The notes beneath the pieces are model-generated. The model was not told the origin of the DNA. It saw only the letters and a list, made by a program, of their open reading frames with translations, and made no database searches. Below, one piece after another: positions 1-47,316 of a DNA stretch of 47,316 bases. A program made the position numbers and the translations under genes. Within the stretch, counting starts at the first letter, position 1. Each line of letters starts with the position of its first letter. Source of the DNA: a virus. Location of the stretch: positions 1 to 47,316 of the IMG/VR virus record IMGVR_UViG_3300013010_000001; one strand, written 5' to 3'.

Positions 1-123
1 AGGCATCAGGACAATGCTTATGCACCTGTCGGCATTGAAAAGCACGACCAGACAATCCCACCGTGATCGCCACGCAAAGTTGTTCAGTATTCAAGAGGTG
101 GCTAACTGGTATGCGATTGTACC
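1..123. repeat. terminal direct repeat (circular contig overlap), left copy
   Basis: Bases 1-123 are identical to 47194-47316. The repeat lies inside one continuous reading frame (the MuF-like gene), so it is most simply the overlap left by assembling a circular or circularly permuted genome. A true short packaging repeat inside a head gene is less likely. Unique length is about 47193 bases. Confidence 0.9.
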
Positions 124-232
124 GAATGCGATTTTCTGTTATTGCACGCAAATCGAAGTGATCGTTAACGAAAAAGGCGAACCCCTATCCCCCGGAATAA
201 TCGAGCGAGCCAAGCGCAAACTTGACAAATAG
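1..232 (+). CDS. MuF/SPP1 gp7-like minor head protein, C-terminal part
   Basis: This is the 3' part of the gene that starts at 46523; the contig is circular, and the two pieces join in frame through the 123-base terminal repeat to give about 300 residues. The segment holds the C-terminal end of the PF04233-type domain: HLSALKSTTRQSHRDRHAKL resembles the family's conserved stretch in which an Arg-rich turn is followed by SHR. The stop at 230-232 lies just before a strong hairpin terminator. Family role: minor head protein that binds the portal and enters the capsid with the DNA. Taken alone, an ATG-started 72-residue frame at 14 is an artefact of where the circle was cut. Confidence 0.85.
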   Translation, partial: GIRTMLMHLSALKSTTRQSHRDRHAKLFSIQEVANWYAIVPNAIFCYCTQIEVIVNEKGEPLSPGIIERAKRKLDK

Positions 233-237
233 AAAAA

Positions 238-285
238 TACCAAACTCCAACTGTCCACGGTTTATGGATCGTGGACAGTTTGGTA
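238..285. terminator. bidirectional terminator between convergent operons
   Basis: ACTGTCCACG pairs with CGTGGACAGT around a 10-base loop. The stem extends outward, past a 4-base bulge, with TACCAAA/TTTGGTA. On the - strand it runs into TTTTTCTATTT; on the + strand a GTTTTTGG run lies a few bases downstream. It separates the rightward MuF gene (stop 232) from the leftward terminase operon. Confidence 0.75.
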
Positions 286-319
286 ATGGTGTTTTTGGTT
301 TTGTCAAGTCCTTGGGGTT

Positions 320-493
320 TTACTGCCAGATATGGATGATTAGGCCGATGGGGATTGCGAATATTCCTATAAGCACGAAAGCTCCAAAGAATCTAGCTGC
401 TGGCATGTTTCTTGGTTCCGCATAGCAGAAAGTCCCAAGAAACATTCCGAACACGAACAGCACAAAACCAGTTAGCGCAACACTGAATCCCAT
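320..493 (-). CDS. small two-TM membrane protein
   Basis: A 57-residue frame whose ATG overlaps the TGA of the upstream gene by one base (TGATG), as in translational coupling. The product is almost all hydrophobic, with two predicted membrane segments (about residues 4-24 and 33-55) separated by a short polar turn, AEPRNMPAAR. It is the last gene of the leftward terminase operon before the terminator. Two short TM segments would fit a holin, antiholin or superinfection-type protein, but nothing identifies it, and a better holin candidate lies at 3513-3833. Confidence 0.6.
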   Translation of the reverse strand: MGFSVALTGFVLFVFGMFLGTFCYAEPRNMPAARFFGAFVLIGIFAIPIGLIIHIWQ

Positions 494-996
494 CACACCA
501 CCTCCCGCTTAAACCCAGCATCAACCAACCGAGCAGCAGTCACGCGGCAATCTACGCCTGCGATGTCCATTAGTTCGCGGATGGCGGTTTCTCTTAGTTG
601 TGCTGGACTTGGAATTGCTCGGAAGAATGAAGGCTCAGCACATCCTCCCCAGCATCCATTGCCGTATGTGAATAGAGCGGTATTGCTACCGTTGTAGTTC
701 GGCTTTACTGCGAACACTTCGATTTGCTGCCACTCGTGGACGCGCTTATGTTCACACACTGTCCCAGTCGGCGGCAACCCATCTTCCGGGCCTGACCAGG
801 GTTTAGGCTTTAAATTTCGTGGCCTCTCATCAGCTACTCGATAGCCATCCGGATGAAACCATAATCCGTCAGGACTAATCCTGTGTTCACCATCAATAAA
901 ATATGACCAGTACACGCCGCCAACCCCTGGATTATGCAGCTTTACTAACGCATGAGTTGCCCACTCCGGCGCCAAACTCCAATCAACCTTACTCAT
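493..996 (-). CDS. hypothetical phage protein, 167 aa
   Basis: Not recognised by function. It opens with a WSLAPEWATHALVK-like stretch, a theme also seen as WSEAPEWAEWIG in the DUF6378 protein at 8358-8894, which suggests a shared small phage module. Trp/Gly/Pro-rich centre with several Cys (CEHKRVHEW, GCWGGCAEP). The C-terminal third (AIRELMDIAGVDCRVTAARL) looks helical. Its start overlaps the stop of the next upstream gene by 4 bases, so it is in the same operon as TerL. Confidence 0.65.
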   Translation of the reverse strand: MSKVDWSLAPEWATHALVKLHNPGVGGVYWSYFIDGEHRISPDGLWFHPDGYRVADERPRNLKPKPWSGPEDGLPPTGTVCEHKRVHEWQQIEVFAVKPNYNGSNTALFTYGNGCWGGCAEPSFFRAIPSPAQLRETAIRELMDIAGVDCRVTAARLVDAGFKREVV

Positions 997-1286
997 AACT
1001 TAACCCCGTCCGCGTCGAATGCTGGGTGATATTGTTTTACTTCTGTGAGCATCTGCTCAAGTCGCTCGATTGATTCCTTGGCTGTCCAGATATCGTGACG
1101 GCCAGATAGGTGCGCCCACTCTGCTGACTTATTGACCTGACTTACACCTTTCATAACGCGAATCTCAAACGCGTGAATGTGCGCGATGTAACTGGCAGCG
1201 ATTGTATACAACCCACCGGCCAGAGTCACATCAACCGCAAGATTCATGATCTCGCCCATCAATTTCCGTTCTTTTTCAGTAGCCAT
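993..1286 (-). CDS. hypothetical phage protein, 97 aa
   Basis: Start placed at the ATG at 1286 (MATEKERKLM), not at the longer frame opening at 1310. The ATG overlaps the upstream stop (TAATG), and a strong GGAGGT lies 7 bases before it. Mainly helical with a hydrophobic centre (VDVTLAGGLYTIAASYIAHI) that may be buried or membrane-associated. No family recognised; coupled on both sides within the post-terminase operon. Confidence 0.65.
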   Translation of the reverse strand: MATEKERKLMGEIMNLAVDVTLAGGLYTIAASYIAHIHAFEIRVMKGVSQVNKSAEWAHLSGRHDIWTAKESIERLEQMLTEVKQYHPAFDADGVKL

Positions 1287-1522
1287 TACATGACCTCCAA
1301 TGTCAGCCATTCTTCTTCAAAGCCAGGGCAGCTACGAGCATTCTGTGCCGCGTGACCATCAATGATTACGTCATAGTCTGTCGATACATCACCTTCGTAA
1401 GTCCATACGCCTGCAATGTGTCCGCTAGCCCCGTGGAACTCGTCAGCTTTTCCATAACCTATCGCGTGATCGCACTGAGTCGACACAACAACCCGATCAC
1501 CAATCTTGAATTTAGCTTCCAC
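1286..1522 (-). CDS. small SH3/KOW-like hypothetical protein, GTG start
   Basis: A 78-residue protein with GTG start at 1522 preceded by CGGAGGGTGG. It opens with KFKIGDRVVV and continues as short beta stretches ending EEEWLTL, a pattern typical of small SH3-like barrels; function unknown. It is the first gene after the promoter at 1552-1580, so it may be expressed independently of TerL. Confidence 0.65.
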   Translation of the reverse strand: MEAKFKIGDRVVVSTQCDHAIGYGKADEFHGASGHIAGVWTYEGDVSTDYDVIIDGHAAQNARSCPGFEEEWLTLEVM

Positions 1523-1551
1523 TTTCCACCCTCCGTTTCAGTTGTGAGCCG

Positions 1552-1595
1552 ATTAAACGACACATTCAGCTAAGCGTCAAGTGTTCTCCGGAGAA
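1552..1595 (-). promoter_or_regulatory. leftward promoter with adjacent palindromic site
   Basis: On the - strand: TTGACG (1575-1580), 17-base spacer, TTTAAT (1552-1557). Immediately upstream of the -35 is a perfect 12-base palindrome TTCTCCGGAGAA (1584-1595). A near copy of the palindrome plus its flank occurs at 12861-12880, so it is probably a regulator site. It sits between the TerL stop and the gene starting at 1522. Confidence 0.6.
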
Positions 1596-1598
1596 TCG

Positions 1599-3005
1599 TT
1601 ACCTCCTTAAACGCGAAGGCAGGAGTATGCCGCCGCCACTCTGCTCAGTAGGTGCAAATGCCATGATCAGCGAGTCAGCCAGGTTAGGCGAAGGTATCCC
1701 GCGCTTAGCCATGTCCTTCTTGCTCTCTACCTTCGCCCTGCCGTTGTTGTCGTAGTCAACCATTGGGCGTGATAGCTCAGCCTTAAGCTGCTCAAGATGG
1801 GGGAGCATTGACGACAGACTGATAAGCTCGTCAGACGGATACTCTGCGCCCTCTCTTACGGCCTTGTAGGTCTTGCTGAAGCGGTCGCGCATCTGCCACC
1901 AGGCCTGCGCCTTGATGTTCGAGAACATGTCTTTGTTCTTCTTGCCGACCATGTAGTCAGTCTCAGGTTGCACGACTGCGCCACCAGCGTTAAATCCCGA
2001 TACCTGCATCTTCCTGGACGACTGGCGCTGATCCATGAGCCGGTTCGTTTCAGCCTTAACACCAGCACCAACGCCAATCGAGTCATAGGTAAGCTGATCG
2101 AAGCCGTTCAAGTCGGCATACGCGAACGCCTTGTTAGCGCTGAATATCACGTCACCTTTGCGCCACTCTTCAAGGTCGAAGACGACAGAGCCGTGACGCG
2201 CAGTCATTGCGTTACTGTCCGCGCCCTCGTCCGCTACGTCCATGCCCACAACCTTGATGCCTTCTGGCTTAAAGCCCAAGACGATGTGCGCGTCTACCGC
2301 TGCCTGAATCCACGACGGCTTGATGATGGCGTGTTCGCTGTCTGCCGTTGGTTCGCCTAGCCAGATGTGTGGATATGCGTCAGGGAATCGGCTCAGACAC
2401 TCCAGGCGCTCAGTCTCAAGCACTTCAGGGAAGAACGGGTTGGAGTCGTAGTTAATCTTGCGGTGAATGCTGCTCGATGGCGGATTAGCTACGAAACGAA
2501 CATAGCTCGCGTCCATGATGTTGCCAGGGTTCATGGAGATGATGAATTTAGAGCCGGCACCACGGATGGATGGGATCAGCACGGCCCAGGAGTCATCGAC
2601 AACGCCGTGCGCCTCCTCGATCCATACGCGGGTGATGCCTTCCATCGACTTGATGCTATGGATGTTTGATTGCAAGCCTTCGAACAGAAATACGGTGCCA
2701 TTCTTGCCGACGATCTGCGTCCGCTGAACATCGTAGAACCAAGACAGGCCAAGCTTGTCGATCTTGTCAGCAAGGAGCTGAAGCACGGAAGCCTTGATTG
2801 ACTTTTGGATCTGGCGCGTACAGAGAATGCGCTGAGGCTGTAGATAACCCTCAACGACTAGAAGCTCAGCGATAAAATGGGATTTACCCCCGCCGCGACC
2901 ACCCTCCATGATGTGATACCGAGCATCACGCAGCAGTTCGCGCCTTGTAGCTACATTCTCAAGGTCAACGAAAGGCAGGTAGGCCGACGAGATATCAAAC
3001 TGCAT
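1599..3005 (-). CDS. terL: terminase large subunit
   Basis: ATP-driven packaging motor and headful/site nuclease that docks on the portal. 468 residues. N-terminal ATPase: Walker A GGRGGGKS at residues 35-42, Walker B VWIEEAH at 127-133, followed by the SMNPGN coupling-type motif. C-terminal RNase H-like nuclease: GMDVADEGADSN, YDSIGVGAG and NLADSLIMAFA carry the expected acidic residues. Sequence style is that of the PBSX/Terminase_3-6 group. Its start overlaps the TerS gene by 11 bases. It is transcribed leftward, opposite to the portal gene it must cooperate with. Confidence 0.95.
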   Translation of the reverse strand: MQFDISSAYLPFVDLENVATRRELLRDARYHIMEGGRGGGKSHFIAELLVVEGYLQPQRILCTRQIQKSIKASVLQLLADKIDKLGLSWFYDVQRTQIVGKNGTVFLFEGLQSNIHSIKSMEGITRVWIEEAHGVVDDSWAVLIPSIRGAGSKFIISMNPGNIMDASYVRFVANPPSSSIHRKINYDSNPFFPEVLETERLECLSRFPDAYPHIWLGEPTADSEHAIIKPSWIQAAVDAHIVLGFKPEGIKVVGMDVADEGADSNAMTARHGSVVFDLEEWRKGDVIFSANKAFAYADLNGFDQLTYDSIGVGAGVKAETNRLMDQRQSSRKMQVSGFNAGGAVVQPETDYMVGKKNKDMFSNIKAQAWWQMRDRFSKTYKAVREGAEYPSDELISLSSMLPHLEQLKAELSRPMVDYDNNGRAKVESKKDMAKRGIPSPNLADSLIMAFAPTEQSGGGILLPSRLRR

Positions 3006-3471
3006 CTTTAGGCTTGATGATGTTGAAGGTCAGTTGCTGCGGTGACATGGTGCCATCGCCGCTAGTCAGGTCAACGCTCGACTTCTCAACAAGCCCAATA
3101 TCCCGAGCAATCAGCGTAGGATTCATCAGCCCTGCTACAGCATTCTCGAACTTGTACTGCTTCATGCGGTCTTCAATCTCGTCGCACACAAGGTCGAACT
3201 CTTCGCTGATTCGGTAGTTCTGCCAGGTATGGCGATGGATTCCGAGGTGTAGGCATAGGCCGACGATGGTGACGGCGCGAGGTTTCTTGATTTCTGCGGT
3301 AAGGATCTGGCCTTGTGCGCAGAAGTGCTTTTCTTCGTACAAAGGATTAGCGTCTGCCCATTCAAGATAAGCCAGGCACGACTCGCGCAGATCATCCGGC
3401 GTCTCAAACATCCTAGTCCGCCCTACAGCAGACTTCTTATCCCCGGTGTGAACTACTGGTTTATTAGCCAT
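2995..3471 (-). CDS. terS: terminase small subunit
   Basis: DNA-recognition subunit of the packaging terminase, 158 residues, directly upstream of and overlapping TerL. The central VGLCLHLGIHRHTWQNYR region is a helix-turn-helix of the type used by small terminases, followed by helical oligomerisation segments (FENAVAGLMNPTLIARDIGL), a layout common in phage small terminases. Its ribosome-binding site GGAGG is buried in the stem of the hairpin at 3476-3496, so its translation may depend on opening of that hairpin. Confidence 0.85.
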   Translation of the reverse strand: MANKPVVHTGDKKSAVGRTRMFETPDDLRESCLAYLEWADANPLYEEKHFCAQGQILTAEIKKPRAVTIVGLCLHLGIHRHTWQNYRISEEFDLVCDEIEDRMKQYKFENAVAGLMNPTLIARDIGLVEKSSVDLTSGDGTMSPQQLTFNIIKPKDAV

Positions 3472-3496
3472 AAAAAAGCCTCCATTACAGAGGCTT
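3472..3496 (-). terminator. hairpin that terminates the holin unit and hides the terS Shine-Dalgarno
   Basis: On the - strand AAGCCTC pairs with GAGGCTT around a 7-base loop, followed at once by TTTTTATG. It has the form of an intrinsic terminator after the holin gene. The 3' arm contains GGAGGC, the Shine-Dalgarno 7 bases before the terS ATG at 3471. The same hairpin could therefore end holin transcripts and gate terS translation. Confidence 0.65.
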
Positions 3497-3512
3497 ATAT
3501 TAGCACGTCAGG

Positions 3513-3833
3513 TCACTCAGTCCGCTTATCCAGCAGCCTAGCCATGTACTCTCGGAACTTAATCACGCCAATGAAACCAACGAATGTGCCGATGAATACG
3601 CCTGAGTTCTCGGGCAGTCCGAAGTAAGCGCTGACCATAGACAGACCTGTAGCTAGGCAGGCACACAACGCACCCTCCAGACCTACGCGCTGCCAACTGG
3701 TCTCTGATTTGTCATAGTAGACGCGGAGAACCGCAGTGATGATGGCGGCACCGAATGCCTGAAGTGGTCCTGGCATATTCGACAGCAGGTTAAACCAGCC
3801 GTTAGGGGAGTCAGGCATTTTATTTGGCTTCAT
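3513..3833 (-). CDS. holin, lambda-type family
   Basis: Inner-membrane protein expected to form lesions that release the endolysin. About 106 residues with three hydrophobic segments: LQAFGAAIITAVLRVYY, LEGALCACLATGLSMVSAYF, and GVFIGTFVGFIGVIKF; charged tail ending ARLLDKRTE. The order and the GTFVGFIG segment match lambda-S-like holins. The start is uncertain: ATGs exist at 3881, 3833 and 3818, none with a clear ribosome site; the family prefers a short N-terminus beginning near MPDSP (3818). It lies 18 kb from the endolysin, next to the terminase. Confidence 0.8.
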   Translation of the reverse strand: MKPNKMPDSPNGWFNLLSNMPGPLQAFGAAIITAVLRVYYDKSETSWQRVGLEGALCACLATGLSMVSAYFGLPENSGVFIGTFVGFIGVIKFREYMARLLDKRTE

Positions 3834-3921
3834 GAGAGTATAGGGGTTAAGGAATGTACCTAGTTTGACCGATGATAGCATTTTCGGTTCGGTAGCTTTT
3901 TGATATCACTTTTTGGCTGGC

Positions 3922-3950
3922 AATAAAAAGCCCCAGTTAAGGGGCTTGAG
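3922..3950 (-). terminator. intrinsic terminator
   Basis: AAGCCCC/GGGGCTT stem with a 6-base loop (3929-3947). On the - strand it is followed by TTTTTATTG. It ends the leftward transcript of the 3965-4422 gene pair. Confidence 0.75.
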
Positions 3951-3964
3951 GTGGGTGGGGTTGG

Positions 3965-4252
3965 TTACTTGATCCGGCTGTTGAGGGCTCTAGCTGCGTC
4001 ATCGTAGGTCTTAAGCGCCTCAAGAAGATTATCGCGGGCCTCCTCAAGCGCCTTGGCTTCTTTCCAGCGGCGGTCTACGTTACGCCAGTAGTATTTGTAA
4101 GGGGCACAGCAGAGCTTGTACACGAACGTGCAAAGGTTACCCTCAAACGCCTGGCGCACAATCTGGATGTAAACCAGCTCTACCGCGTCATCAAGCTGAT
4201 GAGAATTTCTGATATTGCTTTTAACAATACTCACATCGTTATCGCGACTCAT
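3965..4252 (-). CDS. hypothetical protein, 95 aa
   Basis: Not recognised. Mostly helical and charged, with a likely coiled-coil C-terminus (RRWKEAKALEEARDNLLEAL). The middle has two cysteines together (YKLCCAPYKYYW). ATGA overlap with the gene upstream; followed by an intrinsic terminator. Confidence 0.6.
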   Translation of the reverse strand: MSRDNDVSIVKSNIRNSHQLDDAVELVYIQIVRQAFEGNLCTFVYKLCCAPYKYYWRNVDRRWKEAKALEEARDNLLEALKTYDDAARALNSRIK

Positions 4253-4422
4253 TTTTCTTCGTCCTTATCCACTACATGAAGCTCAACAACCGGTACGCCG
4301 TGTAGCCCTTTTGCGTGGTCGTAACCACATTTCACAGCAAACTCCATATCAGGCAATTCAAGGGTAGTTTTCCTGTAAGCAACCTCGCCCTTCAGACGGT
4401 AGCGCACAATGAATTTTTTCAT
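4249..4422 (-). CDS. hypothetical protein, 57 aa
   Basis: Start chosen at the ATG at 4422 (MKKFIVRYRLKG), with GGAGC upstream; the longer frame to 4488 would run through the promoter at 4457-4485. Short beta-rich protein (KKFIVRYRLKGEVAYRKTTL, then VPVVELHVVDKDEEK). No family recognised. Confidence 0.6.
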   Translation of the reverse strand: MKKFIVRYRLKGEVAYRKTTLELPDMEFAVKCGYDHAKGLHGVPVVELHVVDKDEEK

Positions 4423-4456
4423 CTCGTCTTGCTCCGTTGTTCGTTTCGATGAGCCA

Positions 4457-4485
4457 AATCTACGCCTGCCAGGATTGCGAGTCAA
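4457..4485 (-). promoter_or_regulatory. leftward sigma70-type promoter
   Basis: On the - strand TTGACT (4480-4485), 17-base spacer, TAGATT (4457-4462), 35-40 bases before the ATG at 4422. It lies just downstream of the terminator of the candidate RNA gene, so the two transcription units are separate. Confidence 0.65.
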
Positions 4486-4503
4486 CAACTATTTTCGCGG
4501 ACG

Positions 4504-4904
4504 TAAAAAAGCCATCAACTAGGAGGGCTACAGGCTTCGGGTCTTTCAGGGTTACTCGTTTGCAGTCGCTACTATAAACCCTTGTTCGCGCACTACTGAC
4601 TGCCTAAGAGCGTTGCTGCCTGGGTTCCGCGTGTGCGGGAAGTTGGCGTTGGTTGTTTGGTGCGCCCGGATACAGATTTTACCCGTATAAGGACGGCTTT
4701 AGCTGATCGTCATCAGCCTTCTTTCTGTGGCTCTAAGGCCAAATTGGAAGCAGGCTATAAGCTCGCCGCCTACCGCATCTGCGGGCCTGGCGAAGTTGAC
4801 GTAATACTACGCTACCTCTCGCCTCGTCTTCACCTGCGTCTCACCTTACGCCGAGCACTACTGCATGCTATCTCGCCGAGGTTCCTGCATGCTGCAACAG
4901 GTGC
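4504..4904 (-). ncRNA. candidate ~400-nt structured non-coding RNA
   Basis: No plausible protein frame exists on either strand between the gene ending at 4992 and the one starting at 4422. On the - strand a perfect TATAAT (4911-4916) is followed by sequence rich in local complementarity: GAGCAC/GTGCTC enclosing the 5' 55 bases, CCGC/GCGG, GCCTT/AAGGC, a perfect CTGAT-GACG-ATCAG hairpin, GCGCAC/GTGCGC enclosing TTCC/GGAA, and GGGTT/AACCC. The end is a hairpin with a T6 run at 4505-4530. The unit is also insulated upstream by a terminator at 4928-4954. I do not recognise the family; tRNA, tmRNA and RNase P hallmarks are absent. Confidence 0.5.
4505..4530 (-). terminator. terminator of the candidate RNA gene
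   Basis: AGCC/GGCT closing stem with inner TC/GA pairs across one mismatch. On the - strand it is followed by TTTTTTACG. It defines the 3' end of the proposed RNA. Confidence 0.55.
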
Positions 4905-4910
4905 TCACGA

Positions 4911-4916
4911 ATTATA
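4911..4916 (-). promoter_or_regulatory. -10 element of the candidate RNA gene
   Basis: Consensus TATAAT on the - strand, directly after the T8 run of the upstream terminator. No good -35 is visible at 16-18 bases, so it may need an activator or phage-modified polymerase. Transcription would begin near 4904. Confidence 0.45.
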
Positions 4917-4919
4917 CAC

Positions 4920-4954
4920 AAAAAAAATGCCCATCGGACGGAACACGATGGGCA
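4920..4954 (-). terminator. strong intrinsic terminator
   Basis: Nine-base-pair stem TGCCCATCG/CGATGGGCA (4928-4936 with 4946-4954) and, on the - strand, eight consecutive T. It ends the leftward accessory operon whose last gene is 4992-5219. Confidence 0.85.
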
Positions 4955-4991
4955 AAGGCTCAACAGCGGGGAGGGGTAGCCGCTGGATCTA

Positions 4992-5219
4992 TTATGCCAT
5001 AGGTTTGTACATCGGAGCGACTTTAATTCGATTAGCCAGATCATTCTCTCGATGATTCCAGTCGCTAATGAACGACTTGAGCGTCATCCGCAGCATTGAT
5101 CCAATCTTGCCGGACTGCAAATGCTCTGAAAGGAAACGCTCATAACGAGCAAATCCGATCTCGCTCAGTGTCATCATTGCTTCAGCGTTGATTCTGTCAA
5201 GCTCGCTAATTTGTGTCAT
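4992..5219 (-). CDS. hypothetical protein, 75 aa
   Basis: Not recognised. Helical, opening MTQISELDRINAEAM and ending with basic residues (HRENDLANRIKVAPMYKPMA). Its N-terminus echoes that of the next gene (MTTINDLEQINTNDV), so the pair may be distant relatives or share a translation-start cassette. ATGA-type overlap; last gene before the 4920-4954 terminator. Confidence 0.6.
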   Translation of the reverse strand: MTQISELDRINAEAMMTLSEIGFARYERFLSEHLQSGKIGSMLRMTLKSFISDWNHRENDLANRIKVAPMYKPMA

Positions 5220-5446
5220 TTGATATCTTCCTTGTTAAGCTCAAGATATGCTGCAATTGTTGCTTCCATGGCAATATCGCTCAAAACGACTGAGCTTGCA
5301 ATGAAAACCGCTCCGTTATTTTCGTCAGGCTTGAACCAGGTGATTCGATATGAGTCCTTGATGCGCTCCATGCGTAGGTGCCGATCACCGAATGCCACGG
5401 TTACGTCGTTGGTGTTGATTTGTTCTAGGTCGTTGATTGTGGTCAT
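5216..5446 (-). CDS. hypothetical protein, 76 aa
   Basis: Unrecognised small protein with alternating beta-like stretches (VTVAFGDRHLRMERI, YRITWFKPDENNGAVFIASS) and a helical tail (EATIAAYLELNKEDIK). It overlaps the following gene by 4 bases. Confidence 0.6.
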   Translation of the reverse strand: MTTINDLEQINTNDVTVAFGDRHLRMERIKDSYRITWFKPDENNGAVFIASSVVLSDIAMEATIAAYLELNKEDIK

Positions 5447-5447
5447 G

Positions 5448-5759
5448 TCAGTCAGCCCGGTAAATATACGAAGGACGGCGAAAGAATTTCATCTCGCCAT
5501 TGATCTCGCTGCAATCCTCGACCTCTCCTGTATTGCACTCATCTGTCTTTAGCGCGTAATGGATTTGACAGCCAGCAATCAGAACGTTACCGATAGTCGC
5601 GTACCAGTTGGTGGCTCGTGCGTTTGTGCGGATACCTAGAGTCTCTTGATCTCCACTGATCGCGTTAACAGTTCCGAACACTGACCGATAAGACCTACCA
5701 TCAGGCGCATGAAACCAGTTATCGACCGTTACCAATACCTTATCGCCTACTTTAATCAC
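5448..5759 (-). CDS. hypothetical beta-rich protein, GTG start
   Basis: Start placed at GTG 5759, which overlaps the upstream TGA (GTGA) and has GGAGGG at good spacing; the longer frame to 5843 would run deep into the neighbouring gene. The 103-residue product begins VIKVGDKVLVTVDNWFHAPD, an SH3/KOW-like opening like that of the protein at 1286-1522. Function unknown. Confidence 0.6.
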   Translation of the reverse strand: MIKVGDKVLVTVDNWFHAPDGRSYRSVFGTVNAISGDQETLGIRTNARATNWYATIGNVLIAGCQIHYALKTDECNTGEVEDCSEINGEMKFFRRPSYIYRAD

Positions 5760-5950
5760 TTCTTCGCCCTCCACCAATAAACCAGATCCTGAATGTATCG
5801 ATAGGGCCAGGTTAAGGTCCAGACTGCCCATGCTGCTAGCCACTCAAGAATATGGCCGTCCTTGTGCTGCTCGTTGATCTTGTAGTGCCATACCAGCGGC
5901 CAGTACGACAGCAGGCCGAATAGCAGGTATAGGGTGATTAGGGTTGTCAT
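5756..5950 (-). CDS. small membrane protein, 64 aa
   Basis: Two hydrophobic, Trp-rich segments (TLITLYLLFGLLSYWPLVW and EWLAAWAVWTLTWPYRYI) separated by a charged linker, with a basic end (YWWRAKK). Expected to lie in the inner membrane. Overlaps both neighbours; function unknown. Confidence 0.6.
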   Translation of the reverse strand: MTTLITLYLLFGLLSYWPLVWHYKINEQHKDGHILEWLAAWAVWTLTWPYRYIQDLVYWWRAKK

Positions 5951-6198
5951 GGTTGCTTCTCCAGCGATTCAAGACGTTCGGCAGTTTCTTTTGATAGGCC
6001 AAATCCAATAAGGTCAGTTGGCTTTCGTTTGATTGGGCTCAGGAAACTAGGGATTGGCTCTGGCACATTCTTGCAGTTAAAGAACCACCAGCAATCAGCA
6101 ATCGACTGAGGCACTGCGTGGTCATAAGTAATGCCAAGGTCGCTCATTACTTTCTGAGCGTGATCCTTTACCGCCCACAAATCAAGAGACAGGTTCAC
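5947..6198 (-). CDS. hypothetical protein, 83 aa
   Basis: Unrecognised. Contains CWWFFNCKN, a close Cys pair in an aromatic context, and a C-terminal helix (SKETAERLESLEKQP). ATGA overlaps with both neighbours place it in the accessory operon. Confidence 0.55.
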   Translation of the reverse strand: MNLSLDLWAVKDHAQKVMSDLGITYDHAVPQSIADCWWFFNCKNVPEPIPSFLSPIKRKPTDLIGFGLSKETAERLESLEKQP

Positions 6199-6413
6199 TT
6201 AACCACCCCCAACGACCGACCAGCAGCCATAGATTTAAGCCAATCAAGCTCGTGCGGCTCGATTAGGGTAGTGTGCTTGAGGATCTTCTGTGTTGACGTG
6301 AGAGCCGTATGACTGCCGATTAGCTGATATTCGCCCGACTCGTAGACGATGAATTGGCCGGGGATTAGCTTTGCTGGGGCTCCTGCTGTAAATTTCGGGA
6401 CCACGTTAATCAT
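6195..6413 (-). CDS. hypothetical protein, 72 aa
   Basis: Unrecognised. Start ATG 6413 preceded by AGAGG. Beta-like middle (LIPGQFIVYESGEYQLIG) and a helical end (PHELDWLKSMAAG). It is the first gene downstream of the HNH gene at 6435-7145, so that insertion separates it from the phosphoesterase operon. Confidence 0.55.
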   Translation of the reverse strand: MINVVPKFTAGAPAKLIPGQFIVYESGEYQLIGSHTALTSTQKILKHTTLIEPHELDWLKSMAAGRSLGVVK

Positions 6414-6434
6414 ATTCGTTGCCTCTCTCGTGTT

Positions 6435-7145
6435 TCAGAACAGCCTACCCATGCTTTGCGCAAAAAGATAGGGGTCTTTTGCTGATTTTTTCAGATTGCA
6501 TGGCGGACAAAGGATCTGTATGTTCTCGCGCCCATTGCTACCACCTTTCGCCAGAGGCATAACGTGATCGACATGGTATCTATGCTTGCCTGATTTCTTG
6601 AGCTTGCACGCACAGCTAGCGCATTTGCCTCTCTGCATCTCAAGCAAGCCGGTTACATCCTTGTGCGTATAAGATCCGCTAGACGCGGCCTTGAGCGCCC
6701 TACGCCTGCTTTGACAGGCAACCGCAGACTCTGGATTGGCATCGGCCCACTTTCTTTTCGCAGCGCTTACCTTCTCTGGATTTTCAGCAGCCCACTTGAG
6801 CGCATAGGCTAGCTTCCTTCCCCTGTTTTCCTGGCAATATGCCTTATCGTAGACGCGCTTCTCTTCTTTTGCAGCCTCCCGAGCGGCTATCTGTTTTGCC
6901 TGCCACTCCGGATCTGTTTTGATCTTCTCATACCAAGCCTTCTTTCCTTTCAGAATGCTTTCGCGATTATTCTCGCGAGACTTAGCGTTGCTGGCTAGGA
7001 TGCGTTCTTTCTTGGCTGGATAGTTGATGGCACGCTGGGCGCTAGCGCACGACTTGCATTGATAGCAATAGCCGTCGCGAGATGAGGATTTTTTAGTGAA
7101 TTCTGAGATAGGTTTACTGGTGCTGCACTTGTTGCAATGCTTCAT
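6435..7145 (-). CDS. HNH homing-type endonuclease A
   Basis: About 236 residues from the ATG at 7145 (MKHCNKC). N-terminal Cys4 zinc knuckle (CNKC and CYQCKSC), a long basic helical middle with NPE repeats (ENPEKVSAAKRKWADANPES), then the HNH nuclease: CASC, YHVDHVMPLAKGG, NIQILCPPCNLKK. The metal-binding HNH residues are present. It is a clear paralogue of the gene at 20969-21628 and is preceded by the same folded leader and -10 box. No good ribosome site is visible before the chosen start, and a second ATG lies at 7163. Probably a free-standing homing endonuclease inserted between two accessory genes. Confidence 0.85.
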   Translation of the reverse strand: MKHCNKCSTSKPISEFTKKSSSRDGYCYQCKSCASAQRAINYPAKKERILASNAKSRENNRESILKGKKAWYEKIKTDPEWQAKQIAAREAAKEEKRVYDKAYCQENRGRKLAYALKWAAENPEKVSAAKRKWADANPESAVACQSRRRALKAASSGSYTHKDVTGLLEMQRGKCASCACKLKKSGKHRYHVDHVMPLAKGGSNGRENIQILCPPCNLKKSAKDPYLFAQSMGRLF

Positions 7146-7175
7146 TGAATACGCACTCATCATGTGGTCATCGGA

Positions 7176-7237
7176 TGTATGCGGCAAGCGATGATGAGTC
7201 GCTTTTCGGGGATCAGCCTAGCCGCAATCCGATTATA
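7176..7237 (-). ncRNA. structured 5' leader and promoter of HNH gene A
   Basis: On the - strand TATAAT (7232-7237) is followed by CGGAT, then TGCGGC pairing with GCCGCA (7221-7226 with 7180-7185). The enclosed region holds an inner hairpin AAGCGA/TCGCTT (7187-7203). The HNH gene at 20969 has the same layout, with different bases in the inner stem but pairing kept. A transcript from this -10 would begin at the outer stem. Confidence 0.6.
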
Positions 7238-7239
7238 CG

Positions 7240-8361
7240 CTAGTGAAGCATTTCTGGGGAGATTGTAATACGGCCCACCTCTCCAAAGGTTTTATGGTAC
7301 GTAATGACTGTAGAGCTTCTTCCTGACATCCACCCCCCTCGGCTTGCATACGCGTCTGCTGCTGCTAACGTCCTGTGCTGCTCTACGATCATCAGGTTAG
7401 TCTCTTTGACGTCCCTGTGGTGCAGGTGGCCTGTATGTGCGTAAGATTGACTGGTGCGCCCAAACACGTCTCGAAACTTTGCGACAAACACCGCATCCAG
7501 GCCGATCATCTTGTGCTTGTGACCATGATGCCAAAAGATGCTTGTCTTGCCGTGCTCGTGGCAATAGTAGGGGTCTGGACGGGTCTCAACGTAAATGCTT
7601 GGGCTATCTGCATATCGGAAAGAGAACAGCTCGCGCAGCCACACACTAGACGCTGGGTCGTGATTACCTTCACACATCAAGATTTTCACGCTCTTGTATT
7701 TTGTGGCGAGCATTTCGATGATCTTTGCGGTAACGCGAATAGCTACGCGCACTAGCCGGCTGAACCTTGTGTCCGCATCAAGCAAATGTTTAGACGCTGG
7801 AGTAACTGCATCCATACCATCCCAGTGAAGGTAGTCACCAATTTGTGCGAACACGCAGCCATCGGCAGGAGGGGATTGAGCAATGGCGCGAGCGAACCAG
7901 CTAACGAGCAACTCCTCGGCAATGTCGGTGTCGTAGTCCTCACCAGTCTCTTCGCCCCACGAGAGCAGACCCAGGTGATGGTCTGTAATTGTGTACACGT
8001 TAAGCAGGCTTTCATTCCCTGCGGTACTGGCAACCGGAATTGTGACGCGTGGTATCTCCTCCTTAAGCGCCTCAACTGCCTCAAGCATCATCTGGTGCCG
8101 ACGCTCGTGATCCGCCGAGGTCTTGATCCATTGCGCTGACAGTTCGCCGTCTTTGTTGTACAGGCTGGAAACGCCTTTGACCTTGAAGCCGTCAGGGCAT
8201 TGGCGCGTCATATCGTGCTCAGGACTGTAACCACTCAACGCCAGCTTAGCCTTCCACCGCCGCATAGTCCTTTCGTTCACGCCAAGCATATCTGCCATAG
8301 CCTGGTTCGTGCCCCCAACTGCAAGAGCTTCCTTTACGCGCTGCTCGTTGTATTCGGTCAT
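7240..8361 (-). CDS. calcineurin-like phosphoesterase with N-terminal HTH
   Basis: 373 residues. Residues 1-45 form a helix-turn-helix (EALAVGGTNQAMADMLGVNE then TMRRWKAKL). The rest is a metallophosphoesterase with motifs in order: TDHHLG, GDYLHWD, GNHD, GHKHK and GHLHH, giving the Asp/His/Asn ligands of a two-metal site. This is the SbcD/Mre11 style fold, and phage members are usually described as DNA exonuclease or repair-type phosphoesterases. The HTH suggests DNA targeting; the substrate is unknown. Its start overlaps the next upstream gene by 4 bases. Confidence 0.85.
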   Translation of the reverse strand: MTEYNEQRVKEALAVGGTNQAMADMLGVNERTMRRWKAKLALSGYSPEHDMTRQCPDGFKVKGVSSLYNKDGELSAQWIKTSADHERRHQMMLEAVEALKEEIPRVTIPVASTAGNESLLNVYTITDHHLGLLSWGEETGEDYDTDIAEELLVSWFARAIAQSPPADGCVFAQIGDYLHWDGMDAVTPASKHLLDADTRFSRLVRVAIRVTAKIIEMLATKYKSVKILMCEGNHDPASSVWLRELFSFRYADSPSIYVETRPDPYYCHEHGKTSIFWHHGHKHKMIGLDAVFVAKFRDVFGRTSQSYAHTGHLHHRDVKETNLMIVEQHRTLAAADAYASRGGWMSGRSSTVITYHKTFGEVGRITISPEMLH

Positions 8362-8894
8362 TTGGCTGTGCTCGTTGGGCGTTTATGCTTGGATAGCTCA
8401 AGCGCGTCACAATGAATAGTGTCAAACTTCGAGTCTAGTGGGTATTTCCAGGTTACCCCGTCTGCGTGCAGCACTGGCTCTAATTCGAACCAGAAAGCTC
8501 CTTCTTTGTCAAGGCCAATCCATTCCGCCCATTCAGGCGCTTCTGACCATTTAGGCATATCACTATAGATCTCTTCCTCTTTGTATCCTGCGTGTGCTTC
8601 TCTCGACTCCAACTGCCCACACTGCTCACTAGCCGCCTCAGCATACAGCGACGCATAAGCCACAAAGTCAAGCGCTGAGTCATGGTGGTACTTCTCTGGA
8701 TTCTGAGACTGGCGTACCAACTTCAGCAGACCCATGAACATCCAGCCGTCAGCCTCTTCAAGCGTGTATCCGGTGATGCAGTTAAACGCGCTCACGGTGG
8801 CCGCCATCGAACGCTCCCCGCTAGGCTTGTCGTACTGCTCGCCTCGTTCTTTCTGCACGTCCATGGCGGACTGTAGGAATTCTGTTGATTTCAT
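8358..8894 (-). CDS. DUF6378-type phage protein
   Basis: Start at ATG 8894 (MKSTEFLQSAMDVQKERG) after GGGGCG; the frame extends to 8945 but would overlap the coupled small gene upstream. The first ~90 residues match the DUF6378 pattern (QERG.QYD, FN.ITG, MGLLKLVRQ, DSALDFVAYASLY). The C-terminal part is a separate Trp-rich segment (WSEAPEWAEWIG) also echoed in the protein at 493-996. Function unknown; such helical proteins are common in phage accessory operons. Confidence 0.75.
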   Translation of the reverse strand: MKSTEFLQSAMDVQKERGEQYDKPSGERSMAATVSAFNCITGYTLEEADGWMFMGLLKLVRQSQNPEKYHHDSALDFVAYASLYAEAASEQCGQLESREAHAGYKEEEIYSDMPKWSEAPEWAEWIGLDKEGAFWFELEPVLHADGVTWKYPLDSKFDTIHCDALELSKHKRPTSTAK

Positions 8895-9046
8895 AATGCG
8901 CCCCAATGAATAAGTGCTGTTTCTGCGGAAAGATACCAGGCCCAAAACGGAATGAAGAATGCGAACAGGGTAGACCAGAATCCCTTAGCAATAACAACGC
9001 CAAACACCCAAGCGCATAGCAGAAGAAGCTTTACTATGTATTTCAT
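8891..9046 (-). CDS. small membrane protein, 51 aa
   Basis: ATG at 9046 overlaps the upstream stop (ATGA), and its own TGA overlaps the next ATG, so it is tightly coupled on both sides. Two hydrophobic segments (IVKLLLLCAWVFGVVIA and FWSTLFAFFIPFWAWYL) with a short acidic tail. No family recognised. Confidence 0.6.
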   Translation of the reverse strand: MKYIVKLLLLCAWVFGVVIAKGFWSTLFAFFIPFWAWYLSAETALIHWGAL

Positions 9047-9231
9047 TCCTCACCCTCCAAATCATCAATTTCGATTCCCGCCTCGGTCGAAGCGATCTCG
9101 TAAACACGACGCTCCTCACGAACACCTAGCTTACCGTCTCGGAGTCTATACTCCGAAACTCCTGAGCGCAAGGCAATAATCGGGTAAGTCCAGCCCCGTG
9201 CAATCATCTCCTGAATCACTTGCTTAATCAT
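9043..9231 (-). CDS. small HTH protein, 62 aa
   Basis: Residues 8-34 (EMIARGWTYPIIALRSGVSE then YRLRDGK) read as a lambda-repressor-type helix-turn-helix, followed by an acidic tail (IDDLEGEE). Possibly a small regulator, or a DNA mimic-like acidic protein, but there is no direct evidence. ATGA overlaps with both neighbours. Confidence 0.6.
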   Translation of the reverse strand: MIKQVIQEMIARGWTYPIIALRSGVSEYRLRDGKLGVREERRVYEIASTEAGIEIDDLEGEE

Positions 9232-9527
9232 GCGTGTAGCTCCTGTTGTTGTTTTTGGTCGAGTGGGTCGGCTTCTGGCTTGATTGGCAAAAGGTGTGAC
9301 GGATGAACATAAGTGTGATCGCTAGGAAAAGAATCGCCGCGCAGATTCATTCCTATAAGACCGTCACCTTTCACCTTCCATGCTGTATTTGGACCTCCAA
9401 ACATCTCCCCTTGATGAGCGGATCCAGGATCAAGAAGTGCAATTAGCTCGACAATTTTTCCGATGTTTTCAGCGCTTCGCCTGCACCCAATCACCAGCGC
9501 CAACATCCCCGGCTGCAATTCGCTCAT
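9228..9527 (-). CDS. hypothetical phage protein, 99 aa
   Basis: Begins LQPGMLALVIGCRRSAENIG and ends with a HPSHLLPIKP...DPLDQK tail, a layout I associate with a widespread family of small phage proteins of unknown role. Beta-rich, with a Gly-rich centre (GDGLIGMNLRGD). Within the coupled accessory operon. Confidence 0.65.
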   Translation of the reverse strand: MSELQPGMLALVIGCRRSAENIGKIVELIALLDPGSAHQGEMFGGPNTAWKVKGDGLIGMNLRGDSFPSDHTYVHPSHLLPIKPEADPLDQKQQQELHA

Positions 9528-9772
9528 GGCATATTCTCCCCTGTAACCTCGCGGTATACGTGGTTAAGCGAGTCCCGATTGTAGCTGTTTCCGATTAGCA
9601 GTTCAGGAAGGCGCTCGACCAATGCAGCACAAGCAGCCCAGTACTCGTGCCGCGCATGTGTCAATGCTTCCTTTGCGGTGTGCGTGGCCGTTGGGTGTTC
9701 GATGTCAGCTTGTACGTATGCCAGGTGCGCGGCCTCTAGCGCTTCCCGTGCGGCTTTTACTGTGATGGTCAT
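9524..9772 (-). CDS. hypothetical helical protein, 82 aa
   Basis: Start at ATG 9772 (MTITVKAAREAL), overlapping the upstream TGA and preceded by CGGAGC. Nearly all Ala-rich helix (EALEAAHLAYVQADIEHP), suggesting a helical bundle. No recognised family. Confidence 0.6.
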   Translation of the reverse strand: MTITVKAAREALEAAHLAYVQADIEHPTATHTAKEALTHARHEYWAACAALVERLPELLIGNSYNRDSLNHVYREVTGENMP

Positions 9773-10008
9773 GTCCTTGCTCCGTCTATCTGCGCCCAAA
9801 TAGCGCCGTTAATCTCACTTTCGTACTCTTTCTTGATGAAGTCAAGCGATTTGAACGAGATTGGTTGTCCGATTTCGTCTGTGCCAGATACGAATACCCA
9901 TTCAAGCTCTGAGTATCCGTTTGCGTGCTGGGTGCTTGGCTCGGAGAAGGCGTGGGTTACTGAGACTTCTAGTTTGAGGCCGTGGAGGTTGATGTGGTAG
10001 TAGCTCAT
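9769..10008 (-). CDS. hypothetical protein, 79 aa
   Basis: Start at ATG 10008 (MSYYHINLHGLKLEV), overlapping the upstream stop as ATGA; the longer frame to 10092 is noise. Beta strands first (YYHINLHGLKLEVSVTHAF), then a helix ending in EINGAIWAQIDGART. Looks like a small phage protein of a common alpha/beta type; function unknown. Confidence 0.6.
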   Translation of the reverse strand: MSYYHINLHGLKLEVSVTHAFSEPSTQHANGYSELEWVFVSGTDEIGQPISFKSLDFIKKEYESEINGAIWAQIDGART

Positions 10009-10265
10009 GACTGCTCTCCCCGGCTCAAGGCGGCGTCTATGAATGCATCCATGCGAGCGGGCGCCATGCCTGGAATGTCCCGCGTATCGCAATAATCGGC
10101 ACCGTCACGAAGCCAACGATACCGCTCAGCATCCTTGCGCAGCTCCTCAACCTCAGCCTTCAGCTCCTCAACCTGATTCCGATACCGCTGAATCTCGCAT
10201 GCAGCACACTGCGCATAAATAAAGATAGGCTCATTAGCGTGTTGTTTGCACGTCTTTACACTCAT
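10005..10265 (-). CDS. coiled-coil phage protein with Cys cluster, 86 aa
   Basis: Start at ATG 10265 (MSVKTCKQH) with GGAGGGG upstream. The N-terminus carries C, H and CAAC (possible zinc site), then a long coiled coil (YRNQVEELKAEVEELRKDAE), and ends with the phage-common tail RYRWLRD...MDAFIDAAL. That tail recurs in many small siphovirus proteins of unknown role. Confidence 0.65.
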   Translation of the reverse strand: MSVKTCKQHANEPIFIYAQCAACEIQRYRNQVEELKAEVEELRKDAERYRWLRDGADYCDTRDIPGMAPARMDAFIDAALSRGEQS

Positions 10266-10335
10266 ACACCCCTCCAATAACTAATTTTCACCTTAACGGC
10301 AGGCATTAAATACACGATTGCGAACCATGTGCAAG

Positions 10336-10641
10336 CTAGGATTGGCATTTGGCGGCTCCGATTTCTGCTGCTGCTTCAACGATGCTTTGGAGAGTAGCTG
10401 CGTAATCGACTGACGACCTGACGACACCATGCACCTCATCAGGCCACTCAACGGTAACAAACTCAATGGCATCGAATAGTTCGGCAGCCAACCTGTATGC
10501 ATCTTGGTCGTTATGCTCAGGATCCCACCGCCGGACAATAGCCCCATCCTTAACCAGATAGTTCGCCCCGTCTGGATCAGTGAAAAGGTCATGCTCGATC
10601 GCGAAGGCTGCGTTTTTTAGGGTTGTGGTTGAGATGGTCAT
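10336..10641 (-). CDS. hypothetical protein, 101 aa
   Basis: Unrecognised acidic alpha/beta protein (AIEHDLFTDPDGANYLVKDG, AYRLAAELFDAIEFVTVEWP). Start overlaps the stop of the membrane-anchored protein upstream (ATGA). About 70 bases without a gene follow it. Confidence 0.6.
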   Translation of the reverse strand: MTISTTTLKNAAFAIEHDLFTDPDGANYLVKDGAIVRRWDPEHNDQDAYRLAAELFDAIEFVTVEWPDEVHGVVRSSVDYAATLQSIVEAAAEIGAAKCQS

Positions 10642-10811
10642 TTGAAGAATATCCCGATAGTGGCAACCAATGCGATAGCCCAGCCTAGGAGTGCGCTGGC
10701 CCTTGCCAAGCGGTACTGCTCATCCTTGGCTACCCAGTAATGCCACATCTCAAGCTCAAGGTCTGTCTTGATCTTGCCATCTAGGTATTCCTGCATCTCT
10801 TCGTATTCCAT
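10638..10811 (-). CDS. small C-terminally anchored membrane protein, 57 aa
   Basis: Start at ATG 10811 (MEYEEMQEYLDGK), after GGAGGGTGT; the longer frame to 10949 crosses the terminator at 10831-10860. Acidic helical N-terminus, then one membrane segment at the C-terminus (ASALLGWAIALVATIGIFFK). Topology and role unknown. Confidence 0.6.
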   Translation of the reverse strand: MEYEEMQEYLDGKIKTDLELEMWHYWVAKDEQYRLARASALLGWAIALVATIGIFFK

Positions 10812-10830
10812 ACACCCTCCAAATTTTCCG

Positions 10831-10860
10831 CAAAAAGAAAGGCTCACATTAGGAGCCTTT
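10831..10860 (-). terminator. intrinsic terminator
   Basis: AAAGGCTC/GAGCCTTT stem with a 7-base loop; on the - strand it is followed by CTTTTTGC. It lies between 10879-11082 and 10638-10811, splitting the accessory block into two expression units or reducing downstream expression. Confidence 0.75.
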
Positions 10861-10878
10861 TGGTGGTTTTGCAAGAGA

Positions 10879-11082
10879 TTATTTTCGCGTATTCCAGAAC
10901 TCTTTAGCCTCATCACCATCAGGATCATCGCAGAACGATTGGCCTGCAACTTCGCATTCGGTGCAGGCTACCTGTGAGAACCAAACGGTATCGCTACTCC
11001 AATAGCTCTCTGTCTGCCATTTTGACTGGCATGCCTCGCCGCCACAGAATGGGCAAGGCTTCAGGTCTTCGCGATTGCTCAT
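10879..11082 (-). CDS. Lar-like restriction alleviation zinc protein
   Basis: 67 residues from ATG 11082 (MSNREDLKPCPFCGG), overlapping the upstream stop. It has the Lar-family pattern: LKPCPFCGGEA, a Trp-rich middle, then CTECEVAG, and a final KEFWNTRK where the family has A...WN.R. Four cysteines make a zinc ribbon. Lar of Rac prophage modulates type I restriction; most phage relatives have no tested role, so anti-restriction activity is inference. Confidence 0.75.
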   Translation of the reverse strand: MSNREDLKPCPFCGGEACQSKWQTESYWSSDTVWFSQVACTECEVAGQSFCDDPDGDEAKEFWNTRK

Positions 11083-11288
11083 TTCAATATTTCCCGCGCC
11101 AACCGCTGGATATCGCTCCACAATTGCGATGAAGGAGAATCGTCGTACTGGGATAGCATCTTGGCTAGACGTACGCCAGCGGGCTTGTGGGTGTCTTGCG
11201 GCGGCAGCAAGGGTTTGTGCGCAATAACTGTTGGCAACTCAAGCTGAATATCAGCGAATATAATCGATGGCATTGGTGTCCCGATCAT
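11079..11288 (-). CDS. hypothetical protein, 69 aa
   Basis: Unrecognised. Pro-rich middle (HKPLLPPQDTHKPAGVRLAK) and a helical C-terminus (SSQLWSDIQRLAREILK). ATGA overlaps at both ends. Confidence 0.5.
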   Translation of the reverse strand: MIGTPMPSIIFADIQLELPTVIAHKPLLPPQDTHKPAGVRLAKMLSQYDDSPSSQLWSDIQRLAREILK

Positions 11289-11584
11289 TTCTTCCGCTCC
11301 ATTATCTGATTAACCCGATGCAGCAAGCCCTTAGACTTTTCATCGTCATCGTCGTCAGCCTCATGGTAGGCACGATAATGGATATCAGCAACCAGCTCAT
11401 CAATCAACGACACATAAACATCAGTCGTCTCCTGGCAGCGGGTGAAGGTATCGAGGCGGGCGTTGTGTCTCATGGAGTTCGGGATATGCTCATTGGATTC
11501 AGCGAAATAGCCACCATCTACAACACACCAGCACACACCTTTTGGCACCGGCCAAATTTCCTCGAACCTTGCGCGTGTGTTCAT
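11285..11584 (-). CDS. hypothetical protein, 99 aa
   Basis: Start preferred at ATG 11584 (MNTRARFEEIWPVP), which has GGAAAC upstream; the 11599 ATG has no visible ribosome site. N-terminal FEEIWPVPKGVCWCVVDGGY resembles short phage proteins that open with an EEIWP-type motif. An acidic run (EADDDDDEKSK) precedes a basic end. Role unknown. Confidence 0.6.
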   Translation of the reverse strand: MNTRARFEEIWPVPKGVCWCVVDGGYFAESNEHIPNSMRHNARLDTFTRCQETTDVYVSLIDELVADIHYRAYHEADDDDDEKSKGLLHRVNQIMERKK

Positions 11585-11640
11585 ATTGTTCGTTTCCATG
11601 TTCGTTATTGTTAAAAGGCGAAGATTTGGTTAGTTTTTGA

Positions 11641-11778
11641 TCAGCGCTGCGACCAAGTAACGTCATACCCATCACCAGTACCAATAATGCAAACGCCAAT
11701 AGCCCCTTGCCGCTTAAGCCTTCCAGCGTGGTCGCAAGCCTGCGTATAGGTCGCGTGACTCATTCTGTAGTTGTTCAT
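11641..11778 (-). CDS. hypothetical protein, 45 aa
   Basis: ATG at 11778 overlaps the stop of the upstream gene (ATGA). The 45-residue product (MNNYRMSHATYTQACDHAGR, then a Gly-rich GVCIIGTGDGYDVTW) is small but placed exactly as the other coupled genes are. An overlapping hydrophobic frame at 11499-11699 on the same strand is then a shadow. Confidence 0.5.
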   Translation of the reverse strand: MNNYRMSHATYTQACDHAGRLKRQGAIGVCIIGTGDGYDVTWSQR

Positions 11779-12074
11779 GCTCCACCTCTGGCCTTGTTGA
11801 TTACAGAAATAGCGTTTGCATATGCAGAGCTTCCGTATGGCAGGTCGTGATCTCTAAATTCTTTGCACATAGCTTCCAGCGCCTCAAGCAAAACAGCCTC
11901 AATATCCAGGTGCCGACGCTCCTGCTCTTGCCATGCCCATAGGCAATGGAGATTAAATGGAGCTGACCTACCATCAACGTAGAAGCCATCCATCCATTCA
12001 TTTACGTCATCATTAGTCTTTTCTATGAACTTATCAGAATCTTGTGGCGATTTATGGATATTAACTACATTCAT
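11775..12074 (-). CDS. hypothetical protein, 99 aa
   Basis: Start at ATG 12074 (MNVVNIHKS) with GAGGGAT upstream. Trp-rich middle (NEWMDGFYVD, LHCLWAWQEQERRH) followed by a helical part ending EFRDHDLPYGSSAYANAISV, a tail I have seen in other small phage proteins. Function unknown. Confidence 0.6.
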   Translation of the reverse strand: MNVVNIHKSPQDSDKFIEKTNDDVNEWMDGFYVDGRSAPFNLHCLWAWQEQERRHLDIEAVLLEALEAMCKEFRDHDLPYGSSAYANAISVINKARGGA

Positions 12075-12084
12075 TTTGTATCCC

Positions 12085-12258
12085 TCAGTAAAAGTCAACA
12101 AATAAATCCCCCTTCTTCCCAACCTCGCAATCTTTCTCGATTGGCGAGATGAGTACGCCGAGGATTTGGCGGTGTTCGTCGAAGCCTGTTGCTAGCGGCA
12201 GATCCCCATGCTCCTCGTAGGCTGCCAGGAGGATTGGGAGTAGGTCGGTTAGGGTCAT
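12085..12258 (-). CDS. hypothetical protein, 57 aa
   Basis: ATG 12258 overlaps the upstream TGA (ATGA). Sequence MTLTDLLPILLAAYEEHGDL then a Gly/Asp-rich end (CEVGKKGDLFVDFY). The length, coupling and codon use match its neighbours. The small-phage-protein pattern 'L..LL..YEEHGDLPL' supports a real gene; role unknown. Confidence 0.6.
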   Translation of the reverse strand: MTLTDLLPILLAAYEEHGDLPLATGFDEHRQILGVLISPIEKDCEVGKKGDLFVDFY

Positions 12259-12575
12259 TTGTATTCTCGGTTAGCTGCGTCAACGGCGAACTGGATAATG
12301 CCGTCGAATTTCTCAGCACAGAAATTTGTTTGTTCTCGAAGGTAGTCAACGAGGATCGATTGATCCATCAGGCCCCATTTCGGATCGATGCCGGCTTTCA
12401 TTGCTGCGATCTCTTTCTTTAGCTGCTCGTTCTCTTCCTCTAGGCCGAGTTTCAGCCGCGCAACGGCCTCACCATGCAGCATCAGGTGGTAATAGTCATC
12501 AGCGGTAACGAACTCGCCGTGATCCGAGTATTCGCGCCCGTGGATGATGCCGACTAGATCGAATGCTTTCATCAT
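12255..12575 (-). CDS. coiled-coil phage protein, 106 aa
   Basis: Starts ATGATG at 12575, overlapping the upstream stop. N-terminal alpha/beta part (FDLVGIIHGREYSDHGEFVT), then a coiled coil (LKLGLEEENEQLKKEIAAMK) and a helical end. No function recognised. Confidence 0.6.
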   Translation of the reverse strand: MMKAFDLVGIIHGREYSDHGEFVTADDYYHLMLHGEAVARLKLGLEEENEQLKKEIAAMKAGIDPKWGLMDQSILVDYLREQTNFCAEKFDGIIQFAVDAANREYK

Positions 12576-12832
12576 TTTGATTCATCCGCGAATTTAGTTC
12601 TGAGCCCAGCCACTTCAATAGCAGCCTCGTAATCATCGGCATCCGGATAGATTCCACGGCGACGATGAATGATCAGTGTTACTGACTCGCGTGATGCCTG
12701 CCAAGCCTCCCACATGTAGCGCACAACCGAAAAATAGTAATTATCTGCGCCATCCATCCATCGGAAGTCCTCTTCTTCTAGAGGATTGCTCCCTGTTTTT
12801 GCCCACTCTTCAAACTGCTTCCTGCTATCCAT
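12572..12832 (-). CDS. hypothetical phage protein, 86 aa
   Basis: Start at ATG 12832 (MDSRKQFEEWAK), preceded by GGAGGGG. The opening FEEWAK and the later YMWEAWQASRE form a pattern shared by many short siphovirus and podovirus proteins. Function unknown. Confidence 0.65.
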   Translation of the reverse strand: MDSRKQFEEWAKTGSNPLEEEDFRWMDGADNYYFSVVRYMWEAWQASRESVTLIIHRRRGIYPDADDYEAAIEVAGLRTKFADESK

Positions 12833-12860
12833 AAACCCCTCCACCCAATAACGTTAAAGG

Positions 12861-12880
12861 TTAACTGTTCTCTGGAGAAC
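12861..12880 (-). promoter_or_regulatory. second copy of the palindromic site
   Basis: On the - strand a 20-base motif with core TTCTCCAGAGAACA, then TTAAC; 17 of 20 positions match the site next to the 1552-1580 promoter. GTTCTC and GAGAAC form the arms. The position 30 bases before the next gene suggests control of that operon, although no good -10 follows here. Confidence 0.45.
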
Positions 12881-13043
12881 TATTGATAGTCTTGCGCACT
12901 TCGATGCCGCCTATTGCCCAGCCTAAGCTCCAGCATTGCTCACAAGGCCCGTTCGGATGTGTATTGCAGCCACAGTCGCCCGCTTCCTCTAGCGTCCAGT
13001 CGTGCTGAATCTCTATTGCCCTGACCTCTTCGTCGTATGTCAT
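12861..13043 (-). CDS. Cys-rich small protein, 60 aa
   Basis: ATG 13043 with GGAGGG upstream, first gene after the promoter at 13070-13097. Contains GDCGCNTHPNGPCEQCW, five residues suited to binding zinc or forming a knuckle. Its last codons contain the palindrome GTTCTCTGGAGAAC at 12867-12880, so the site overlaps coding sequence. Confidence 0.6.
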   Translation of the reverse strand: MTYDEEVRAIEIQHDWTLEEAGDCGCNTHPNGPCEQCWSLGWAIGGIEVRKTINSSPENS

Positions 13044-13069
13044 TTCCCACCCTCCGTAAATGTCTGCTG

Positions 13070-13097
13070 ATTATGGCTTAGGTGTTGGGAGAGTCAA
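13070..13097 (-). promoter_or_regulatory. leftward promoter for the accessory block
   Basis: On the - strand TTGACT (13092-13097), 16-base spacer, CATAAT (13070-13075), just after the RusA stop. It would drive the run of small genes from 13043 leftward. Confidence 0.65.
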
Positions 13098-13098
13098 G

Positions 13099-13452
13099 CT
13101 ATTCTTCTAGGTCTTCGTAGATTTTTACGACTACCTTTCCGCCTGGAAACTTGTCGCGCACCCTAACGCGTAACTGAAATTTCACGTCGTCGATCTCCAG
13201 CGCTTCGGCAATCCCATCTCTACCAGACTTGAAGCTGGCGATCATGTTGTCATCGTCCCTGTGGCGCTTGTCAGGCGGAAAGAACTCAAGATCTAGCACG
13301 AGGTCTCCATCCGGTACAGAGTGGCTAGATTCGCCTGCTATGGCTTTGCAGGTGCCACGGTACATCTTGATGTATCCCATCTTTGCAGCCCAGTGGAGCT
13401 TTTTGTTTGGGTTGAGTTCCTTGGGCGGGTATGGCACGGTTATCTCAATCAT
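13099..13452 (-). CDS. rusA: RusA-type Holliday junction resolvase
   Basis: 117 residues. RusA fold signatures: the YPPKELNPNKKLHWAAK opening, then the catalytic acidic motif RHRDDDNMIASFKSGRDG and ALEIDDVKF, matching the family's D.DN....K...DG...DD order. It would resolve branched DNA made in recombination-dependent replication before packaging. Overlaps the next upstream gene by 8 bases at the end of the replication operon. Confidence 0.92.
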   Translation of the reverse strand: MIEITVPYPPKELNPNKKLHWAAKMGYIKMYRGTCKAIAGESSHSVPDGDLVLDLEFFPPDKRHRDDDNMIASFKSGRDGIAEALEIDDVKFQLRVRVRDKFPGGKVVVKIYEDLEE

Positions 13453-13702
13453 TCAGGCGATTCCGCAATGCTCGCTTCAGCTTGTCGAAAAATCGTTTGA
13501 AGCGCTCAGGCTGATCAACCTCAAGGCTCCAGCCTGGATCGTTGCACCAGCCGCAATGCTCCCCGCACGGACTAGGAATCTCTGGCGGGAAATGCTTGTT
13601 GATGATCGCCTTTGCTTCCGCCTTGATTGCTGCCTGCTTTGAAAAGTAACGACGCCCCTTGGTTTGCGCAAAATAAACGACTGGCTGTTGTCTTTCGATC
13701 AT
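13445..13702 (-). CDS. Cys-rich hypothetical protein, 85 aa
   Basis: Basic helical N-terminus (SKQAAIKAEAKAIINKHF), then CGEHCGWC, a likely zinc site, and an Arg-rich end. It lies between DnaB and RusA, overlapping both neighbours' ends, so a replication or recombination role is plausible but unproven. Confidence 0.6.
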   Translation of the reverse strand: MIERQQPVVYFAQTKGRRYFSKQAAIKAEAKAIINKHFPPEIPSPCGEHCGWCNDPGWSLEVDQPERFKRFFDKLKRALRNRLND

Positions 13703-13953
13703 TTCTTCACCTTCAGCAATAAATTCAGTTGGCGCCGGGTTTCGGCTTCGATGTCGGGCCTAGTCTTTAATTCGCGCTCAGCCCATGCGCGCCCCTTATT
13801 CCCCTTCAGCCCCAAATAGATCTGGCTGGCATGGGTCTGTGCTTGCTTCCATCTCTCTAGACAGTCCGCCTTCCACTCGTCGATGCTCTGGCGATCTGCA
13901 ATCGAAAGGGTTGCCAAATTCACCGGCCCAACATTCATAACACAGATAGTCAT
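13699..13953 (-). CDS. hypothetical protein, 84 aa
   Basis: Unrecognised helical basic protein (DRQSIDEWKADCLERWKQAQ, GRAWAERELKTRPDIEAETR). Follows DnaB by 12 bases and overlaps the next gene, so it belongs to the replication operon. Confidence 0.6.
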   Translation of the reverse strand: MTICVMNVGPVNLATLSIADRQSIDEWKADCLERWKQAQTHASQIYLGLKGNKGRAWAERELKTRPDIEAETRRQLNLLLKVKK

Positions 13954-13965
13954 CTTTTCTCTCCA

Positions 13966-15330
13966 TTAGAAAGTCATTCCGCGAACCTTCTCCGCCTGCC
14001 GTGGGGTGTCCTTTTCCTCTGGAATATAAGCTCCTGCTTCTAAAGGCGCGAACCGCGCATAACGACCCTGGAACATCGCATAGAAAGTCTTTGCTTCACT
14101 CTCACGCGAGATAGACAGGATTATCTCAGCAATGCCTTTGCGGTCGCTGTCTGGGTTGTACACCTCATCGCGATACACAAAGATTGCCATATCGCAATCC
14201 TGCTCAATCGAACCAGAGTCACGAAGGTCAGATGGCACCGGTCGTTTGTTGGGACGCTGTTCGAGCGCACGGTTGAGCTGAGACAGAAGAATCACGGGGA
14301 TTTTCATCTCTTTAGCAAGCAACTTGGCCTGACGGGAGATCTCTGTGACCTTTGCGACTTGGTTGGCCTTTGGATCGTCTGAGTCTAGCAAGCCAAGGTG
14401 GTCGATCATCACCATATCAAGCCCATGCTTGCGCTTGTGACGGCGGCACATAGAGCGAATTCGGCGCATGGTCAAGCCTGGGCGATCAGATAGCGTTATC
14501 CGAGATTCCTTGATTCCCTTGGCTGCAACAGTAAGTCCTGGCGTGTGATCACTGCACGCTGATCCATCTTTCATCGCGTCAAGTGGAATGCTCCCCTCGG
14601 CAGCAATCAGCCGGTCCATCAACTGGCGATTGCTCATCTCCAGGCTAATCACCAGAACCTCCTTCTTCTCGCGTATGGCCGCATTTCGCACGATATCCAT
14701 AGCTAGAGTCGTCTTGCCCATCTTCGGGCGCCCAGCGATGATTACAAGCTGTTCTGGCTGCAATCCCCCCGTGTGCTTGTCGAACTCTTCAAGCCCAGTC
14801 CTGATTCCCGAGATTGAATCGCCTTGGTTCATTCGCTTCTCAAGCAGATCCATGTGCTCAACAAGTACGTCGTAAGCCTCTACGGTCTCAGCGGTTGCCG
14901 ATTCTCCGTCGATAGCCAGGATCTCAGATTGAGCGGCTGCGATCTTGTCAGGCGTATCCATGGTGCTATGGGCGATCTGGTGAATCTCTTGTGCAGCAGC
15001 GATCAGGCATCGATCAAGCGAGCGCTCACGGACGATACGAGCGTATTGCTCCGAGTTAGCAACGCTAGGCGTGCCGTTCTGGATCTGAGCCGTGTAAGCA
15101 AATGCAGGATCACCATTCTCAAGCGTGCCGATATGCTCTCCGACAGTCAGGAAGTCAATCTTGCGGTTAAGCGAGTTGAGCTCAATGATTGCCGTGAAGA
15201 CGTCGGCATTGTCCTGCCAGTAGAAGTCCTTGGCCTCAAGGTCCGCAGCTAGCAGGTCAATCAGCGCAGGATCAATCATCATGGCGCCGAGGACGCTTTG
15301 CTCGGCTTCTAGGCTAAATGGATCTCTCAT
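13966..15330 (-). CDS. dnaB: replicative DNA helicase, DnaB family
   Basis: Start at ATG 15330 (MRDPFSLEAEQSVLGAMM), overlapping the upstream TGA; the 15357 start lies inside the neighbour. 454 residues. N-terminal DnaB domain, linker, then a RecA-like motor with TGGLQPEQLVIIAGRP and Walker A GRPKMGKTT near residue 200, Walker B MVMIDHLGLL, and the SQLNRALEQRPNKRPVPSDL motif with the arginine region. Hexameric helicase that would unwind the phage fork with the host polymerase. Confidence 0.95.
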   Translation of the reverse strand: MRDPFSLEAEQSVLGAMMIDPALIDLLAADLEAKDFYWQDNADVFTAIIELNSLNRKIDFLTVGEHIGTLENGDPAFAYTAQIQNGTPSVANSEQYARIVRERSLDRCLIAAAQEIHQIAHSTMDTPDKIAAAQSEILAIDGESATAETVEAYDVLVEHMDLLEKRMNQGDSISGIRTGLEEFDKHTGGLQPEQLVIIAGRPKMGKTTLAMDIVRNAAIREKKEVLVISLEMSNRQLMDRLIAAEGSIPLDAMKDGSACSDHTPGLTVAAKGIKESRITLSDRPGLTMRRIRSMCRRHKRKHGLDMVMIDHLGLLDSDDPKANQVAKVTEISRQAKLLAKEMKIPVILLSQLNRALEQRPNKRPVPSDLRDSGSIEQDCDMAIFVYRDEVYNPDSDRKGIAEIILSISRESEAKTFYAMFQGRYARFAPLEAGAYIPEEKDTPRQAEKVRGMTF

Positions 15331-16133
15331 TCGTAATTCCCCTCGATTACTTTGCACATGTTTTCAAAATTTAGTAGCCATCCTAGGTTGGCTGCTTTCA
15401 TATTGCAAATGAATTCTTGCTTGCTAACGTAAGTGAAATAACGCTCCCAGAAATCAGGCTCATGGCTTTTCTTGTATTGACTCCAAATACTGCGAGCACC
15501 GGCTTTTCTCCTTGGAGTCATTGCTATTGGCTGCGGAAGGTTTGGCAGGCATCTCCTATAAGCCTCAAGGATTACGTCATATGGGACGGGATCTACCTTC
15601 CTTGGCCTCGAATCAGATTTAGTCGCCGACTCGTCGGTGACAAGAGCTTTTGATCTTTCCTCTTCTCCTTCTATTACTAGTTCTAGTTCTCCTTCTATAT
15701 GACAATTGCTTGCATTAGCTAAGCACTTGCTTGCATTTGCTTGACTAGTGCTTTCTTGATCCTCTGATTCAGCGGCTTTAGTCTTAGCTATGCCTCCTTT
15801 TCTTCCAGCCTCTGACCGTTTAACGCGCTCAGAATCTTTCTCTGTGCGCTCAATATTGAGACGCGTGTTAACCATCTTGCCATCAGCGTCAAGGTCGAAG
15901 CATTTCTCTAGGCGCGGCCAAGCGTCACGCATCACGTCCACAGGGCAATCACAGATATCTGCCAAGTCTTGCATTTCTGTCGGGATGAAGCCTTCAGCCC
16001 AGCACTCGTCAAGAAGCTCTCGATAAAGCCCTCGTTCAACGTAGGTCATGCGCTGTACATTGCGATTTGCCCTCCAGTCCTGCCAGAACCATCTGTAATA
16101 CGGGAGGGGTCGATATGGCGAAGTTCTGATCAT
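15327..16133 (-). CDS. DUF1376-type replication initiation or helicase-loading protein
   Basis: 268 residues. N-terminal ~90 residues match DUF1376 (YdaU-like): YYRWFWQDWRANRNVQRMTY, ERGLYRELLDECW, DVMRDAWPRLEKCF. A polar, low-complexity linker follows (SESEDQEST-like, ASKCLANASNC), then a C-terminal helical domain with AGARSIWSQYKKSHEP, like primosome/O-type proteins. Immediately upstream of and coupled to DnaB, which fits origin binding or helicase loading. Confidence 0.85.
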   Translation of the reverse strand: MIRTSPYRPLPYYRWFWQDWRANRNVQRMTYVERGLYRELLDECWAEGFIPTEMQDLADICDCPVDVMRDAWPRLEKCFDLDADGKMVNTRLNIERTEKDSERVKRSEAGRKGGIAKTKAAESEDQESTSQANASKCLANASNCHIEGELELVIEGEEERSKALVTDESATKSDSRPRKVDPVPYDVILEAYRRCLPNLPQPIAMTPRRKAGARSIWSQYKKSHEPDFWERYFTYVSKQEFICNMKAANLGWLLNFENMCKVIEGNYE

Positions 16134-16504
16134 TAGCTTAGCCCTTGCTTGTACTTTTCAAATTCAATATCACACCTCGACCAAAGGTAATACTGTGATT
16201 CTGCAAACGCGCCATGTTCAATCTGTGCGATGTCGTAGATCCATTCATGAATTTCCTTTACGTCAATCTTGAAGAATTCGCGATTTCCAGAAACTCGATG
16301 GCCTGCCAGCGCCTCATGGATCATAAGCTCATAGCTTGATGGGTTTGGCACGTCCGCATAGAACAGCACAATGTAAGGCGAAGGAACACCGGTTCCCTTG
16401 GATAGCTGCATTGCTCGCTCATAAGGAGATGCCGACGTAAAGCCAATCTTGTACATGCCCGGCATTGACTCGTTAGCCATGCAGTAAACGAAACCCCAGC
16501 TCAT
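16133..16504 (-). CDS. small GIY-YIG (T5orf172/MUG113-like) domain protein
   Basis: 123 residues. GFVYCMANESMPGMYKIGFT carries the two short strands (VYC, YKIG) of a GIY-YIG core; a later Arg (YERAMQL) and a Glu (SYELMIHEAL) match the catalytic order, and EFFKID is the family's C-terminal strand. No extra DNA-binding domain is present. It sits between the Cro-like gene and the DUF1376 gene with 1-4 base overlaps, so it may have been adopted by the operon. Nuclease activity is inferred. Confidence 0.75.
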   Translation of the reverse strand: MSWGFVYCMANESMPGMYKIGFTSASPYERAMQLSKGTGVPSPYIVLFYADVPNPSSYELMIHEALAGHRVSGNREFFKIDVKEIHEWIYDIAQIEHGAFAESQYYLWSRCDIEFEKYKQGLS

Positions 16505-16674
16505 GGCTTTCCCTCCAGGTACTCGGATAGCTTCTGTGCGGTTAGAATTCCAGGATTTGCCGTAACACCGGTAGCGATTGCCCAGATCTTCTGCCTGCTA
16601 ATTCCTGTAGCCCTAGATACGGCCGCGAAATTCTTGTCCTTTAGGCCTTTTACGATGTCTTGCAGTGTCAACAT
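16501..16674 (-). CDS. Cro-like HTH repressor, 57 aa
   Basis: Start at ATG 16674 (MLTLQDIVKGLKDKN) with GAGGG upstream; the frame extends to 16788 but runs into the divergent promoter. HTH: NFAAVSRATGISRQKIWAIA, then a basic/Gly turn and a dimerising tail (ILTAQKLSEYLEGKP). First gene of the leftward replication operon, back to back with the rightward methyltransferase operon: the classic place for a Cro or early repressor. Confidence 0.8.
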   Translation of the reverse strand: MLTLQDIVKGLKDKNFAAVSRATGISRQKIWAIATGVTANPGILTAQKLSEYLEGKP

Positions 16675-16745
16675 TTGGCAACCCTCGTTTGGTTTGAGTG
16701 ACAAAGCATACCACAACAATTTCCCCCGTGCTGCCGAATTTATCC

Positions 16746-16775
16746 CTTGACTGGAATCGCCACAATGCGTAGTCT
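16746..16775 (+). promoter_or_regulatory. rightward early promoter, copy 1
   Basis: TTGACT (16747-16752), 17-base spacer, TAGTCT (16770-16775). Bases 16746-16762 are repeated exactly at 18242-18258, where they form the -35 and spacer of a second promoter. On the opposite strand an extended TGGTATGCT box probably starts the Cro-like operon. The region is a divergent control switch. Confidence 0.7.
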
Positions 16776-16803
16776 TTGCCGAAATCAACAGGAGGGTGTA
16801 CGA

Positions 16804-17589
16804 ATGCAGCTAATGAAAGGTGATTGCTTGGAACTGATGAAGCAGATTCCTGATGGCTCGGTGGATATGGTGCTTTGTGATTTGCCGTATGGGACGACGC
16901 GATGCGCCTGGGATTCGATAATTCCATTTGAAAATCTATGGGCTGAGTATGCGCGAATCACGAAAAAAGGAGGCGCTATCGTTCTGACTGCATCCCAGCC
17001 ATTTACCACAGTAATGATCGCTAGCAACATGAAGAACTTTGCGCATTCTTGGGTTTGGAACAAGAGGTTTGCGGCTAATTTTGTGCAGGCAAAGCGCCAG
17101 CCACTCAAGGACCACGAAGATGTTGTTGTATTTTCGATTGATGGAAAGCAACCGAACTACTATCCGCAGATGGTAAAGCGTGACAAACCTATCACCAAGG
17201 GCGGAAACAGCCAGTCCAGCGCTATCCCCATTGCGATCACAGAGGCGTCTAAGGCGTTCGGCGAGGCTGGTAAATCGTATGACATGAAGAATCCCACAAC
17301 TGTTGGAAGCCTAGAGTTTTCGGTTCGTGATGGCAGAGGACTACACCCAACCCAGAAGCCTGTCGCCCTTATGGAATACCTAATCCGCACCTATACGCAC
17401 GAAGGCATGACGGTTCTAGATAACTGCGCAGGAAGCTTTACAACTGGTGTTGCATGTGTTAACCTTGGACGCAGATTTATAGGGATTGAGAAGGATGAAA
17501 AATACTTCGATATTGGCGTTAATCGCATGAAGGAGCGTATTGAGTGCCTAGATTTAAAGATAGAACTGGAGATATTTATGGGCGCTTGA
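16804..17589 (+). CDS. DNA adenine-type methyltransferase with replaced C-terminus
   Basis: Start at ATG 16804 (MQLMKGDCLELMKQIP), 8 bases after AGGAGGG. 261 residues. The amino-methylase catalytic motif DLPYG is at 26-30, and the AdoMet motif DNCAGSFTTG near 206-215 comes after it, the order of beta-class N6A/N4C enzymes. The last 45 residues (TTGVACVNLGRRFIGIEKDE onward) are matched by a second, separate coding fragment at 18133-18246, on the far side of an HNH gene. The HNH gene starts inside this C-terminus. Probable role: protecting phage DNA from host restriction or regulating it. Confidence 0.88.
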   Translation: MQLMKGDCLELMKQIPDGSVDMVLCDLPYGTTRCAWDSIIPFENLWAEYARITKKGGAIVLTASQPFTTVMIASNMKNFAHSWVWNKRFAANFVQAKRQPLKDHEDVVVFSIDGKQPNYYPQMVKRDKPITKGGNSQSSAIPIAITEASKAFGEAGKSYDMKNPTTVGSLEFSVRDGRGLHPTQKPVALMEYLIRTYTHEGMTVLDNCAGSFTTGVACVNLGRRFIGIEKDEKYFDIGVNRMKERIECLDLKIELEIFMGA

Positions 17590-18131
17590 GAGTAGCATCT
17601 CACGCCGGGAAAAATATCCATGGTAAGCACATGTGGCTGTGCTTATGCATCTGCGGAAAAGAAAAAATAGTCTCTTCTGATAACCTCTCCAGCGGAAAAT
17701 CAAAAAGCTGCGGATGCCTGCTTAAAGAGTTCTTGCTAAGACGCGGTAATCAATATGGACTATATGAGGACAGGGAGGTGGCTTTATTAAAAGTCCAATA
17801 CAGCCACCTTGTGCGTAGGAATAAAAAGATGGGTGGATGCTCCGTTATTGGGTTTGATCGCTTTTCTATCCTGGCAAAGTCGCCTTGCAAATATTGTGGG
17901 ATTGCTCACTCAAAAGAGATAGAAGATCGACTCAATGAAAGCCAAAAAAAGAAGCGTCTTTCCGACCATGTTCTAAAATGCAACGGCATTGATCGGATTG
18001 ACAGCTCCAAAGGTTACACGGATCTTAATTCAGTTCCATGTTGCAAGTTTTGCAATTTTGCAAAGCACACAATGAGCGAAATAGACTTTTTATTTTGGGT
18101 GCGTAGAGTTTACGAGCACACCTTAAAATAG
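17544..18131 (+). CDS. HNH homing endonuclease inside the methyltransferase gene
   Basis: 195 residues from GTG 17544, with AGGAG 8 bases upstream, overlapping the methyltransferase 3' end by 46 bases in another frame. The N-terminus is a substrate-binding module typical of phage homing enzymes ([34 protein letters not shown]). The HNH core is at 130-180: CKYCG, then [26 protein letters not shown], with the residues expected to hold the metal. Free-standing, not in a recognisable intron. Codon use is more A/T-rich than that of the surrounding genes. Confidence 0.85.
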
Positions 18132-18132
18132 A

Positions 18133-18246
18133 ACAACCAGCGTAGCATGCGTGAACACAGGCCGAAAATTCATCGGAATCGAGATGGACGACAAGTATTT
18201 CGAAATTGCACAGAAACGAATCCAGGCGGCCATTGATTTGGCTTGA
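18133..18246 (+). pseudogene. orphaned original C-terminus of the methyltransferase
   Basis: In the frame through 18133-18246 the reading is [20 protein letters not shown], then [17 protein letters not shown], then stop. It aligns without gaps to the methyltransferase C-terminus (TTGVACVNLGRRFIGIEKDE, then KYF..). It has no start codon or ribosome site and begins right after the HNH stop at 18131. Together these show that the HNH unit arrived carrying its own substitute for this segment and pushed the native one out. The stop codon overlaps the -35 of the promoter at 18243. Confidence 0.85.
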
Positions 18247-18271
18247 CTGGAATCGCCAGCCGGGCTAAGGT
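18242..18271 (+). promoter_or_regulatory. rightward promoter, copy 2
   Basis: TTGACT (18243-18248), 17-base spacer, TAAGGT (18266-18271). The first 17 bases of the unit (18242-18258) are identical to 16746-16762. It drives the recombination operon from 18300. Confidence 0.7.
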
Positions 18272-18299
18272 TCGGGTTACAAATAGAGCGGAGGTGGTT

Positions 18300-18638
18300 A
18301 TGAGTGAATTTGAGAAAGCAATATCACAGGCAGCGCAGAATTCAGTTTTAAAAATCATCAGCGAAGGTAATTGGATTGCTACTGATTACTCGACTCGCTT
18401 CAAGCTGCCGCCAGAGATGCTGGCACAAGTGTGGGATATGGTCGACATTGAAGGATTGAAGCGAAAAATGGCAGATCGAATCGAGTCGGAACTTGCAGAC
18501 CGAATCGTTAACCACATGGCTGCCGAGCTTGCCACTGACATAAAGCAGATACTTTCCGTAACTGAACGGAGAGAGGCAATCCGGAGTGTTGCCCGTGAAC
18601 ACCTAGGTCACATTATGCAAGAAGGCATTTCAAAATGA
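18300..18638 (+). CDS. hypothetical phage protein, 112 aa
   Basis: Start at ATG 18300 (MSEFEKAISQAAQNS) with GGAGGT upstream. Almost wholly helical (GLKRKMADRIESELADRIVN, HMAAELATDIKQIL), ending EGISK. First gene of the recombination operon and coupled by ATGA to the next. Function unknown. Confidence 0.65.
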   Translation: MSEFEKAISQAAQNSVLKIISEGNWIATDYSTRFKLPPEMLAQVWDMVDIEGLKRKMADRIESELADRIVNHMAAELATDIKQILSVTERREAIRSVAREHLGHIMQEGISK

Positions 18639-18760
18639 CCTACCGCGACGCACTATGGTCCGCCATCATCGGCGAGGCTGACAAGGCAGGAAAACGGATT
18701 ACGCGGGCTAAGCGGGATCGGTATATGAAATTGGTTTCTTTTTGGAGGAAGGTGCAATGA
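18635..18760 (+). CDS. hypothetical basic protein, 41 aa
   Basis: ATGA overlaps at both ends. MTYRDALWSAIIGEADKAGK then a basic helix (RITRAKRDRYMKLVSFWRKV). Very small, but coupling and neighbours' spacing make it a likely gene. No family recognised. Confidence 0.55.
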   Translation: MTYRDALWSAIIGEADKAGKRITRAKRDRYMKLVSFWRKVQ

Positions 18761-18996
18761 GTAAAATTGAAGATATTCCGGCTTTTCCATTGACTAGCGC
18801 CGCTGATCATCAGTATTGCGGCATGTCACTTCGCGATTACTTTGCGGCTAAGGCTATGCAAGGCATGTTTTCAAATGATGCGCTTCTTGCCAGATATCAC
18901 AATGATGGACTGGTTAATATGATTAGCCCTGAAGTTTTAGCGGTTACGGCAGCTTATTCAATGGCCGACGCAATGCTAGCCGAGCGTGCGAAATGA
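18757..18996 (+). CDS. hypothetical phage protein, 79 aa
   Basis: Start at ATG 18757 (MSKIEDIPAFPLT), overlapping the previous stop. MSLRDYFAAKAMQG followed by AVTAAYSMADAMLAERAK is the hallmark layout of a very widespread small phage protein (GMTLRDYFA...AYAMADAML.AR). Role unknown. Confidence 0.75.
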   Translation: MSKIEDIPAFPLTSAADHQYCGMSLRDYFAAKAMQGMFSNDALLARYHNDGLVNMISPEVLAVTAAYSMADAMLAERAK

Positions 18997-19886
18997 ATGA
19001 ACTTCAGGAAGACTGGATCGCCGGCATTGAGGAGCCAGAAAATCCAGAGTGCCAGAAGTTCTCGGTAGGTCGGCACGAAGGAGTTGAAAATGAGGCCTAT
19101 CATTCGAGTGAAGGCTACAGCAACAGCTTCCTGACCGCCGTCCTGCGCTCACCTGCGCACGCCATGAGTCGCGGCAAGTGGAAGTCAACGCGGAATATGG
19201 AGATCGGCTCGGCGTTTCATAGCAGCACTCTGGAGCCTGCCCTGTACAAGCGTGACTACAAGATCGTCGAGTGCGACGCCCGCACGTCAACGCTGTACAA
19301 GCAGGCGTGCAAGGATCATCCGTCAGCGTTGGTGCTGACACTGGCCGAGAGCGAGACAGTCAAGGGCATGACTGCTGGCGTGTACCGGAATCCGAAGCTG
19401 CGCGAGATCATCGAGCAGCCAGGAAAGGCAGAGGTTGCGTATTTCGCGGTCGATCCTGATACGGGGCTGACGATCAAGTGCAAATTCGACTGGTTGACAG
19501 ACTCGAACATCTGCATGGACATCAAAAAAACGCAAGACGCACGCATGTACAAGTTCTCGCAGTCGATAAACACGTACATGTATCACATGCAGGATGCGTT
19601 CTATCGTCACGTTTTCCGCTGCGCAACTGGCGAGGATTTGCAGGAATTCTACTTCGGCGCAGTCGAGGAGCAGAAGCCGCATGCATCCAATCGCTGGAGG
19701 CTTGGTCCTGAGTCGCGCAAGAAGGGTGATGCTTTATTTCGGGAAGCGCTTACTACGCTCGCGATTTGTCTTGATCGCAATGAATTTCCTGCGTATCCTG
19801 ACGACGGAGACGACGAAATTGAAATACCTAACTACGCGCTCGATCTAGATGACGAGCTGGACCTAAGCGGCCTGGAGGATATGTAA
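18993..19886 (+). CDS. RecE-like PD-(D/E)XK exonuclease (DUF3799 type)
   Basis: 297 residues. N-terminal YHSSEGYSNSFLTAVLRSPA and GSAFHSSTLEP are typical of RecE/DUF3799 nucleases. The core is CKFDWLTDSNICMDIKKTQD (D, then D-x-K), with a conserved Gln/Tyr helix after it (FSQSINTYMYHMQDAFYR). Expected 5'-3' dsDNA exonuclease making 3' tails for annealing recombination. Acidic C-terminus (LDLDDELDLSGLEDM). Next genes: a probable annealing partner and SSB. Confidence 0.85.
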   Translation: MNELQEDWIAGIEEPENPECQKFSVGRHEGVENEAYHSSEGYSNSFLTAVLRSPAHAMSRGKWKSTRNMEIGSAFHSSTLEPALYKRDYKIVECDARTSTLYKQACKDHPSALVLTLAESETVKGMTAGVYRNPKLREIIEQPGKAEVAYFAVDPDTGLTIKCKFDWLTDSNICMDIKKTQDARMYKFSQSINTYMYHMQDAFYRHVFRCATGEDLQEFYFGAVEEQKPHASNRWRLGPESRKKGDALFREALTTLAICLDRNEFPAYPDDGDDEIEIPNYALDLDDELDLSGLEDM

Positions 19887-20465
19887 ATGGAAGAGATGAA
19901 TATTCGTGAGTTTGTCAAGATCAAAAGTGACAGGCTAAATTTCGAGGACTTTATCATGGGTTCTCAGGACTTCACGATTGCAAAGCTTGGACGCAAGGTT
20001 GATCAGGGTAACGTCCGCCTGCTGATGATCTTTGAAGGTCGTGAGGCGACTCCTTATTGGGTTCCGAAAGGCATGGTCAAGTGCCTGTCTAACCCTGAAG
20101 GCTGGGGAGAATCTGAGTTCTCCGAGTGGATTGGTCGAAAGGTTCGCCTGTTTGGCGAGCCAACCGTTGTGTATGCAGGCAAGGAGTTGGGCGGAATACG
20201 GATTAGCCATATCAGCCATATTCCCGCGCCGTACTCGACCAAGATCACCGAGCGTCGTGGTGTTCGGATTGATTACGTTATCTCTCCGCTTGAAGAGGTT
20301 ATGTACCCTGTCGAGCGCTTCAATACCAACCTGCCAGCCTGGCACGCAGCAATCAAAAAAGGCCCGACAACGGCAGAACAAATCATTGCAAAAGTTCAGC
20401 AGTCTGGTAAATTGACGCCTGAGCAAATCGATCTGATCAAAAATCCACAAGAGGCGGCACAATGA
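19887..20465 (+). CDS. recombination-operon protein, possible annealing partner
   Basis: 192 residues, unrecognised by name. It follows the RecE-like nuclease immediately and overlaps SSB by 4 bases; in many phages this slot holds a RecT/Erf/Sak-type annealase. The middle (WIGRKVRLFGEPTVVYAGKE, GIRISHISHI) has the strand-rich look of an OB-fold. C-terminus is helical (TTAEQIIAKVQQSGKLTPEQ). A ssDNA-binding or annealing role is inference from position and predicted strands. Confidence 0.7.
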   Translation: MEEMNIREFVKIKSDRLNFEDFIMGSQDFTIAKLGRKVDQGNVRLLMIFEGREATPYWVPKGMVKCLSNPEGWGESEFSEWIGRKVRLFGEPTVVYAGKELGGIRISHISHIPAPYSTKITERRGVRIDYVISPLEEVMYPVERFNTNLPAWHAAIKKGPTTAEQIIAKVQQSGKLTPEQIDLIKNPQEAAQ

Positions 20466-20857
20466 ACCTGCTATGCATGACTGGTAACATCGGCGGCGAC
20501 GTCAAGGTAAACAACGTAGGCGGCACCGCTGTTGCGAATTTCAGTGTCGCAATGACCGCAGGCTTTGGGGACAAAAAAACTACGATTTGGCTCCAGGCCA
20601 GCCTTTGGGGCAAGCAAGCAGAATCGAAACTAGTTGACTATTTGGTAAAGGGTCAGCAAGTGGCATTGAGCGGCGAGTTCTCCATGCGCGAATACGAAGG
20701 CAAGCAATACCCGCAACTTCGCATTTCTACCATCGATCTTGTCGGCGGAAAGAGCGATGGTGGAGGCGCTCAACCAAAGCCTCAGCAGCAGAGCAGCCAG
20801 TCAGCACCAAAGCCTCAGCAGGATGACGGCTTTGATGATTCAAGTATCCCGTTTTAG
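20462..20857 (+). CDS. ssb: single-stranded DNA-binding protein
   Basis: 131 residues. OB-fold of bacterial SSB type: MNLLCMTGNIGGDVKVNNVG, ANFSVAMTAGFGDKKTTIWL, VKGQQVALSGEF, LRISTIDLVGG. A Gln/Pro/Ser-rich linker leads to the acidic tip DDGFDDSSIPF, which recruits partner enzymes. Works in replication and recombination with the RecE-like nuclease. Confidence 0.95.
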   Translation: MNLLCMTGNIGGDVKVNNVGGTAVANFSVAMTAGFGDKKTTIWLQASLWGKQAESKLVDYLVKGQQVALSGEFSMREYEGKQYPQLRISTIDLVGGKSDGGGAQPKPQQQSSQSAPKPQQDDGFDDSSIPF

Positions 20858-20876
20858 CCTAAAAAAGCACCTGTGA

Positions 20877-20940
20877 TATAATCGGTGTTGCGGCTAGGGG
20901 GCACCCAAAAAGCAGTTAGTCACTGCCTGCCGCATACATT
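20877..20940 (+). ncRNA. structured 5' leader and promoter of HNH gene B
   Basis: Extended -10 TGATATAAT (TATAAT 20877-20882), then CGGTGT, outer stem TGCGGC/GCCGCA (20889-20894 with 20929-20934) and inner hairpin GCAGT/ACTGC (912-916 with 922-926 in the 20 kb count). A small GGG/CCC pair could make a third arm. Same order and outer stem as the leader at 7176-7237; the inner stem differs in sequence but not in pairing. Confidence 0.6.
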
Positions 20941-20968
20941 CCGACTACCACTAGACTGGTGCGATCTG

Positions 20969-21628
20969 TTGAAAACCTGCTACAGCTGTCACGTCGAAAA
21001 ATCATACTCAGAATTCCACAAATGCTCATCTCGCAAGGATGGGTGTCAGAGAGCGTGCAAATTATGCTCTGCTAGGATAAGCGCCGAGCGAAACTCGAAA
21101 AATCCAGAGGTCAGAAAAAAGCAATGGGCTTCGTGGAGCGCCGAAAACAAGGACAAAATAAAAGAAAAAGATGAAAAATATCGTCTCGAAAACAAAGATC
21201 ACGTTACTGCGTACAGGAAAAAATATTACGAAGCTAACAAGGAAAGCATTTTGGCCGTCGGTGCAAAATATCGCGCTGATGATCCGGAGGCGCAAAAGGC
21301 TAGATGCGCCAGATGGGCGAAAGCCAATCCGGAGAAGTGCCGAGCGAAGGAAAGAAAACGCAGAGCGCTCAAGCTAAACGCCGAAGGAAGCCATACGATT
21401 CATGACATAGAAAAGATGTTTTGGCTACAGAAAGGAAAGTGCGCAAATTGCAAGTCAAAGTTGAAAACAGAAGGCAAGGGTGTCTATCACATAGATCACA
21501 TCATGCCGCTCACGAAAGGCGGCGGTGATGGCCCTGACAATCTCCAGCTTCTTTGCCCCGGCTGCAACATAAAGAAAAACGCTAAAGATCCACTTGACTG
21601 GGCCAAGGAAAACGGTAAGCTGCTCTGA
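20969..21628 (+). CDS. HNH homing-type endonuclease B
   Basis: Paralogue of the protein at 6435-7145. Aligning the two puts the start at TTG 20969 (LKTCYSCHVEKS), giving 219 residues; no ATG or strong ribosome site is nearby. Cys4 knuckle (CYSC, CKLC), basic NPE-repeat helices (WAKANPEKCRAKERKRRAL), then HNH: CANCKSKL, YHIDHIMPLTKGGGDGPDNL, LLCPGCNIKK. Inserted between SSB and a small HTH gene. Confidence 0.82.
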   Translation: MKTCYSCHVEKSYSEFHKCSSRKDGCQRACKLCSARISAERNSKNPEVRKKQWASWSAENKDKIKEKDEKYRLENKDHVTAYRKKYYEANKESILAVGAKYRADDPEAQKARCARWAKANPEKCRAKERKRRALKLNAEGSHTIHDIEKMFWLQKGKCANCKSKLKTEGKGVYHIDHIMPLTKGGGDGPDNLQLLCPGCNIKKNAKDPLDWAKENGKLL

Positions 21629-21637
21629 AACCATCCC

Positions 21638-21656
21638 GCCCCGCTAACCACGGGGC
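21638..21656 (+). other. GC-rich hairpin after HNH gene B
   Basis: GCCCCG/CGGGGC with a 7-base loop, 10 bases after the HNH stop. No T-run follows, so it is not a clear intrinsic terminator; it may stabilise the mRNA end or be part of the inserted unit. Confidence 0.4.
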
Positions 21657-21679
21657 AATCCCAATGCCTGGAGGGGCAA

Positions 21680-21865
21680 ATGAAAAAACTAAACAACCAC
21701 ACAAAGCTTACATTTGAAGATGTAGAGCTAATCCGCCAGTTGAACGAATGGAAGAAGTCAGAGATTAAAAGGATTATCTCGATTGCAGGCGACAAGGCTT
21801 TGTCGGAGAAGTTTGGCGTCACTCAAAGCTGCATATCAAACGTTGTCACCTATAAGACGTGGTGA
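21680..21865 (+). CDS. small HTH protein, 61 aa
   Basis: ATG 21680 with GGAGGGG upstream. Residues 30-60 (KRIISIAGDKALSEKFGVTQ, then SCISNVVTYKTW) form a helix-turn-helix ending in TW. The following gene ends the same way, so the two look related. Possibly transcriptional regulators or remnants of homing-enzyme DNA-binding domains. Confidence 0.65.
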   Translation: MKKLNNHTKLTFEDVELIRQLNEWKKSEIKRIISIAGDKALSEKFGVTQSCISNVVTYKTW

Positions 21866-21866
21866 T

Positions 21867-22094
21867 ATGAACAGAGAAGAATATTTGAGCAGGGCATTAG
21901 AACTTGCGCCGCGTGGTCGAGATCTTCCACAATCTAAGCTGCACCCATACCATGTAAGGATAATTCGCGAGCGCAACGGTTATGGCGTTCCTAGATGGGC
22001 ACTAGCAAAGGAGTATGGCGTTCATATCCGAACTATCGACAAGGTTTGCACGTACGAGACGTGGATTAATGTTTCCCCTGCAAGCCACGAATGA
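21867..22094 (+). CDS. small HTH protein, 75 aa
   Basis: Start at ATG 21867 (MNREEYLSRALELAP), one base after the previous stop codon. The C-terminal half (VRIIRERNGYGVPRWALAKE, YGVHIRTIDKVCTYETW) is a homeodomain-like HTH like its neighbour's and like the DNA-binding repeats of phage HNH proteins. The stop lies at the terminator 22093-22127. Confidence 0.65.
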   Translation: MNREEYLSRALELAPRGRDLPQSKLHPYHVRIIRERNGYGVPRWALAKEYGVHIRTIDKVCTYETWINVSPASHE

Positions 22095-22500
22095 CGCCCT
22101 GTAGAAACTTTATTTGGGCGTCTTTGGTTTCGATGAGTCGTCGATGGGCGAGATAATTTTGCTCAGCGACTCGGTCGAGGATGGCAGTTCCTCCATCGCC
22201 CATGCCGGAATCACCGGTAGCTGGCAAACAGGTGGCGCCGATTGACAGCCGCTTAGAACGACTAGCAAGCTCGCTAGCAAGAAGGTCAGTTTTAGCCTTT
22301 GCATCTGATAATTCCTTGCTGGCCTTTGCGTCAGCTTGAGTTACTACGATTGATTGTTCAAGAGTGGCCTGTGCACGATCCTCAGCCTGTTTAAGCGCGA
22401 TACGCGACACGGACGCATCATGCCAAAGGAAGACGACTAACGCGCCACATGCGAGGCCTGAGAGGAAGCGCCAGGGTAGAGCTGTTAGCCAGGCTGGCAT
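22066..22500 (-). CDS. Rz-like i-spanin
   Basis: 144 residues. N-terminal membrane anchor (LSGLACGALVVFLWH), then a long periplasmic coiled-coil (LKQAEDRAQATLEQSIVVTQ, SKELSDAKAKTDLLASELAS) as in Rz. With the embedded o-spanin it bridges inner and outer membranes and fuses them at the end of lysis. Starts 1 base before the lysozyme stop. A lipoprotein gene lies entirely within it in another frame. Confidence 0.88.
   Translation of the reverse strand: MPAWLTALPWRFLSGLACGALVVFLWHDASVSRIALKQAEDRAQATLEQSIVVTQADAKASKELSDAKAKTDLLASELASRSKRLSIGATCLPATGDSGMGDGGTAILDRVAEQNYLAHRRLIETKDAQIKFLQGVIRGLQGKH
22093..22127 (+). terminator. terminator of the recombination operon
   Basis: GACGCCC (22093-22099) pairs with GGGCGTC (22116-22122), followed by TTTGGTTT on the + strand. 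It lies inside the 3' end of the convergent Rz gene. Confidence 0.65.
22110..22304 (-). CDS. Rz1-like o-spanin lipoprotein, embedded in Rz
   Basis: 64 residues in an alternate frame wholly inside Rz. Lipoprotein signal MQRLKLTFLLASLLVVLSGC with lipobox LSGC (Cys20), then a Pro-rich mature part (SAPPVCQLPVIPAW) as in Rz1. Outer-membrane partner of the i-spanin. Confidence 0.88.
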   Translation of the reverse strand: MQRLKLTFLLASLLVVLSGCQSAPPVCQLPVIPAWAMEELPSSTESLSKIISPIDDSSKPKTPK

Positions 22501-22946
22501 TAGGATTCACCCTTGAACATTTTAAGTTCTGCCTTGCGACGACGAACGAGTCCTGCCATCTCAACACCATCGTTTTTCGTCCAGCGAAGCAGTTGAAGCC
22601 CTGCATTCGAATAATAGCCTTCGTTCAACATCTTCAGCAGGGTCGAGCTTTTCAGGCTGCCAATCCCGAGATTGTAGGTGAACGAAACGAGCGCATCGAA
22701 CTGGTATTGAGTCAGCGGAACCTTAACCAGCAGCGACACAGCCTGTTCAAATTTACTCAAGTCGCTAGCAAACCGCTGATCGGCCTTCTCCTTTGTCCAT
22801 ACGGTTCCAGGCCCTATATCCGATCCTGTGCTTCCCCAACCAACGGTGTATGGCTTGCCGTCCTTGCTGCCTGGATCTGGATAAGCCTGGAGCCGCAACG
22901 ACTCGAAGCTATGGATTAGGTCGATACCTGCCTGAGAAGTCTTCAT
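22500..22946 (-). CDS. GH24 (T4-type) lysozyme endolysin
   Basis: 148 residues. Catalytic triad of the family: Glu15 (IHSFESLRLQAY), Asp24 (YPDPG) and Thr34 (PYTVGWGST). FDALVSFTYNLGIGSLKSST is the family's second conserved block. No signal peptide or SAR segment at the N-terminus (MKTSQAGIDLIHS), so release should depend on the holin, which is encoded far away at 3513-3833. Confidence 0.93.
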   Translation of the reverse strand: MKTSQAGIDLIHSFESLRLQAYPDPGSKDGKPYTVGWGSTGSDIGPGTVWTKEKADQRFASDLSKFEQAVSLLVKVPLTQYQFDALVSFTYNLGIGSLKSSTLLKMLNEGYYSNAGLQLLRWTKNDGVEMAGLVRRRKAELKMFKGES

Positions 22947-22987
22947 TCGCCACCTCGAAAATATACATCCATCTTACCAAATAATCC

Positions 22988-23016
22988 TTGACCAATCGCG
23001 GCTACTGGCTTAGAGT
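22988..23016 (+). promoter_or_regulatory. rightward promoter of the second accessory block
   Basis: TTGACC (22988-22993), 17-base spacer, TAGAGT (23011-23016), then AGGAG before the ATG at 23044. It is divergent from the lysozyme gene. Confidence 0.65.
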
Positions 23017-23043
23017 TCGTCTAAGCCAACAGGAGCGCCAAAC

Positions 23044-23295
23044 ATGCATACCAAACAACAAGCTGCATTCGTCCGAGAAATTCATCGCGCAATTTCCTTC
23101 GCAGACGACAAATTCCAGCGTTCGCGCACAAGCGAGTACAAGCATATTTTCGGCATGTTGCGTGGCGCCGTACTGATGGGCCTGCCTTACGAGATGTATT
23201 CGTCTCTTTACAGCCACGTCTGGCAGTGCAAGTTCGACATGGAAGGCGTGGATATGGAAGATCCAGAGCAGGCGCAATTGGATATGGAGGATTGA
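23044..23295 (+). CDS. hypothetical protein, 83 aa
   Basis: First gene after the 22988 promoter. Helical with several Met and aromatics (HIFGMLRGAVLMGLPYEMYS) and an acidic end (MEGVDMEDPEQAQLDMED). Not recognised. Confidence 0.6.
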   Translation: MHTKQQAAFVREIHRAISFADDKFQRSRTSEYKHIFGMLRGAVLMGLPYEMYSSLYSHVWQCKFDMEGVDMEDPEQAQLDMED

Positions 23296-23297
23296 TC

Positions 23298-23468
23298 ATG
23301 AAAACATCAACAATCGGTTTAATCGTAGTAATTTTGGTGGCTGGTTTCGTTATCTCTAACCGGATGAGCTATCAGGATGGGCTAGACGAACAGGTATTTC
23401 GCTGCAAGATGATCGAAGAAGGCACTTATCCGAACGTCGATGGTTTTTTTGAGAGGGTTTGTAAGTGA
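23298..23468 (+). CDS. small single-TM or secreted protein, 56 aa
   Basis: Start at ATG 23298. N-terminal membrane segment (TIGLIVVILVAGFVISNR) and a 35-residue exposed tail with two Cys (VFRCKMIEEG, FFERVCK). Resembles many short phage inner-membrane proteins of unknown function. Confidence 0.6.
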   Translation: MKTSTIGLIVVILVAGFVISNRMSYQDGLDEQVFRCKMIEEGTYPNVDGFFERVCK

Positions 23469-23815
23469 ATATTCCGAATGGATTCAAACTTGTGCCGGTT
23501 GAGCCGACCGAAGAGATGCTCGACGTGATTCGTGCAGGTGGTTACTCATGGCACCTTTACTCTAATCTGCTCGCCGCAGCCCCAACCCCGACGCAACCCA
23601 TCTACGACGAGGCGAAGGAGCGGGAGTTGTTTGAGTCGTTCGTGGTGGGATTCCACCACGGCGCAAAGCTGACTGGTTATGTTCACGACGATCCAGATTA
23701 TCCAGGCCTAAACGGTCAATTCTTATACGAGGACTGGGACGTCCAAAGTGCCTGGGCTGTATGGCAGAAGTGCGCCCAGTCCCGCGTCAAAGCTGGGGAG
23801 GTGGGTCATGAGTGA
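23465..23815 (+). CDS. hypothetical phage protein, 116 aa
   Basis: GTG start at 23465, overlapping the previous TGA (GTGA). Opens with FKLVPVEPTEEMLDVIRAGG, the LVP.EPTEEM signature found in a large family of small phage proteins; ends with a Trp-rich helix (DVQSAWAVWQKCAQ). Role unknown. Confidence 0.7.
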   Translation: MNIPNGFKLVPVEPTEEMLDVIRAGGYSWHLYSNLLAAAPTPTQPIYDEAKERELFESFVVGFHHGAKLTGYVHDDPDYPGLNGQFLYEDWDVQSAWAVWQKCAQSRVKAGEVGHE

Positions 23816-24242
23816 AGTGAAAGAGCATTCGGTAATTTATCTGTCGCCATCGGATGACCCGGAGCGCGAATGGTGTCAGGACGATGTTTGGGAGGAATCA
23901 GTCCGCTACAACCTTGGCGCCGACTTCGACCGGGTAACCGCCGAGCGTGATGCCCTGCAAGCCCTGCTGACCGCAGCGGATGAGCGGGCGGATGTGCTGG
24001 AGGGGTTGTTGCGCGACAGCAAAGACGTGATGTCTGGTATTTGGGATACCTCTTACGACCATGAAGCAGGTGACGTCCTTGCAGCGCTTGACCTGATGGA
24101 ACGCATCGACGCCGCACTCAAGCCAGCAGAGGGTCGCAATGAGCCGAATTGCCTACGGTGTTTGGACAAGAAGACCGTACCGAGCAACCTGGCGGAAGGC
24201 TATGTGATGGACTGCCCCGGCTGCTGCGGCGAGGAAGGCTGA
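23808..24242 (+). CDS. hypothetical protein with coiled coil and zinc-type Cys pairs
   Basis: Start at ATG 23808 (MSEVKEHSVIYLSPSDDPER), 144 residues. N-terminal strand-rich part, coiled coil (VTAERDALQALLTAADERAD), then CLRCLDKK and DCPGC, likely a zinc site. Overlaps the previous gene by 8 bases. Function unknown. Confidence 0.6.
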   Translation: MSEVKEHSVIYLSPSDDPEREWCQDDVWEESVRYNLGADFDRVTAERDALQALLTAADERADVLEGLLRDSKDVMSGIWDTSYDHEAGDVLAALDLMERIDAALKPAEGRNEPNCLRCLDKKTVPSNLAEGYVMDCPGCCGEEG

Positions 24243-24311
24243 CATAACCCAACTCCCCGCCTACTGCTGGTGCCTGCTGGCACTGGCACAACTGATTTGC
24301 TGAGGTGATTT

Positions 24312-24593
24312 ATGAGTCGATTCTGTCTTTGTAACTGTCCCGCCGGTTTCAGCGCTGCGCCTGAGCGGCATGCGCCTGATTGCCCTGGCCGATCCGGTGC
24401 CGGTAAGCCGCGTGCTGTGCTTATCCAATCAACACATCCAAAGCCTGTTCGCTCTGGCGTTATTGCGATGCCTTCCGCGCAAGACGATGGGGTCGAGGGG
24501 CGTGGTTACAAAAAGGCGCTTCTTGATGTTGCCGCTGCGATTGAGGTCGCCGGACATTCCATGCACAACGACCCGCGCCAGGTGAAGCCATGA
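24312..24593 (+). CDS. hypothetical Cys-rich protein, 93 aa
   Basis: GAGGTG upstream of ATG 24312. N-terminal CLCNCPAGFSAAPERHAPDC gives four Cys and a His suited to zinc. The remainder is low-complexity, then a helix (YKKALLDVAAAIEVAGHSMH). Overlaps the next gene by 4 bases. A different-frame ORF inside it is a shadow. Confidence 0.55.
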   Translation: MSRFCLCNCPAGFSAAPERHAPDCPGRSGAGKPRAVLIQSTHPKPVRSGVIAMPSAQDDGVEGRGYKKALLDVAAAIEVAGHSMHNDPRQVKP

Positions 24594-24733
24594 CCACCAA
24601 CCAAACGATTGACGGCGAACAGTCCCCATGTCCGGATTGTGAAGTCGGCACGCTGAAAGAAAAAAACCACGCATGGCACTGCGACTCCTGCGATTTCAGC
24701 GCCCCAGAACAGGATGGTGGTCTCGATGAATAA
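24590..24733 (+). CDS. zinc-ribbon micro-protein, 47 aa
   Basis: ATGA overlap with the previous gene. After MTTNQTIDGE come CPDC and CDSC 16 residues apart, a typical small zinc ribbon. Its first 19-base coding stretch (aaccaaacgattgacggcg) is repeated at the start of the next gene. Unknown role. Confidence 0.6.
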   Translation: MTTNQTIDGEQSPCPDCEVGTLKEKNHAWHCDSCDFSAPEQDGGLDE

Positions 24734-24956
24734 CCAAACGATTGACGGCGTGCCGCGTGATAAGTGCAGGCATTGCGGCTCTACCTCACTGACGTGGTTA
24801 GCCACCAATCAAAACAGGTCTGGCGTGCAAGAGGGCCGACTGCGCACGAATGAGGTGAGCTGCATATTCGTTCTTGGCTGCGATGATTGCTCGGAAACGC
24901 TGCGAGCGGTGAGCGCTGACAAGATCGCCGATCGGCTCAACAAGGCAAAAGACTAA
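24726..24956 (+). CDS. zinc-ribbon protein with NQTIDGVPR N-terminus, 76 aa
   Basis: Start at ATG 24726 (MNNQTIDGVPRDKC). CRHCG and CDDC form a zinc ribbon. The NQTIDGVPR opening is a widely shared N-terminal cassette of phage accessory proteins, usually in front of DUF551 or Lar-like domains. The direct repeat with the preceding gene points to duplication. Confidence 0.65.
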   Translation: MNNQTIDGVPRDKCRHCGSTSLTWLATNQNRSGVQEGRLRTNEVSCIFVLGCDDCSETLRAVSADKIADRLNKAKD

Positions 24957-25297
24957 TGCTCCAGCCATCCCAACTCAGATACCACTGGTACATACTCGGA
25001 AGCAGAGAGGCGCTAAAGAAGCACTTCCGAGTAACCAGCGCCACCCTGACTAAGATTCTCCCAGAAGACAACATCGACAGATTTTGTCGTGGACAGATGA
25101 TCAAGGTTGGGAATATAGTGTGCAAGAGGTGTTCGGCATGCGGTACGGCTCGGGAGCTTTACCGTTTCTGGATGGATGAATACCGCAAGAGTGGATGCCG
25201 TGCGGTTTGCGATATTTGCCGGGAATCAGGAAAGAAGTCACAAGGCTACAACGAGTTTCAGCGGAGGAAAGATGCAGCACAAGGCGCTGTCAAATAA
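24956..25297 (+). CDS. hypothetical zinc-finger protein, 113 aa
   Basis: TAATG overlap with the previous gene. Helical first half (YILGSREALKKHFRVTSATL), then CKRCSACG and CDIC, a likely zinc knuckle, and a basic tail (KKSQGYNEFQRRKDAAQG). The layout resembles the DNA-binding front ends of the HNH proteins here, without a nuclease domain. Confidence 0.6.
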   Translation: MLQPSQLRYHWYILGSREALKKHFRVTSATLTKILPEDNIDRFCRGQMIKVGNIVCKRCSACGTARELYRFWMDEYRKSGCRAVCDICRESGKKSQGYNEFQRRKDAAQGAVK

Positions 25298-25454
25298 ATA
25301 CTACCTTGAGGGCAAGGTGGCGTATCTGGAGAATAAACATGAGTGTCCATACCAGCCAGGCCCAGAAAAAGGAATGTGGCTCGCAGGTGTTGCAGAGATG
25401 CGCGAAGAGCTTAGAGTTTTGCGAGAAAGTTTGCAGTTGCAAGCACGAGCTTAG
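25272..25454 (+). CDS. ribosome modulation factor-like protein
   Basis: Start at ATG 25272 with GGAGG upstream; 60 residues. The centre (EGKVAYLENKHECPYQPGPE, then KGMWLAGVAEMREE) has the RMF pattern G..A......CPY.......W..G. RMF pairs 70S ribosomes into inactive dimers in slow-growing gammaproteobacteria. Phage-borne homologues exist, but their role is untested. The 3' 116 bases are shared with the next gene in another frame. Confidence 0.65.
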   Translation: MQHKALSNKYYLEGKVAYLENKHECPYQPGPEKGMWLAGVAEMREELRVLRESLQLQARA

Positions 25455-25545
25455 TGGTACTGGAGCTATATTCCTTAGAAGCTATGGCGTTCTTTATTGC
25501 AATGAATGTTCAGGTTTACAGAAAATCAAAAGGGTGGTGAAATGA
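25339..25545 (+). CDS. Cys-rich protein overlapping the RMF-like gene
   Basis: ATG 25339 with GGAG 8 bases upstream; 68 residues in a frame different from the RMF-like gene it overlaps for 116 bases. The unique 3' part contains CSCKHELSGTGA and YCNECSGLQKI, a plausible zinc ribbon, and the stop overlaps the next ATG (ATGA). The good ribosome site, zinc pattern and coupling support it. Confidence 0.55.
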   Translation: MSVHTSQAQKKECGSQVLQRCAKSLEFCEKVCSCKHELSGTGAIFLRSYGVLYCNECSGLQKIKRVVK

Positions 25546-25745
25546 GCAATTGGATCAAAACAATCGAGCGCCTGCCAGAATCAGGAGCTATCGTTGATAT
25601 CTATATAGAATCTTCTGGAGAACGCTGGTGCAATTACAAGCTAGTAAATGACCAGACTGGACATCATTTTATCCCTGTAAGCTCTGGGCTTTGCTATGTA
25701 ACAAATGCAACGCACTGGATGTACGCACCGGAGAAGCCAGAATGA
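25542..25745 (+). CDS. DUF551 protein
   Basis: Start at ATG 25542; 67 residues. MSNWIKTIERLPESGAIVDI and the ending THWMYAPEKPE are the two ends of the DUF551 domain. Very common in phage accessory regions; no known function. Confidence 0.85.
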   Translation: MSNWIKTIERLPESGAIVDIYIESSGERWCNYKLVNDQTGHHFIPVSSGLCYVTNATHWMYAPEKPE

Positions 25746-25936
25746 GCCAGAGAATCAAGTTAAAGTTCTTCCCGTTTCCAGATATGGTTGCGGATCTAGT
25801 CGTTAACCTGGCTGAATCAGGTTTCAATATCGAGATGGCACCATGCGAAGGCGATGATTTTAGCGTCTTGATTGCTGAGAGAACATATGAAGGTGAAGAA
25901 TCCGTAGTTCTACCTGATGGACCAACTATCCACTAA
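25742..25936 (+). CDS. hypothetical acidic protein, 64 aa
   Basis: Start at ATG 25742 (MSQRIKLKFFPFPDM), ATGA overlap. Alpha/beta with an acidic C-terminal half (APCEGDDFSVLIAERTYEGE). Last gene of the rightward accessory block. Confidence 0.55.
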   Translation: MSQRIKLKFFPFPDMVADLVVNLAESGFNIEMAPCEGDDFSVLIAERTYEGEESVVLPDGPTIH

Positions 25937-25967
25937 AAGAAATCAACGATTATTAGGCGTCTTGGAT

Positions 25968-26023
25968 AAACTTGTCGAACATCTCCTCGCCCATAGGATG
26001 AGCTTGAAGATGTTCGACAGTTT
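25968..26023. repeat. long inverted repeat between convergent operons
   Basis: TGTCGAACATCT (25973-25984) pairs perfectly with AGATGTTCGACA (26008-26019); the stem extends with AAAC/GTTT after a one-base bulge. The loop is 23 bases. It lies between the end of the rightward accessory block and the tailspike stop. No T-run follows on either strand, so it is at best an atypical terminator. Confidence 0.7.
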
Positions 26024-26034
26024 AGCGTACGGTT

Positions 26035-27867
26035 TTACTCGAACTTGTTACGCAGAACGCTTATCTCAACACCAGTTATTGTTACAGCGGCGTTTGTACC
26101 GTTAATGATAACGACATTCGCAAAACCACCTGTTGCGTAAGCTTGCAAGCTGCATCCCCCGATAAACCGCAACGCGGTGGGGAATAAGCGGTCGTTAACC
26201 GCCGCCCCAGTCATCGGGATCGCCATCTCTACATAGGCGTTTGCCGGTACCGTGCCAGTATAGACGCCAGAAGCGTGACCAGCGTGATAAGACACCACGT
26301 CATAAATCTGTAATTCCTCATTTACTACCATGCCCATTCGGTTATTGTCAGAGGATGCGGCCGAGCCAAGTCGCATAGAAGGTTTCTGACCTGGGTTCGC
26401 CAGCTCATAGTTAATCGCAGCTGTATTTCCCAGAGGGATTAGAGAAAGGTTTACGAAAACCTGACGACCCGGATCGATGAACCTACAAACAAAACCATTG
26501 TTAGTTGGGTTCTCAACACAAAGATTTATCCAGGTTTGACTATAAATCGCAGAGCCCCAGACCGCCCAAAATTTGCAGCCCTCTACGTTTTCTCCAGTGA
26601 ATGTGTTTGTTTCAGACCAGTTGTTGGGCTGTGAGAAGTCATAACCGACCTCACAGTCTGCATAGCTGTTAGTGTCCATAGCGTTGCGGTTTGCCGCACC
26701 GTTGAACTGATGACCAATCAGGCACGGTTTAAAGATATTCTGCGAAACTTTGCAAAGGAACGTCTGCACAAATGTTTCGGGTGTGTGCCCTCTATTCCAT
26801 CGGATACCGATGTAGAAATTCGAAAATTCGTTTCCAGATATGTTGCACTGCATTGCGTTTCGCAAATCAACGCAAACACCGCCACTGGAGGTGCCCGTAC
26901 CGACCAAAGTTAAACGGTTCAATCCGGAGCCGAGACACAGAACCCCAGGCACACCAGCAGGAACGACTGTCTCTACGCAAATCCCGTCACTGAAGGTGAA
27001 GTCGATTCTCGCCCTATACCCACTGGCTGGGCCAGTGATGGTAACGCCTGGGCGCATTAGAATTTTACTTCCGCACAAGTAGGACTTCCGGATTAATACT
27101 TCACCGCCTCCGGAGTTGAAGATAGCCAAACTGGCCGCGTCAAGCTGGGCGAAAAAGTCAGTATTAGCCACGGCGCCGAACTGTTCAATGACGACTTTAC
27201 CGTCGTGTTGGAGCGCGATGCGCACGCCGTCGGAGCCCACAAGCATCGAACCGTTGTCATCCGTCGATGTTGTGTCACCATCCTTACGAATGTAAGGACC
27301 GCCACCACCGTCACCTGGAGTAGTATGCCCAAGCGCGAATACGGCTTTAGGACCAGTAAGCTTGATAGCAGAGCGAACACCGGCAAGGTTGTCCACAACG
27401 CGTATGCCACCATAAATGCTATCAATGCCCTTTCCAATATCAGGAGACGCCAGGTCCTGCCTAAGACTGGAATCTCCGACTAATTTAAAATTGTCGCCTT
27501 CTATCGCCCAGTTTCCGGTTGTTACATATGGAGACTCAATTGATGCAGGGACCGTTGACTTTAACGCGTAAGGCTGACCCTGATAATCTACCGTTTGCGA
27601 GTGGGAGACAATCGAAATGCCAGCTGCATACTCGCCTATCGACGAAAAACCTGATGCGTCTAAAAAAGCTTTGAATATTTCAGCCCTTTGCGCTTGCGAG
27701 AAGTTAAATTGAGCAGACATTCCCTCGTAAGTGAGCAAATTACGGCCAGTGCGCGTGATCGTTTCAGTGGCTAAGCTATTAATCAACTCGTCCAATGTTT
27801 GGGTATTGTCGAACCGGTCTCTCGCATCACCGGAAGGAACGGGATTTCCAGTATTATAAGTTGTCAT
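26035..27867 (-). CDS. tailspike / receptor-binding beta-helix protein
   Basis: 610 residues. The N-terminal 60 residues (NPVPSGDARDRFDNTQTLDE, then LINS) are the adaptor found on many tailspikes and depolymerases, which docks on the tail. A linker is followed by a right-handed beta-helix style region (GGGEVLIRKSYLCGSKILMR, ISGNEFSNFYIGIRWNRG, ENVEGCKFWAVWG) and a C-terminal beta domain. Expected role: recognition and possibly cleavage of surface polysaccharide. It overlaps the next upstream gene by 4 bases. Confidence 0.85.
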   Translation of the reverse strand: MTTYNTGNPVPSGDARDRFDNTQTLDELINSLATETITRTGRNLLTYEGMSAQFNFSQAQRAEIFKAFLDASGFSSIGEYAAGISIVSHSQTVDYQGQPYALKSTVPASIESPYVTTGNWAIEGDNFKLVGDSSLRQDLASPDIGKGIDSIYGGIRVVDNLAGVRSAIKLTGPKAVFALGHTTPGDGGGGPYIRKDGDTTSTDDNGSMLVGSDGVRIALQHDGKVVIEQFGAVANTDFFAQLDAASLAIFNSGGGEVLIRKSYLCGSKILMRPGVTITGPASGYRARIDFTFSDGICVETVVPAGVPGVLCLGSGLNRLTLVGTGTSSGGVCVDLRNAMQCNISGNEFSNFYIGIRWNRGHTPETFVQTFLCKVSQNIFKPCLIGHQFNGAANRNAMDTNSYADCEVGYDFSQPNNWSETNTFTGENVEGCKFWAVWGSAIYSQTWINLCVENPTNNGFVCRFIDPGRQVFVNLSLIPLGNTAAINYELANPGQKPSMRLGSAASSDNNRMGMVVNEELQIYDVVSYHAGHASGVYTGTVPANAYVEMAIPMTGAAVNDRLFPTALRFIGGCSLQAYATGGFANVVIINGTNAAVTITGVEISVLRNKFE

Positions 27868-28319
27868 GCTTCAGGCCACTCTACGTTAATGGTTAAATCT
27901 AGTAATTCGCTATAAAGAATATCGTCAGGGAATTCTCCTTCACCAACCGGAGGAGCTGCCCTGTTCCTTAATTCAAGTTCTGCGCTGTATGCCCAAATAT
28001 TAGGTCCGACTCTATCAGGGCCGCTATATACATCAGTAAATCTGCATGTGTAATCCATGTATCCCATTGGCGTATCTAAAGGACATTCAAACCACTGAGC
28101 GCCGTCCTTTAGTTGGTCGCGCCACCATGCCTCGAAAGCTTGACCCTGCAAATCATTGAATAACCAGTTAATTCTTGCTCCCTGAGGAACGCTTGTAAAT
28201 CTTCTTCGCTGAATTGCTCGGCCAGAAACCAAGTCTGACCTCAATAGCGGAGAAACAAGCTGGTAGCTTCTTCCTGAGTGCCTGCCTCTTGGCAACCCTT
28301 TTGGGTAATAGATTGTCAT
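27864..28319 (-). CDS. tail tip-associated structural protein, 151 aa
   Basis: Lies between the J-like hub and the tailspike, with ATGA overlaps to both. Contains FNDLQGQAFEAWWRDQLKDG and WFECPLDTPMGYMDYTCRF, a pattern seen in small tail proteins of Pseudomonas-type siphoviruses. Probably connects the spike to the tip; inferred from position. Confidence 0.65.
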   Translation of the reverse strand: MTIYYPKGLPRGRHSGRSYQLVSPLLRSDLVSGRAIQRRRFTSVPQGARINWLFNDLQGQAFEAWWRDQLKDGAQWFECPLDTPMGYMDYTCRFTDVYSGPDRVGPNIWAYSAELELRNRAAPPVGEGEFPDDILYSELLDLTINVEWPEA

Positions 28320-31012
28320 GTCGGCATAGTCGTAATGTCGTCGTCAAGGTAGACTTCAGCATTATACCCTACGGCCTCAACTGTAGCGCTCGTTGTGCCT
28401 CGTGGAGATATAGAGGTAACAAGTACCGGATAGCTCCAGCGATTTAGAGGGCCAAACTGGATATGTGGAGGCTCAATTACCCATGAAGTGTCTGGAGAAA
28501 AGTCTAATGAAGGAACCGTTAATCTATAATCGTCAACCCGTGTTGCTGTATATGGACCTGAAAGCGTGCCATCAGGGCGACGAAGAGCAACAACATGAGT
28601 TCCACCTGCCGACCAATCAAGAGGCTCTGAAGACTCTAGCAGTACAAGCCCATTGCCGGAAGTGAAACCAACAAGCAGAGAAGTCTGACCATAGCCTGGT
28701 ACATCGTCAGAGACGGAGCAATACGAGAGATATCGACTGTTCAAGGCTGCCATCTCTGTACCCCATGAGTACTGTTCGCGCCGATATATCTGGATTCGTC
28801 TGTGGCGCGCCGCAATCCTCAATGCCTGAATATAGTTTGTGACGCCCTTTGCCTCGATTTTTTCTACAAACGCGCCAGCATCTCCAGGCAGTCGAAACTC
28901 AATGATCTCGTCTGCCCATGTTGTGCTGTTCTTGTAAGTAACGTCTACGCCGTCATAATCGTCTAGCTGGCCTGGAAGCTGATCATTGCGTACCAAATTT
29001 TCAGTCATGATGTGAGGCGTATACATGTGTTCAAAAGTCGTACGAGGCTCGTCACGAACTGGACGTACTCGGCCGCGATCCAGGGTCATCTCTGCAAAGC
29101 CAGAGGCTAGAACGTCATTAACGAATTGGAACGCGGTAGTCTCAGAATCTACAGCCAGATTAAATGTGTCTCCGCGAGATTTCCATGTCGTGTCTAGCCG
29201 ATCCCATTCTGCAAGGTCAAAATCAGAATCTGTGTATTGAAGGGTCTTTAGAGCATAAAGCGCCGCTGGGGCAAGTTGATTTGTTGCTGTTTCTGGCTGC
29301 CAAGCTCCCAAATCTCTCGTGGGAAGAATACGAGTAGCAATCACATAAACTTGGTTCTCGGTTTGGGATGCGATCCGATCAGAGATCTGAATCTTTAAAC
29401 CGATTGTAGTAACCCCTGGATAGCTAGTGACTACTGGAAGACGGGAGCGAATGCCATACCAAAGAATTTTGCTGTGAGAGTTAATGTTTCCGTCCAGAGG
29501 GTAAGTTTTCTTCATGCGAACTTCAGCGCGCATTGGGTAAGGCAGCGTAAGACGATTGGTGTATCCAACCTGATCTAGAGTGGCCTCAGTGTTTGAGTAA
29601 GCCAAAGAAGTCCATGCGCCGCCGATTGCCATGTCTCGATATTCGAGAACATAGTTTGTAGTTAGGCTTATTACTGCGCCTGTGTCAGTTACAAAGCAAA
29701 GTCCCTCAGAATAGAAAACGTCCCACTCAATAATATTTGAAACTTCTCCATCTGGGCATATTGGAAACGGACCTCGATATCCACCCTCAAGGCTAGAAGA
29801 ATCAACGCTGAGCGATGCGGATGAAGTTGTAAGAGGGTCGAATCCTGGGAATGTTGAGTCGATGGCGCCAGCAGCAGTCAAGCGATCAACCGTAATAGTA
29901 TTGCCAGATCGAGCGATTATTCTAAACCGAAGTCCAGAAGGACCGATAGCAGAAAGACCGGTACCAACGATCAAGCCATTTGCAGGAGCGCCACCTGCAA
30001 AGTTAAGAGTCATAGACGGAGTTCCGCCGCCCGTGTAGCTAAACACCTCATACTGACCTGCGTTGATTCCTGCAACCTCGATCAGATCGCCAGTGGACGG
30101 ATTTAGCATGCCAAGAGGACCAGTAATAACGTCCCTGTCGGCTCCGGCGCCATCGGTCACAGTGTAAGTATATGGAACAACGGCGCGGATAGTAACGCCT
30201 ACGATCCAATCAGCAGGGAATGAACCTGCACCTGATGGAATTGTGATCGTATAGCCATCGAAAACATAAGAACTTGCGCCTGGGTTTGGCGTGATCGAGG
30301 TCGATGCTCCAAGCTCAAGCCCGGCAGAGCCGGTTGAGTTAGAGCCAACCTCTGGCGCCGGATACCAGTTTTCGAAAGCGGTATTGCCTGCAACGGATTC
30401 GCCAGGCTGGTATATCTTATAACTTCCTTGGTTGCCAAGAGAGATGATGGCTGTATCGCCAATTCGGACGTTATTGGCGCTGATCTGGTAGCGGCCAACG
30501 CCGATAGAAAGACCAAGCTCAAGCCATTGAGTTCTAGGATCGCTGAAATACTTACGCTGAAATACTACGTATTCAGGATAGATTCTGTTTGTTCCGAACG
30601 CCTCACGGATCGGCTGACCAAGTTTTACTTTGTTGCCCTTGGTAGAACCAGCAGAAAGAGTATCCCCTTGACCCGGAGCGCTTGGTGTTCCAGGGAGCTT
30701 TGGCATAAGCATGCTGAAAACTGCTTTTACGCCAGCGAACAAGGCCACAGTAATACTGAATGGGTCGGTCCCCCTTGGCTCAATGCAGATAATCACATCA
30801 TCTTTTGGAAGAACGTAAAAATCCCACCATTGATCTTCATCAATGATTTCTCCATCAACCTTTACGCTGAACGGCATAAAATCGCCGCGCTCATAAGGAT
30901 CTTTGCAGATCATATTGAATAAAGCGGCAACAGTCATTCTGCGATCAATTGTGTATTCTTCGCAAAGCCCGTCTAGATCAAGTGTTAGCTTGTTCGGATA
31001 CACTCTGATCAT
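28316..31012 (-). CDS. central tail hub / host-specificity protein, J-like
   Basis: 898 residues. N-terminal ubiquitin-like part (MIRVYPNKLTLDLDG... TVAALFNMI), a hydrophobic stretch near residue 90 (SITVALFAGVKAVFSMLM), then GQPIREAFGTNRIYPEYVVF, as in J/gpI-type hub proteins. A long beta-rich body with inserted domains, then LASGFAEMTLDRGRVRPVRD, the J-like core. Forms the baseplate hub under the tape measure and carries the spike proteins. AAGGTAA precedes the ATG at 31012; overlaps the NlpC-like gene by 35 bases. Confidence 0.85.
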   Translation of the reverse strand: MIRVYPNKLTLDLDGLCEEYTIDRRMTVAALFNMICKDPYERGDFMPFSVKVDGEIIDEDQWWDFYVLPKDDVIICIEPRGTDPFSITVALFAGVKAVFSMLMPKLPGTPSAPGQGDTLSAGSTKGNKVKLGQPIREAFGTNRIYPEYVVFQRKYFSDPRTQWLELGLSIGVGRYQISANNVRIGDTAIISLGNQGSYKIYQPGESVAGNTAFENWYPAPEVGSNSTGSAGLELGASTSITPNPGASSYVFDGYTITIPSGAGSFPADWIVGVTIRAVVPYTYTVTDGAGADRDVITGPLGMLNPSTGDLIEVAGINAGQYEVFSYTGGGTPSMTLNFAGGAPANGLIVGTGLSAIGPSGLRFRIIARSGNTITVDRLTAAGAIDSTFPGFDPLTTSSASLSVDSSSLEGGYRGPFPICPDGEVSNIIEWDVFYSEGLCFVTDTGAVISLTTNYVLEYRDMAIGGAWTSLAYSNTEATLDQVGYTNRLTLPYPMRAEVRMKKTYPLDGNINSHSKILWYGIRSRLPVVTSYPGVTTIGLKIQISDRIASQTENQVYVIATRILPTRDLGAWQPETATNQLAPAALYALKTLQYTDSDFDLAEWDRLDTTWKSRGDTFNLAVDSETTAFQFVNDVLASGFAEMTLDRGRVRPVRDEPRTTFEHMYTPHIMTENLVRNDQLPGQLDDYDGVDVTYKNSTTWADEIIEFRLPGDAGAFVEKIEAKGVTNYIQALRIAARHRRIQIYRREQYSWGTEMAALNSRYLSYCSVSDDVPGYGQTSLLVGFTSGNGLVLLESSEPLDWSAGGTHVVALRRPDGTLSGPYTATRVDDYRLTVPSLDFSPDTSWVIEPPHIQFGPLNRWSYPVLVTSISPRGTTSATVEAVGYNAEVYLDDDITTMPT

Positions 31013-31391
31013 TGTAGAAAATTACCTTGTAATAAGTATCAACAAAGTCCTGTACCCGCATCCATCGCGGGCCCGAACCTTCGTTAGTTTCTAATACAGC
31101 AAGTCTACCATCGATCTCTAGTACTACTCCGACATGCACGAATAACGTGCCACGAAATACCGCTGCAATAGCGCCTATGCATGGCTTGCACTCGGACAGG
31201 CCAGAGCTAACCTTTCCATATTCGCGCTGCATTGCGATTGGTTCGGCTCGGCTAACTGGCCCTATATCTGGCAATGAAGGCATTCCAAGATGTTCGCGCA
31301 CAAGAAGCAACTGGCCCCAGCAGTCCAGGCCATCCATAGTGCGCCCTCGATCCACATATGGAACCTTCAAAAATTCATGAACGTCAATCAT
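30978..31391 (-). CDS. NlpC/P60-like tail tip peptidase
   Basis: Start at ATG 31391 (MIDVHEFLKVPYVDRGRTMD), overlapping the previous stop; 137 residues. Catalytic Cys in GLDCWGQLLLVRE and His in LFVHVGVVLEIDG match the NlpC/P60 order, followed by the acidic/Asn region. Lambda K-like proteins of this type cut peptidoglycan during DNA injection. Confidence 0.82.
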   Translation of the reverse strand: MIDVHEFLKVPYVDRGRTMDGLDCWGQLLLVREHLGMPSLPDIGPVSRAEPIAMQREYGKVSSGLSECKPCIGAIAAVFRGTLFVHVGVVLEIDGRLAVLETNEGSGPRWMRVQDFVDTYYKVIFYNDQSVSEQANT

Positions 31392-31879
31392 TGAGATAAG
31401 TACCGAATGCCTGGGAATTCCGCCAGTGTAAACCTGCGGCGAGGCCATGCAGCGTTAATCAAGTCGAAATATCCTCCTGTCAACTGAATGCTCACGTCTT
31501 CCATCTGCGCAGTACGTGCTGGCATCACTACGGGGCGCTCTGCTGGCGCGCCTGGGTCGCTTTCCATGTAGATGCGCATGGTTAGTGTGATTCGTGCTTT
31601 CGCCGCCTTGGCCTGGTCTATACGCTCTTGTGCAATGCCGTTTACGTTATCAATGGCGATACCTAGAGACTGTGCGCCGCTGTTGTCTCGCTTGGGTAGT
31701 GACACGTCAAGGCCAGAAGCCTGGAATGTAACTGTGCGACCATCCTCCAGCGTGAAAACCTGGTCATAGAATCCAGCGCAGATGAAAATAGACTCGCTCC
31801 ACGCTGGGCAGCTAAGCTCAAGCGTGGGAATCTCGCAGTCAGTGCCGCCGCTTGCTCGTGCAATATCTAGAATGCTCAA
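31388..31879 (-). CDS. DUF1833-like minor tail protein
   Basis: 163 residues. Beta-rich with FICAGFYDQVFTLEDGRTVT, FQASGLDVSLPKRDNSGAQS, LGIAIDNVNG and RITLTMRIYMESDP, matching the DUF1833/minor-tail-L-type arrangement in a tail tip cluster. Placed between the tape measure and NlpC-like genes, where lambda has M/L. Confidence 0.75.
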   Translation of the reverse strand: MSILDIARASGGTDCEIPTLELSCPAWSESIFICAGFYDQVFTLEDGRTVTFQASGLDVSLPKRDNSGAQSLGIAIDNVNGIAQERIDQAKAAKARITLTMRIYMESDPGAPAERPVVMPARTAQMEDVSIQLTGGYFDLINAAWPRRRFTLAEFPGIRYLSQ

Positions 31880-34800
31880 CGTCCGGCCCTCTGAGTTCCT
31901 GTGATTTGGTTAGTGGTTTGCGCTGTCTTGCCGCCGCCTTGCATGTCACCCACGATAACGTCAACAACCCATGCGCGGTCTGACTCGCTAAACTTAGAGC
32001 TAGCTGTTGCTTGCTGGCCCGAATAATTATTAACGTTGACGATTGGAGCCGAAGACCCGCCGCCACCCGATGTTGCATCTTTATTGCTGACAACCTCGCC
32101 GCGGGTGTTAGGCATCATGTACTGACGACCGTTGGCGGCGTTGAATATCTCGGGGGCGCCGGTTTCGTTTACTCGGTACATGCCGCCAGCAGCAACACCG
32201 CCGCCGTATTGACGACCACCAGCGGTTTTAGCAAGTGCCATTGTAGCAAGCAGGGCAGCACCACCGATCACAGCAGCACCACCAAACGAGGCGGTAGAAG
32301 ACAGGCCAGCAGCAGGCGCCATCGATCCAGCAACGGCCGTACCCGTAGTCGCAGCTGTCGCTGTAGTGGTTGCAGCAATTGCGCCAGTAGCGCCAGCCTG
32401 TGCAGCTGTTACGGCGCCAATACCACCAATGGTTGCGGCTTCCTTGGCCTTGGTTGCGGCCATCATGACCAGTTCTTGCTTAACCCAATCCGTACCCATC
32501 TGAACGAAAGAGCCGATTACCGAGTTAAGCACTGTGTTTGCAATGTTGCCCATTGCATCGCGCAGGCTCATGGTGCCGGACAATAGCCCTGCAAGCGCCT
32601 GGCTACCAGATGTAGAGAGCGCATCAAGTCCAGCCAAGATCGCAGCGTTACCGGCAGACTGAGCGGCGAATCTCTGCGCCTCTATCTCCATCATTCGAGC
32701 GTTATAGTCTGTCTCTGCCTGCTCCTTGAATGTCAGGTAGTCCTGATCGCTAAGCATTTTTGCTTGCTTGAGCGTGTCCAGATCCTTTAGCTGCTTTTCA
32801 AGTGACTGCTGAGCGCCTGCTGCCGGATCTACCTGACCAAGCAATGCTTTATTTGACTTTGCTTCATTCAAGTCATACAGCGCGCCCGCCATATCGCGTA
32901 CTTGCTGGATCTGCTCGGGAGTTGCGTATTCGTTGAGGCTCAACTCGGCCTGCTGCATTGCAACATCGCGGGCGTTCTGGCCTACTGCTGCAAGCTCTGA
33001 GCCAAGCCTTGCATACACCTCAATATTCTGTTCAATGCCGCGCTTTTCTTCTGCTGAGGCACGCTTTGCTAGCTGTTCGGCTTCGGTTTTTTGCTTTTTA
33101 TTGGATGCGCCTAGAGCCTTCGTTGCCGTTTCAAGCTTATAAATCTCAGCGCCAAGCGCTGCGGCTTCAGCCTTTTCCTGTTCGGTTGCTGCTGCTCCAA
33201 GTTTCTGGATTGCCTGAAGCTTGGCCTTTGCTTCTCCTGTCAGTTTTGCAAGGGCAAGCTGCTCCTTAAGGTTTTCAATTGCCTTCTGGCCTTCCTCGGA
33301 AGTTGTAGCGGGAGGTAGTCCCTCTGGCGATCCTGTCTTTGGCTGTTCTTTAGGCTTTGCGATTTCCTCTTGGCGCTTAGCGATATTATCTAGCAGGTCG
33401 CGCCTGGATTTAAGCTCTCCGTTTACACGCTCAAGCTCTGCCCTAGCCTCAGTCTGACGCTTTACGAAACTGTCATCGCTCTCAAATGGTCGCTTACTTA
33501 ATGTGTTGAAATCATTCATCGCAGCCGAAAGCTGCTTATTTAGCTTGGCTATATCATCCTGAGTATCGTTTGCCGATTTCGCAAGCTGATAGAACCCAAG
33601 CTTACCCAGCGAGCTATTTAGGGCATCAACATCCACCTTGGTAGTCTTTGCACTACTAGCGAAATACACCAGAGCTGCGGCAGCAAGAAAGATAACTCCG
33701 GCAGGACCGCCAAGGAATGTCATTGCTGTTCGCAGTGCTCCCATTGCTACGGTCGATGCAGTAGCTACGCTAGTGCTTGCAGCGATTGCTGTACTAAGAC
33801 CCGCTGTAGCAGTTGCCGCCCTAGCCTGAGCAGCAGAAAGCACGGCCGCCTGCGCCGCATGTGTTTGCAGCCCGATAGCTGCCTTCTCGGCGGCAACTGC
33901 CTGGGCAAGAGCTGCTTGTGCGGCAGCATTCTCTGCCTTTGCAAGCATAAGATTTGCACCAGCAACAGCCGCAGCGCCAGAAATCTGAGTAACCATGTTC
34001 TTGATTACTAAACCCTGGGCAGCAACATAACCAAGAGTTGCGCCAACCAGCCTCCCAGCAATTACAGCCGCCAGAGACGTGGCGGCAGTTGTGGCAAGAT
34101 TAAGGAATGTAGCTACTTTCTCAGAGTCGCCACCAAAAGAAAGCATGGCATCTGCTGCGCCAATGATTCCATCAGTAAGAGCTTGCAATCCGCCAGTCTG
34201 GTTTTCAATCTCAACCAATACGGCAGTGAGCGCTGTTTTTGTCCGAACACTTGCATCAACAAGGTTGTTGGACATAGCGGCTGCGGACTTTGCGTTCTCG
34301 TCAAGTGATTTTCTCAGGCCCTCTGTAAGATCTTTTGCCGTCAACTTACCGGCAGCACCAAGGGCACGAACTTGAGCCGCTGTTTTTCCGCTAGCGAGCG
34401 CAATATCTTCAATGACCGATGGAACGGCTGCGATCACCGTCTCCCACGCATCTGCCTCAACCTTTCCCTTGTTCACAGATTTTGAAAGAGCCGCGATTGC
34501 GCCGCTTGCCCGGTCAGCAGATGTTGCGTTTTTAACAAAAGCGAAAGACAAAGAGTCGGTAACGTCTAGAGCCTGAGAAGTGCTGTATCCCATAGACCTA
34601 AGAGAATCAGCAGTCCTAATGTAAAGCTCTTGCGCCTCACCAAGCGAGCGATAGGTTGCGTTCGCAGTAGACAGCAAACGCTTCTGTACCATTTCGAACT
34701 CGGCCTGGCTGGCAGTAGCCATCTGTACTCGCTCAGACATCTCCTGGTATTTTTGAACGAGGTCTGCCATATCCCTCAGTGCGTTAGCAGCAACAACGGC

Positions 34801-34974
34801 CGCAATTGCCCCCGAAAGTTTAGATAGAGTGCTAGTAAAAGTCTTTGAAGATGCGTCCGCCTTTGACATTGACGTGTCAAGCTTGTCTAGCTGGCGCTCG
34901 GCCTGAGTCGTTCCGGTAACTAGTTTCGCCGTATCAATTTCAGCGGTATACGTGATAGTGCCAAGGTTGCTCAT
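31876..34974 (-). CDS. tail tape measure protein
   Basis: 1032 residues. Begins LGTITYTAEIDTAKLVTGTT and QAERQLDKLDTSMSKADASS, the usual tape-measure opening with coiled coils. Ala-rich membrane-like segments (ALRTAMTFLGGPAGVIFLAA) in the centre and near the C-terminus, then GGRQYGGGVAAGGMYRVNE, the Gly-rich family tail. By the usual ~0.15 nm per residue the tail would be about 150 nm (inference). Coupled to the upstream chaperone gene by ATGA. Confidence 0.95.
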   Translation of the reverse strand: MSNLGTITYTAEIDTAKLVTGTTQAERQLDKLDTSMSKADASSKTFTSTLSKLSGAIAAVVAANALRDMADLVQKYQEMSERVQMATASQAEFEMVQKRLLSTANATYRSLGEAQELYIRTADSLRSMGYSTSQALDVTDSLSFAFVKNATSADRASGAIAALSKSVNKGKVEADAWETVIAAVPSVIEDIALASGKTAAQVRALGAAGKLTAKDLTEGLRKSLDENAKSAAAMSNNLVDASVRTKTALTAVLVEIENQTGGLQALTDGIIGAADAMLSFGGDSEKVATFLNLATTAATSLAAVIAGRLVGATLGYVAAQGLVIKNMVTQISGAAAVAGANLMLAKAENAAAQAALAQAVAAEKAAIGLQTHAAQAAVLSAAQARAATATAGLSTAIAASTSVATASTVAMGALRTAMTFLGGPAGVIFLAAAALVYFASSAKTTKVDVDALNSSLGKLGFYQLAKSANDTQDDIAKLNKQLSAAMNDFNTLSKRPFESDDSFVKRQTEARAELERVNGELKSRRDLLDNIAKRQEEIAKPKEQPKTGSPEGLPPATTSEEGQKAIENLKEQLALAKLTGEAKAKLQAIQKLGAAATEQEKAEAAALGAEIYKLETATKALGASNKKQKTEAEQLAKRASAEEKRGIEQNIEVYARLGSELAAVGQNARDVAMQQAELSLNEYATPEQIQQVRDMAGALYDLNEAKSNKALLGQVDPAAGAQQSLEKQLKDLDTLKQAKMLSDQDYLTFKEQAETDYNARMMEIEAQRFAAQSAGNAAILAGLDALSTSGSQALAGLLSGTMSLRDAMGNIANTVLNSVIGSFVQMGTDWVKQELVMMAATKAKEAATIGGIGAVTAAQAGATGAIAATTTATAATTGTAVAGSMAPAAGLSSTASFGGAAVIGGAALLATMALAKTAGGRQYGGGVAAGGMYRVNETGAPEIFNAANGRQYMMPNTRGEVVSNKDATSGGGGSSAPIVNVNNYSGQQATASSKFSESDRAWVVDVIVGDMQGGGKTAQTTNQITGTQRAGR

Positions 34975-35591
34975 TTCTTCACCTGATTCTGACGAAGCTT
35001 GTTAATTTCAGCGAGTCGCGCCATTGCGTCGTCGTGTTCTTCTACCGGAATCGTCTCTGGCTTGCCGAACTTGGATTGCATGGCGCCAGAGAACTCTGTC
35101 ATTGTGAGATTCCAGGCTTCGGCGGTTGACATGCCAAGGTGCGCGACGGCTTGCGATACGAATTCGCGGGCGTTGAACTCTGCTGTGTATTCTTTCACTG
35201 GCTTAGCTGGCAGACCTTCAGGCTTTAGACCGATGATCCCGTGACGCATCAGTGAGCGCGCCAGGTGAACCATGTCCTGATGCGGCATAGCGCCCATCAC
35301 GAACGACCCCCAGCGCGTACCCATATGGCCGACAAGCGGGGTTGCATCATCCTCACAGCAAGCCACAAGCACGTCATAGGCGATTGACGTTACGTCTCGC
35401 TCCCATGCACGATAAGACTGCGACGGCCAGAACGGGTTGATCTTTGGCGGCTCGAACAGGGCGGTGAATTTCTCCACGATCTCGGCTGGCGAGCCTAGTG
35501 AATCCATAGCCGAAAGCGATGGCCGAAACAGAAATTCGCGATCGCCTGCTGAAACGCCAATCTCCCCTATGCTGACGATGGGCTTGCGCAT
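34971..35591 (-). CDS. tail assembly chaperone-like protein (DUF6246 type)
   Basis: 206 residues, immediately upstream of the tape measure, where tail chaperones are encoded. Pattern: VSIGEIGVSAGDREFLFRPS, LVACCEDDATPLVGHMGTRW, AHLGMSTAEAWNLTMTEFSG. The last part (SQAVAHLGMSTAEAWNLTM) is typical of chaperones that coat the tape measure. No second frame or slippery site for a lambda G/GT-like fusion is evident. Its ribosome site is weak, possibly because a GIY-YIG gene was inserted just upstream. Confidence 0.75.
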   Translation of the reverse strand: MRKPIVSIGEIGVSAGDREFLFRPSLSAMDSLGSPAEIVEKFTALFEPPKINPFWPSQSYRAWERDVTSIAYDVLVACCEDDATPLVGHMGTRWGSFVMGAMPHQDMVHLARSLMRHGIIGLKPEGLPAKPVKEYTAEFNAREFVSQAVAHLGMSTAEAWNLTMTEFSGAMQSKFGKPETIPVEEHDDAMARLAEINKLRQNQVKK

Positions 35592-35636
35592 TTTTCGCGT
35601 CCATAAAAATAATGATCCATTTTAGCATTTTTGTGG

Positions 35637-35664
35637 TTGACTAAATTCTACGAACAGATACAAT
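35637..35664 (+). promoter_or_regulatory. promoter of GIY-YIG gene 1
   Basis: TTGACT (35637-35642), 16-base spacer, TACAAT (35659-35664), then AAGGA before the ATG at 35694. It lies in the antisense orientation to the tail operon. Confidence 0.65.
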
Positions 35665-35693
35665 TGACTCATTTGTAAAATAAGGATTATCTA

Positions 35694-36827
35694 ATGATCA
35701 AGGATTTGAGAAGATCGCTGATTGGTAAGTCTTGGGTATCAGCGTCCGGATCTACGATTTTTGTGTATGCGGAAATCAAAGGATCAATCAGCACTGGGAA
35801 AAGCTACATAGTTGCTTGCAGCGTATGCTCTTCCGACAGCGAGCTTTGGCCAGAAATACATATGAATAGGACTTCTGTTCGAGATGAAAAGCTATCTTGC
35901 TCGTGCTCTGCCAAGGTTAATTATACGATGCGTCAGCAGATTTTGCGCGCCTCAAGAAAAGCAAAAGAAATATGCGTCAGGATTGACGAAATAAAAACTT
36001 CTAGAACGGCAAGAACATCGACTGTAAAAACTTACTGCTTAAAACACAACGAGGAAAACGAATGTCGCATAAGTACGTTACTTGAAAGAAAATATTGTTG
36101 CTCTATCGGTGCGGTGGAGGCTGTTCAGCGTGAAAGGCAAAGAGGTGACGAAGAGGCAACAAATATATTTATGTCTTCTGGACGATTTACGCACGGAACG
36201 TACTTTGTTAGATCTGAGTCAAGAAGGCTTTGGGATGTCCATTGCCCTAAATGCAAGAGCGACGAATACGCTAAGGCGGGAATAAGCTCAGTATGGACAT
36301 CATCCACATCCGGACTTTGCGGAAATGCAAATCCATGTCGTTGTGCAAAAAGCCATTACTGGTCACTGGAGGAAAACGAGAAAAGACTTGAGCTGTTTGG
36401 CGTTAAGTTTATTAGATGGCACAAGATCAGCCCCACAGCGCATAAAAGCTATTTCGTTACCGCATGCGATACACATGGCGAAAGAATTGTTTCCTTAACA
36501 TCTGCGCTGTCCGGAAGAGGGTGTCCAGGATGTGCAGTATCTGGATTTAATCAGGGGTCTAATGGATTTTTGTACTGCCTGAAATCTGAAGACGGGGCAT
36601 TCCTTAAGATAGGAATAAGTAACAAGCCTGGCGCCAGGTTCGCTGCATTAAAAAAGAAAACACCTTTCGAATTTTCAGTAATCGGTCAAAAAGAAATGCC
36701 TGGATTTATGGCAATGCAGAAAGAAAGAGCGCTACACGCGAGATTTATGAACGCTGGATTTAAAGGATTTGATGGCGCTACGGAATGGTTTAGATATGAC
36801 GACGAAATAGTTTCAATATTTGAATAA
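35694..36827 (+). CDS. GIY-YIG homing-type endonuclease with Cys repeats
   Basis: 377 residues, antisense to the tail genes. The N-terminal 270 residues hold several Cys/Trp-rich zinc-finger-like repeats (VACSVCSSDSELWPEIHMNR, HCPKCKSDEYAKAG, TACDTHGERIV..GCPGCAVSGF). The C-terminus is a GIY-YIG-like domain: FLYCLKSEDGAFLKIGISNK, an Arg on the next helix, QKERALHARF, and FDGATEWFRYDDEIV. Clear paralogue of 39454-40347. Own promoter and terminator; inserted between the chaperone and major tail protein genes. Confidence 0.8.
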   Translation: MIKDLRRSLIGKSWVSASGSTIFVYAEIKGSISTGKSYIVACSVCSSDSELWPEIHMNRTSVRDEKLSCSCSAKVNYTMRQQILRASRKAKEICVRIDEIKTSRTARTSTVKTYCLKHNEENECRISTLLERKYCCSIGAVEAVQRERQRGDEEATNIFMSSGRFTHGTYFVRSESRRLWDVHCPKCKSDEYAKAGISSVWTSSTSGLCGNANPCRCAKSHYWSLEENEKRLELFGVKFIRWHKISPTAHKSYFVTACDTHGERIVSLTSALSGRGCPGCAVSGFNQGSNGFLYCLKSEDGAFLKIGISNKPGARFAALKKKTPFEFSVIGQKEMPGFMAMQKERALHARFMNAGFKGFDGATEWFRYDDEIVSIFE

Positions 36828-36830
36828 GAA

Positions 36831-36856
36831 AGGGGCCTTTCGGCCCCTTATTTTTA
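36831..36856. terminator. bidirectional terminator
   Basis: AGGGGCC/GGCCCCT stem with TTTC loop (36831-36848). T-rich on both sides: TTATTTTT on +, and TTTCTTATTC on -. Serves both the GIY-YIG gene and the convergent major tail protein gene. Confidence 0.8.
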
Positions 36857-37582
36857 TGCCACCGTAACCACGGTTGTATCGCTTTTCGTAGGGTCTACTA
36901 CTGAAGTAGCTGTGATCGTGGCTGATCCCGCAGTCAAGCCGGATACGCGACCAGAGCTGTTAACACTGGCAACCAACGGGGCGCTTGTAGTCCATACTAC
37001 CGCCTGGTTGGCAGCAGCAGGAAGAATTGCCGAGTCAATGTTTGTTACGTTACCGATTGCCACGCTGGCAGTAGCAGGAGTCGTGGTTACCGACACTACA
37101 GGGATAGGGGTAGCCTCAACGATCACGCTAGGCAGGCCGCCAGGACGACCGGTTGCACTTGCAGTCATCGAGTAGGTGGCGATCTCGTCGTAAGGATACT
37201 CTTCGCTGAATTCGGTCAGAATGCAGAAACCGATAGTGGTCTTGATTGGACCTGTCAGACGAATCCACACGTATGGCTGCGGGTCATTGACGAAGTGTTC
37301 GGCCAGAAGCTGCTGGTTCGAAGTGGTGCCGTCGTCGCGCTTGGTTACACCGTCAATCGAGACTTCGAAGGTCTTGTAGGTGATCAAGGTGTCACGGAAG
37401 CTGCCAACCGAGTCGTCAGCGGTTGCGTCAACGGTATCGGCAGACATAGTGATCGACTTGTTACGAGCTGCGCCCAGAGGAAGCCATGTCAGGGTCATAG
37501 GATCTACATCGCCGCAAGCAAGTGCAAACTCAGCGAGTACGCTCTTGCCTACGAATTTGGAACTTGCACAGTTAAGGGCCAC
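36854..37582 (-). CDS. major tail tube protein with C-terminal Ig-like (BIG_2) domain
   Basis: Start at GTG 37582 (VALNCASSKFVGKS), after a strong AAGGAGGTG; the frame to 37714 is noise. 242 residues. Tube domain: FALACGDVDPMTLTWLPLGA, SADTVDATADDSVGSFRDTL, YDEIATYSMTASATGRPGGL. Residues ~155-242 form a bacterial Ig-like domain (TTTPATASVAIGNVTNIDSA, VVWTTSAPLVASVNSSGRVS, GLTAGSATITATSV), displayed on the tube surface. The Ig part is likely adhesive and not needed for assembly. Confidence 0.88.
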   Translation of the reverse strand: MALNCASSKFVGKSVLAEFALACGDVDPMTLTWLPLGAARNKSITMSADTVDATADDSVGSFRDTLITYKTFEVSIDGVTKRDDGTTSNQQLLAEHFVNDPQPYVWIRLTGPIKTTIGFCILTEFSEEYPYDEIATYSMTASATGRPGGLPSVIVEATPIPVVSVTTTPATASVAIGNVTNIDSAILPAAANQAVVWTTSAPLVASVNSSGRVSGLTAGSATITATSVVDPTKSDTTVVTVA

Positions 37583-37637
37583 AAGGCACCTCCTTTGAAG
37601 TTGAAAGTACCGCCCAAAACGAGCAGATACGGATAGT

Positions 37638-38024
37638 TTAACATGCCAGCTCGAAGTTGATTTCGTACCAGTTTCGATTTGTCTCTGTGTAATAAGGACC
37701 CTGAATACTTCCAAGCGGGCGAATATTCATCATGCAACTTGTTGAAAAGTGCTCAATAGCTGCATCAAACAGGGATTCCGCGAACAACTCGGAAGCCTCT
37801 GTATCCCCAAGCGCACGACCATTAGCGCGACCGGTTACGATCACGCGAATCTGCGGATACTGGATATCACCATTAGGAGATCGGCCAGGATTAGACCAGA
37901 CGGCCACGAACTTCTTGGTTGAGTTATTCGTCTCTTCCCACATGCCGCGACTGATCGTATAGCCAGCAGTCGAAACGTAAGCCTCTAGCCAGTCTCGAAA
38001 CAGATTGATAGGTGTATGGCTCAT
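37638..38024 (-). CDS. tail terminator-like protein
   Basis: 128 residues upstream of the tube gene, as for lambda U-type tail terminators. Fold cues: an N-terminal helix (INLFRDWLEAYVSTAGYTIS), strands (KFVAVWSNPG, PQIRVIVTGRANGRALGDTE), helix, and a final strand pair. One base shared with the next gene's stop. Confidence 0.75.
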   Translation of the reverse strand: MSHTPINLFRDWLEAYVSTAGYTISRGMWEETNNSTKKFVAVWSNPGRSPNGDIQYPQIRVIVTGRANGRALGDTEASELFAESLFDAAIEHFSTSCMMNIRPLGSIQGPYYTETNRNWYEINFELAC

Positions 38025-38437
38025 TAGATTTTCATATGCCTTTCAATGATTGAGTCGATATCGCGGCGTGCGTCTGAGTCTTCGAATGCTTTGCGCAGGA
38101 ATCCGGGTTCGGCGTCAGGGTCCCACACATTGCCACGTGACGGATCTGAAGTTGAACGCGGCGTGTTTGTACCCTTTAGCGTTCCCTTGGCATCGTGTAC
38201 GGCTGCTGCATAGGCTGCTGTGTATCCAAGCATACCCGAAACCTTGCTGCCTGATTTTGTGATCTGGCGGAACTGACTATTAATCAGGTTGCTAGTATCG
38301 ATTGGCGTCATTGTTGCAGCGTAACCGGCAGCCGTTATCAGAACTTCGGTTAACGCACGCTCAGCCATTGGCCCGCTAATCTCGCCGGTAATGCGCTTGA
38401 GTGATTGGCGAACTTCGCGCAGGCCACGGACTGGCAT
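38024..38437 (-). CDS. HK97 gp10-like tail completion protein
   Basis: 137 residues. GLREVRQSLKRITGEISGPM, TMTPIDTSNLINSQFRQI, MLGYTAAYAAAVHDAKGT and the C-terminal FLRKAFEDSDARR fit HK97 gp10/minor capsid-neck proteins, which occur between the head closure and terminator proteins. TAATG-type coupling on both sides. Confidence 0.85.
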   Translation of the reverse strand: MPVRGLREVRQSLKRITGEISGPMAERALTEVLITAAGYAATMTPIDTSNLINSQFRQITKSGSKVSGMLGYTAAYAAAVHDAKGTLKGTNTPRSTSDPSRGNVWDPDAEPGFLRKAFEDSDARRDIDSIIERHMKI

Positions 38438-38781
38438 TAGACAGTCTCCAAGTCGTACTCATCCTCATAGCCAAACGCCGACATGCCGTGACGCGCAATC
38501 TTGCGAATCTCTGCGGCCTGTACTGCGTCCCATGCTTGTGCGGTAGTGTCGCCGTATGCGATTCTGTCTAGATACTTTGGGCGCACGTCGCCCGTGTAGT
38601 AAATGTCACGAGTAACGAACTCTGCGCCCTCAGTGTCTCGGGATTGACGGGATACGCCTTCGTGGCCGCACAGGATGATGTAAGGGGTTCCGTATGTTAC
38701 AGGACCGCCCCATTCGCCTTCTGCGAGCCTTGGATATACGGTCGCGGTGTCGATCATGTACCACGCGGACATGAATGCCAT
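38437..38781 (-). CDS. head closure / head-tail joining protein
   Basis: 114 residues, second neck gene before the gp10-like protein. Beta-rich: DTATVYPRLAEGEWGGPVTY, TPYIILCGHEG, GAEFVTRDIYYTGDVRPKYL, DRIAYGD. These features and the position match SPP1 gp16/HK97-type stoppers. An alternative ATG lies at 38772. Confidence 0.7.
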   Translation of the reverse strand: MAFMSAWYMIDTATVYPRLAEGEWGGPVTYGTPYIILCGHEGVSRQSRDTEGAEFVTRDIYYTGDVRPKYLDRIAYGDTTAQAWDAVQAAEIRKIARHGMSAFGYEDEYDLETV

Positions 38782-38999
38782 TATGCGATCCCCATGCCGA
38801 TGACTATCCCAGCAATAAACACTAGAACCATGATGAACCCTGCGCCAATCAGCGGAATAGGTAGATCGCGATGACTTGATTCAGGTGAGCCGCCGACCAT
38901 CTCAACCTTTGGACGCTCAGCGTTTTTATTTGGAGCAGGCCTTGCCTCGTCAATCTCGACGAACATATAGCCTGATGGAGTCCAGTCTAAACGCATCAT
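38781..38999 (-). CDS. small structural-operon membrane protein, 72 aa
   Basis: ATGATG at 38999 overlaps the preceding TAA (TAATG). N-terminal strand region (MMRLDWTPSGYMFVEIDEAR), then one C-terminal membrane segment (IPLIGAGFIMVLVFIAGIVI). Unusual between the neck genes; no family recognised. Confidence 0.6.
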   Translation of the reverse strand: MMRLDWTPSGYMFVEIDEARPAPNKNAERPKVEMVGGSPESSHRDLPIPLIGAGFIMVLVFIAGIVIGMGIA

Positions 39000-39385
39000 T
39001 AGCAGCACTTCCCGCCAGTTGATACCCACAGGCCAGCACTTGCGCCAATCACAGGGATCAAGCCGTCTGTACACCCAGACTTATCTAGGTTGTATAAAAG
39101 CCCTCGAACATTATTGAACGCATCTGTTTCGTTCGTGTACCGGAAAGACTGACTTGCGCCGCTTGGCGCCGTCTGAGAACTGATATATTTCGAAGAGCCT
39201 GGGATAGACATCAAGCCCATCAGGTAAAGCATAATCAGCAAGATTTTAGAGTCGGAGTATCCAGCCCCGATAAGGCACTGCTCGACAGCCGCAGCCTCAT
39301 CAAGGATAGCCTGTAGTACAAAATCAGGCGCTAGAGGCACTCCCATTGACGTAAGGAACGCTTTTAGCTGGTCTAAAGTCGGCAT
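38999..39385 (-). CDS. head-tail adaptor-like protein
   Basis: Start at ATG 39385 (MPTLDQLKAFLTSMGVPLAP) with GGTGAAG upstream; 128 residues. N-terminal helices (DFVLQAILDEAAAVEQCLIG, AGYSDSKILLIMLYLMGLM) resemble gp6-type connectors that sit under the portal. Role inferred from position after the capsid genes and before the stopper. The promoter of GIY-YIG gene 2 starts 19 bases upstream. Confidence 0.65.
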   Translation of the reverse strand: MPTLDQLKAFLTSMGVPLAPDFVLQAILDEAAAVEQCLIGAGYSDSKILLIMLYLMGLMSIPGSSKYISSQTAPSGASQSFRYTNETDAFNNVRGLLYNLDKSGCTDGLIPVIGASAGLWVSTGGKCC

Positions 39386-39403
39386 TTCTTCACCATTTAT
39401 TGG

Positions 39404-39432
39404 TTGCAATGACAATTCTATCACGGCATAAT
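39404..39432 (+). promoter_or_regulatory. promoter of GIY-YIG gene 2
   Basis: TTGCAA (39404-39409), 17-base spacer, CATAAT (39427-39432), then CGGAGG before the ATG at 39454. Confidence 0.6.
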
Positions 39433-39453
39433 GTATTTAAAATCGGAGGATGC

Positions 39454-40347
39454 ATGCCTAAAAGATTGAAGCTTTCTGAATTCGTTTCGAGATCATCAAA
39501 AACGCATGATGGATTTTACTCATACGAGCACTCTATCTACAGGAACAACTCATCTCCTACCGCTATAACGTGCCCATATCATGGCGTTTTCTTCCAGTCG
39601 CCAATGTCTCACCTTGCTGGACAGGGATGTACAGAGTGCGGAAAACAGAAGAAATCGAGACTAAACACCAAAACAACAGATCAGTTCATTCAGTCTGCGA
39701 TATCTGTTCATGGCGACAGGTACTCATACGAAAAATCTTTTTACGTAAGAAATGACAAGAAGCTAGAGATCATTTGCAGAACGCACGGAGTATTCCTTAT
39801 GACTCCTAACGCGCATACCGGAGGACAAGGGTGCTCTAGGTGCGCCGACGAATTAAATGCGCTAAAGAGGTTAAAGCCTTTTTCTGAATTTCTATTGCAG
39901 GCTAATGCGGTGCATAACAACAAATATTGCTACGTAGAATCAACTTATTCAGGAGACTCAAAGAAGCTTGAAATTATCTGCGAAGATCACGGATCATTCT
40001 TGCAATCGCCAAATAGACATCTTAGAGGAAGCGGATGTCCAAAGTGCAGCGTTCCTGGGTTTGACGTAGATAAACCAGCTCACTTGTATCTGCTCAGGAG
40101 TGATTGCGGAGCCTACATAAAAGTCGGGATAGCTAACAAGCTGCGAGATCGACAAACGAAGCTCAGAAAGAGAACTCCGTTCAAATTCGAAGTAATCCAT
40201 ACTTTTGAATCTGAGGGCTGCGAGATCGCAGCTCTCGAAAAGCACTACCATTCAAGGCTAGAAAGCTGCGGCTTTAGATATTTTGATGGAGCCACTGAAT
40301 GGTTCAAAATAGATAGGGACATCGTGTCTGAGATACAAGGTCTGTAA
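39454..40347 (+). CDS. GIY-YIG homing-type endonuclease with three DUF723-like repeats
   Basis: Start at ATG 39454 (MPKRLKLSEFVSRSSKTHDG) after CGGAGG; 297 residues. Three tandem repeats of about 65 residues with F....VH..KY.Y, then I.C..HG.F.QSP..H..G.GC..C (e.g. ITCPYHGVFFQSPMSHLAGQ, IICEDHGSFLQSPNRHLRGS), the DUF723 zinc-binding module. C-terminal GIY-YIG-like domain HLYLLRSDCGAYIKVGIANK, with Arg, a Glu (ALEKHYHSRL) and FDGATEWFKIDRDI. Paralogue of 35694-36827. Inserted antisense between connector and capsid-side genes. Confidence 0.82.
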   Translation: MPKRLKLSEFVSRSSKTHDGFYSYEHSIYRNNSSPTAITCPYHGVFFQSPMSHLAGQGCTECGKQKKSRLNTKTTDQFIQSAISVHGDRYSYEKSFYVRNDKKLEIICRTHGVFLMTPNAHTGGQGCSRCADELNALKRLKPFSEFLLQANAVHNNKYCYVESTYSGDSKKLEIICEDHGSFLQSPNRHLRGSGCPKCSVPGFDVDKPAHLYLLRSDCGAYIKVGIANKLRDRQTKLRKRTPFKFEVIHTFESEGCEIAALEKHYHSRLESCGFRYFDGATEWFKIDRDIVSEIQGL

Positions 40348-40374
40348 AAAAGCCCTCAATCACGAGTGCTTTTT
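40347..40374. terminator. terminator of GIY-YIG gene 2
   Basis: AAAAAGC/GCTTTTT stem with inner CTC/GAG pairs. The T5 run is on the + strand side, and the A5 run gives T5 on the - strand. Overlaps the stop of the convergent gene at 40356. Confidence 0.6.
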
Positions 40375-40538
40375 ACTGTATGGCGTTTGGCTCTAGGGCT
40401 GGCAACCTCAAGCACCTTCAAAGCCTCTTCAGGCAGCGATACGCACTTACCCCTGAGCCACTGCGGGCATGAGTCAGCTTCTACGATGTCGCCAGCCTCA
40501 AGGCCGTTCGTTGGGTATGTCACGCGGAATCTAGCCAT
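40356..40538 (-). CDS. small head-operon protein, 60 aa
   Basis: MARFRVTYPTNGLEAGDIVE, a strand-rich start, then CPQWLRGKCVSLPEEALKVL and a basic tail (SPRAKRHTVKSTRD). Start shares one base with the previous stop (TAATG). Unknown; small proteins after the capsid gene are often neck or decoration proteins. Confidence 0.6.
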   Translation of the reverse strand: MARFRVTYPTNGLEAGDIVEADSCPQWLRGKCVSLPEEALKVLEVASPRAKRHTVKSTRD

Positions 40539-40714
40539 TACTCTTTATCCTTTGGTGGTCGGCCACGGCGTGGAGCTTCGATTTCTACCGATTCAACCTC
40601 GACAGCCTTGTTTACCAGAGTAACTGGCAGCGACTCATGTTTGACACGAGTGCCAACATCAAGTTCTACTCCGCCAACAAACACACCTTTCTCTGTAATC
40701 TCAAACTCTTTCAT
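40538..40714 (-). CDS. small head-operon protein with AT-hook-like end, 58 aa
   Basis: ATG 40714, 58 residues: MKEFEITEKGVFVGGVELDV, a polar middle, and a tail IEAPRRGRPPKDKE. The RRGRPPK core matches the AT-hook minor-groove motif (RGRP flanked by basic/Pro). Lies right after the capsid terminator and is coupled to 40356-40538. Could touch DNA inside the head; that is inference. Confidence 0.6.
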   Translation of the reverse strand: MKEFEITEKGVFVGGVELDVGTRVKHESLPVTLVNKAVEVESVEIEAPRRGRPPKDKE

Positions 40715-40732
40715 TTCTAAACCTCAATAAAA

Positions 40733-40752
40733 AGGGGCCCGCTAAGGCCCCT
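40733..40752 (-). terminator. terminator downstream of the capsid gene
   Basis: AGGGGCC/GGCCCCT stem with 6-base loop (40733-40752). On the - strand it is followed by TTTTTATTG. Probably lowers expression of the neck and tail genes relative to capsid. Confidence 0.8.
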
Positions 40753-40768
40753 ATTTTAACTCAGCAGA

Positions 40769-41776
40769 TTAGCCCTTGGTGAACTGGGCATAACCCGCGT
40801 TACCAGCATAATCACGCTTGAACTGTGGAGCAACTGCGGTCATGATCTGGAAGCTGTACTCGTCGGTGAAGTTTTTACGTTCAATCGGCATAGTGGTAAC
40901 AGGCATACCAGTCAGGATCTCAACAACCCGACGCTCTTTGACCACTGCCAGAATTTCGTTGGCAGGTACTGCGGTCGAAGGAACGATTGCCAGAACGCCA
41001 GGGATCGCCATGATGCGAGTCAGGATGGTGTTCTGTGGGGCTGCGGTCACGTAGTCGGCAACCGACATTGCGAACCAATCACCGTAGTTAAGGTATACAG
41101 TCACACCGCCGTAGTAGTTCTTGGCTTGCAGTCCTTGAAGAACTTTGGTGATTGCCGAAACCCACTGAGCGCCGGTAGCGGTCACGAGGTCGAAGTTACC
41201 GAACAGGCCGGTAGCGCGGCCTGGAGCAGTACGCAGGCCGTAGACCTGAGCGCCGCTAACGTTGAACTTGGTGTCGCCGTTAACAACCAGGTCTTCAAGC
41301 TTCTCGATGATGCGGCGGTTGCCGTTGTCACGAGTGGCGGCGTCCAGATACTGCCAGCCACCATCTTGACGAGCAGCCTCAACATCGCGCCAGCCGAAGG
41401 TGAAAGTGGTGTCGTAGATCGGCAGCGGAGTGCCTTCGTAATCGAGAACCGGTGCGTCTGCTTTGGCGCGGCTACGGCCATCCAGCGAGCTGCTCACTTC
41501 GCCAGAGTCGGAGACTTTGGAGAAGTAGTTAAGAACCTTGCCGATTGGCACGTTCTTTTGCAGGCTTGACAAGTCGTTGAACACACCGAGTTGAGCACGC
41601 TGCAAAGTGATCAAGTCTTGGTCGTAGGTAGCCCAAGCATCACGCGGGATGGTATAGGCGTTACCGATCAGCTCGCCTTCGCTTTCTTTTGCGAGACGTT
41701 CCTGGCGGGCGTTGTGAGCGCGGCGCTTGCCGATAACGGCGGCCTCTTGCTCTTTGTTAAAAGTCAAAATAGGCAT
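40769..41776 (-). CDS. major capsid protein (DUF6260 type)
   Basis: 335 residues, the size and style of HK97-fold capsids. Key stretches: FNDLSSLQKNVPIGKVLNYF, TTFTFGWRDVEAARQDGGWQ, RRIIEKLEDLVVNGDTKFNV, GLRTAPGRATG, and a beta-rich C-terminus (EILAVVKERRVVEILTGMPV, EYSFQIMTAVAPQF). It lies between decoration/protease genes and the neck genes, with an isolated strong terminator after it, as expected for the most abundant virion protein. Confidence 0.88.
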   Translation of the reverse strand: MPILTFNKEQEAAVIGKRRAHNARQERLAKESEGELIGNAYTIPRDAWATYDQDLITLQRAQLGVFNDLSSLQKNVPIGKVLNYFSKVSDSGEVSSSLDGRSRAKADAPVLDYEGTPLPIYDTTFTFGWRDVEAARQDGGWQYLDAATRDNGNRRIIEKLEDLVVNGDTKFNVSGAQVYGLRTAPGRATGLFGNFDLVTATGAQWVSAITKVLQGLQAKNYYGGVTVYLNYGDWFAMSVADYVTAAPQNTILTRIMAIPGVLAIVPSTAVPANEILAVVKERRVVEILTGMPVTTMPIERKNFTDEYSFQIMTAVAPQFKRDYAGNAGYAQFTKG

Positions 41777-41782
41777 GTCTTA

Positions 41783-42214
41783 TTACACCACGTAAGAGTT
41801 AGCGAGGATTCGGATGTCACCGAGGCCGTTTGCAGCGATTGCGCGGGATGCAGCCTCATCAAACACAGCTACAGCAACTTCACCGGCAACGGCGGCCTTA
41901 AATTGGCCGTTAGCAATGCTCAGCACTGCGCCTGGAGCGTAGGTTGCAGCAGCAAAGCGAACATTGAACTCGTACTGCGGAACAGGCTTGAATGCTTCTC
42001 CAGTCTCGCCAGCAGGAACAGCGGTATCCACGGTTTCGCCGATGTAGGCGCGGTTATGGGTGATGAAGAAGTCAACCTTCGAGGTTGCTGCCAACACGAA
42101 CTGGCCCGCAGTGATCGACACAGCCAAACCAGGCAAGGTCGCAGCAGTGAACTTCAGAGTGCGCGAATCAGGCTGTGCAAGATGCACAGGACCACGCCAG
42201 ATAACGTTAGCCAT
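41783..42214 (-). CDS. head decoration/stabilisation-like protein
   Basis: 143 residues, beta-rich: VIWRGPVHLAQPDSRTLKFT, GLAVSITAGQFVLAATSKVD, YAPGAVLSIANGQFKAAVAG, EVAVAVFDEAA. Position between protease/scaffold and capsid, and the DUF2190/decoration-type look (GxxV.I..GQ) suggest a capsid surface protein. The start overlaps the previous stop. Confidence 0.72.
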   Translation of the reverse strand: MANVIWRGPVHLAQPDSRTLKFTAATLPGLAVSITAGQFVLAATSKVDFFITHNRAYIGETVDTAVPAGETGEAFKPVPQYEFNVRFAAATYAPGAVLSIANGQFKAAVAGEVAVAVFDEAASRAIAANGLGDIRILANSYVV

Positions 42215-42555
42215 TATTTGGCCTCCTGATCAGCTTGGTTCAAGCTATAGCCTTCGAACTCGTCTTTGGCGTTAGTGGAAACACCGCCCGACAAGATGCC
42301 GGCAGCAGTTTGAACGCTGGCGAACATTGCATCCAGAGCTTCGCCGGACAGGGCGTTTGCAACAACTTCGCCGTGTACTGCGGATACCGCGGCGCGCTTG
42401 TCTTTCAGGCCTGCTTCGGCGTTAGCCTGAATAGCGGTATTAGCAGCCAATACATCTGCTTTAAGCTTTTCGTTTTCGGCCTGTACAGAAGCGAGGGAAG
42501 CATTAGTAGCCTCAAGCGCCTTGTCTACGATGGCCTGAACCTGCTCAGGGGTCAT
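42214..42555 (-). CDS. possible internally started scaffold protein
   Basis: In-frame ATG 42555 (residue 307 of the DUF2213 protein), preceded by GAGGA and a 7-base spacer. The 113-residue product would be the coiled-coil region only. Lambda Nu3 and related scaffolds arise this way; here it is a prediction from the ribosome site and domain boundary. Confidence 0.4.
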   Translation of the reverse strand: MTPEQVQAIVDKALEATNASLASVQAENEKLKADVLAANTAIQANAEAGLKDKRAAVSAVHGEVVANALSGEALDAMFASVQTAAGILSGGVSTNAKDEFEGYSLNQADQEAK

Positions 42556-43473
42556 ATCTACTTCCTCGATTACGTTTGCCTGTACAGGCGGTTTAGTTTT
42601 GGTGCTGAAATATTTTACCATAGCTTTCAAGTTAGCCATGATTGCGTTAGTTTTAACCTTATACGACGTTTCAACAGTCACTACTTTCGATTCACCAGTG
42701 AGGATTGGATTGTCACCCTCGTAGTGATAGTCGATAGTGTAAGTTCCTTCTGGAGTAACGTAGATCAGCGCACGATCATCGAAGTCTTGCACGTATGCGT
42801 AAGAGTCCGAAGTAGCGAATCGCTCTTTGACTGCCTCGCTCAAGATTGCAAGTTTCTCGCCGTATGAGTCATCTAGGGCGTCTTCGTTAACAACTGGAAT
42901 CGCAGAATTGATAACGAAGGTCTTGTTGACCATCATGCCTACGCCGTCTTCCGGGGTTGCCGCGCCTTGCTCATTTAAAAGCAGAGCGTCATGGTCAAAA
43001 ACCATATTCCTTGCAATCCACCCATAACCATCAGCGTTCGGGGTCATCTCGCGATCAAGGAAGATGCCGGTAGAGGTATGGATTGGCTCGCCCTTGTCGA
43101 TGGCCTCAAGCAGTGCTCGACCGCCCTCAGTGTTCTTGGCGAACTCTACATCGATCCATTTTTCAATACTGACTCTGTGACCGACTCGCTCAACGTTTCG
43201 ATTCCAGGCACCAACATGGTAGGCGTTGATCGCCTCAGGCTGTCTGGCGCTAACGTAATCACCATCCACCATTGGGTGAGACAGTGGTGCAAGGGTTCCC
43301 TCAAGTCCTTTGTAGGCTTTGTCGATCTCTTCCTTAGGATAGAGCCCATTGTTCATGATGACGCCATCTGGAAGAGTGAACGAAGGCACCACGATATGCT
43401 CGCGACCGTTATGTTGCTCTCGGCGGATTGACGCAGCGTTTACAGCCACTCGGACGTTTACGCGGGTATTCAT
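42214..43473 (-). CDS. DUF2213 prohead protease fused to scaffold-like domain
   Basis: 419 residues. The N-terminal ~190 residues are DUF2213 (EHIVVPSFTLPDGVIMNNGL, APLSHPMVDGDYVSARQPEA, IHTSTGIFLDREMTPNADGY, FDHDALLLNE), thought to be the capsid-maturation protease of this lineage. The C-terminal 113 residues (MTPEQVQAIVDKALEATNAS, LASVQAENEKLKADVLAANT) are coiled-coil scaffold-like. An internal in-frame ATG at 42555 with GAGGA 7 bases upstream could give the scaffold alone, as in lambda C/Nu3. Confidence 0.82.
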   Translation of the reverse strand: MNTRVNVRVAVNAASIRREQHNGREHIVVPSFTLPDGVIMNNGLYPKEEIDKAYKGLEGTLAPLSHPMVDGDYVSARQPEAINAYHVGAWNRNVERVGHRVSIEKWIDVEFAKNTEGGRALLEAIDKGEPIHTSTGIFLDREMTPNADGYGWIARNMVFDHDALLLNEQGAATPEDGVGMMVNKTFVINSAIPVVNEDALDDSYGEKLAILSEAVKERFATSDSYAYVQDFDDRALIYVTPEGTYTIDYHYEGDNPILTGESKVVTVETSYKVKTNAIMANLKAMVKYFSTKTKPPVQANVIEEVDMTPEQVQAIVDKALEATNASLASVQAENEKLKADVLAANTAIQANAEAGLKDKRAAVSAVHGEVVANALSGEALDAMFASVQTAAGILSGGVSTNAKDEFEGYSLNQADQEAK

Positions 43474-43526
43474 TAGATGTCTGGCCTCTCATCGCTAGAA
43501 ATAAGGCCTTCGTATTCGTCAAGCAT
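43473..43526 (-). CDS. 17-residue leader ORF before the protease
   Basis: ATG CTT GAC ... ATC TAA encodes MLDEYEGLISSDERPDI. A strong TTGGAGG lies before it, and its TAA overlaps the protease ATG (TAATG), while the protease itself has no other clear ribosome site. Most likely a translational coupling device; a functional peptide is less likely. Confidence 0.5.
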   Translation of the reverse strand: MLDEYEGLISSDERPDI

Positions 43527-43571
43527 ATGCAAGCCTCCAATAGATAGCCGATAGTTTATCACGGGCAAAAG

Positions 43572-43596
43572 AAACCCCGCCGAAGCAGGGTTTTTT
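43572..43596. terminator. bidirectional terminator
   Basis: AAACCC(C)GC-CGAA-GC(A)GGGTTTTTT (43572-43596): stable tetraloop hairpin with a C/A mismatch, T6 on the + strand and TTTCTTTT on the - strand. Ends the 43612-44550 gene; the protease/capsid transcript must start after it. Confidence 0.8.
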
Positions 43597-43611
43597 GTGT
43601 GGCTGGGTTGA

Positions 43612-44550
43612 TTATGGTCGGCGGATGAATTTGAATGATGAGGCCGGACACCAGAGAGTGATTTCTCTATCAGAAACTACATCAACCTCCGCTGAAGATC
43701 CTTGGTCATCTCGATCAACTGACTTAATTTTGTAAAGTTGCCCCTCCGTGTAGTATCCATCGTGCTTCATGGGAACGCTAATGCACTCAACTACGTCATC
43801 GTACTCCCAATTCCGCCAATCGCCCATATCGACACCCTCAAACTGCGACATAACGCTAACCACTGGAGGAATCAGCGCAAACCCCTCGCTTGCCAGTCGC
43901 TCAATTATGGCGTCACGCTCGCGGGTATATTTTTCGATGTAGGCATTGAGTTCGGTGACTTCATCGCGCCATTTGAATGGGGTTTCGATCTGATCCCATT
44001 TGGCAGTCAGATCATCAATAGCCTGACTAGCCTCGGTGGTGTCAATCTCTACCTTGTAGCTCAGTGTTCCAATTGTCGTATCTTTCACCTCTACCTCCTC
44101 CGCTTGTGGCTGGCTGATTACTCGGTATTTCATGATGTTCGCAGCCACATCGCAATCAAAATGGCGCCACAAGAACGCATTCGCCAAGCCTTGTTGGATA
44201 TCGCCGCAGCGAAGCTTTACTTCTACCCAAGTCCCTTCATCCACAGGCTGAGAATTGCCACGATGCCGCTTCCACTCGCCACCCTTCTGACGGTCGCGCT
44301 CGGCTTGCCATTGGGCCCTGTTCACGTTTGCTGTATCGTGATCATCTGCAAGATCAAGCTTTTTATCGTACATTGGCGCGTTATATGCCATCTCTATATC
44401 TGATCCGACTACATACCAAATACCGTCATTGTATTCTGTTGGAAAGCCTTTAGATGTAGCGAAAACCTCGCCATTTCCCCATTGGAAATAAACAACGACA
44501 TTCTCAGGCCATTCCGCCAATTCCTTCGCCAACAATTCAACCAATTTCAT
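43612..44550 (-). CDS. hypothetical multi-domain accessory protein, 312 aa
   Basis: Start at ATG 44550 (MKLVELLAKELAEWPENVVV) with AGGAGG 9 bases upstream; the alternative GTG at 44577 precedes the ribosome site. The first ~75 residues (FQWGNGEVFATSKGF..DGIW) resemble a short domain found alone in many phage proteins. The middle has WVEVKLRCGDIQQGLANAFL, then a coiled part (DEVTELNAYIEKYTRERDAI) and a C-terminal beta domain (VVECISVPMKHDGYYTEGQL). It appears built from several accessory modules. Monocistronic, between head genes of opposite orientation. Confidence 0.7.
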   Translation of the reverse strand: MKLVELLAKELAEWPENVVVYFQWGNGEVFATSKGFPTEYNDGIWYVVGSDIEMAYNAPMYDKKLDLADDHDTANVNRAQWQAERDRQKGGEWKRHRGNSQPVDEGTWVEVKLRCGDIQQGLANAFLWRHFDCDVAANIMKYRVISQPQAEEVEVKDTTIGTLSYKVEIDTTEASQAIDDLTAKWDQIETPFKWRDEVTELNAYIEKYTRERDAIIERLASEGFALIPPVVSVMSQFEGVDMGDWRNWEYDDVVECISVPMKHDGYYTEGQLYKIKSVDRDDQGSSAEVDVVSDREITLWCPASSFKFIRRP

Positions 44551-44579
44551 ACCATCCACCCTCCTATTAATGTCCACAA

Positions 44580-44616
44580 ACCTTAGCCGAATCCAACCTC
44601 CCGCGCAAGGTATAAT
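44580..44616. promoter_or_regulatory. divergent promoters between portal and accessory gene
   Basis: Leftward: TTGCGC (44603-44608), 17-base spacer, TAAGGT (44580-44585) on the - strand. Rightward: perfect TATAAT (44611-44616) for the portal gene, with no clear -35. The two overlap, so one may interfere with the other. Confidence 0.55.
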
Positions 44617-44642
44617 GGAAATAATTTACGAGGCCCTATTTT

Positions 44643-46022
44643 ATGACTGTGAAACGCACGCCTGCACTAGAGATGGCGCTTAACTCGGCACTGAGCGAGC
44701 GGGCGACGATTGCTGCACGTCAATCGCTGATGCATGGCGGATTGGACGCCGGAAGGCCCTGTGCATGGGAATCTTATGGTTACAAGGAGCAGCTGTGCTT
44801 CGGTGACTTCTACCGTCTGTTCGAGCGTGGAGGTATTGCTCACGGCGCGGTAATGACGCTGAACGAACACTGCTGGAGCAACGATCCAGAACTCGTGGAA
44901 GGTGACGAGGAGGATCGAGCCGAGGCTCCTACCCCCTGGGAAGCTCAATTCAAGAAGCTAGCCAAGCGCCTAAAGCTGTGGGAGAAGTTCCGCGATGCTG
45001 ATATGCGCCGTCTCGTTGGTCGTTATTCCGGGATTATCCTGCAATTCAAGGACTCTAAGGAATGGGATAAGCCAGTAGGTAAGGCGTCAGAAGCCCAGCT
45101 AATCAATATCATCCCGGCATGGGAGGGTCAGCTAGCCATCGCCTCTTGGTACGACGATCCTAAAGACATTCGGTTCGGTCAGCCAAAAGAGTTTCTGTAC
45201 CGCGAGAACGCAGTAGACAACAACACGACCGCCGAACCTGGGCGCATGGTTACGCTGCATCCGGATCGTGTCGTTATCCTTGGCGACATTCGTAACGGGA
45301 TTCCGTTCCTGCTCGCAGGTTTCAATGACTGCGTGAACATGGAGAAGGTTCTTGGTGGCTCCGGTGAATCATTCCTGAAGAACGCCAGCCGTCAATTGGC
45401 TATCAACTTCGAGAAGGATGTACAGCTAGACCAGATTGCCCGCGCACATGGCGTACCAGTTGGAGAACTGCAAGAAATCTTCAATGAAGTAACTGTAGGA
45501 ATGTCGAAAGGCATTGATCAGACGATCATTACTCAAGGCGCTACCGTTAATCCTCTTGTGGCTAACGTTCCAGATCCTTTGCCAGCATTCGACGTATCGC
45601 TACAGTCCTTCTGCGCCTCTATCCGCATCCCATCCAAGATCATTGTTGGAAATCAGACTGGCGAGCGCGCATCGACTGAAGACCAGAAGACGTTCAACAA
45701 GCGCTGCCAGGGTCGTCGCCTCAATACCCTGTCCTCTGACATTGAAACGTTCGTTGCGCACCTTATGCGCCTCGGTGTGCTGCTGACGGTAGAGACTAGC
45801 GTTTGCTGGGACGACCTTACTGAAGCGTCGCAGGGTGAAATGCTGGCTAACGTCGTGCTCATGGCCGATGTGAATCAGAAGATGCTTGCTAGCGGTGAAT
45901 TGGTGTTCAGTATCAAGCGGATGATTGAGGCTTCAGGGTATACGTACACCGAGGATGAATTGACGCCTCTCCCCGATATCGAGCCTGATCCGGAACCTGA
46001 TCCTGCAATTCCTGCGCAATGA
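44643..46022 (+). CDS. portal protein (DUF1073 type)
   Basis: 459 residues. Dodecameric ring at the capsid vertex through which DNA is packaged. Motifs of the DUF1073 group: ARQSLMHGGLDAGRPCAWES, FGDFYRLFERGGIAHGAVMT, SGIILQFKDS, LHPDRVVILGD, LGGSGESFLKNASRQLAINF, IRIPSKIIVGNQTGERASTE and DQKTF. Pro/Asp/Glu-rich C-terminus (IEPDPEPDPAIPAQ). GAGG precedes the ATG by about 10 bases. Transcribed opposite to TerL and the capsid genes. Confidence 0.88.
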   Translation: MTVKRTPALEMALNSALSERATIAARQSLMHGGLDAGRPCAWESYGYKEQLCFGDFYRLFERGGIAHGAVMTLNEHCWSNDPELVEGDEEDRAEAPTPWEAQFKKLAKRLKLWEKFRDADMRRLVGRYSGIILQFKDSKEWDKPVGKASEAQLINIIPAWEGQLAIASWYDDPKDIRFGQPKEFLYRENAVDNNTTAEPGRMVTLHPDRVVILGDIRNGIPFLLAGFNDCVNMEKVLGGSGESFLKNASRQLAINFEKDVQLDQIARAHGVPVGELQEIFNEVTVGMSKGIDQTIITQGATVNPLVANVPDPLPAFDVSLQSFCASIRIPSKIIVGNQTGERASTEDQKTFNKRCQGRRLNTLSSDIETFVAHLMRLGVLLTVETSVCWDDLTEASQGEMLANVVLMADVNQKMLASGELVFSIKRMIEASGYTYTEDELTPLPDIEPDPEPDPAIPAQ

Positions 46023-46024
46023 AA

Positions 46025-46048
46025 AAAGCCCCTTTGATTAGGGGCTTT
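46025..46048. terminator. bidirectional terminator after portal
   Basis: AAAGCCCC/GGGGCTTT with an 8-base loop (46025-46048); GTTTT follows on +, TTTTTTC on -. It lies between the convergent portal and 46052-46459 genes, so the MuF gene needs its own promoter or read-through. Confidence 0.8.
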
Positions 46049-46051
46049 GTT

Positions 46052-46459
46052 TTACAGAAGGTCCAGCGGATCATGCAACTTATATTTCCACTTGCCTAGC
46101 GCATCAAGGCAGATTCGAGCCTTCTCATCCTCAAGGTGCGTCCCCGGATAATCCTTGAATTTATGTAGCAGTCGGATCAGTCGATAATCGCAACCCGAAT
46201 ACTGATATCCAAGGGTTGCGTCAAAATACAAGCCCTGATCGTCCATGTTGATATAGTGAAGCGTGCAGGTATTGTCGTTGATGATCACAACCTCCGCAAT
46301 AGACACAGCATCACCACAGCGAACCATGTGATCGGCGTTGTTGTGGCATTGCTGGTTGAACAGCGGTCGATGCTCAGGCTTGAACCCTACGTCGATCTTT
46401 TTCGGATAGGCCTTGTCGCACCAGTCGCGAACCTTCTGTTTTAGCGTTTTCTTGAGCAT
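46052..46459 (-). CDS. hypothetical protein between portal and MuF genes, 135 aa
   Basis: GGAGGGG precedes ATG 46459. LKQKVRDWCDKAYPKKIDVG, then PLFNQQCHNNADHMVRCGDA, and strands (ISIAEVVIINDNTCTLHYIN-like, LYFDATLGYQYSG). The NQQCHNNAD and HYI...DATLG order recalls small cysteine/histidine proteins in phages but is not a recognised enzyme. Antisense insertion within the portal-MuF module; accessory gene. Confidence 0.65.
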   Translation of the reverse strand: MLKKTLKQKVRDWCDKAYPKKIDVGFKPEHRPLFNQQCHNNADHMVRCGDAVSIAEVVIINDNTCTLHYINMDDQGLYFDATLGYQYSGCDYRLIRLLHKFKDYPGTHLEDEKARICLDALGKWKYKLHDPLDLL

Positions 46460-46522
46460 AACCCCTCCTATGTGGCGTACAATTTACGTCAAACCAAACG
46501 AATAGCGCAAGGATTATTTACT

Positions 46523-47316
46523 ATGGCGGCGTCACCAATCCTGCCCTCCGCAACAGATCCAACCGGACAACAGCGCAGGGTTCAGCGAGCCGAGAAAGAC
46601 TTCGCCCGACGAATCGACGCGATAGGCAAGGGAGTGCTGGCAATCCTAAAGCGCGTACCGTACAAGGTCGTTACCCTGAATGCCGTGAATGCCGAGCAAA
46701 AGACTTACATTTTCGAGCTGGATGATTTCACCCTGGCGAACATGGATAATGAGATTGCGCGGCTGATTGATACGCTGATTGACGAAGGTACGCCACAATC
46801 GAATTGGATGCTTTCAGGGTATGTTACCCCTGCATACGTGCAAGGTACAGCGCTGGCCTATTCGAACATCTCTATACAGTCCGCTGAATACCTGATGAGC
46901 CGGCCAACCCTGGATTACCTTCTGACCACAGCGCCATACCGTCGCAGGCTTTCCCTGTTGCAGGCTCGCAGCTTTAACGAGATGGTAAAGATAGCTGACA
47001 GCATGAAGGGGGATCTATCGTCTACGCTATCTCGCGGCATGGCTGAAGGCCTTAGCCCTCGCAAGATCGCCGAGAATATTGAAGCAAGGATCGGCGTTAG
47101 TCAGTTCGATGCGCGGCGCATTGCACAGACTGAGATTGTCGGGGCCATGCGAACGGCTCGGCGTGAAGAGGCTAAGCAGGCTCAGGTAGACCTAGGCATC
47201 AGGACAATGCTTATGCACCTGTCGGCATTGAAAAGCACGACCAGACAATCCCACCGTGATCGCCACGCAAAGTTGTTCAGTATTCAAGAGGTGGCTAACT
47301 GGTATGCGATTGTACC
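46523..47316 (+). CDS. MuF/SPP1 gp7-like minor head protein, N-terminal part
   Basis: Begins ATG 46523 (MAASPILPSATDPTGQQRRV) after AAGGA; the frame is open to the contig end and continues at base 1 to the stop at 232 (complete length 300 residues). N-terminal helices as in MuF proteins (QRAEKDFARRIDAIGKGVLA), then AEGLSPRKIAENIEARIGVS and RRIAQTEIVGAMRTARREEA, the start of the PF04233 domain. Works with the portal in head assembly. It is cut only because the circle was opened here. Confidence 0.88.
   Translation, partial: MAASPILPSATDPTGQQRRVQRAEKDFARRIDAIGKGVLAILKRVPYKVVTLNAVNAEQKTYIFELDDFTLANMDNEIARLIDTLIDEGTPQSNWMLSGYVTPAYVQGTALAYSNISIQSAEYLMSRPTLDYLLTTAPYRRRLSLLQARSFNEMVKIADSMKGDLSSTLSRGMAEGLSPRKIAENIEARIGVSQFDARRIAQTEIVGAMRTARREEAKQAQVDLGIRTMLMHLSALKSTTRQSHRDRHAKLFSIQEVANWYAIV
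47194..47316. repeat. terminal direct repeat, right copy
   Basis: Identical to bases 1-123. See the left copy. Confidence 0.9.

Follow-up and report, generated by a model that had tools for sequence, protein, structure and literature searches.

Diverged int-alpA RNAs upstream of two HNH endonuclease genes in a phage, a candidate class of translational switch

The int-alpA RNA family takes its name from its location between integrase and alpA genes. Our literature search found no mechanism for int-alpA, which was named there merely as a table entry. The C4 RNA of phage P1 is composed of three stems, its loops are antisense to the ribosome site of the mRNA it targets, and changes of a few bases determine its specificity (PMC5320573). 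For T4-type homing endonucleases, RNA structure has been described that limits translation (PMC2988022). We analysed a 47-kb phage record (the window, meaning the whole stretch of 47,316 nucleotides) that encodes a portal protein, a terminase, a DnaB-type helicase and an SSB by Pfam, together with two HNH genes that lie far apart on opposite strands. A near-identity search of the locus against phages returned no match.

A sequence-only reading had proposed that the two HNH genes share a promoter box and a folded leader, and both copies were found where it placed them. The series common to both genes is a -10 box, P1, UAG, P2, a GAAAAGC-type junction, P3 and P1', seen as TATAAT (20877-20882 on the + strand, 7237-7232 on the - strand) followed by TTGCGGCTAGG, P2, an A-rich junction, P3 and TGCCGCATACAT. 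Leader B follows ssb and occupies 20888-20961 (+), comprising a three-way junction, site 1 and a Shine-Dalgarno hairpin. Its -10 box, which reads TGATATAAT in extended form, was called from the sequence and from positional enrichment in homologues. The three-way junction (20889-20934) contains P1 (20889-20894/20929-20934), P2 (20897-20899/20904-20906) and P3 (20912-20916/20922-20926), with the P3 loop UAGUC at 20917-20921. The loop has a complement in site 1, GACTA (20943-20947), and pairs with site 2, GACTG (20954-20958), through four Watson-Crick pairs and one G-U; site 2 is held in a Shine-Dalgarno-proximal hairpin (ACCA/TGGT, 20947-20960). Leader A follows a 373-aa gene without a Pfam match and occupies 7154-7227 (-), with the three-way junction at 7180-7226, P1 at 7226-7221/7185-7180, P3 at 7202-7199/7191-7188 and the P3 loop region CUCAUCA at 7198-7192. 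Site 1 of A is GATGA (7168-7172), and site 2, TGATGAG (7156-7162), is a 7-nt complement of the loop about 10 nt upstream of the ATG. Start codons were set by homology at TTG 20969 for HNH endonuclease B (219 aa, 20969-21628, +) and at ATG 7145 for HNH endonuclease A (6435-7145, -), and the longer, mechanically listed frames of both genes extend back into the leader RNA.

To place the leaders among known RNAs, a covariance model of related leaders was built and known families were compared. A pattern for the first half of the leader matched the window twice, both times at the leaders, with 0 matches expected from 100 shuffles. The covariance model scored the leaders at 57.5 and 51.3 bits and the next window match at 9.0 bits; both copies were among its 47 training sequences, so these scores demonstrate uniqueness in the window and are not independent support. 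At the Rfam gathering score there was no match anywhere in the window. At a relaxed threshold int-alpA (RF02996) matched B at 26.4 bits (E 6e-4) and A at 23.7 bits (E 5.5e-3), short of the gathering threshold of 35.8 bits, and the alignment placed the outer and inner stems of both leaders as expected. Relatives with the same core scored 36-55 bits against int-alpA and 12 of the 15 related loci tested exceeded the cut-off, which identifies the window leaders as diverged relatives of the known class. The window leaders are therefore diverged int-alpA RNA. They carry the P1/P2/P3 junction with the conserved (C)UAG, GAAAAGC and UG (AAAAAGC in B), and they do not sit between integrase and alpA genes. 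The C4 model (RF01695) had no match in the window, with P1 and P4 matching at 68.8 and 74.9 bits, and the comparison with HEARO/omega RNAs that the sequence-only reading had suggested likewise gave no covariance-model match.

The fold was assessed by compensatory change across relatives. In 47 sequences 91.8% of the cells of P1, P2 and P3 paired and 118 cells were changed on both sides, compared to 36.6 +/- 5.7 in shuffles, none of which reached 118 (0/500). The pattern scan had fixed the P1 sequence and hidden its variation in this set, and a second scan without the P1 constraint was added, bringing the set to 27 different P1 stems. Among 15 endonuclease-associated leaders (13 distinct), 97.7% of cells paired over 17 pairs (P1, P2, P3 and the loop-site 1 pairing), with 29 double changes (0/500 shuffles). 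These shuffles ignore relatedness; slid controls keep relatedness and dropped to 22-55%. For P3, 96% of cells paired in the same 15 leaders, three of the four pairs were changed on both sides in some row, and homologues with non-pairing inner arms, proposed beforehand as a refutation, were not found. The inner stems had been given as GCAGT/ACTGC and AAGCGA/TCGCTT with pairing kept, which held, except that by the family consensus the A stem is GCGA/TCGC and its extra AA and TT are junction positions (GAAAA and CU) outside the inner stem. Similarly, the outer stem is identical within the window as had been noted, and in homologues it varies with compensation (TCGGC/GCCGA, GCGGA/TCCGC, GCAGC/GCTGC). 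Hexamers resembling a -10 box peaked 6-9 nt before the 5-bp stem, with 55 at these four offsets in 135 unique copies and about 1-6 at each other offset, which supports the predicted transcript start at the base of the fold. Folded alone, B formed the three-way junction and the minimum-energy fold of A did not; the predicted junction of A rests on comparison with relatives. Single-sequence folding was left out of the evidence because its z-scores were weak (-1.8 and -1.4) and A misfolded. There is strong support for a folded RNA leader that is under selection and has its own promoter.

The main functional signal is covariation of the P3 loop with two downstream sites, one of them in the Shine-Dalgarno region, and was absent from the earlier description. 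In most leaders site 1 lies about 8-13 nt and site 2 about 20-28 nt after P1. With one copy taken per distinct loop (n=102), the mean complement to site 1 was 4.97 nt as compared to 3.07 +/- 0.08 for swapped partners (z 22.6), and to site 2 it was 4.62 nt as compared to 3.49 +/- 0.08 (z 14.2). Reversed loops gave 3.5 (site 1) and 3.6 (site 2) and upstream sequence gave 3.1. A complement of at least 4 nt was present at each site in 79 of 102 leaders, so that both sites were not seen in every member. The covariation recurred in the endonuclease-associated leaders alone, and named phages showed the same two-site pattern when read by eye. Loci found in bacterial genomes with the Rfam model gave z 5.9 and 5.0 (13 parsed copies), a set that is only partly independent as some genomes were first reached by our own pattern. 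Ten further Rfam-model copies were unparsed, several with CTAT for CTAG and with loop complements that by eye were apparently kept. The 3' end of site 2 lies a median of 7 nt before the start codon, and the centre of site 2 fell in the loop of the best hairpin in 67 of 86 cases, compared to 27% at random. The start codon followed P1 by a median of 35 nt (10-90% range 31-42), a tight spacing that is partly circular because the rule assigning start codons preferred about 36 nt after P1; the covariation is not circular.

Each pairing spans only 4-7 bp. For loop A (CUCAUCA) the pairing energy is -11.4 kcal/mol with UGAUGAG at site 2 and -5.6 kcal/mol with GAUGA at site 1, and loop B (UAGUC) pairs about equally with both of its sites (-5.7 and -5.6). 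Cross pairings between A and B are weaker (0.0 to -3.7), suggesting that the two leaders of one phage are largely independent. A search of the window for targets in trans of the two P3 loops returned 4 and 12 7-mers, a chance-like yield in which one of each was the loop's own opposite strand.

Leader-HNH blocks follow ssb in the window and in four related loci (L002, L003, L363 and L374). The leaders at this site vary, with loops UUAGUCA or CUCAUCA and P1 stems GCGGC or TCGGC; each difference is matched by the pairing partner and by both sites. Protein B is closest to that of L003 (74%), yet their leaders differ, suggesting that leader and protein have been shuffled. In the relative L365, ssb is followed directly by the downstream GCCCCGCTAACCACGGGGC segment and a block of about 780 bp is missing, corresponding to promoter, leader and HNH B at 20858-21637 (+). 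Promoter, RNA and gene thus behave as one insertion at the ssb site, absent from the same site in a relative as is characteristic of a free-standing homing endonuclease cassette; this empty-site comparison is confined to site B. The conserved GCCCCGCTAACCACGGGGC hairpin-like motif (window 21640-21665) is also found in L365, L368 and L378 and is kept with or without HNH. At a relative of site A (L403:3635-3745) the HNH leader is built differently, with P1 TGCGGA/TCCGCA and P3 TCCATG[CCGATA]CATGGA, and was missed by the model. Immediately upstream of the start codon stands TATCGG, the complement of this leader's loop, and the leader is possibly a cousin RNA with the same logic.

The element is present in more than 100 viral contigs. 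Our viral pattern scan returned at least 119 stretches, of which a few were evident chance matches in coding sequence that were lost once the fold was required. A similar though not identical pattern returned 24 stretches in a cellular-genome collection, and this difference suggests an element found mainly in phages. Downstream genes, scanned singly, encoded HNH, GIY-YIG, NUMOD or LAGLIDADG-type domains in 16 of 60 cases. Among 100 other genes of the same loci there was one such protein in the 25 families listed out of 56, a count that may be slightly low. Among the remaining downstream genes were integrases, methyltransferases, a helicase, tail proteins and unknowns. Annotated records give a similar picture: the gene after the RNA encodes an HNH or other endonuclease in E. 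coli phages Bas81 and Bas80 and Vibrio phage K122, an endonuclease follows at greater distance in one E. coli prophage, and a small uncharacterised gene follows in P22-like phages. In the phage of L002 the RNA occurs three times, twice upstream of an HNH gene and once upstream of a gene resembling the GIY-YIG-type protein of L117. With downstream genes this mixed, a leader specific to HNH genes was rejected. The proposal of a selected RNA travelling with the endonuclease thus stands in that the RNA is folded, has its own promoter and moves with the gene at the ssb site, and fails in that most copies precede other phage genes. Other arrangements were also seen. Three RNA copies lie head to tail with no obvious gene between them in L160 (2165-2377) and L179 (2550-2762), and a terminator-like hairpin and T run separate RNA and gene in L084 (4561-4640) and L193, where a stand-alone small RNA is possible. 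The Pantoea septica genome (L475, L486-L490) has six int-alpA matches, three of them within about 5 kb on one contig.

On balance we think that each diverged int-alpA RNA probably controls translation of its HNH gene as a 5'-leader switch, a proposal built from comparison of related leaders. Transcription would start at the base of P1, and the three-way junction (P1/P2/P3 with conserved UAG, GAAAAGC and UG) would present the P3 loop as a built-in antisense. In the ON state the loop would form a pseudoknot with site 1 just after P1, leaving the ribosome site free. In the OFF state it would make a loop-loop contact with site 2 in the loop of the Shine-Dalgarno hairpin, a pairing predicted to block the ribosome. 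The two pairings would compete in cis, and a factor, a ligand or folding kinetics would set the balance between ON and OFF. Sequence comparison established the fold, the promoter position, where site 2 lies and that the loop covaries with both sites. The order of the parts, the junction and a loop with two partners, one at the Shine-Dalgarno position, have the look expected of a two-state switch, from which we infer the switching itself. For a homing endonuclease the likely use would be limiting or timing expression of a harmful selfish nuclease. The loop and two-site pairing suggests how the int-alpA class may control translation, and its covariation provides a specific int-alpA model open to test by simple mutants. 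If this is right, mobile endonuclease genes move with a regulatory RNA and do not rely only on promoters already in the phage. More tentatively, int-alpA RNAs could possibly be a phage-wide class of two-state translational switches. Their conserved junction would respond to a factor or ligand by shifting the P3 loop from one partner to the other, site 1 or the Shine-Dalgarno site, and homing endonucleases would be a favoured cargo. Selfish nucleases would then bring their own tuneable expression switch from phage to phage.

The main rival is a trans-acting antisense RNA like C4 of phage P1 or the CI RNA of P4, which differs in the target of the loop, other mRNAs instead of its own. After release of a short 5' fragment, its P3 loop would block the ribosome site of further molecules of the same mRNA, with site 1 masking the loop in the intact transcript. 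The logic is the same as in C4, with three stems, loops antisense to the ribosome site of the mRNA they target and specificity from changes of a few bases (PMC5320573). In Rfam, int-alpA is listed as an sRNA gene. A single copy is present in most of the 50 viral records searched, and neither window loop pairs well with the sites of the other leader. However, site 1 keeps to a narrow position, which suggests contact within one molecule. Copies are also found in phages whose examined stretches show no sign of lysogeny, and immunity would serve no purpose there. The downstream genes are too diverse to share a single immunity function. In addition, int-alpA gives no match in P4, whereas C4 matches both P1 and P4. 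We consider this reading rather unlikely.

Stable 5' folds can protect mRNA. The leader could in this way be a constitutive translation enhancer or mRNA stabiliser, protecting the 5' end with static loop-site contacts and no switching, and the transcript would indeed begin with a stable stem. This leaves unexplained the two kept downstream complements of the loop, one of them at the Shine-Dalgarno position, and appears improbable. A DNA-level element, at which the mobile HNH cassette would be bound by a protein or recombined and whose fold would be incidental, would agree with insertion of the block as a unit. It is already strongly disfavoured, and we find it very hard to credit, given compensatory changes in three stems and two loop-site pairings, strand-specific placement between the -10 box and the start codon, and occurrence ahead of unrelated genes. 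A HEARO/omega RNA-like guide RNA for the HNH protein, suggested by an RNA adjoining an HNH gene, was rejected as the least credible reading: Rfam returned no match to HEARO at E <= 10, Pfam assigned the proteins only HNH-type domains in place of the split RuvC plus HNH of IscB, and the same RNA precedes many non-nuclease genes.

Compared to known systems, the candidate switch shares with the HEARO/omega RNA of IscB the position of an RNA adjoining an HNH gene. With the C4 antisense RNA of P1/P7 and the P4 CI RNA it shares an architecture of three stems and a loop that matches the ribosome site of the mRNA under control, here predicted for the downstream gene. Although its working principle resembles theirs, membership in C4 was rejected as the model did not match. 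C4 has two antisense loops and is excised by RNase P, whereas these leaders use one loop twice and are apparently transcribed from P1. With the hairpins of the T4-type genes I-TevI, segB and mobE they share RNA structure that limits translation of a phage homing endonuclease, which is predicted here. In the T4-type genes a simple hairpin sequesters the ribosome site and forms or not according to the promoter that made the mRNA, whereas the leaders have a conserved junction and a loop able to choose between two sites. Int-alpA has the same three-way junction with (C)UAG, GAAAAGC and UG, and its Rfam-defined copies show the same two-site pattern. The window copies differ in scoring below its cut-off and lying upstream of HNH genes, and its Rfam consensus leaves the 3' tail containing site 1 unpaired and ends before site 2.

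Follow-up and report, generated by a model that had tools for sequence, protein, structure and literature searches.

The window, by which we mean the whole 47,316-nt stretch of phage DNA analysed here (IMG/VR record IMGVR_UViG_3300013010_000001), carries two open reading frames, HEG1 and HEG2, that are uninterrupted over their full length and lie on the plus strand, opposed to the head-tail genes around them, just as the original prediction had placed them (Table 1). A gap of 26 nt separates HEG1 from the end of the gene for the major tail protein, and HEG2 is flanked by the DUF7370 gene and by the second of the small genes that follow the capsid gene. By analogy with the annotation of its Citrobacter phage K1M relative, this capsid gene is read as specifying the major capsid protein. 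Scans of the window for Rfam families and for tRNA genes gave no matches.

Table 1. Genes and signals at the two junctions, with the basis of each assignment.
Feature	Position	Strand	Basis
PHROG 791 / DUF6246 tail gene, promoter side of the HEG1 slot	34971..35591	-	domain and PHROG matches
HEG1 promoter-like site, TTGACT-16-TACAAT	35637..35664	+	10/12 consensus; site of the 69-aa gene of relatives at the same place
HEG1, CapR zinc modules and T5orf172/MUG113 (GIY-YIG-type) nuclease, 377 aa	35694..36827	+	Pfam, PHROG, alignment
Two-way terminator-like hairpin between the 3' ends of HEG1 and the major tail protein gene	36830..36849	.	terminator scan and folding
Major tail (tube) protein gene	36854..37582	-	domain and PHROG matches; GTG start inferred from sequence
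DUF7370 gene, in one block with HEG2 in L071	38999..39385	-	Pfam, block comparison; ATG start inferred
Weak promoter-like site upstream of HEG2, TTGCAA-17-CATAAT	39404..39432	+	9/12, not above chance
HEG2, DUF4379/DUF723-type zinc modules and T5orf172/MUG113 nuclease, 297 aa	39454..40347	+	Pfam, PHROG, alignment
Imperfectly paired two-way hairpin, in overlap with the stop of HEG2 and with the 40356-40538 gene at its 3' end	40345..40375	.	folding
Capsid gene, PHROG 771 virion structural protein / DUF6260	40769..41776	-	domain and PHROG matches

At their C-terminal ends, both inferred proteins match T5orf172 (PF10544), a nuclease domain of the GIY-YIG subfamily, together with MUG113 (PF13455), above the Pfam cut-offs. 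The front of HEG1 consists of CapR modules in three stretches (4.7e-9), and that of HEG2 matches DUF4379 above the cut-off (2e-6) and DUF723 below it. PHROG 681, annotated as 'endonuclease', is matched by HEG1 (8e-51) and HEG2 (8e-62). A shared GIY-YIG-like C-terminal domain and zinc-repeat front ends had first been noticed in the translations. From their sequence, the zinc modules probably form the DNA-binding region. The nuclease motif residues Y294, R315 and E344 are invariant in one alignment of 10 sequences, as are Y212, R233 and E262 in another of eight; together these alignments cover 18 of the 20 HEGs considered here, the other two being that of L026, which nearly duplicates L067, and the L062 gene with its frameshift (L numbers denote the related contigs). 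We take the Tyr, Arg and Glu of the motif to be catalytic residues. For the Glu, a catalytic role is given in the consulted portion of PMC10448857. A Pfam search up to an E-value of 1 found no RepA_N match in either protein, NCBIfam held no family for them, and Foldseek returned nothing significant for the HEG1 model, the best hit (E 0.045) being an unrelated entry and the GIY-YIG protein Slx1 falling below significance (E 0.5, probability 0.92).

Each gene had been expected to possess its own promoter and terminator. A consensus scan of positions 35500-40800 returned three promoter-like sites against 6.8 expected by chance, and the consensus on its own therefore proves nothing. For HEG1, the expectation is supported by a promoter pattern at the equivalent place in relatives, where TTGAC-16..18-TAnnnT occurs at the tail junction of 36 of 39 contigs (0.44 in shuffles), and by a hairpin of about -16 kcal/mol that is terminator-like on both strands, has near-identical counterparts in L018, L058 and L062, and belongs to a hairpin position found after the tail gene in 39/39 contigs. 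The HEG2 site is at chance level and without comparable backing from relatives, and the hairpin there is imperfect (-10 to -11 kcal/mol) and absent from the terminator scan output; L038, a contig without a HEG at its capsid-side junction, has a better-paired counterpart in the equivalent position. The idea that the late-operon terminator is weaker in HEG carriers was dropped, as the difference in T counts is too small (5-6 within 8 nt downstream of the stem in four tail-side carriers, 6-7 in 30 others, with five of the 39 hairpins left unparsed by the script).

The tail junction often holds antisense cargo in this phage group. In 34 of 38 relatives it holds a 69-aa antisense gene, mostly behind the promoter-like site, whose frame is open in all 31 distinct copies and whose differences are distributed over the three codon positions as 8936/6682/17076. 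An antisense gene is thus tolerated at this junction without HEG1, the antisense layout is older than HEG1, and the possibility that HEG1 was the first antisense gene to enter is ruled out. The earlier supposition that antisense transcripts and terminators must be tolerated here or used for tuning is revised in that the antisense promoter-like site and hairpin at HEG1 match a slot used by the 69-aa gene in most relatives. In the window, HEG1 stands in the slot, preceded by an equivalent promoter-like site in the corresponding position and followed by a hairpin next to the tail-gene stop, and the 69-aa gene is missing. HEG1 has probably replaced it and may use the promoter of the slot.

T5orf172 HEGs are present at 6/39 tail, 7/40 capsid-side and 7/22 portal-side junctions, with the window counted in each set. 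The sets differ in size because contig ends fall at different places, and the counts are not independent, as there are shared metagenomes and near-copies (e.g. L021/L023, L059/L060 and L087/L101). They exclude L103 and L104 (30% matches) and the Citrobacter record L072; the capsid-side and portal counts exclude loci with capsid and DUF7370 genes on different strands, and a portal site entered the count if it had at least 1 kb of sequence downstream, and a HEG there if it lay within 200 bp. Universal presence at these junctions, which the original prediction had named as evidence of a conserved, non-homing role, is ruled out (6/39 tail, 7/40 capsid-side), and its description of GIY-YIG-type inserts lying antisense at gene junctions stands. 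Most of the junctions without a T5orf172 HEG (33/39 tail, 33/40 capsid-side) are not bare and hold other genes, such as the HNH-type gene at the L053 tail junction, or cargo without a recognised nuclease. A scan for close relatives of HEG1 in viral contigs gave none, and since a capsid protein scan of genome contigs gave no relative, no host or prophage was found.

All 20 T5orf172 HEGs at the three junctions oppose the neighbouring gene. We limit this rule to T5orf172 HEGs, the type that was counted systematically, because an HNH-like ORF in L068 is, by eye, in sense orientation.

HEG1 and HEG2 had been called paralogous, which holds in the wide sense that they belong to one family. They are not recent paralogues of each other: their nuclease domains are 44% identical and a tree test rejected their pairing as sisters (p-AU 3.4e-7), which rules out a recent duplication inside the window phage. 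In the identity comparison, which took in all 20 HEGs, even the nuclease domains closest to HEG1 were only 55% identical. It had also been argued that the front ends differ and that target specificity has probably diverged. The fronts do differ, but the inference is weakened because fronts of more than one type occupy one position, CapR-type fronts lying beside the tail gene in L018, L058 and the window, and a CHG-repeat-type front (judged by eye) in L062, where the HEG is frameshifted and the piece searched gave no zinc-domain match.

Possible traces of exchange between phages are seen at both junctions. At the tail junction, L026 and L019 share a tract of 1,184 nt with two differences, comprising the HEG and 107-165 nt on each side, while the two contigs are 89.7% identical over 12,643 aligned bases and their next longest tract with at most two differences is 350 nt. 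This sequence pattern is a homing-like signature, and concerns a relative of HEG1, neither of the window genes. On the capsid side, positions 38997-40339 of the window, with HEG2 and DUF7370, match L071 at 80.9% DNA identity over 1,343 nt; DUF7370 is 93% identical between the two and does not exceed 70% in the other 45 contigs compared, whereas the capsid proteins are 26% identical. From this comparison HEG2 and DUF7370 appear to move together, and two further blocks are common to the window and L071 (78% over 1,324 nt and 88% over 201 nt). That HEG1-type genes co-convert the end of the tail gene is unsupported, as carriers show no clear excess of similarity there (67.3% over the last 60 nt in six HEG pairs and 64.8% in 595 other pairs; preceding 75 nt, 60.0% and 64.8%).

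Overall, the observation in the original prediction largely holds and its interpretation is supported in part. Observed here are the domains, the antisense layout, the HEG-free junctions, the near-identity of the related HEG in L026 and L019 at the tail junction, and the HEG2-DUF7370 block. HEG1 and HEG2 are very probably free-standing homing endonuclease genes with a T5orf172 nuclease of the GIY-YIG subfamily, which have settled in antisense-cargo slots. DNA binding, cleavage and homing are predicted for both: the zinc modules would bind DNA, the C-terminal domain would cut the DNA of co-infecting relatives that lack the HEG, close to the junction, and repair templated by the HEG-bearing phage would copy the HEG with short flanks. 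The two late-operon slots involved would be ones that often hold antisense cargo in this phage group, HEG2 lying in a cargo hotspot adjoining DUF7370 and moving together with it.

We consider it unlikely that these genes are resident regulators or nucleases kept for the benefit of the phage, acting by antisense adjustment of how much tail and capsid protein is made or, like Odn of ICP1, by attack on competing phages or satellites. Patchy presence at the three junctions fits a mobile element better, as do the differing front end at one site, the frameshifted copy in L062 and the near-identical tract around one HEG, and no RepA_N domain was found in HEG1 or HEG2. The uniform orientation would suit such a role, and the parts consulted of PMC10448857 and PMC8263062 offer two parallels: CapR, a zinc-module protein with which PLE satellites repress capsid expression, has relatives in the front ends of HEGs of this type, and Odn is a T5orf172 nuclease turned on satellites. 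Passive carriage by general recombination, with inactive nucleases and no homing, is very improbable. These phages are strongly mosaic, so general recombination could move HEG tracts, and both the nuclease-free cargo in the slots and the L062 frameshift are compatible with it; against this stand the invariant motif residues in 18 aligned sequences, the two fully open window frames, and a HEG tract in L026/L019 that exceeds, more than threefold in length, every other tract of that pair with two or fewer differences. Beyond homing itself, it is conceivable, if rather doubtful, that the junctions are fixed antisense cargo slots, with a promoter at one end and a two-way terminator at the other, and that antisense HEGs are the engine swapping cargo between phages, copying themselves with pieces of flanking cargo or structural genes and able to erase cargo, as the missing 69-aa gene and the HEG2-DUF7370 block suggest. 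Natural HEG-bearing and HEG-free pairs at mapped junctions provide material for asking whether homing endonucleases drive cargo exchange.

Genes like HEG1 and HEG2 have been described from phages before, and the two represent ordinary biology in an interesting setting. Among the top literature matches listed, and in one paper whose text was searched, no account of a phage-borne polyhydroxyalkanoate depolymerase appeared, and one may exist elsewhere. To our knowledge, CapR-type repressors of PLE satellites have no nuclease domain. HEG1 shares their CapR-type zinc module and adds a nuclease domain to it, and both window genes share the T5orf172 nuclease of Odn but, unlike Odn, are without RepA_N (compared with the parts of PMC10448857 and PMC8263062 consulted). 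T5orf172 HEGs of ICP1 and other phages were described by Barth, Dunham and Seed (2023; PMC10448857), and in the sections consulted they resemble the window genes in combining T5orf172/MUG113 with repeats of zinc modules of the CapR or DUF723/DUF4379 type, in being free-standing, in lying near capsid and other essential genes, and in domain shuffling. They differ in orientation: here 20 of 20 oppose their neighbour, and in 12 hand-picked, non-random records from other phages, seven are sense, three antisense and two at boundaries between oppositely directed genes; the words 'antisense' and 'opposite strand' are absent from the main text of that paper. A precedent in position, orientation and terminators is segD of T4, which PMC2988022, in the part consulted, describes as an uncharacterised, free-standing GIY-YIG endonuclease gene lying antisense between gene 23, for the major capsid protein, and gene 24, flanked on both sides by terminators, without a recognised promoter of its own, and as the sole orientation exception among T4 homing endonuclease genes. 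In the phages described here, antisense placement is the rule for T5orf172 HEGs, and the tail slot carries a promoter-like site in most relatives. This suggests that a slot for antisense expression can be older than the selfish gene that occupies it, and that a placement beside capsid and tail genes known in T4 as a lone exception can be the rule of a phage group.

Two open reading frames had been predicted on the strand opposite to the structural genes, with a shared C-terminal nuclease domain, and both are real, the domain being matched by the Pfam families T5orf172 and MUG113 in each. In the window, a virus record of 47,316 bases, the structural genes from capsid to tail lie on the minus strand and the portal gene on the plus strand. 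The first homing endonuclease gene (HEG1) occupies the tail junction, between the genes for the major tail protein and a PHROG 791 protein (DUF6246), and HEG2 the capsid-side junction, between the capsid gene (DUF6260) and the DUF7370 gene. Both products match PHROG 681 ('endonuclease'), and PMC10448857 places T5orf172 within the GIY-YIG nucleases as a subfamily. AlphaFold models had mean pLDDT values of 80.7 (HEG1) and 83.2 (HEG2), but pTM was low (0.46 and 0.37), so the domain arrangement should not be read off them. A Foldseek search with the HEG1 model gave no significant match, the GIY-YIG protein Slx1 appearing at E 0.5 (probability 0.92). Relatives of HEG1 and HEG2 were found by tblastn in 754 and 781 phage records, respectively, all below 60% identity, and the family is therefore widespread.

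Coordinates of the window genes and of antisense genes in relatives (L016, a related contig; L072, Citrobacter phage K1M)
Feature	Position	Strand	Description
HEG1	35694-36827	+	377 aa; CapR modules, then T5orf172/MUG113 at the C-terminal end, above Pfam cut-offs
HEG2	39454-40347	+	297 aa; DUF4379 and a sub-threshold DUF723 match; C-terminal T5orf172/MUG113 above Pfam cut-offs
HNH/endonuclease VII-like (PHROG 1035)	6435-7187	-	possibly a further homing-type gene
HNH/endonuclease VII-like (PHROG 1035)	20885-21628	+	possibly a further homing-type gene
L016 gene	10558-11391	-	phage-borne; scores 393.6 bits (cut-off 250.6) with NCBIfam TIGR02240, poly(3-hydroxyalkanoate) depolymerase
L072 stretch	18199-19017		antisense
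L072 stretch	11423-14196		antisense

The set of relatives comes from IMG/VR, scanned with three proteins (capsid, tail terminator and PHROG 791); the same scan with HEG1 gave no match, and with HEG2 a single locus, L071. Universal presence at the junctions, which would have spoken for a conserved non-homing role, was not seen. The tail junction was complete in 39 contigs, counting the window, and six carry a T5orf172 HEG there, all antisense, adjoining the tail gene in four (window, L018, L058 and L062) and at the other side in L026 and L067; a seventh carrier, L053, has an antisense HNH/endonuclease VII-like gene. At the capsid-side junction, 7/40 carry a T5orf172 HEG (window, L024, L027, L034, L035, L051 and L071), again all antisense, and in 7/22 a T5orf172 HEG lies downstream of the portal gene and is directed against it. 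Over the three junctions, 20/20 are directed against the neighbouring gene, although these copies are related and do not represent 20 independent orientation events. An HNH-like ORF in L068 is in sense orientation, and among 12 hand-picked records of other phages, HEGs were sense in seven, antisense in three and at strand boundaries in two. Anatomy and distribution bear out the predicted kind and place of HEG1 and HEG2, whose identification as homing endonuclease genes is well supported; we infer that they home.

The antisense arrangement is present, but is more plausibly a feature of the slot itself: 34 of 38 relatives have an antisense gene of 69 aa at the tail junction. Its frame is open in 31/31 distinct copies, with variation mostly at third codon positions. 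A promoter pattern, TTGAC-16..18-TAnnnT, oriented the same way and no more than 160 nt from the start of the PHROG 791 gene, occurs in 36/39 contigs (0.44 in shuffles) and a stricter pattern in 30/39, counts that come from related sequences and are not independent. All 39 contigs have a hairpin 3' of the tail gene. In L018, L058 and L062 the order is 69-aa gene, HEG, then a hairpin that abuts the tail gene stop and is near-identical to that of the window. The window lacks the 69-aa gene, and HEG1 starts about 30 nt past a TTGACT-16-TACAAT site at the relatives' usual promoter position. From this layout, HEG1 appears to have replaced the 69-aa cargo and would now use its promoter. The 69-aa protein (for example, in L055) has a hydrophobic start and conserved cysteines, and one copy matches PHROG 6794 weakly (E 0.0014). 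Phage swi2 has, upstream of its tape measure region, an antisense gene with the annotation 'immunity to superinfection'. By eye, very short antisense ORFs (roughly 10-12 residues, hydrophobic) directly precede the terminator hairpin in the L034 tail slot and the L037 and L059 capsid-side slots.

The capsid-side slot, a hotspot for cargo, spans 0.6 to 4.3 kb and holds cargo in both orientations, antisense and sense. For L038, the stretch from the small genes to DUF7370 has no listed ORF of 55 aa or longer, and a hairpin at the same place resembles that at the HEG2 stop. Homologues of the depolymerase, possibly an auxiliary metabolic gene, are antisense in this slot in 16/40 contigs (L016 and 15 others), and L029 and L057 carry an antisense gene that looks, by eye, like a prohibitin-like lipoprotein. 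The slots may be old: K1M, with a capsid protein about 52% identical, has antisense genes following both the tail gene and the capsid-side genes (annotations include ParB and DNA polymerase III beta).

Paralogy, as originally proposed for the two window genes, did not hold in the sense of a recent duplication: their nuclease domains are 44% identical, and a sister pairing was rejected (p-AU 3.4e-7). HEG2 has 88% identity to the L071 gene at its own junction. The three best identities of HEG1 (55, 55 and 53%) are all to tail-junction HEGs, and the full set of five others at that junction ranges over 48-55%, against up to 49% for HEGs elsewhere; by tree path distance the capsid-side HEG of L024 is marginally nearest. 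A tree of 20 domains required four junction changes compared with 9.9 in shuffles (0/200 as low). Both the tree and the test of the sister pairing used a short alignment (93 columns) with long branches, and near-copies add to the grouping. Front-end type is not strictly tied to site, as CapR-type HEGs and that of L062, CHG-repeat-like by eye, both occur at the tail-side position.

Signs of mobility came from two tail-junction loci of different IMG datasets, L026 and L019 (on the same contig as L067), which have one HEG in common within a 1,184 nt tract showing two differences. The tract covers the whole gene and both flanks, 107 nt toward the 69-aa gene and 165 nt opposite, 98 nt of these inside the PHROG 791 gene. 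Across 12,643 aligned bases the pair shows 89.7% identity; their next longest tract with at most two differences is 350 nt. Homing with short co-conversion would leave such a pattern, and general recombination is another possible source. At the portal site, a further two pairs of HEGs are at the level of their surroundings (81% and 72%), with no excess of near-identity. The window and L071 share 80.9% identity over 1,343 nt (window 40339-38997), from the last HEG2 codons to the DUF7370 stop. Their DUF7370 sequences are 93% identical, compared with at most 70% for the 45 other contigs listed, and their capsid proteins only 26%. Two more common blocks lie in the protease/scaffold region (78% over 1,324 nt) and in the small gene that precedes the slot (88% over 201 nt). 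A frameshift splits the HEG of L062, a state to be expected where HEGs decay (PMC13405050).

The window genes belong to an already known kind, because Barth and colleagues (2023, PMC10448857) describe the family, its zinc modules, domain shuffling and location near essential genes, and T4 segD offers a precedent. According to PMC2988022, segD is an antisense GIY-YIG gene flanked by terminators and adjoining the major capsid gene, and the sole orientation exception in T4. Less usual, it seems, are the antisense rule for the T5orf172 HEGs of this phage group and a slot older than the HEG, for neither of which was a description found among the matches listed from the open-licence literature.
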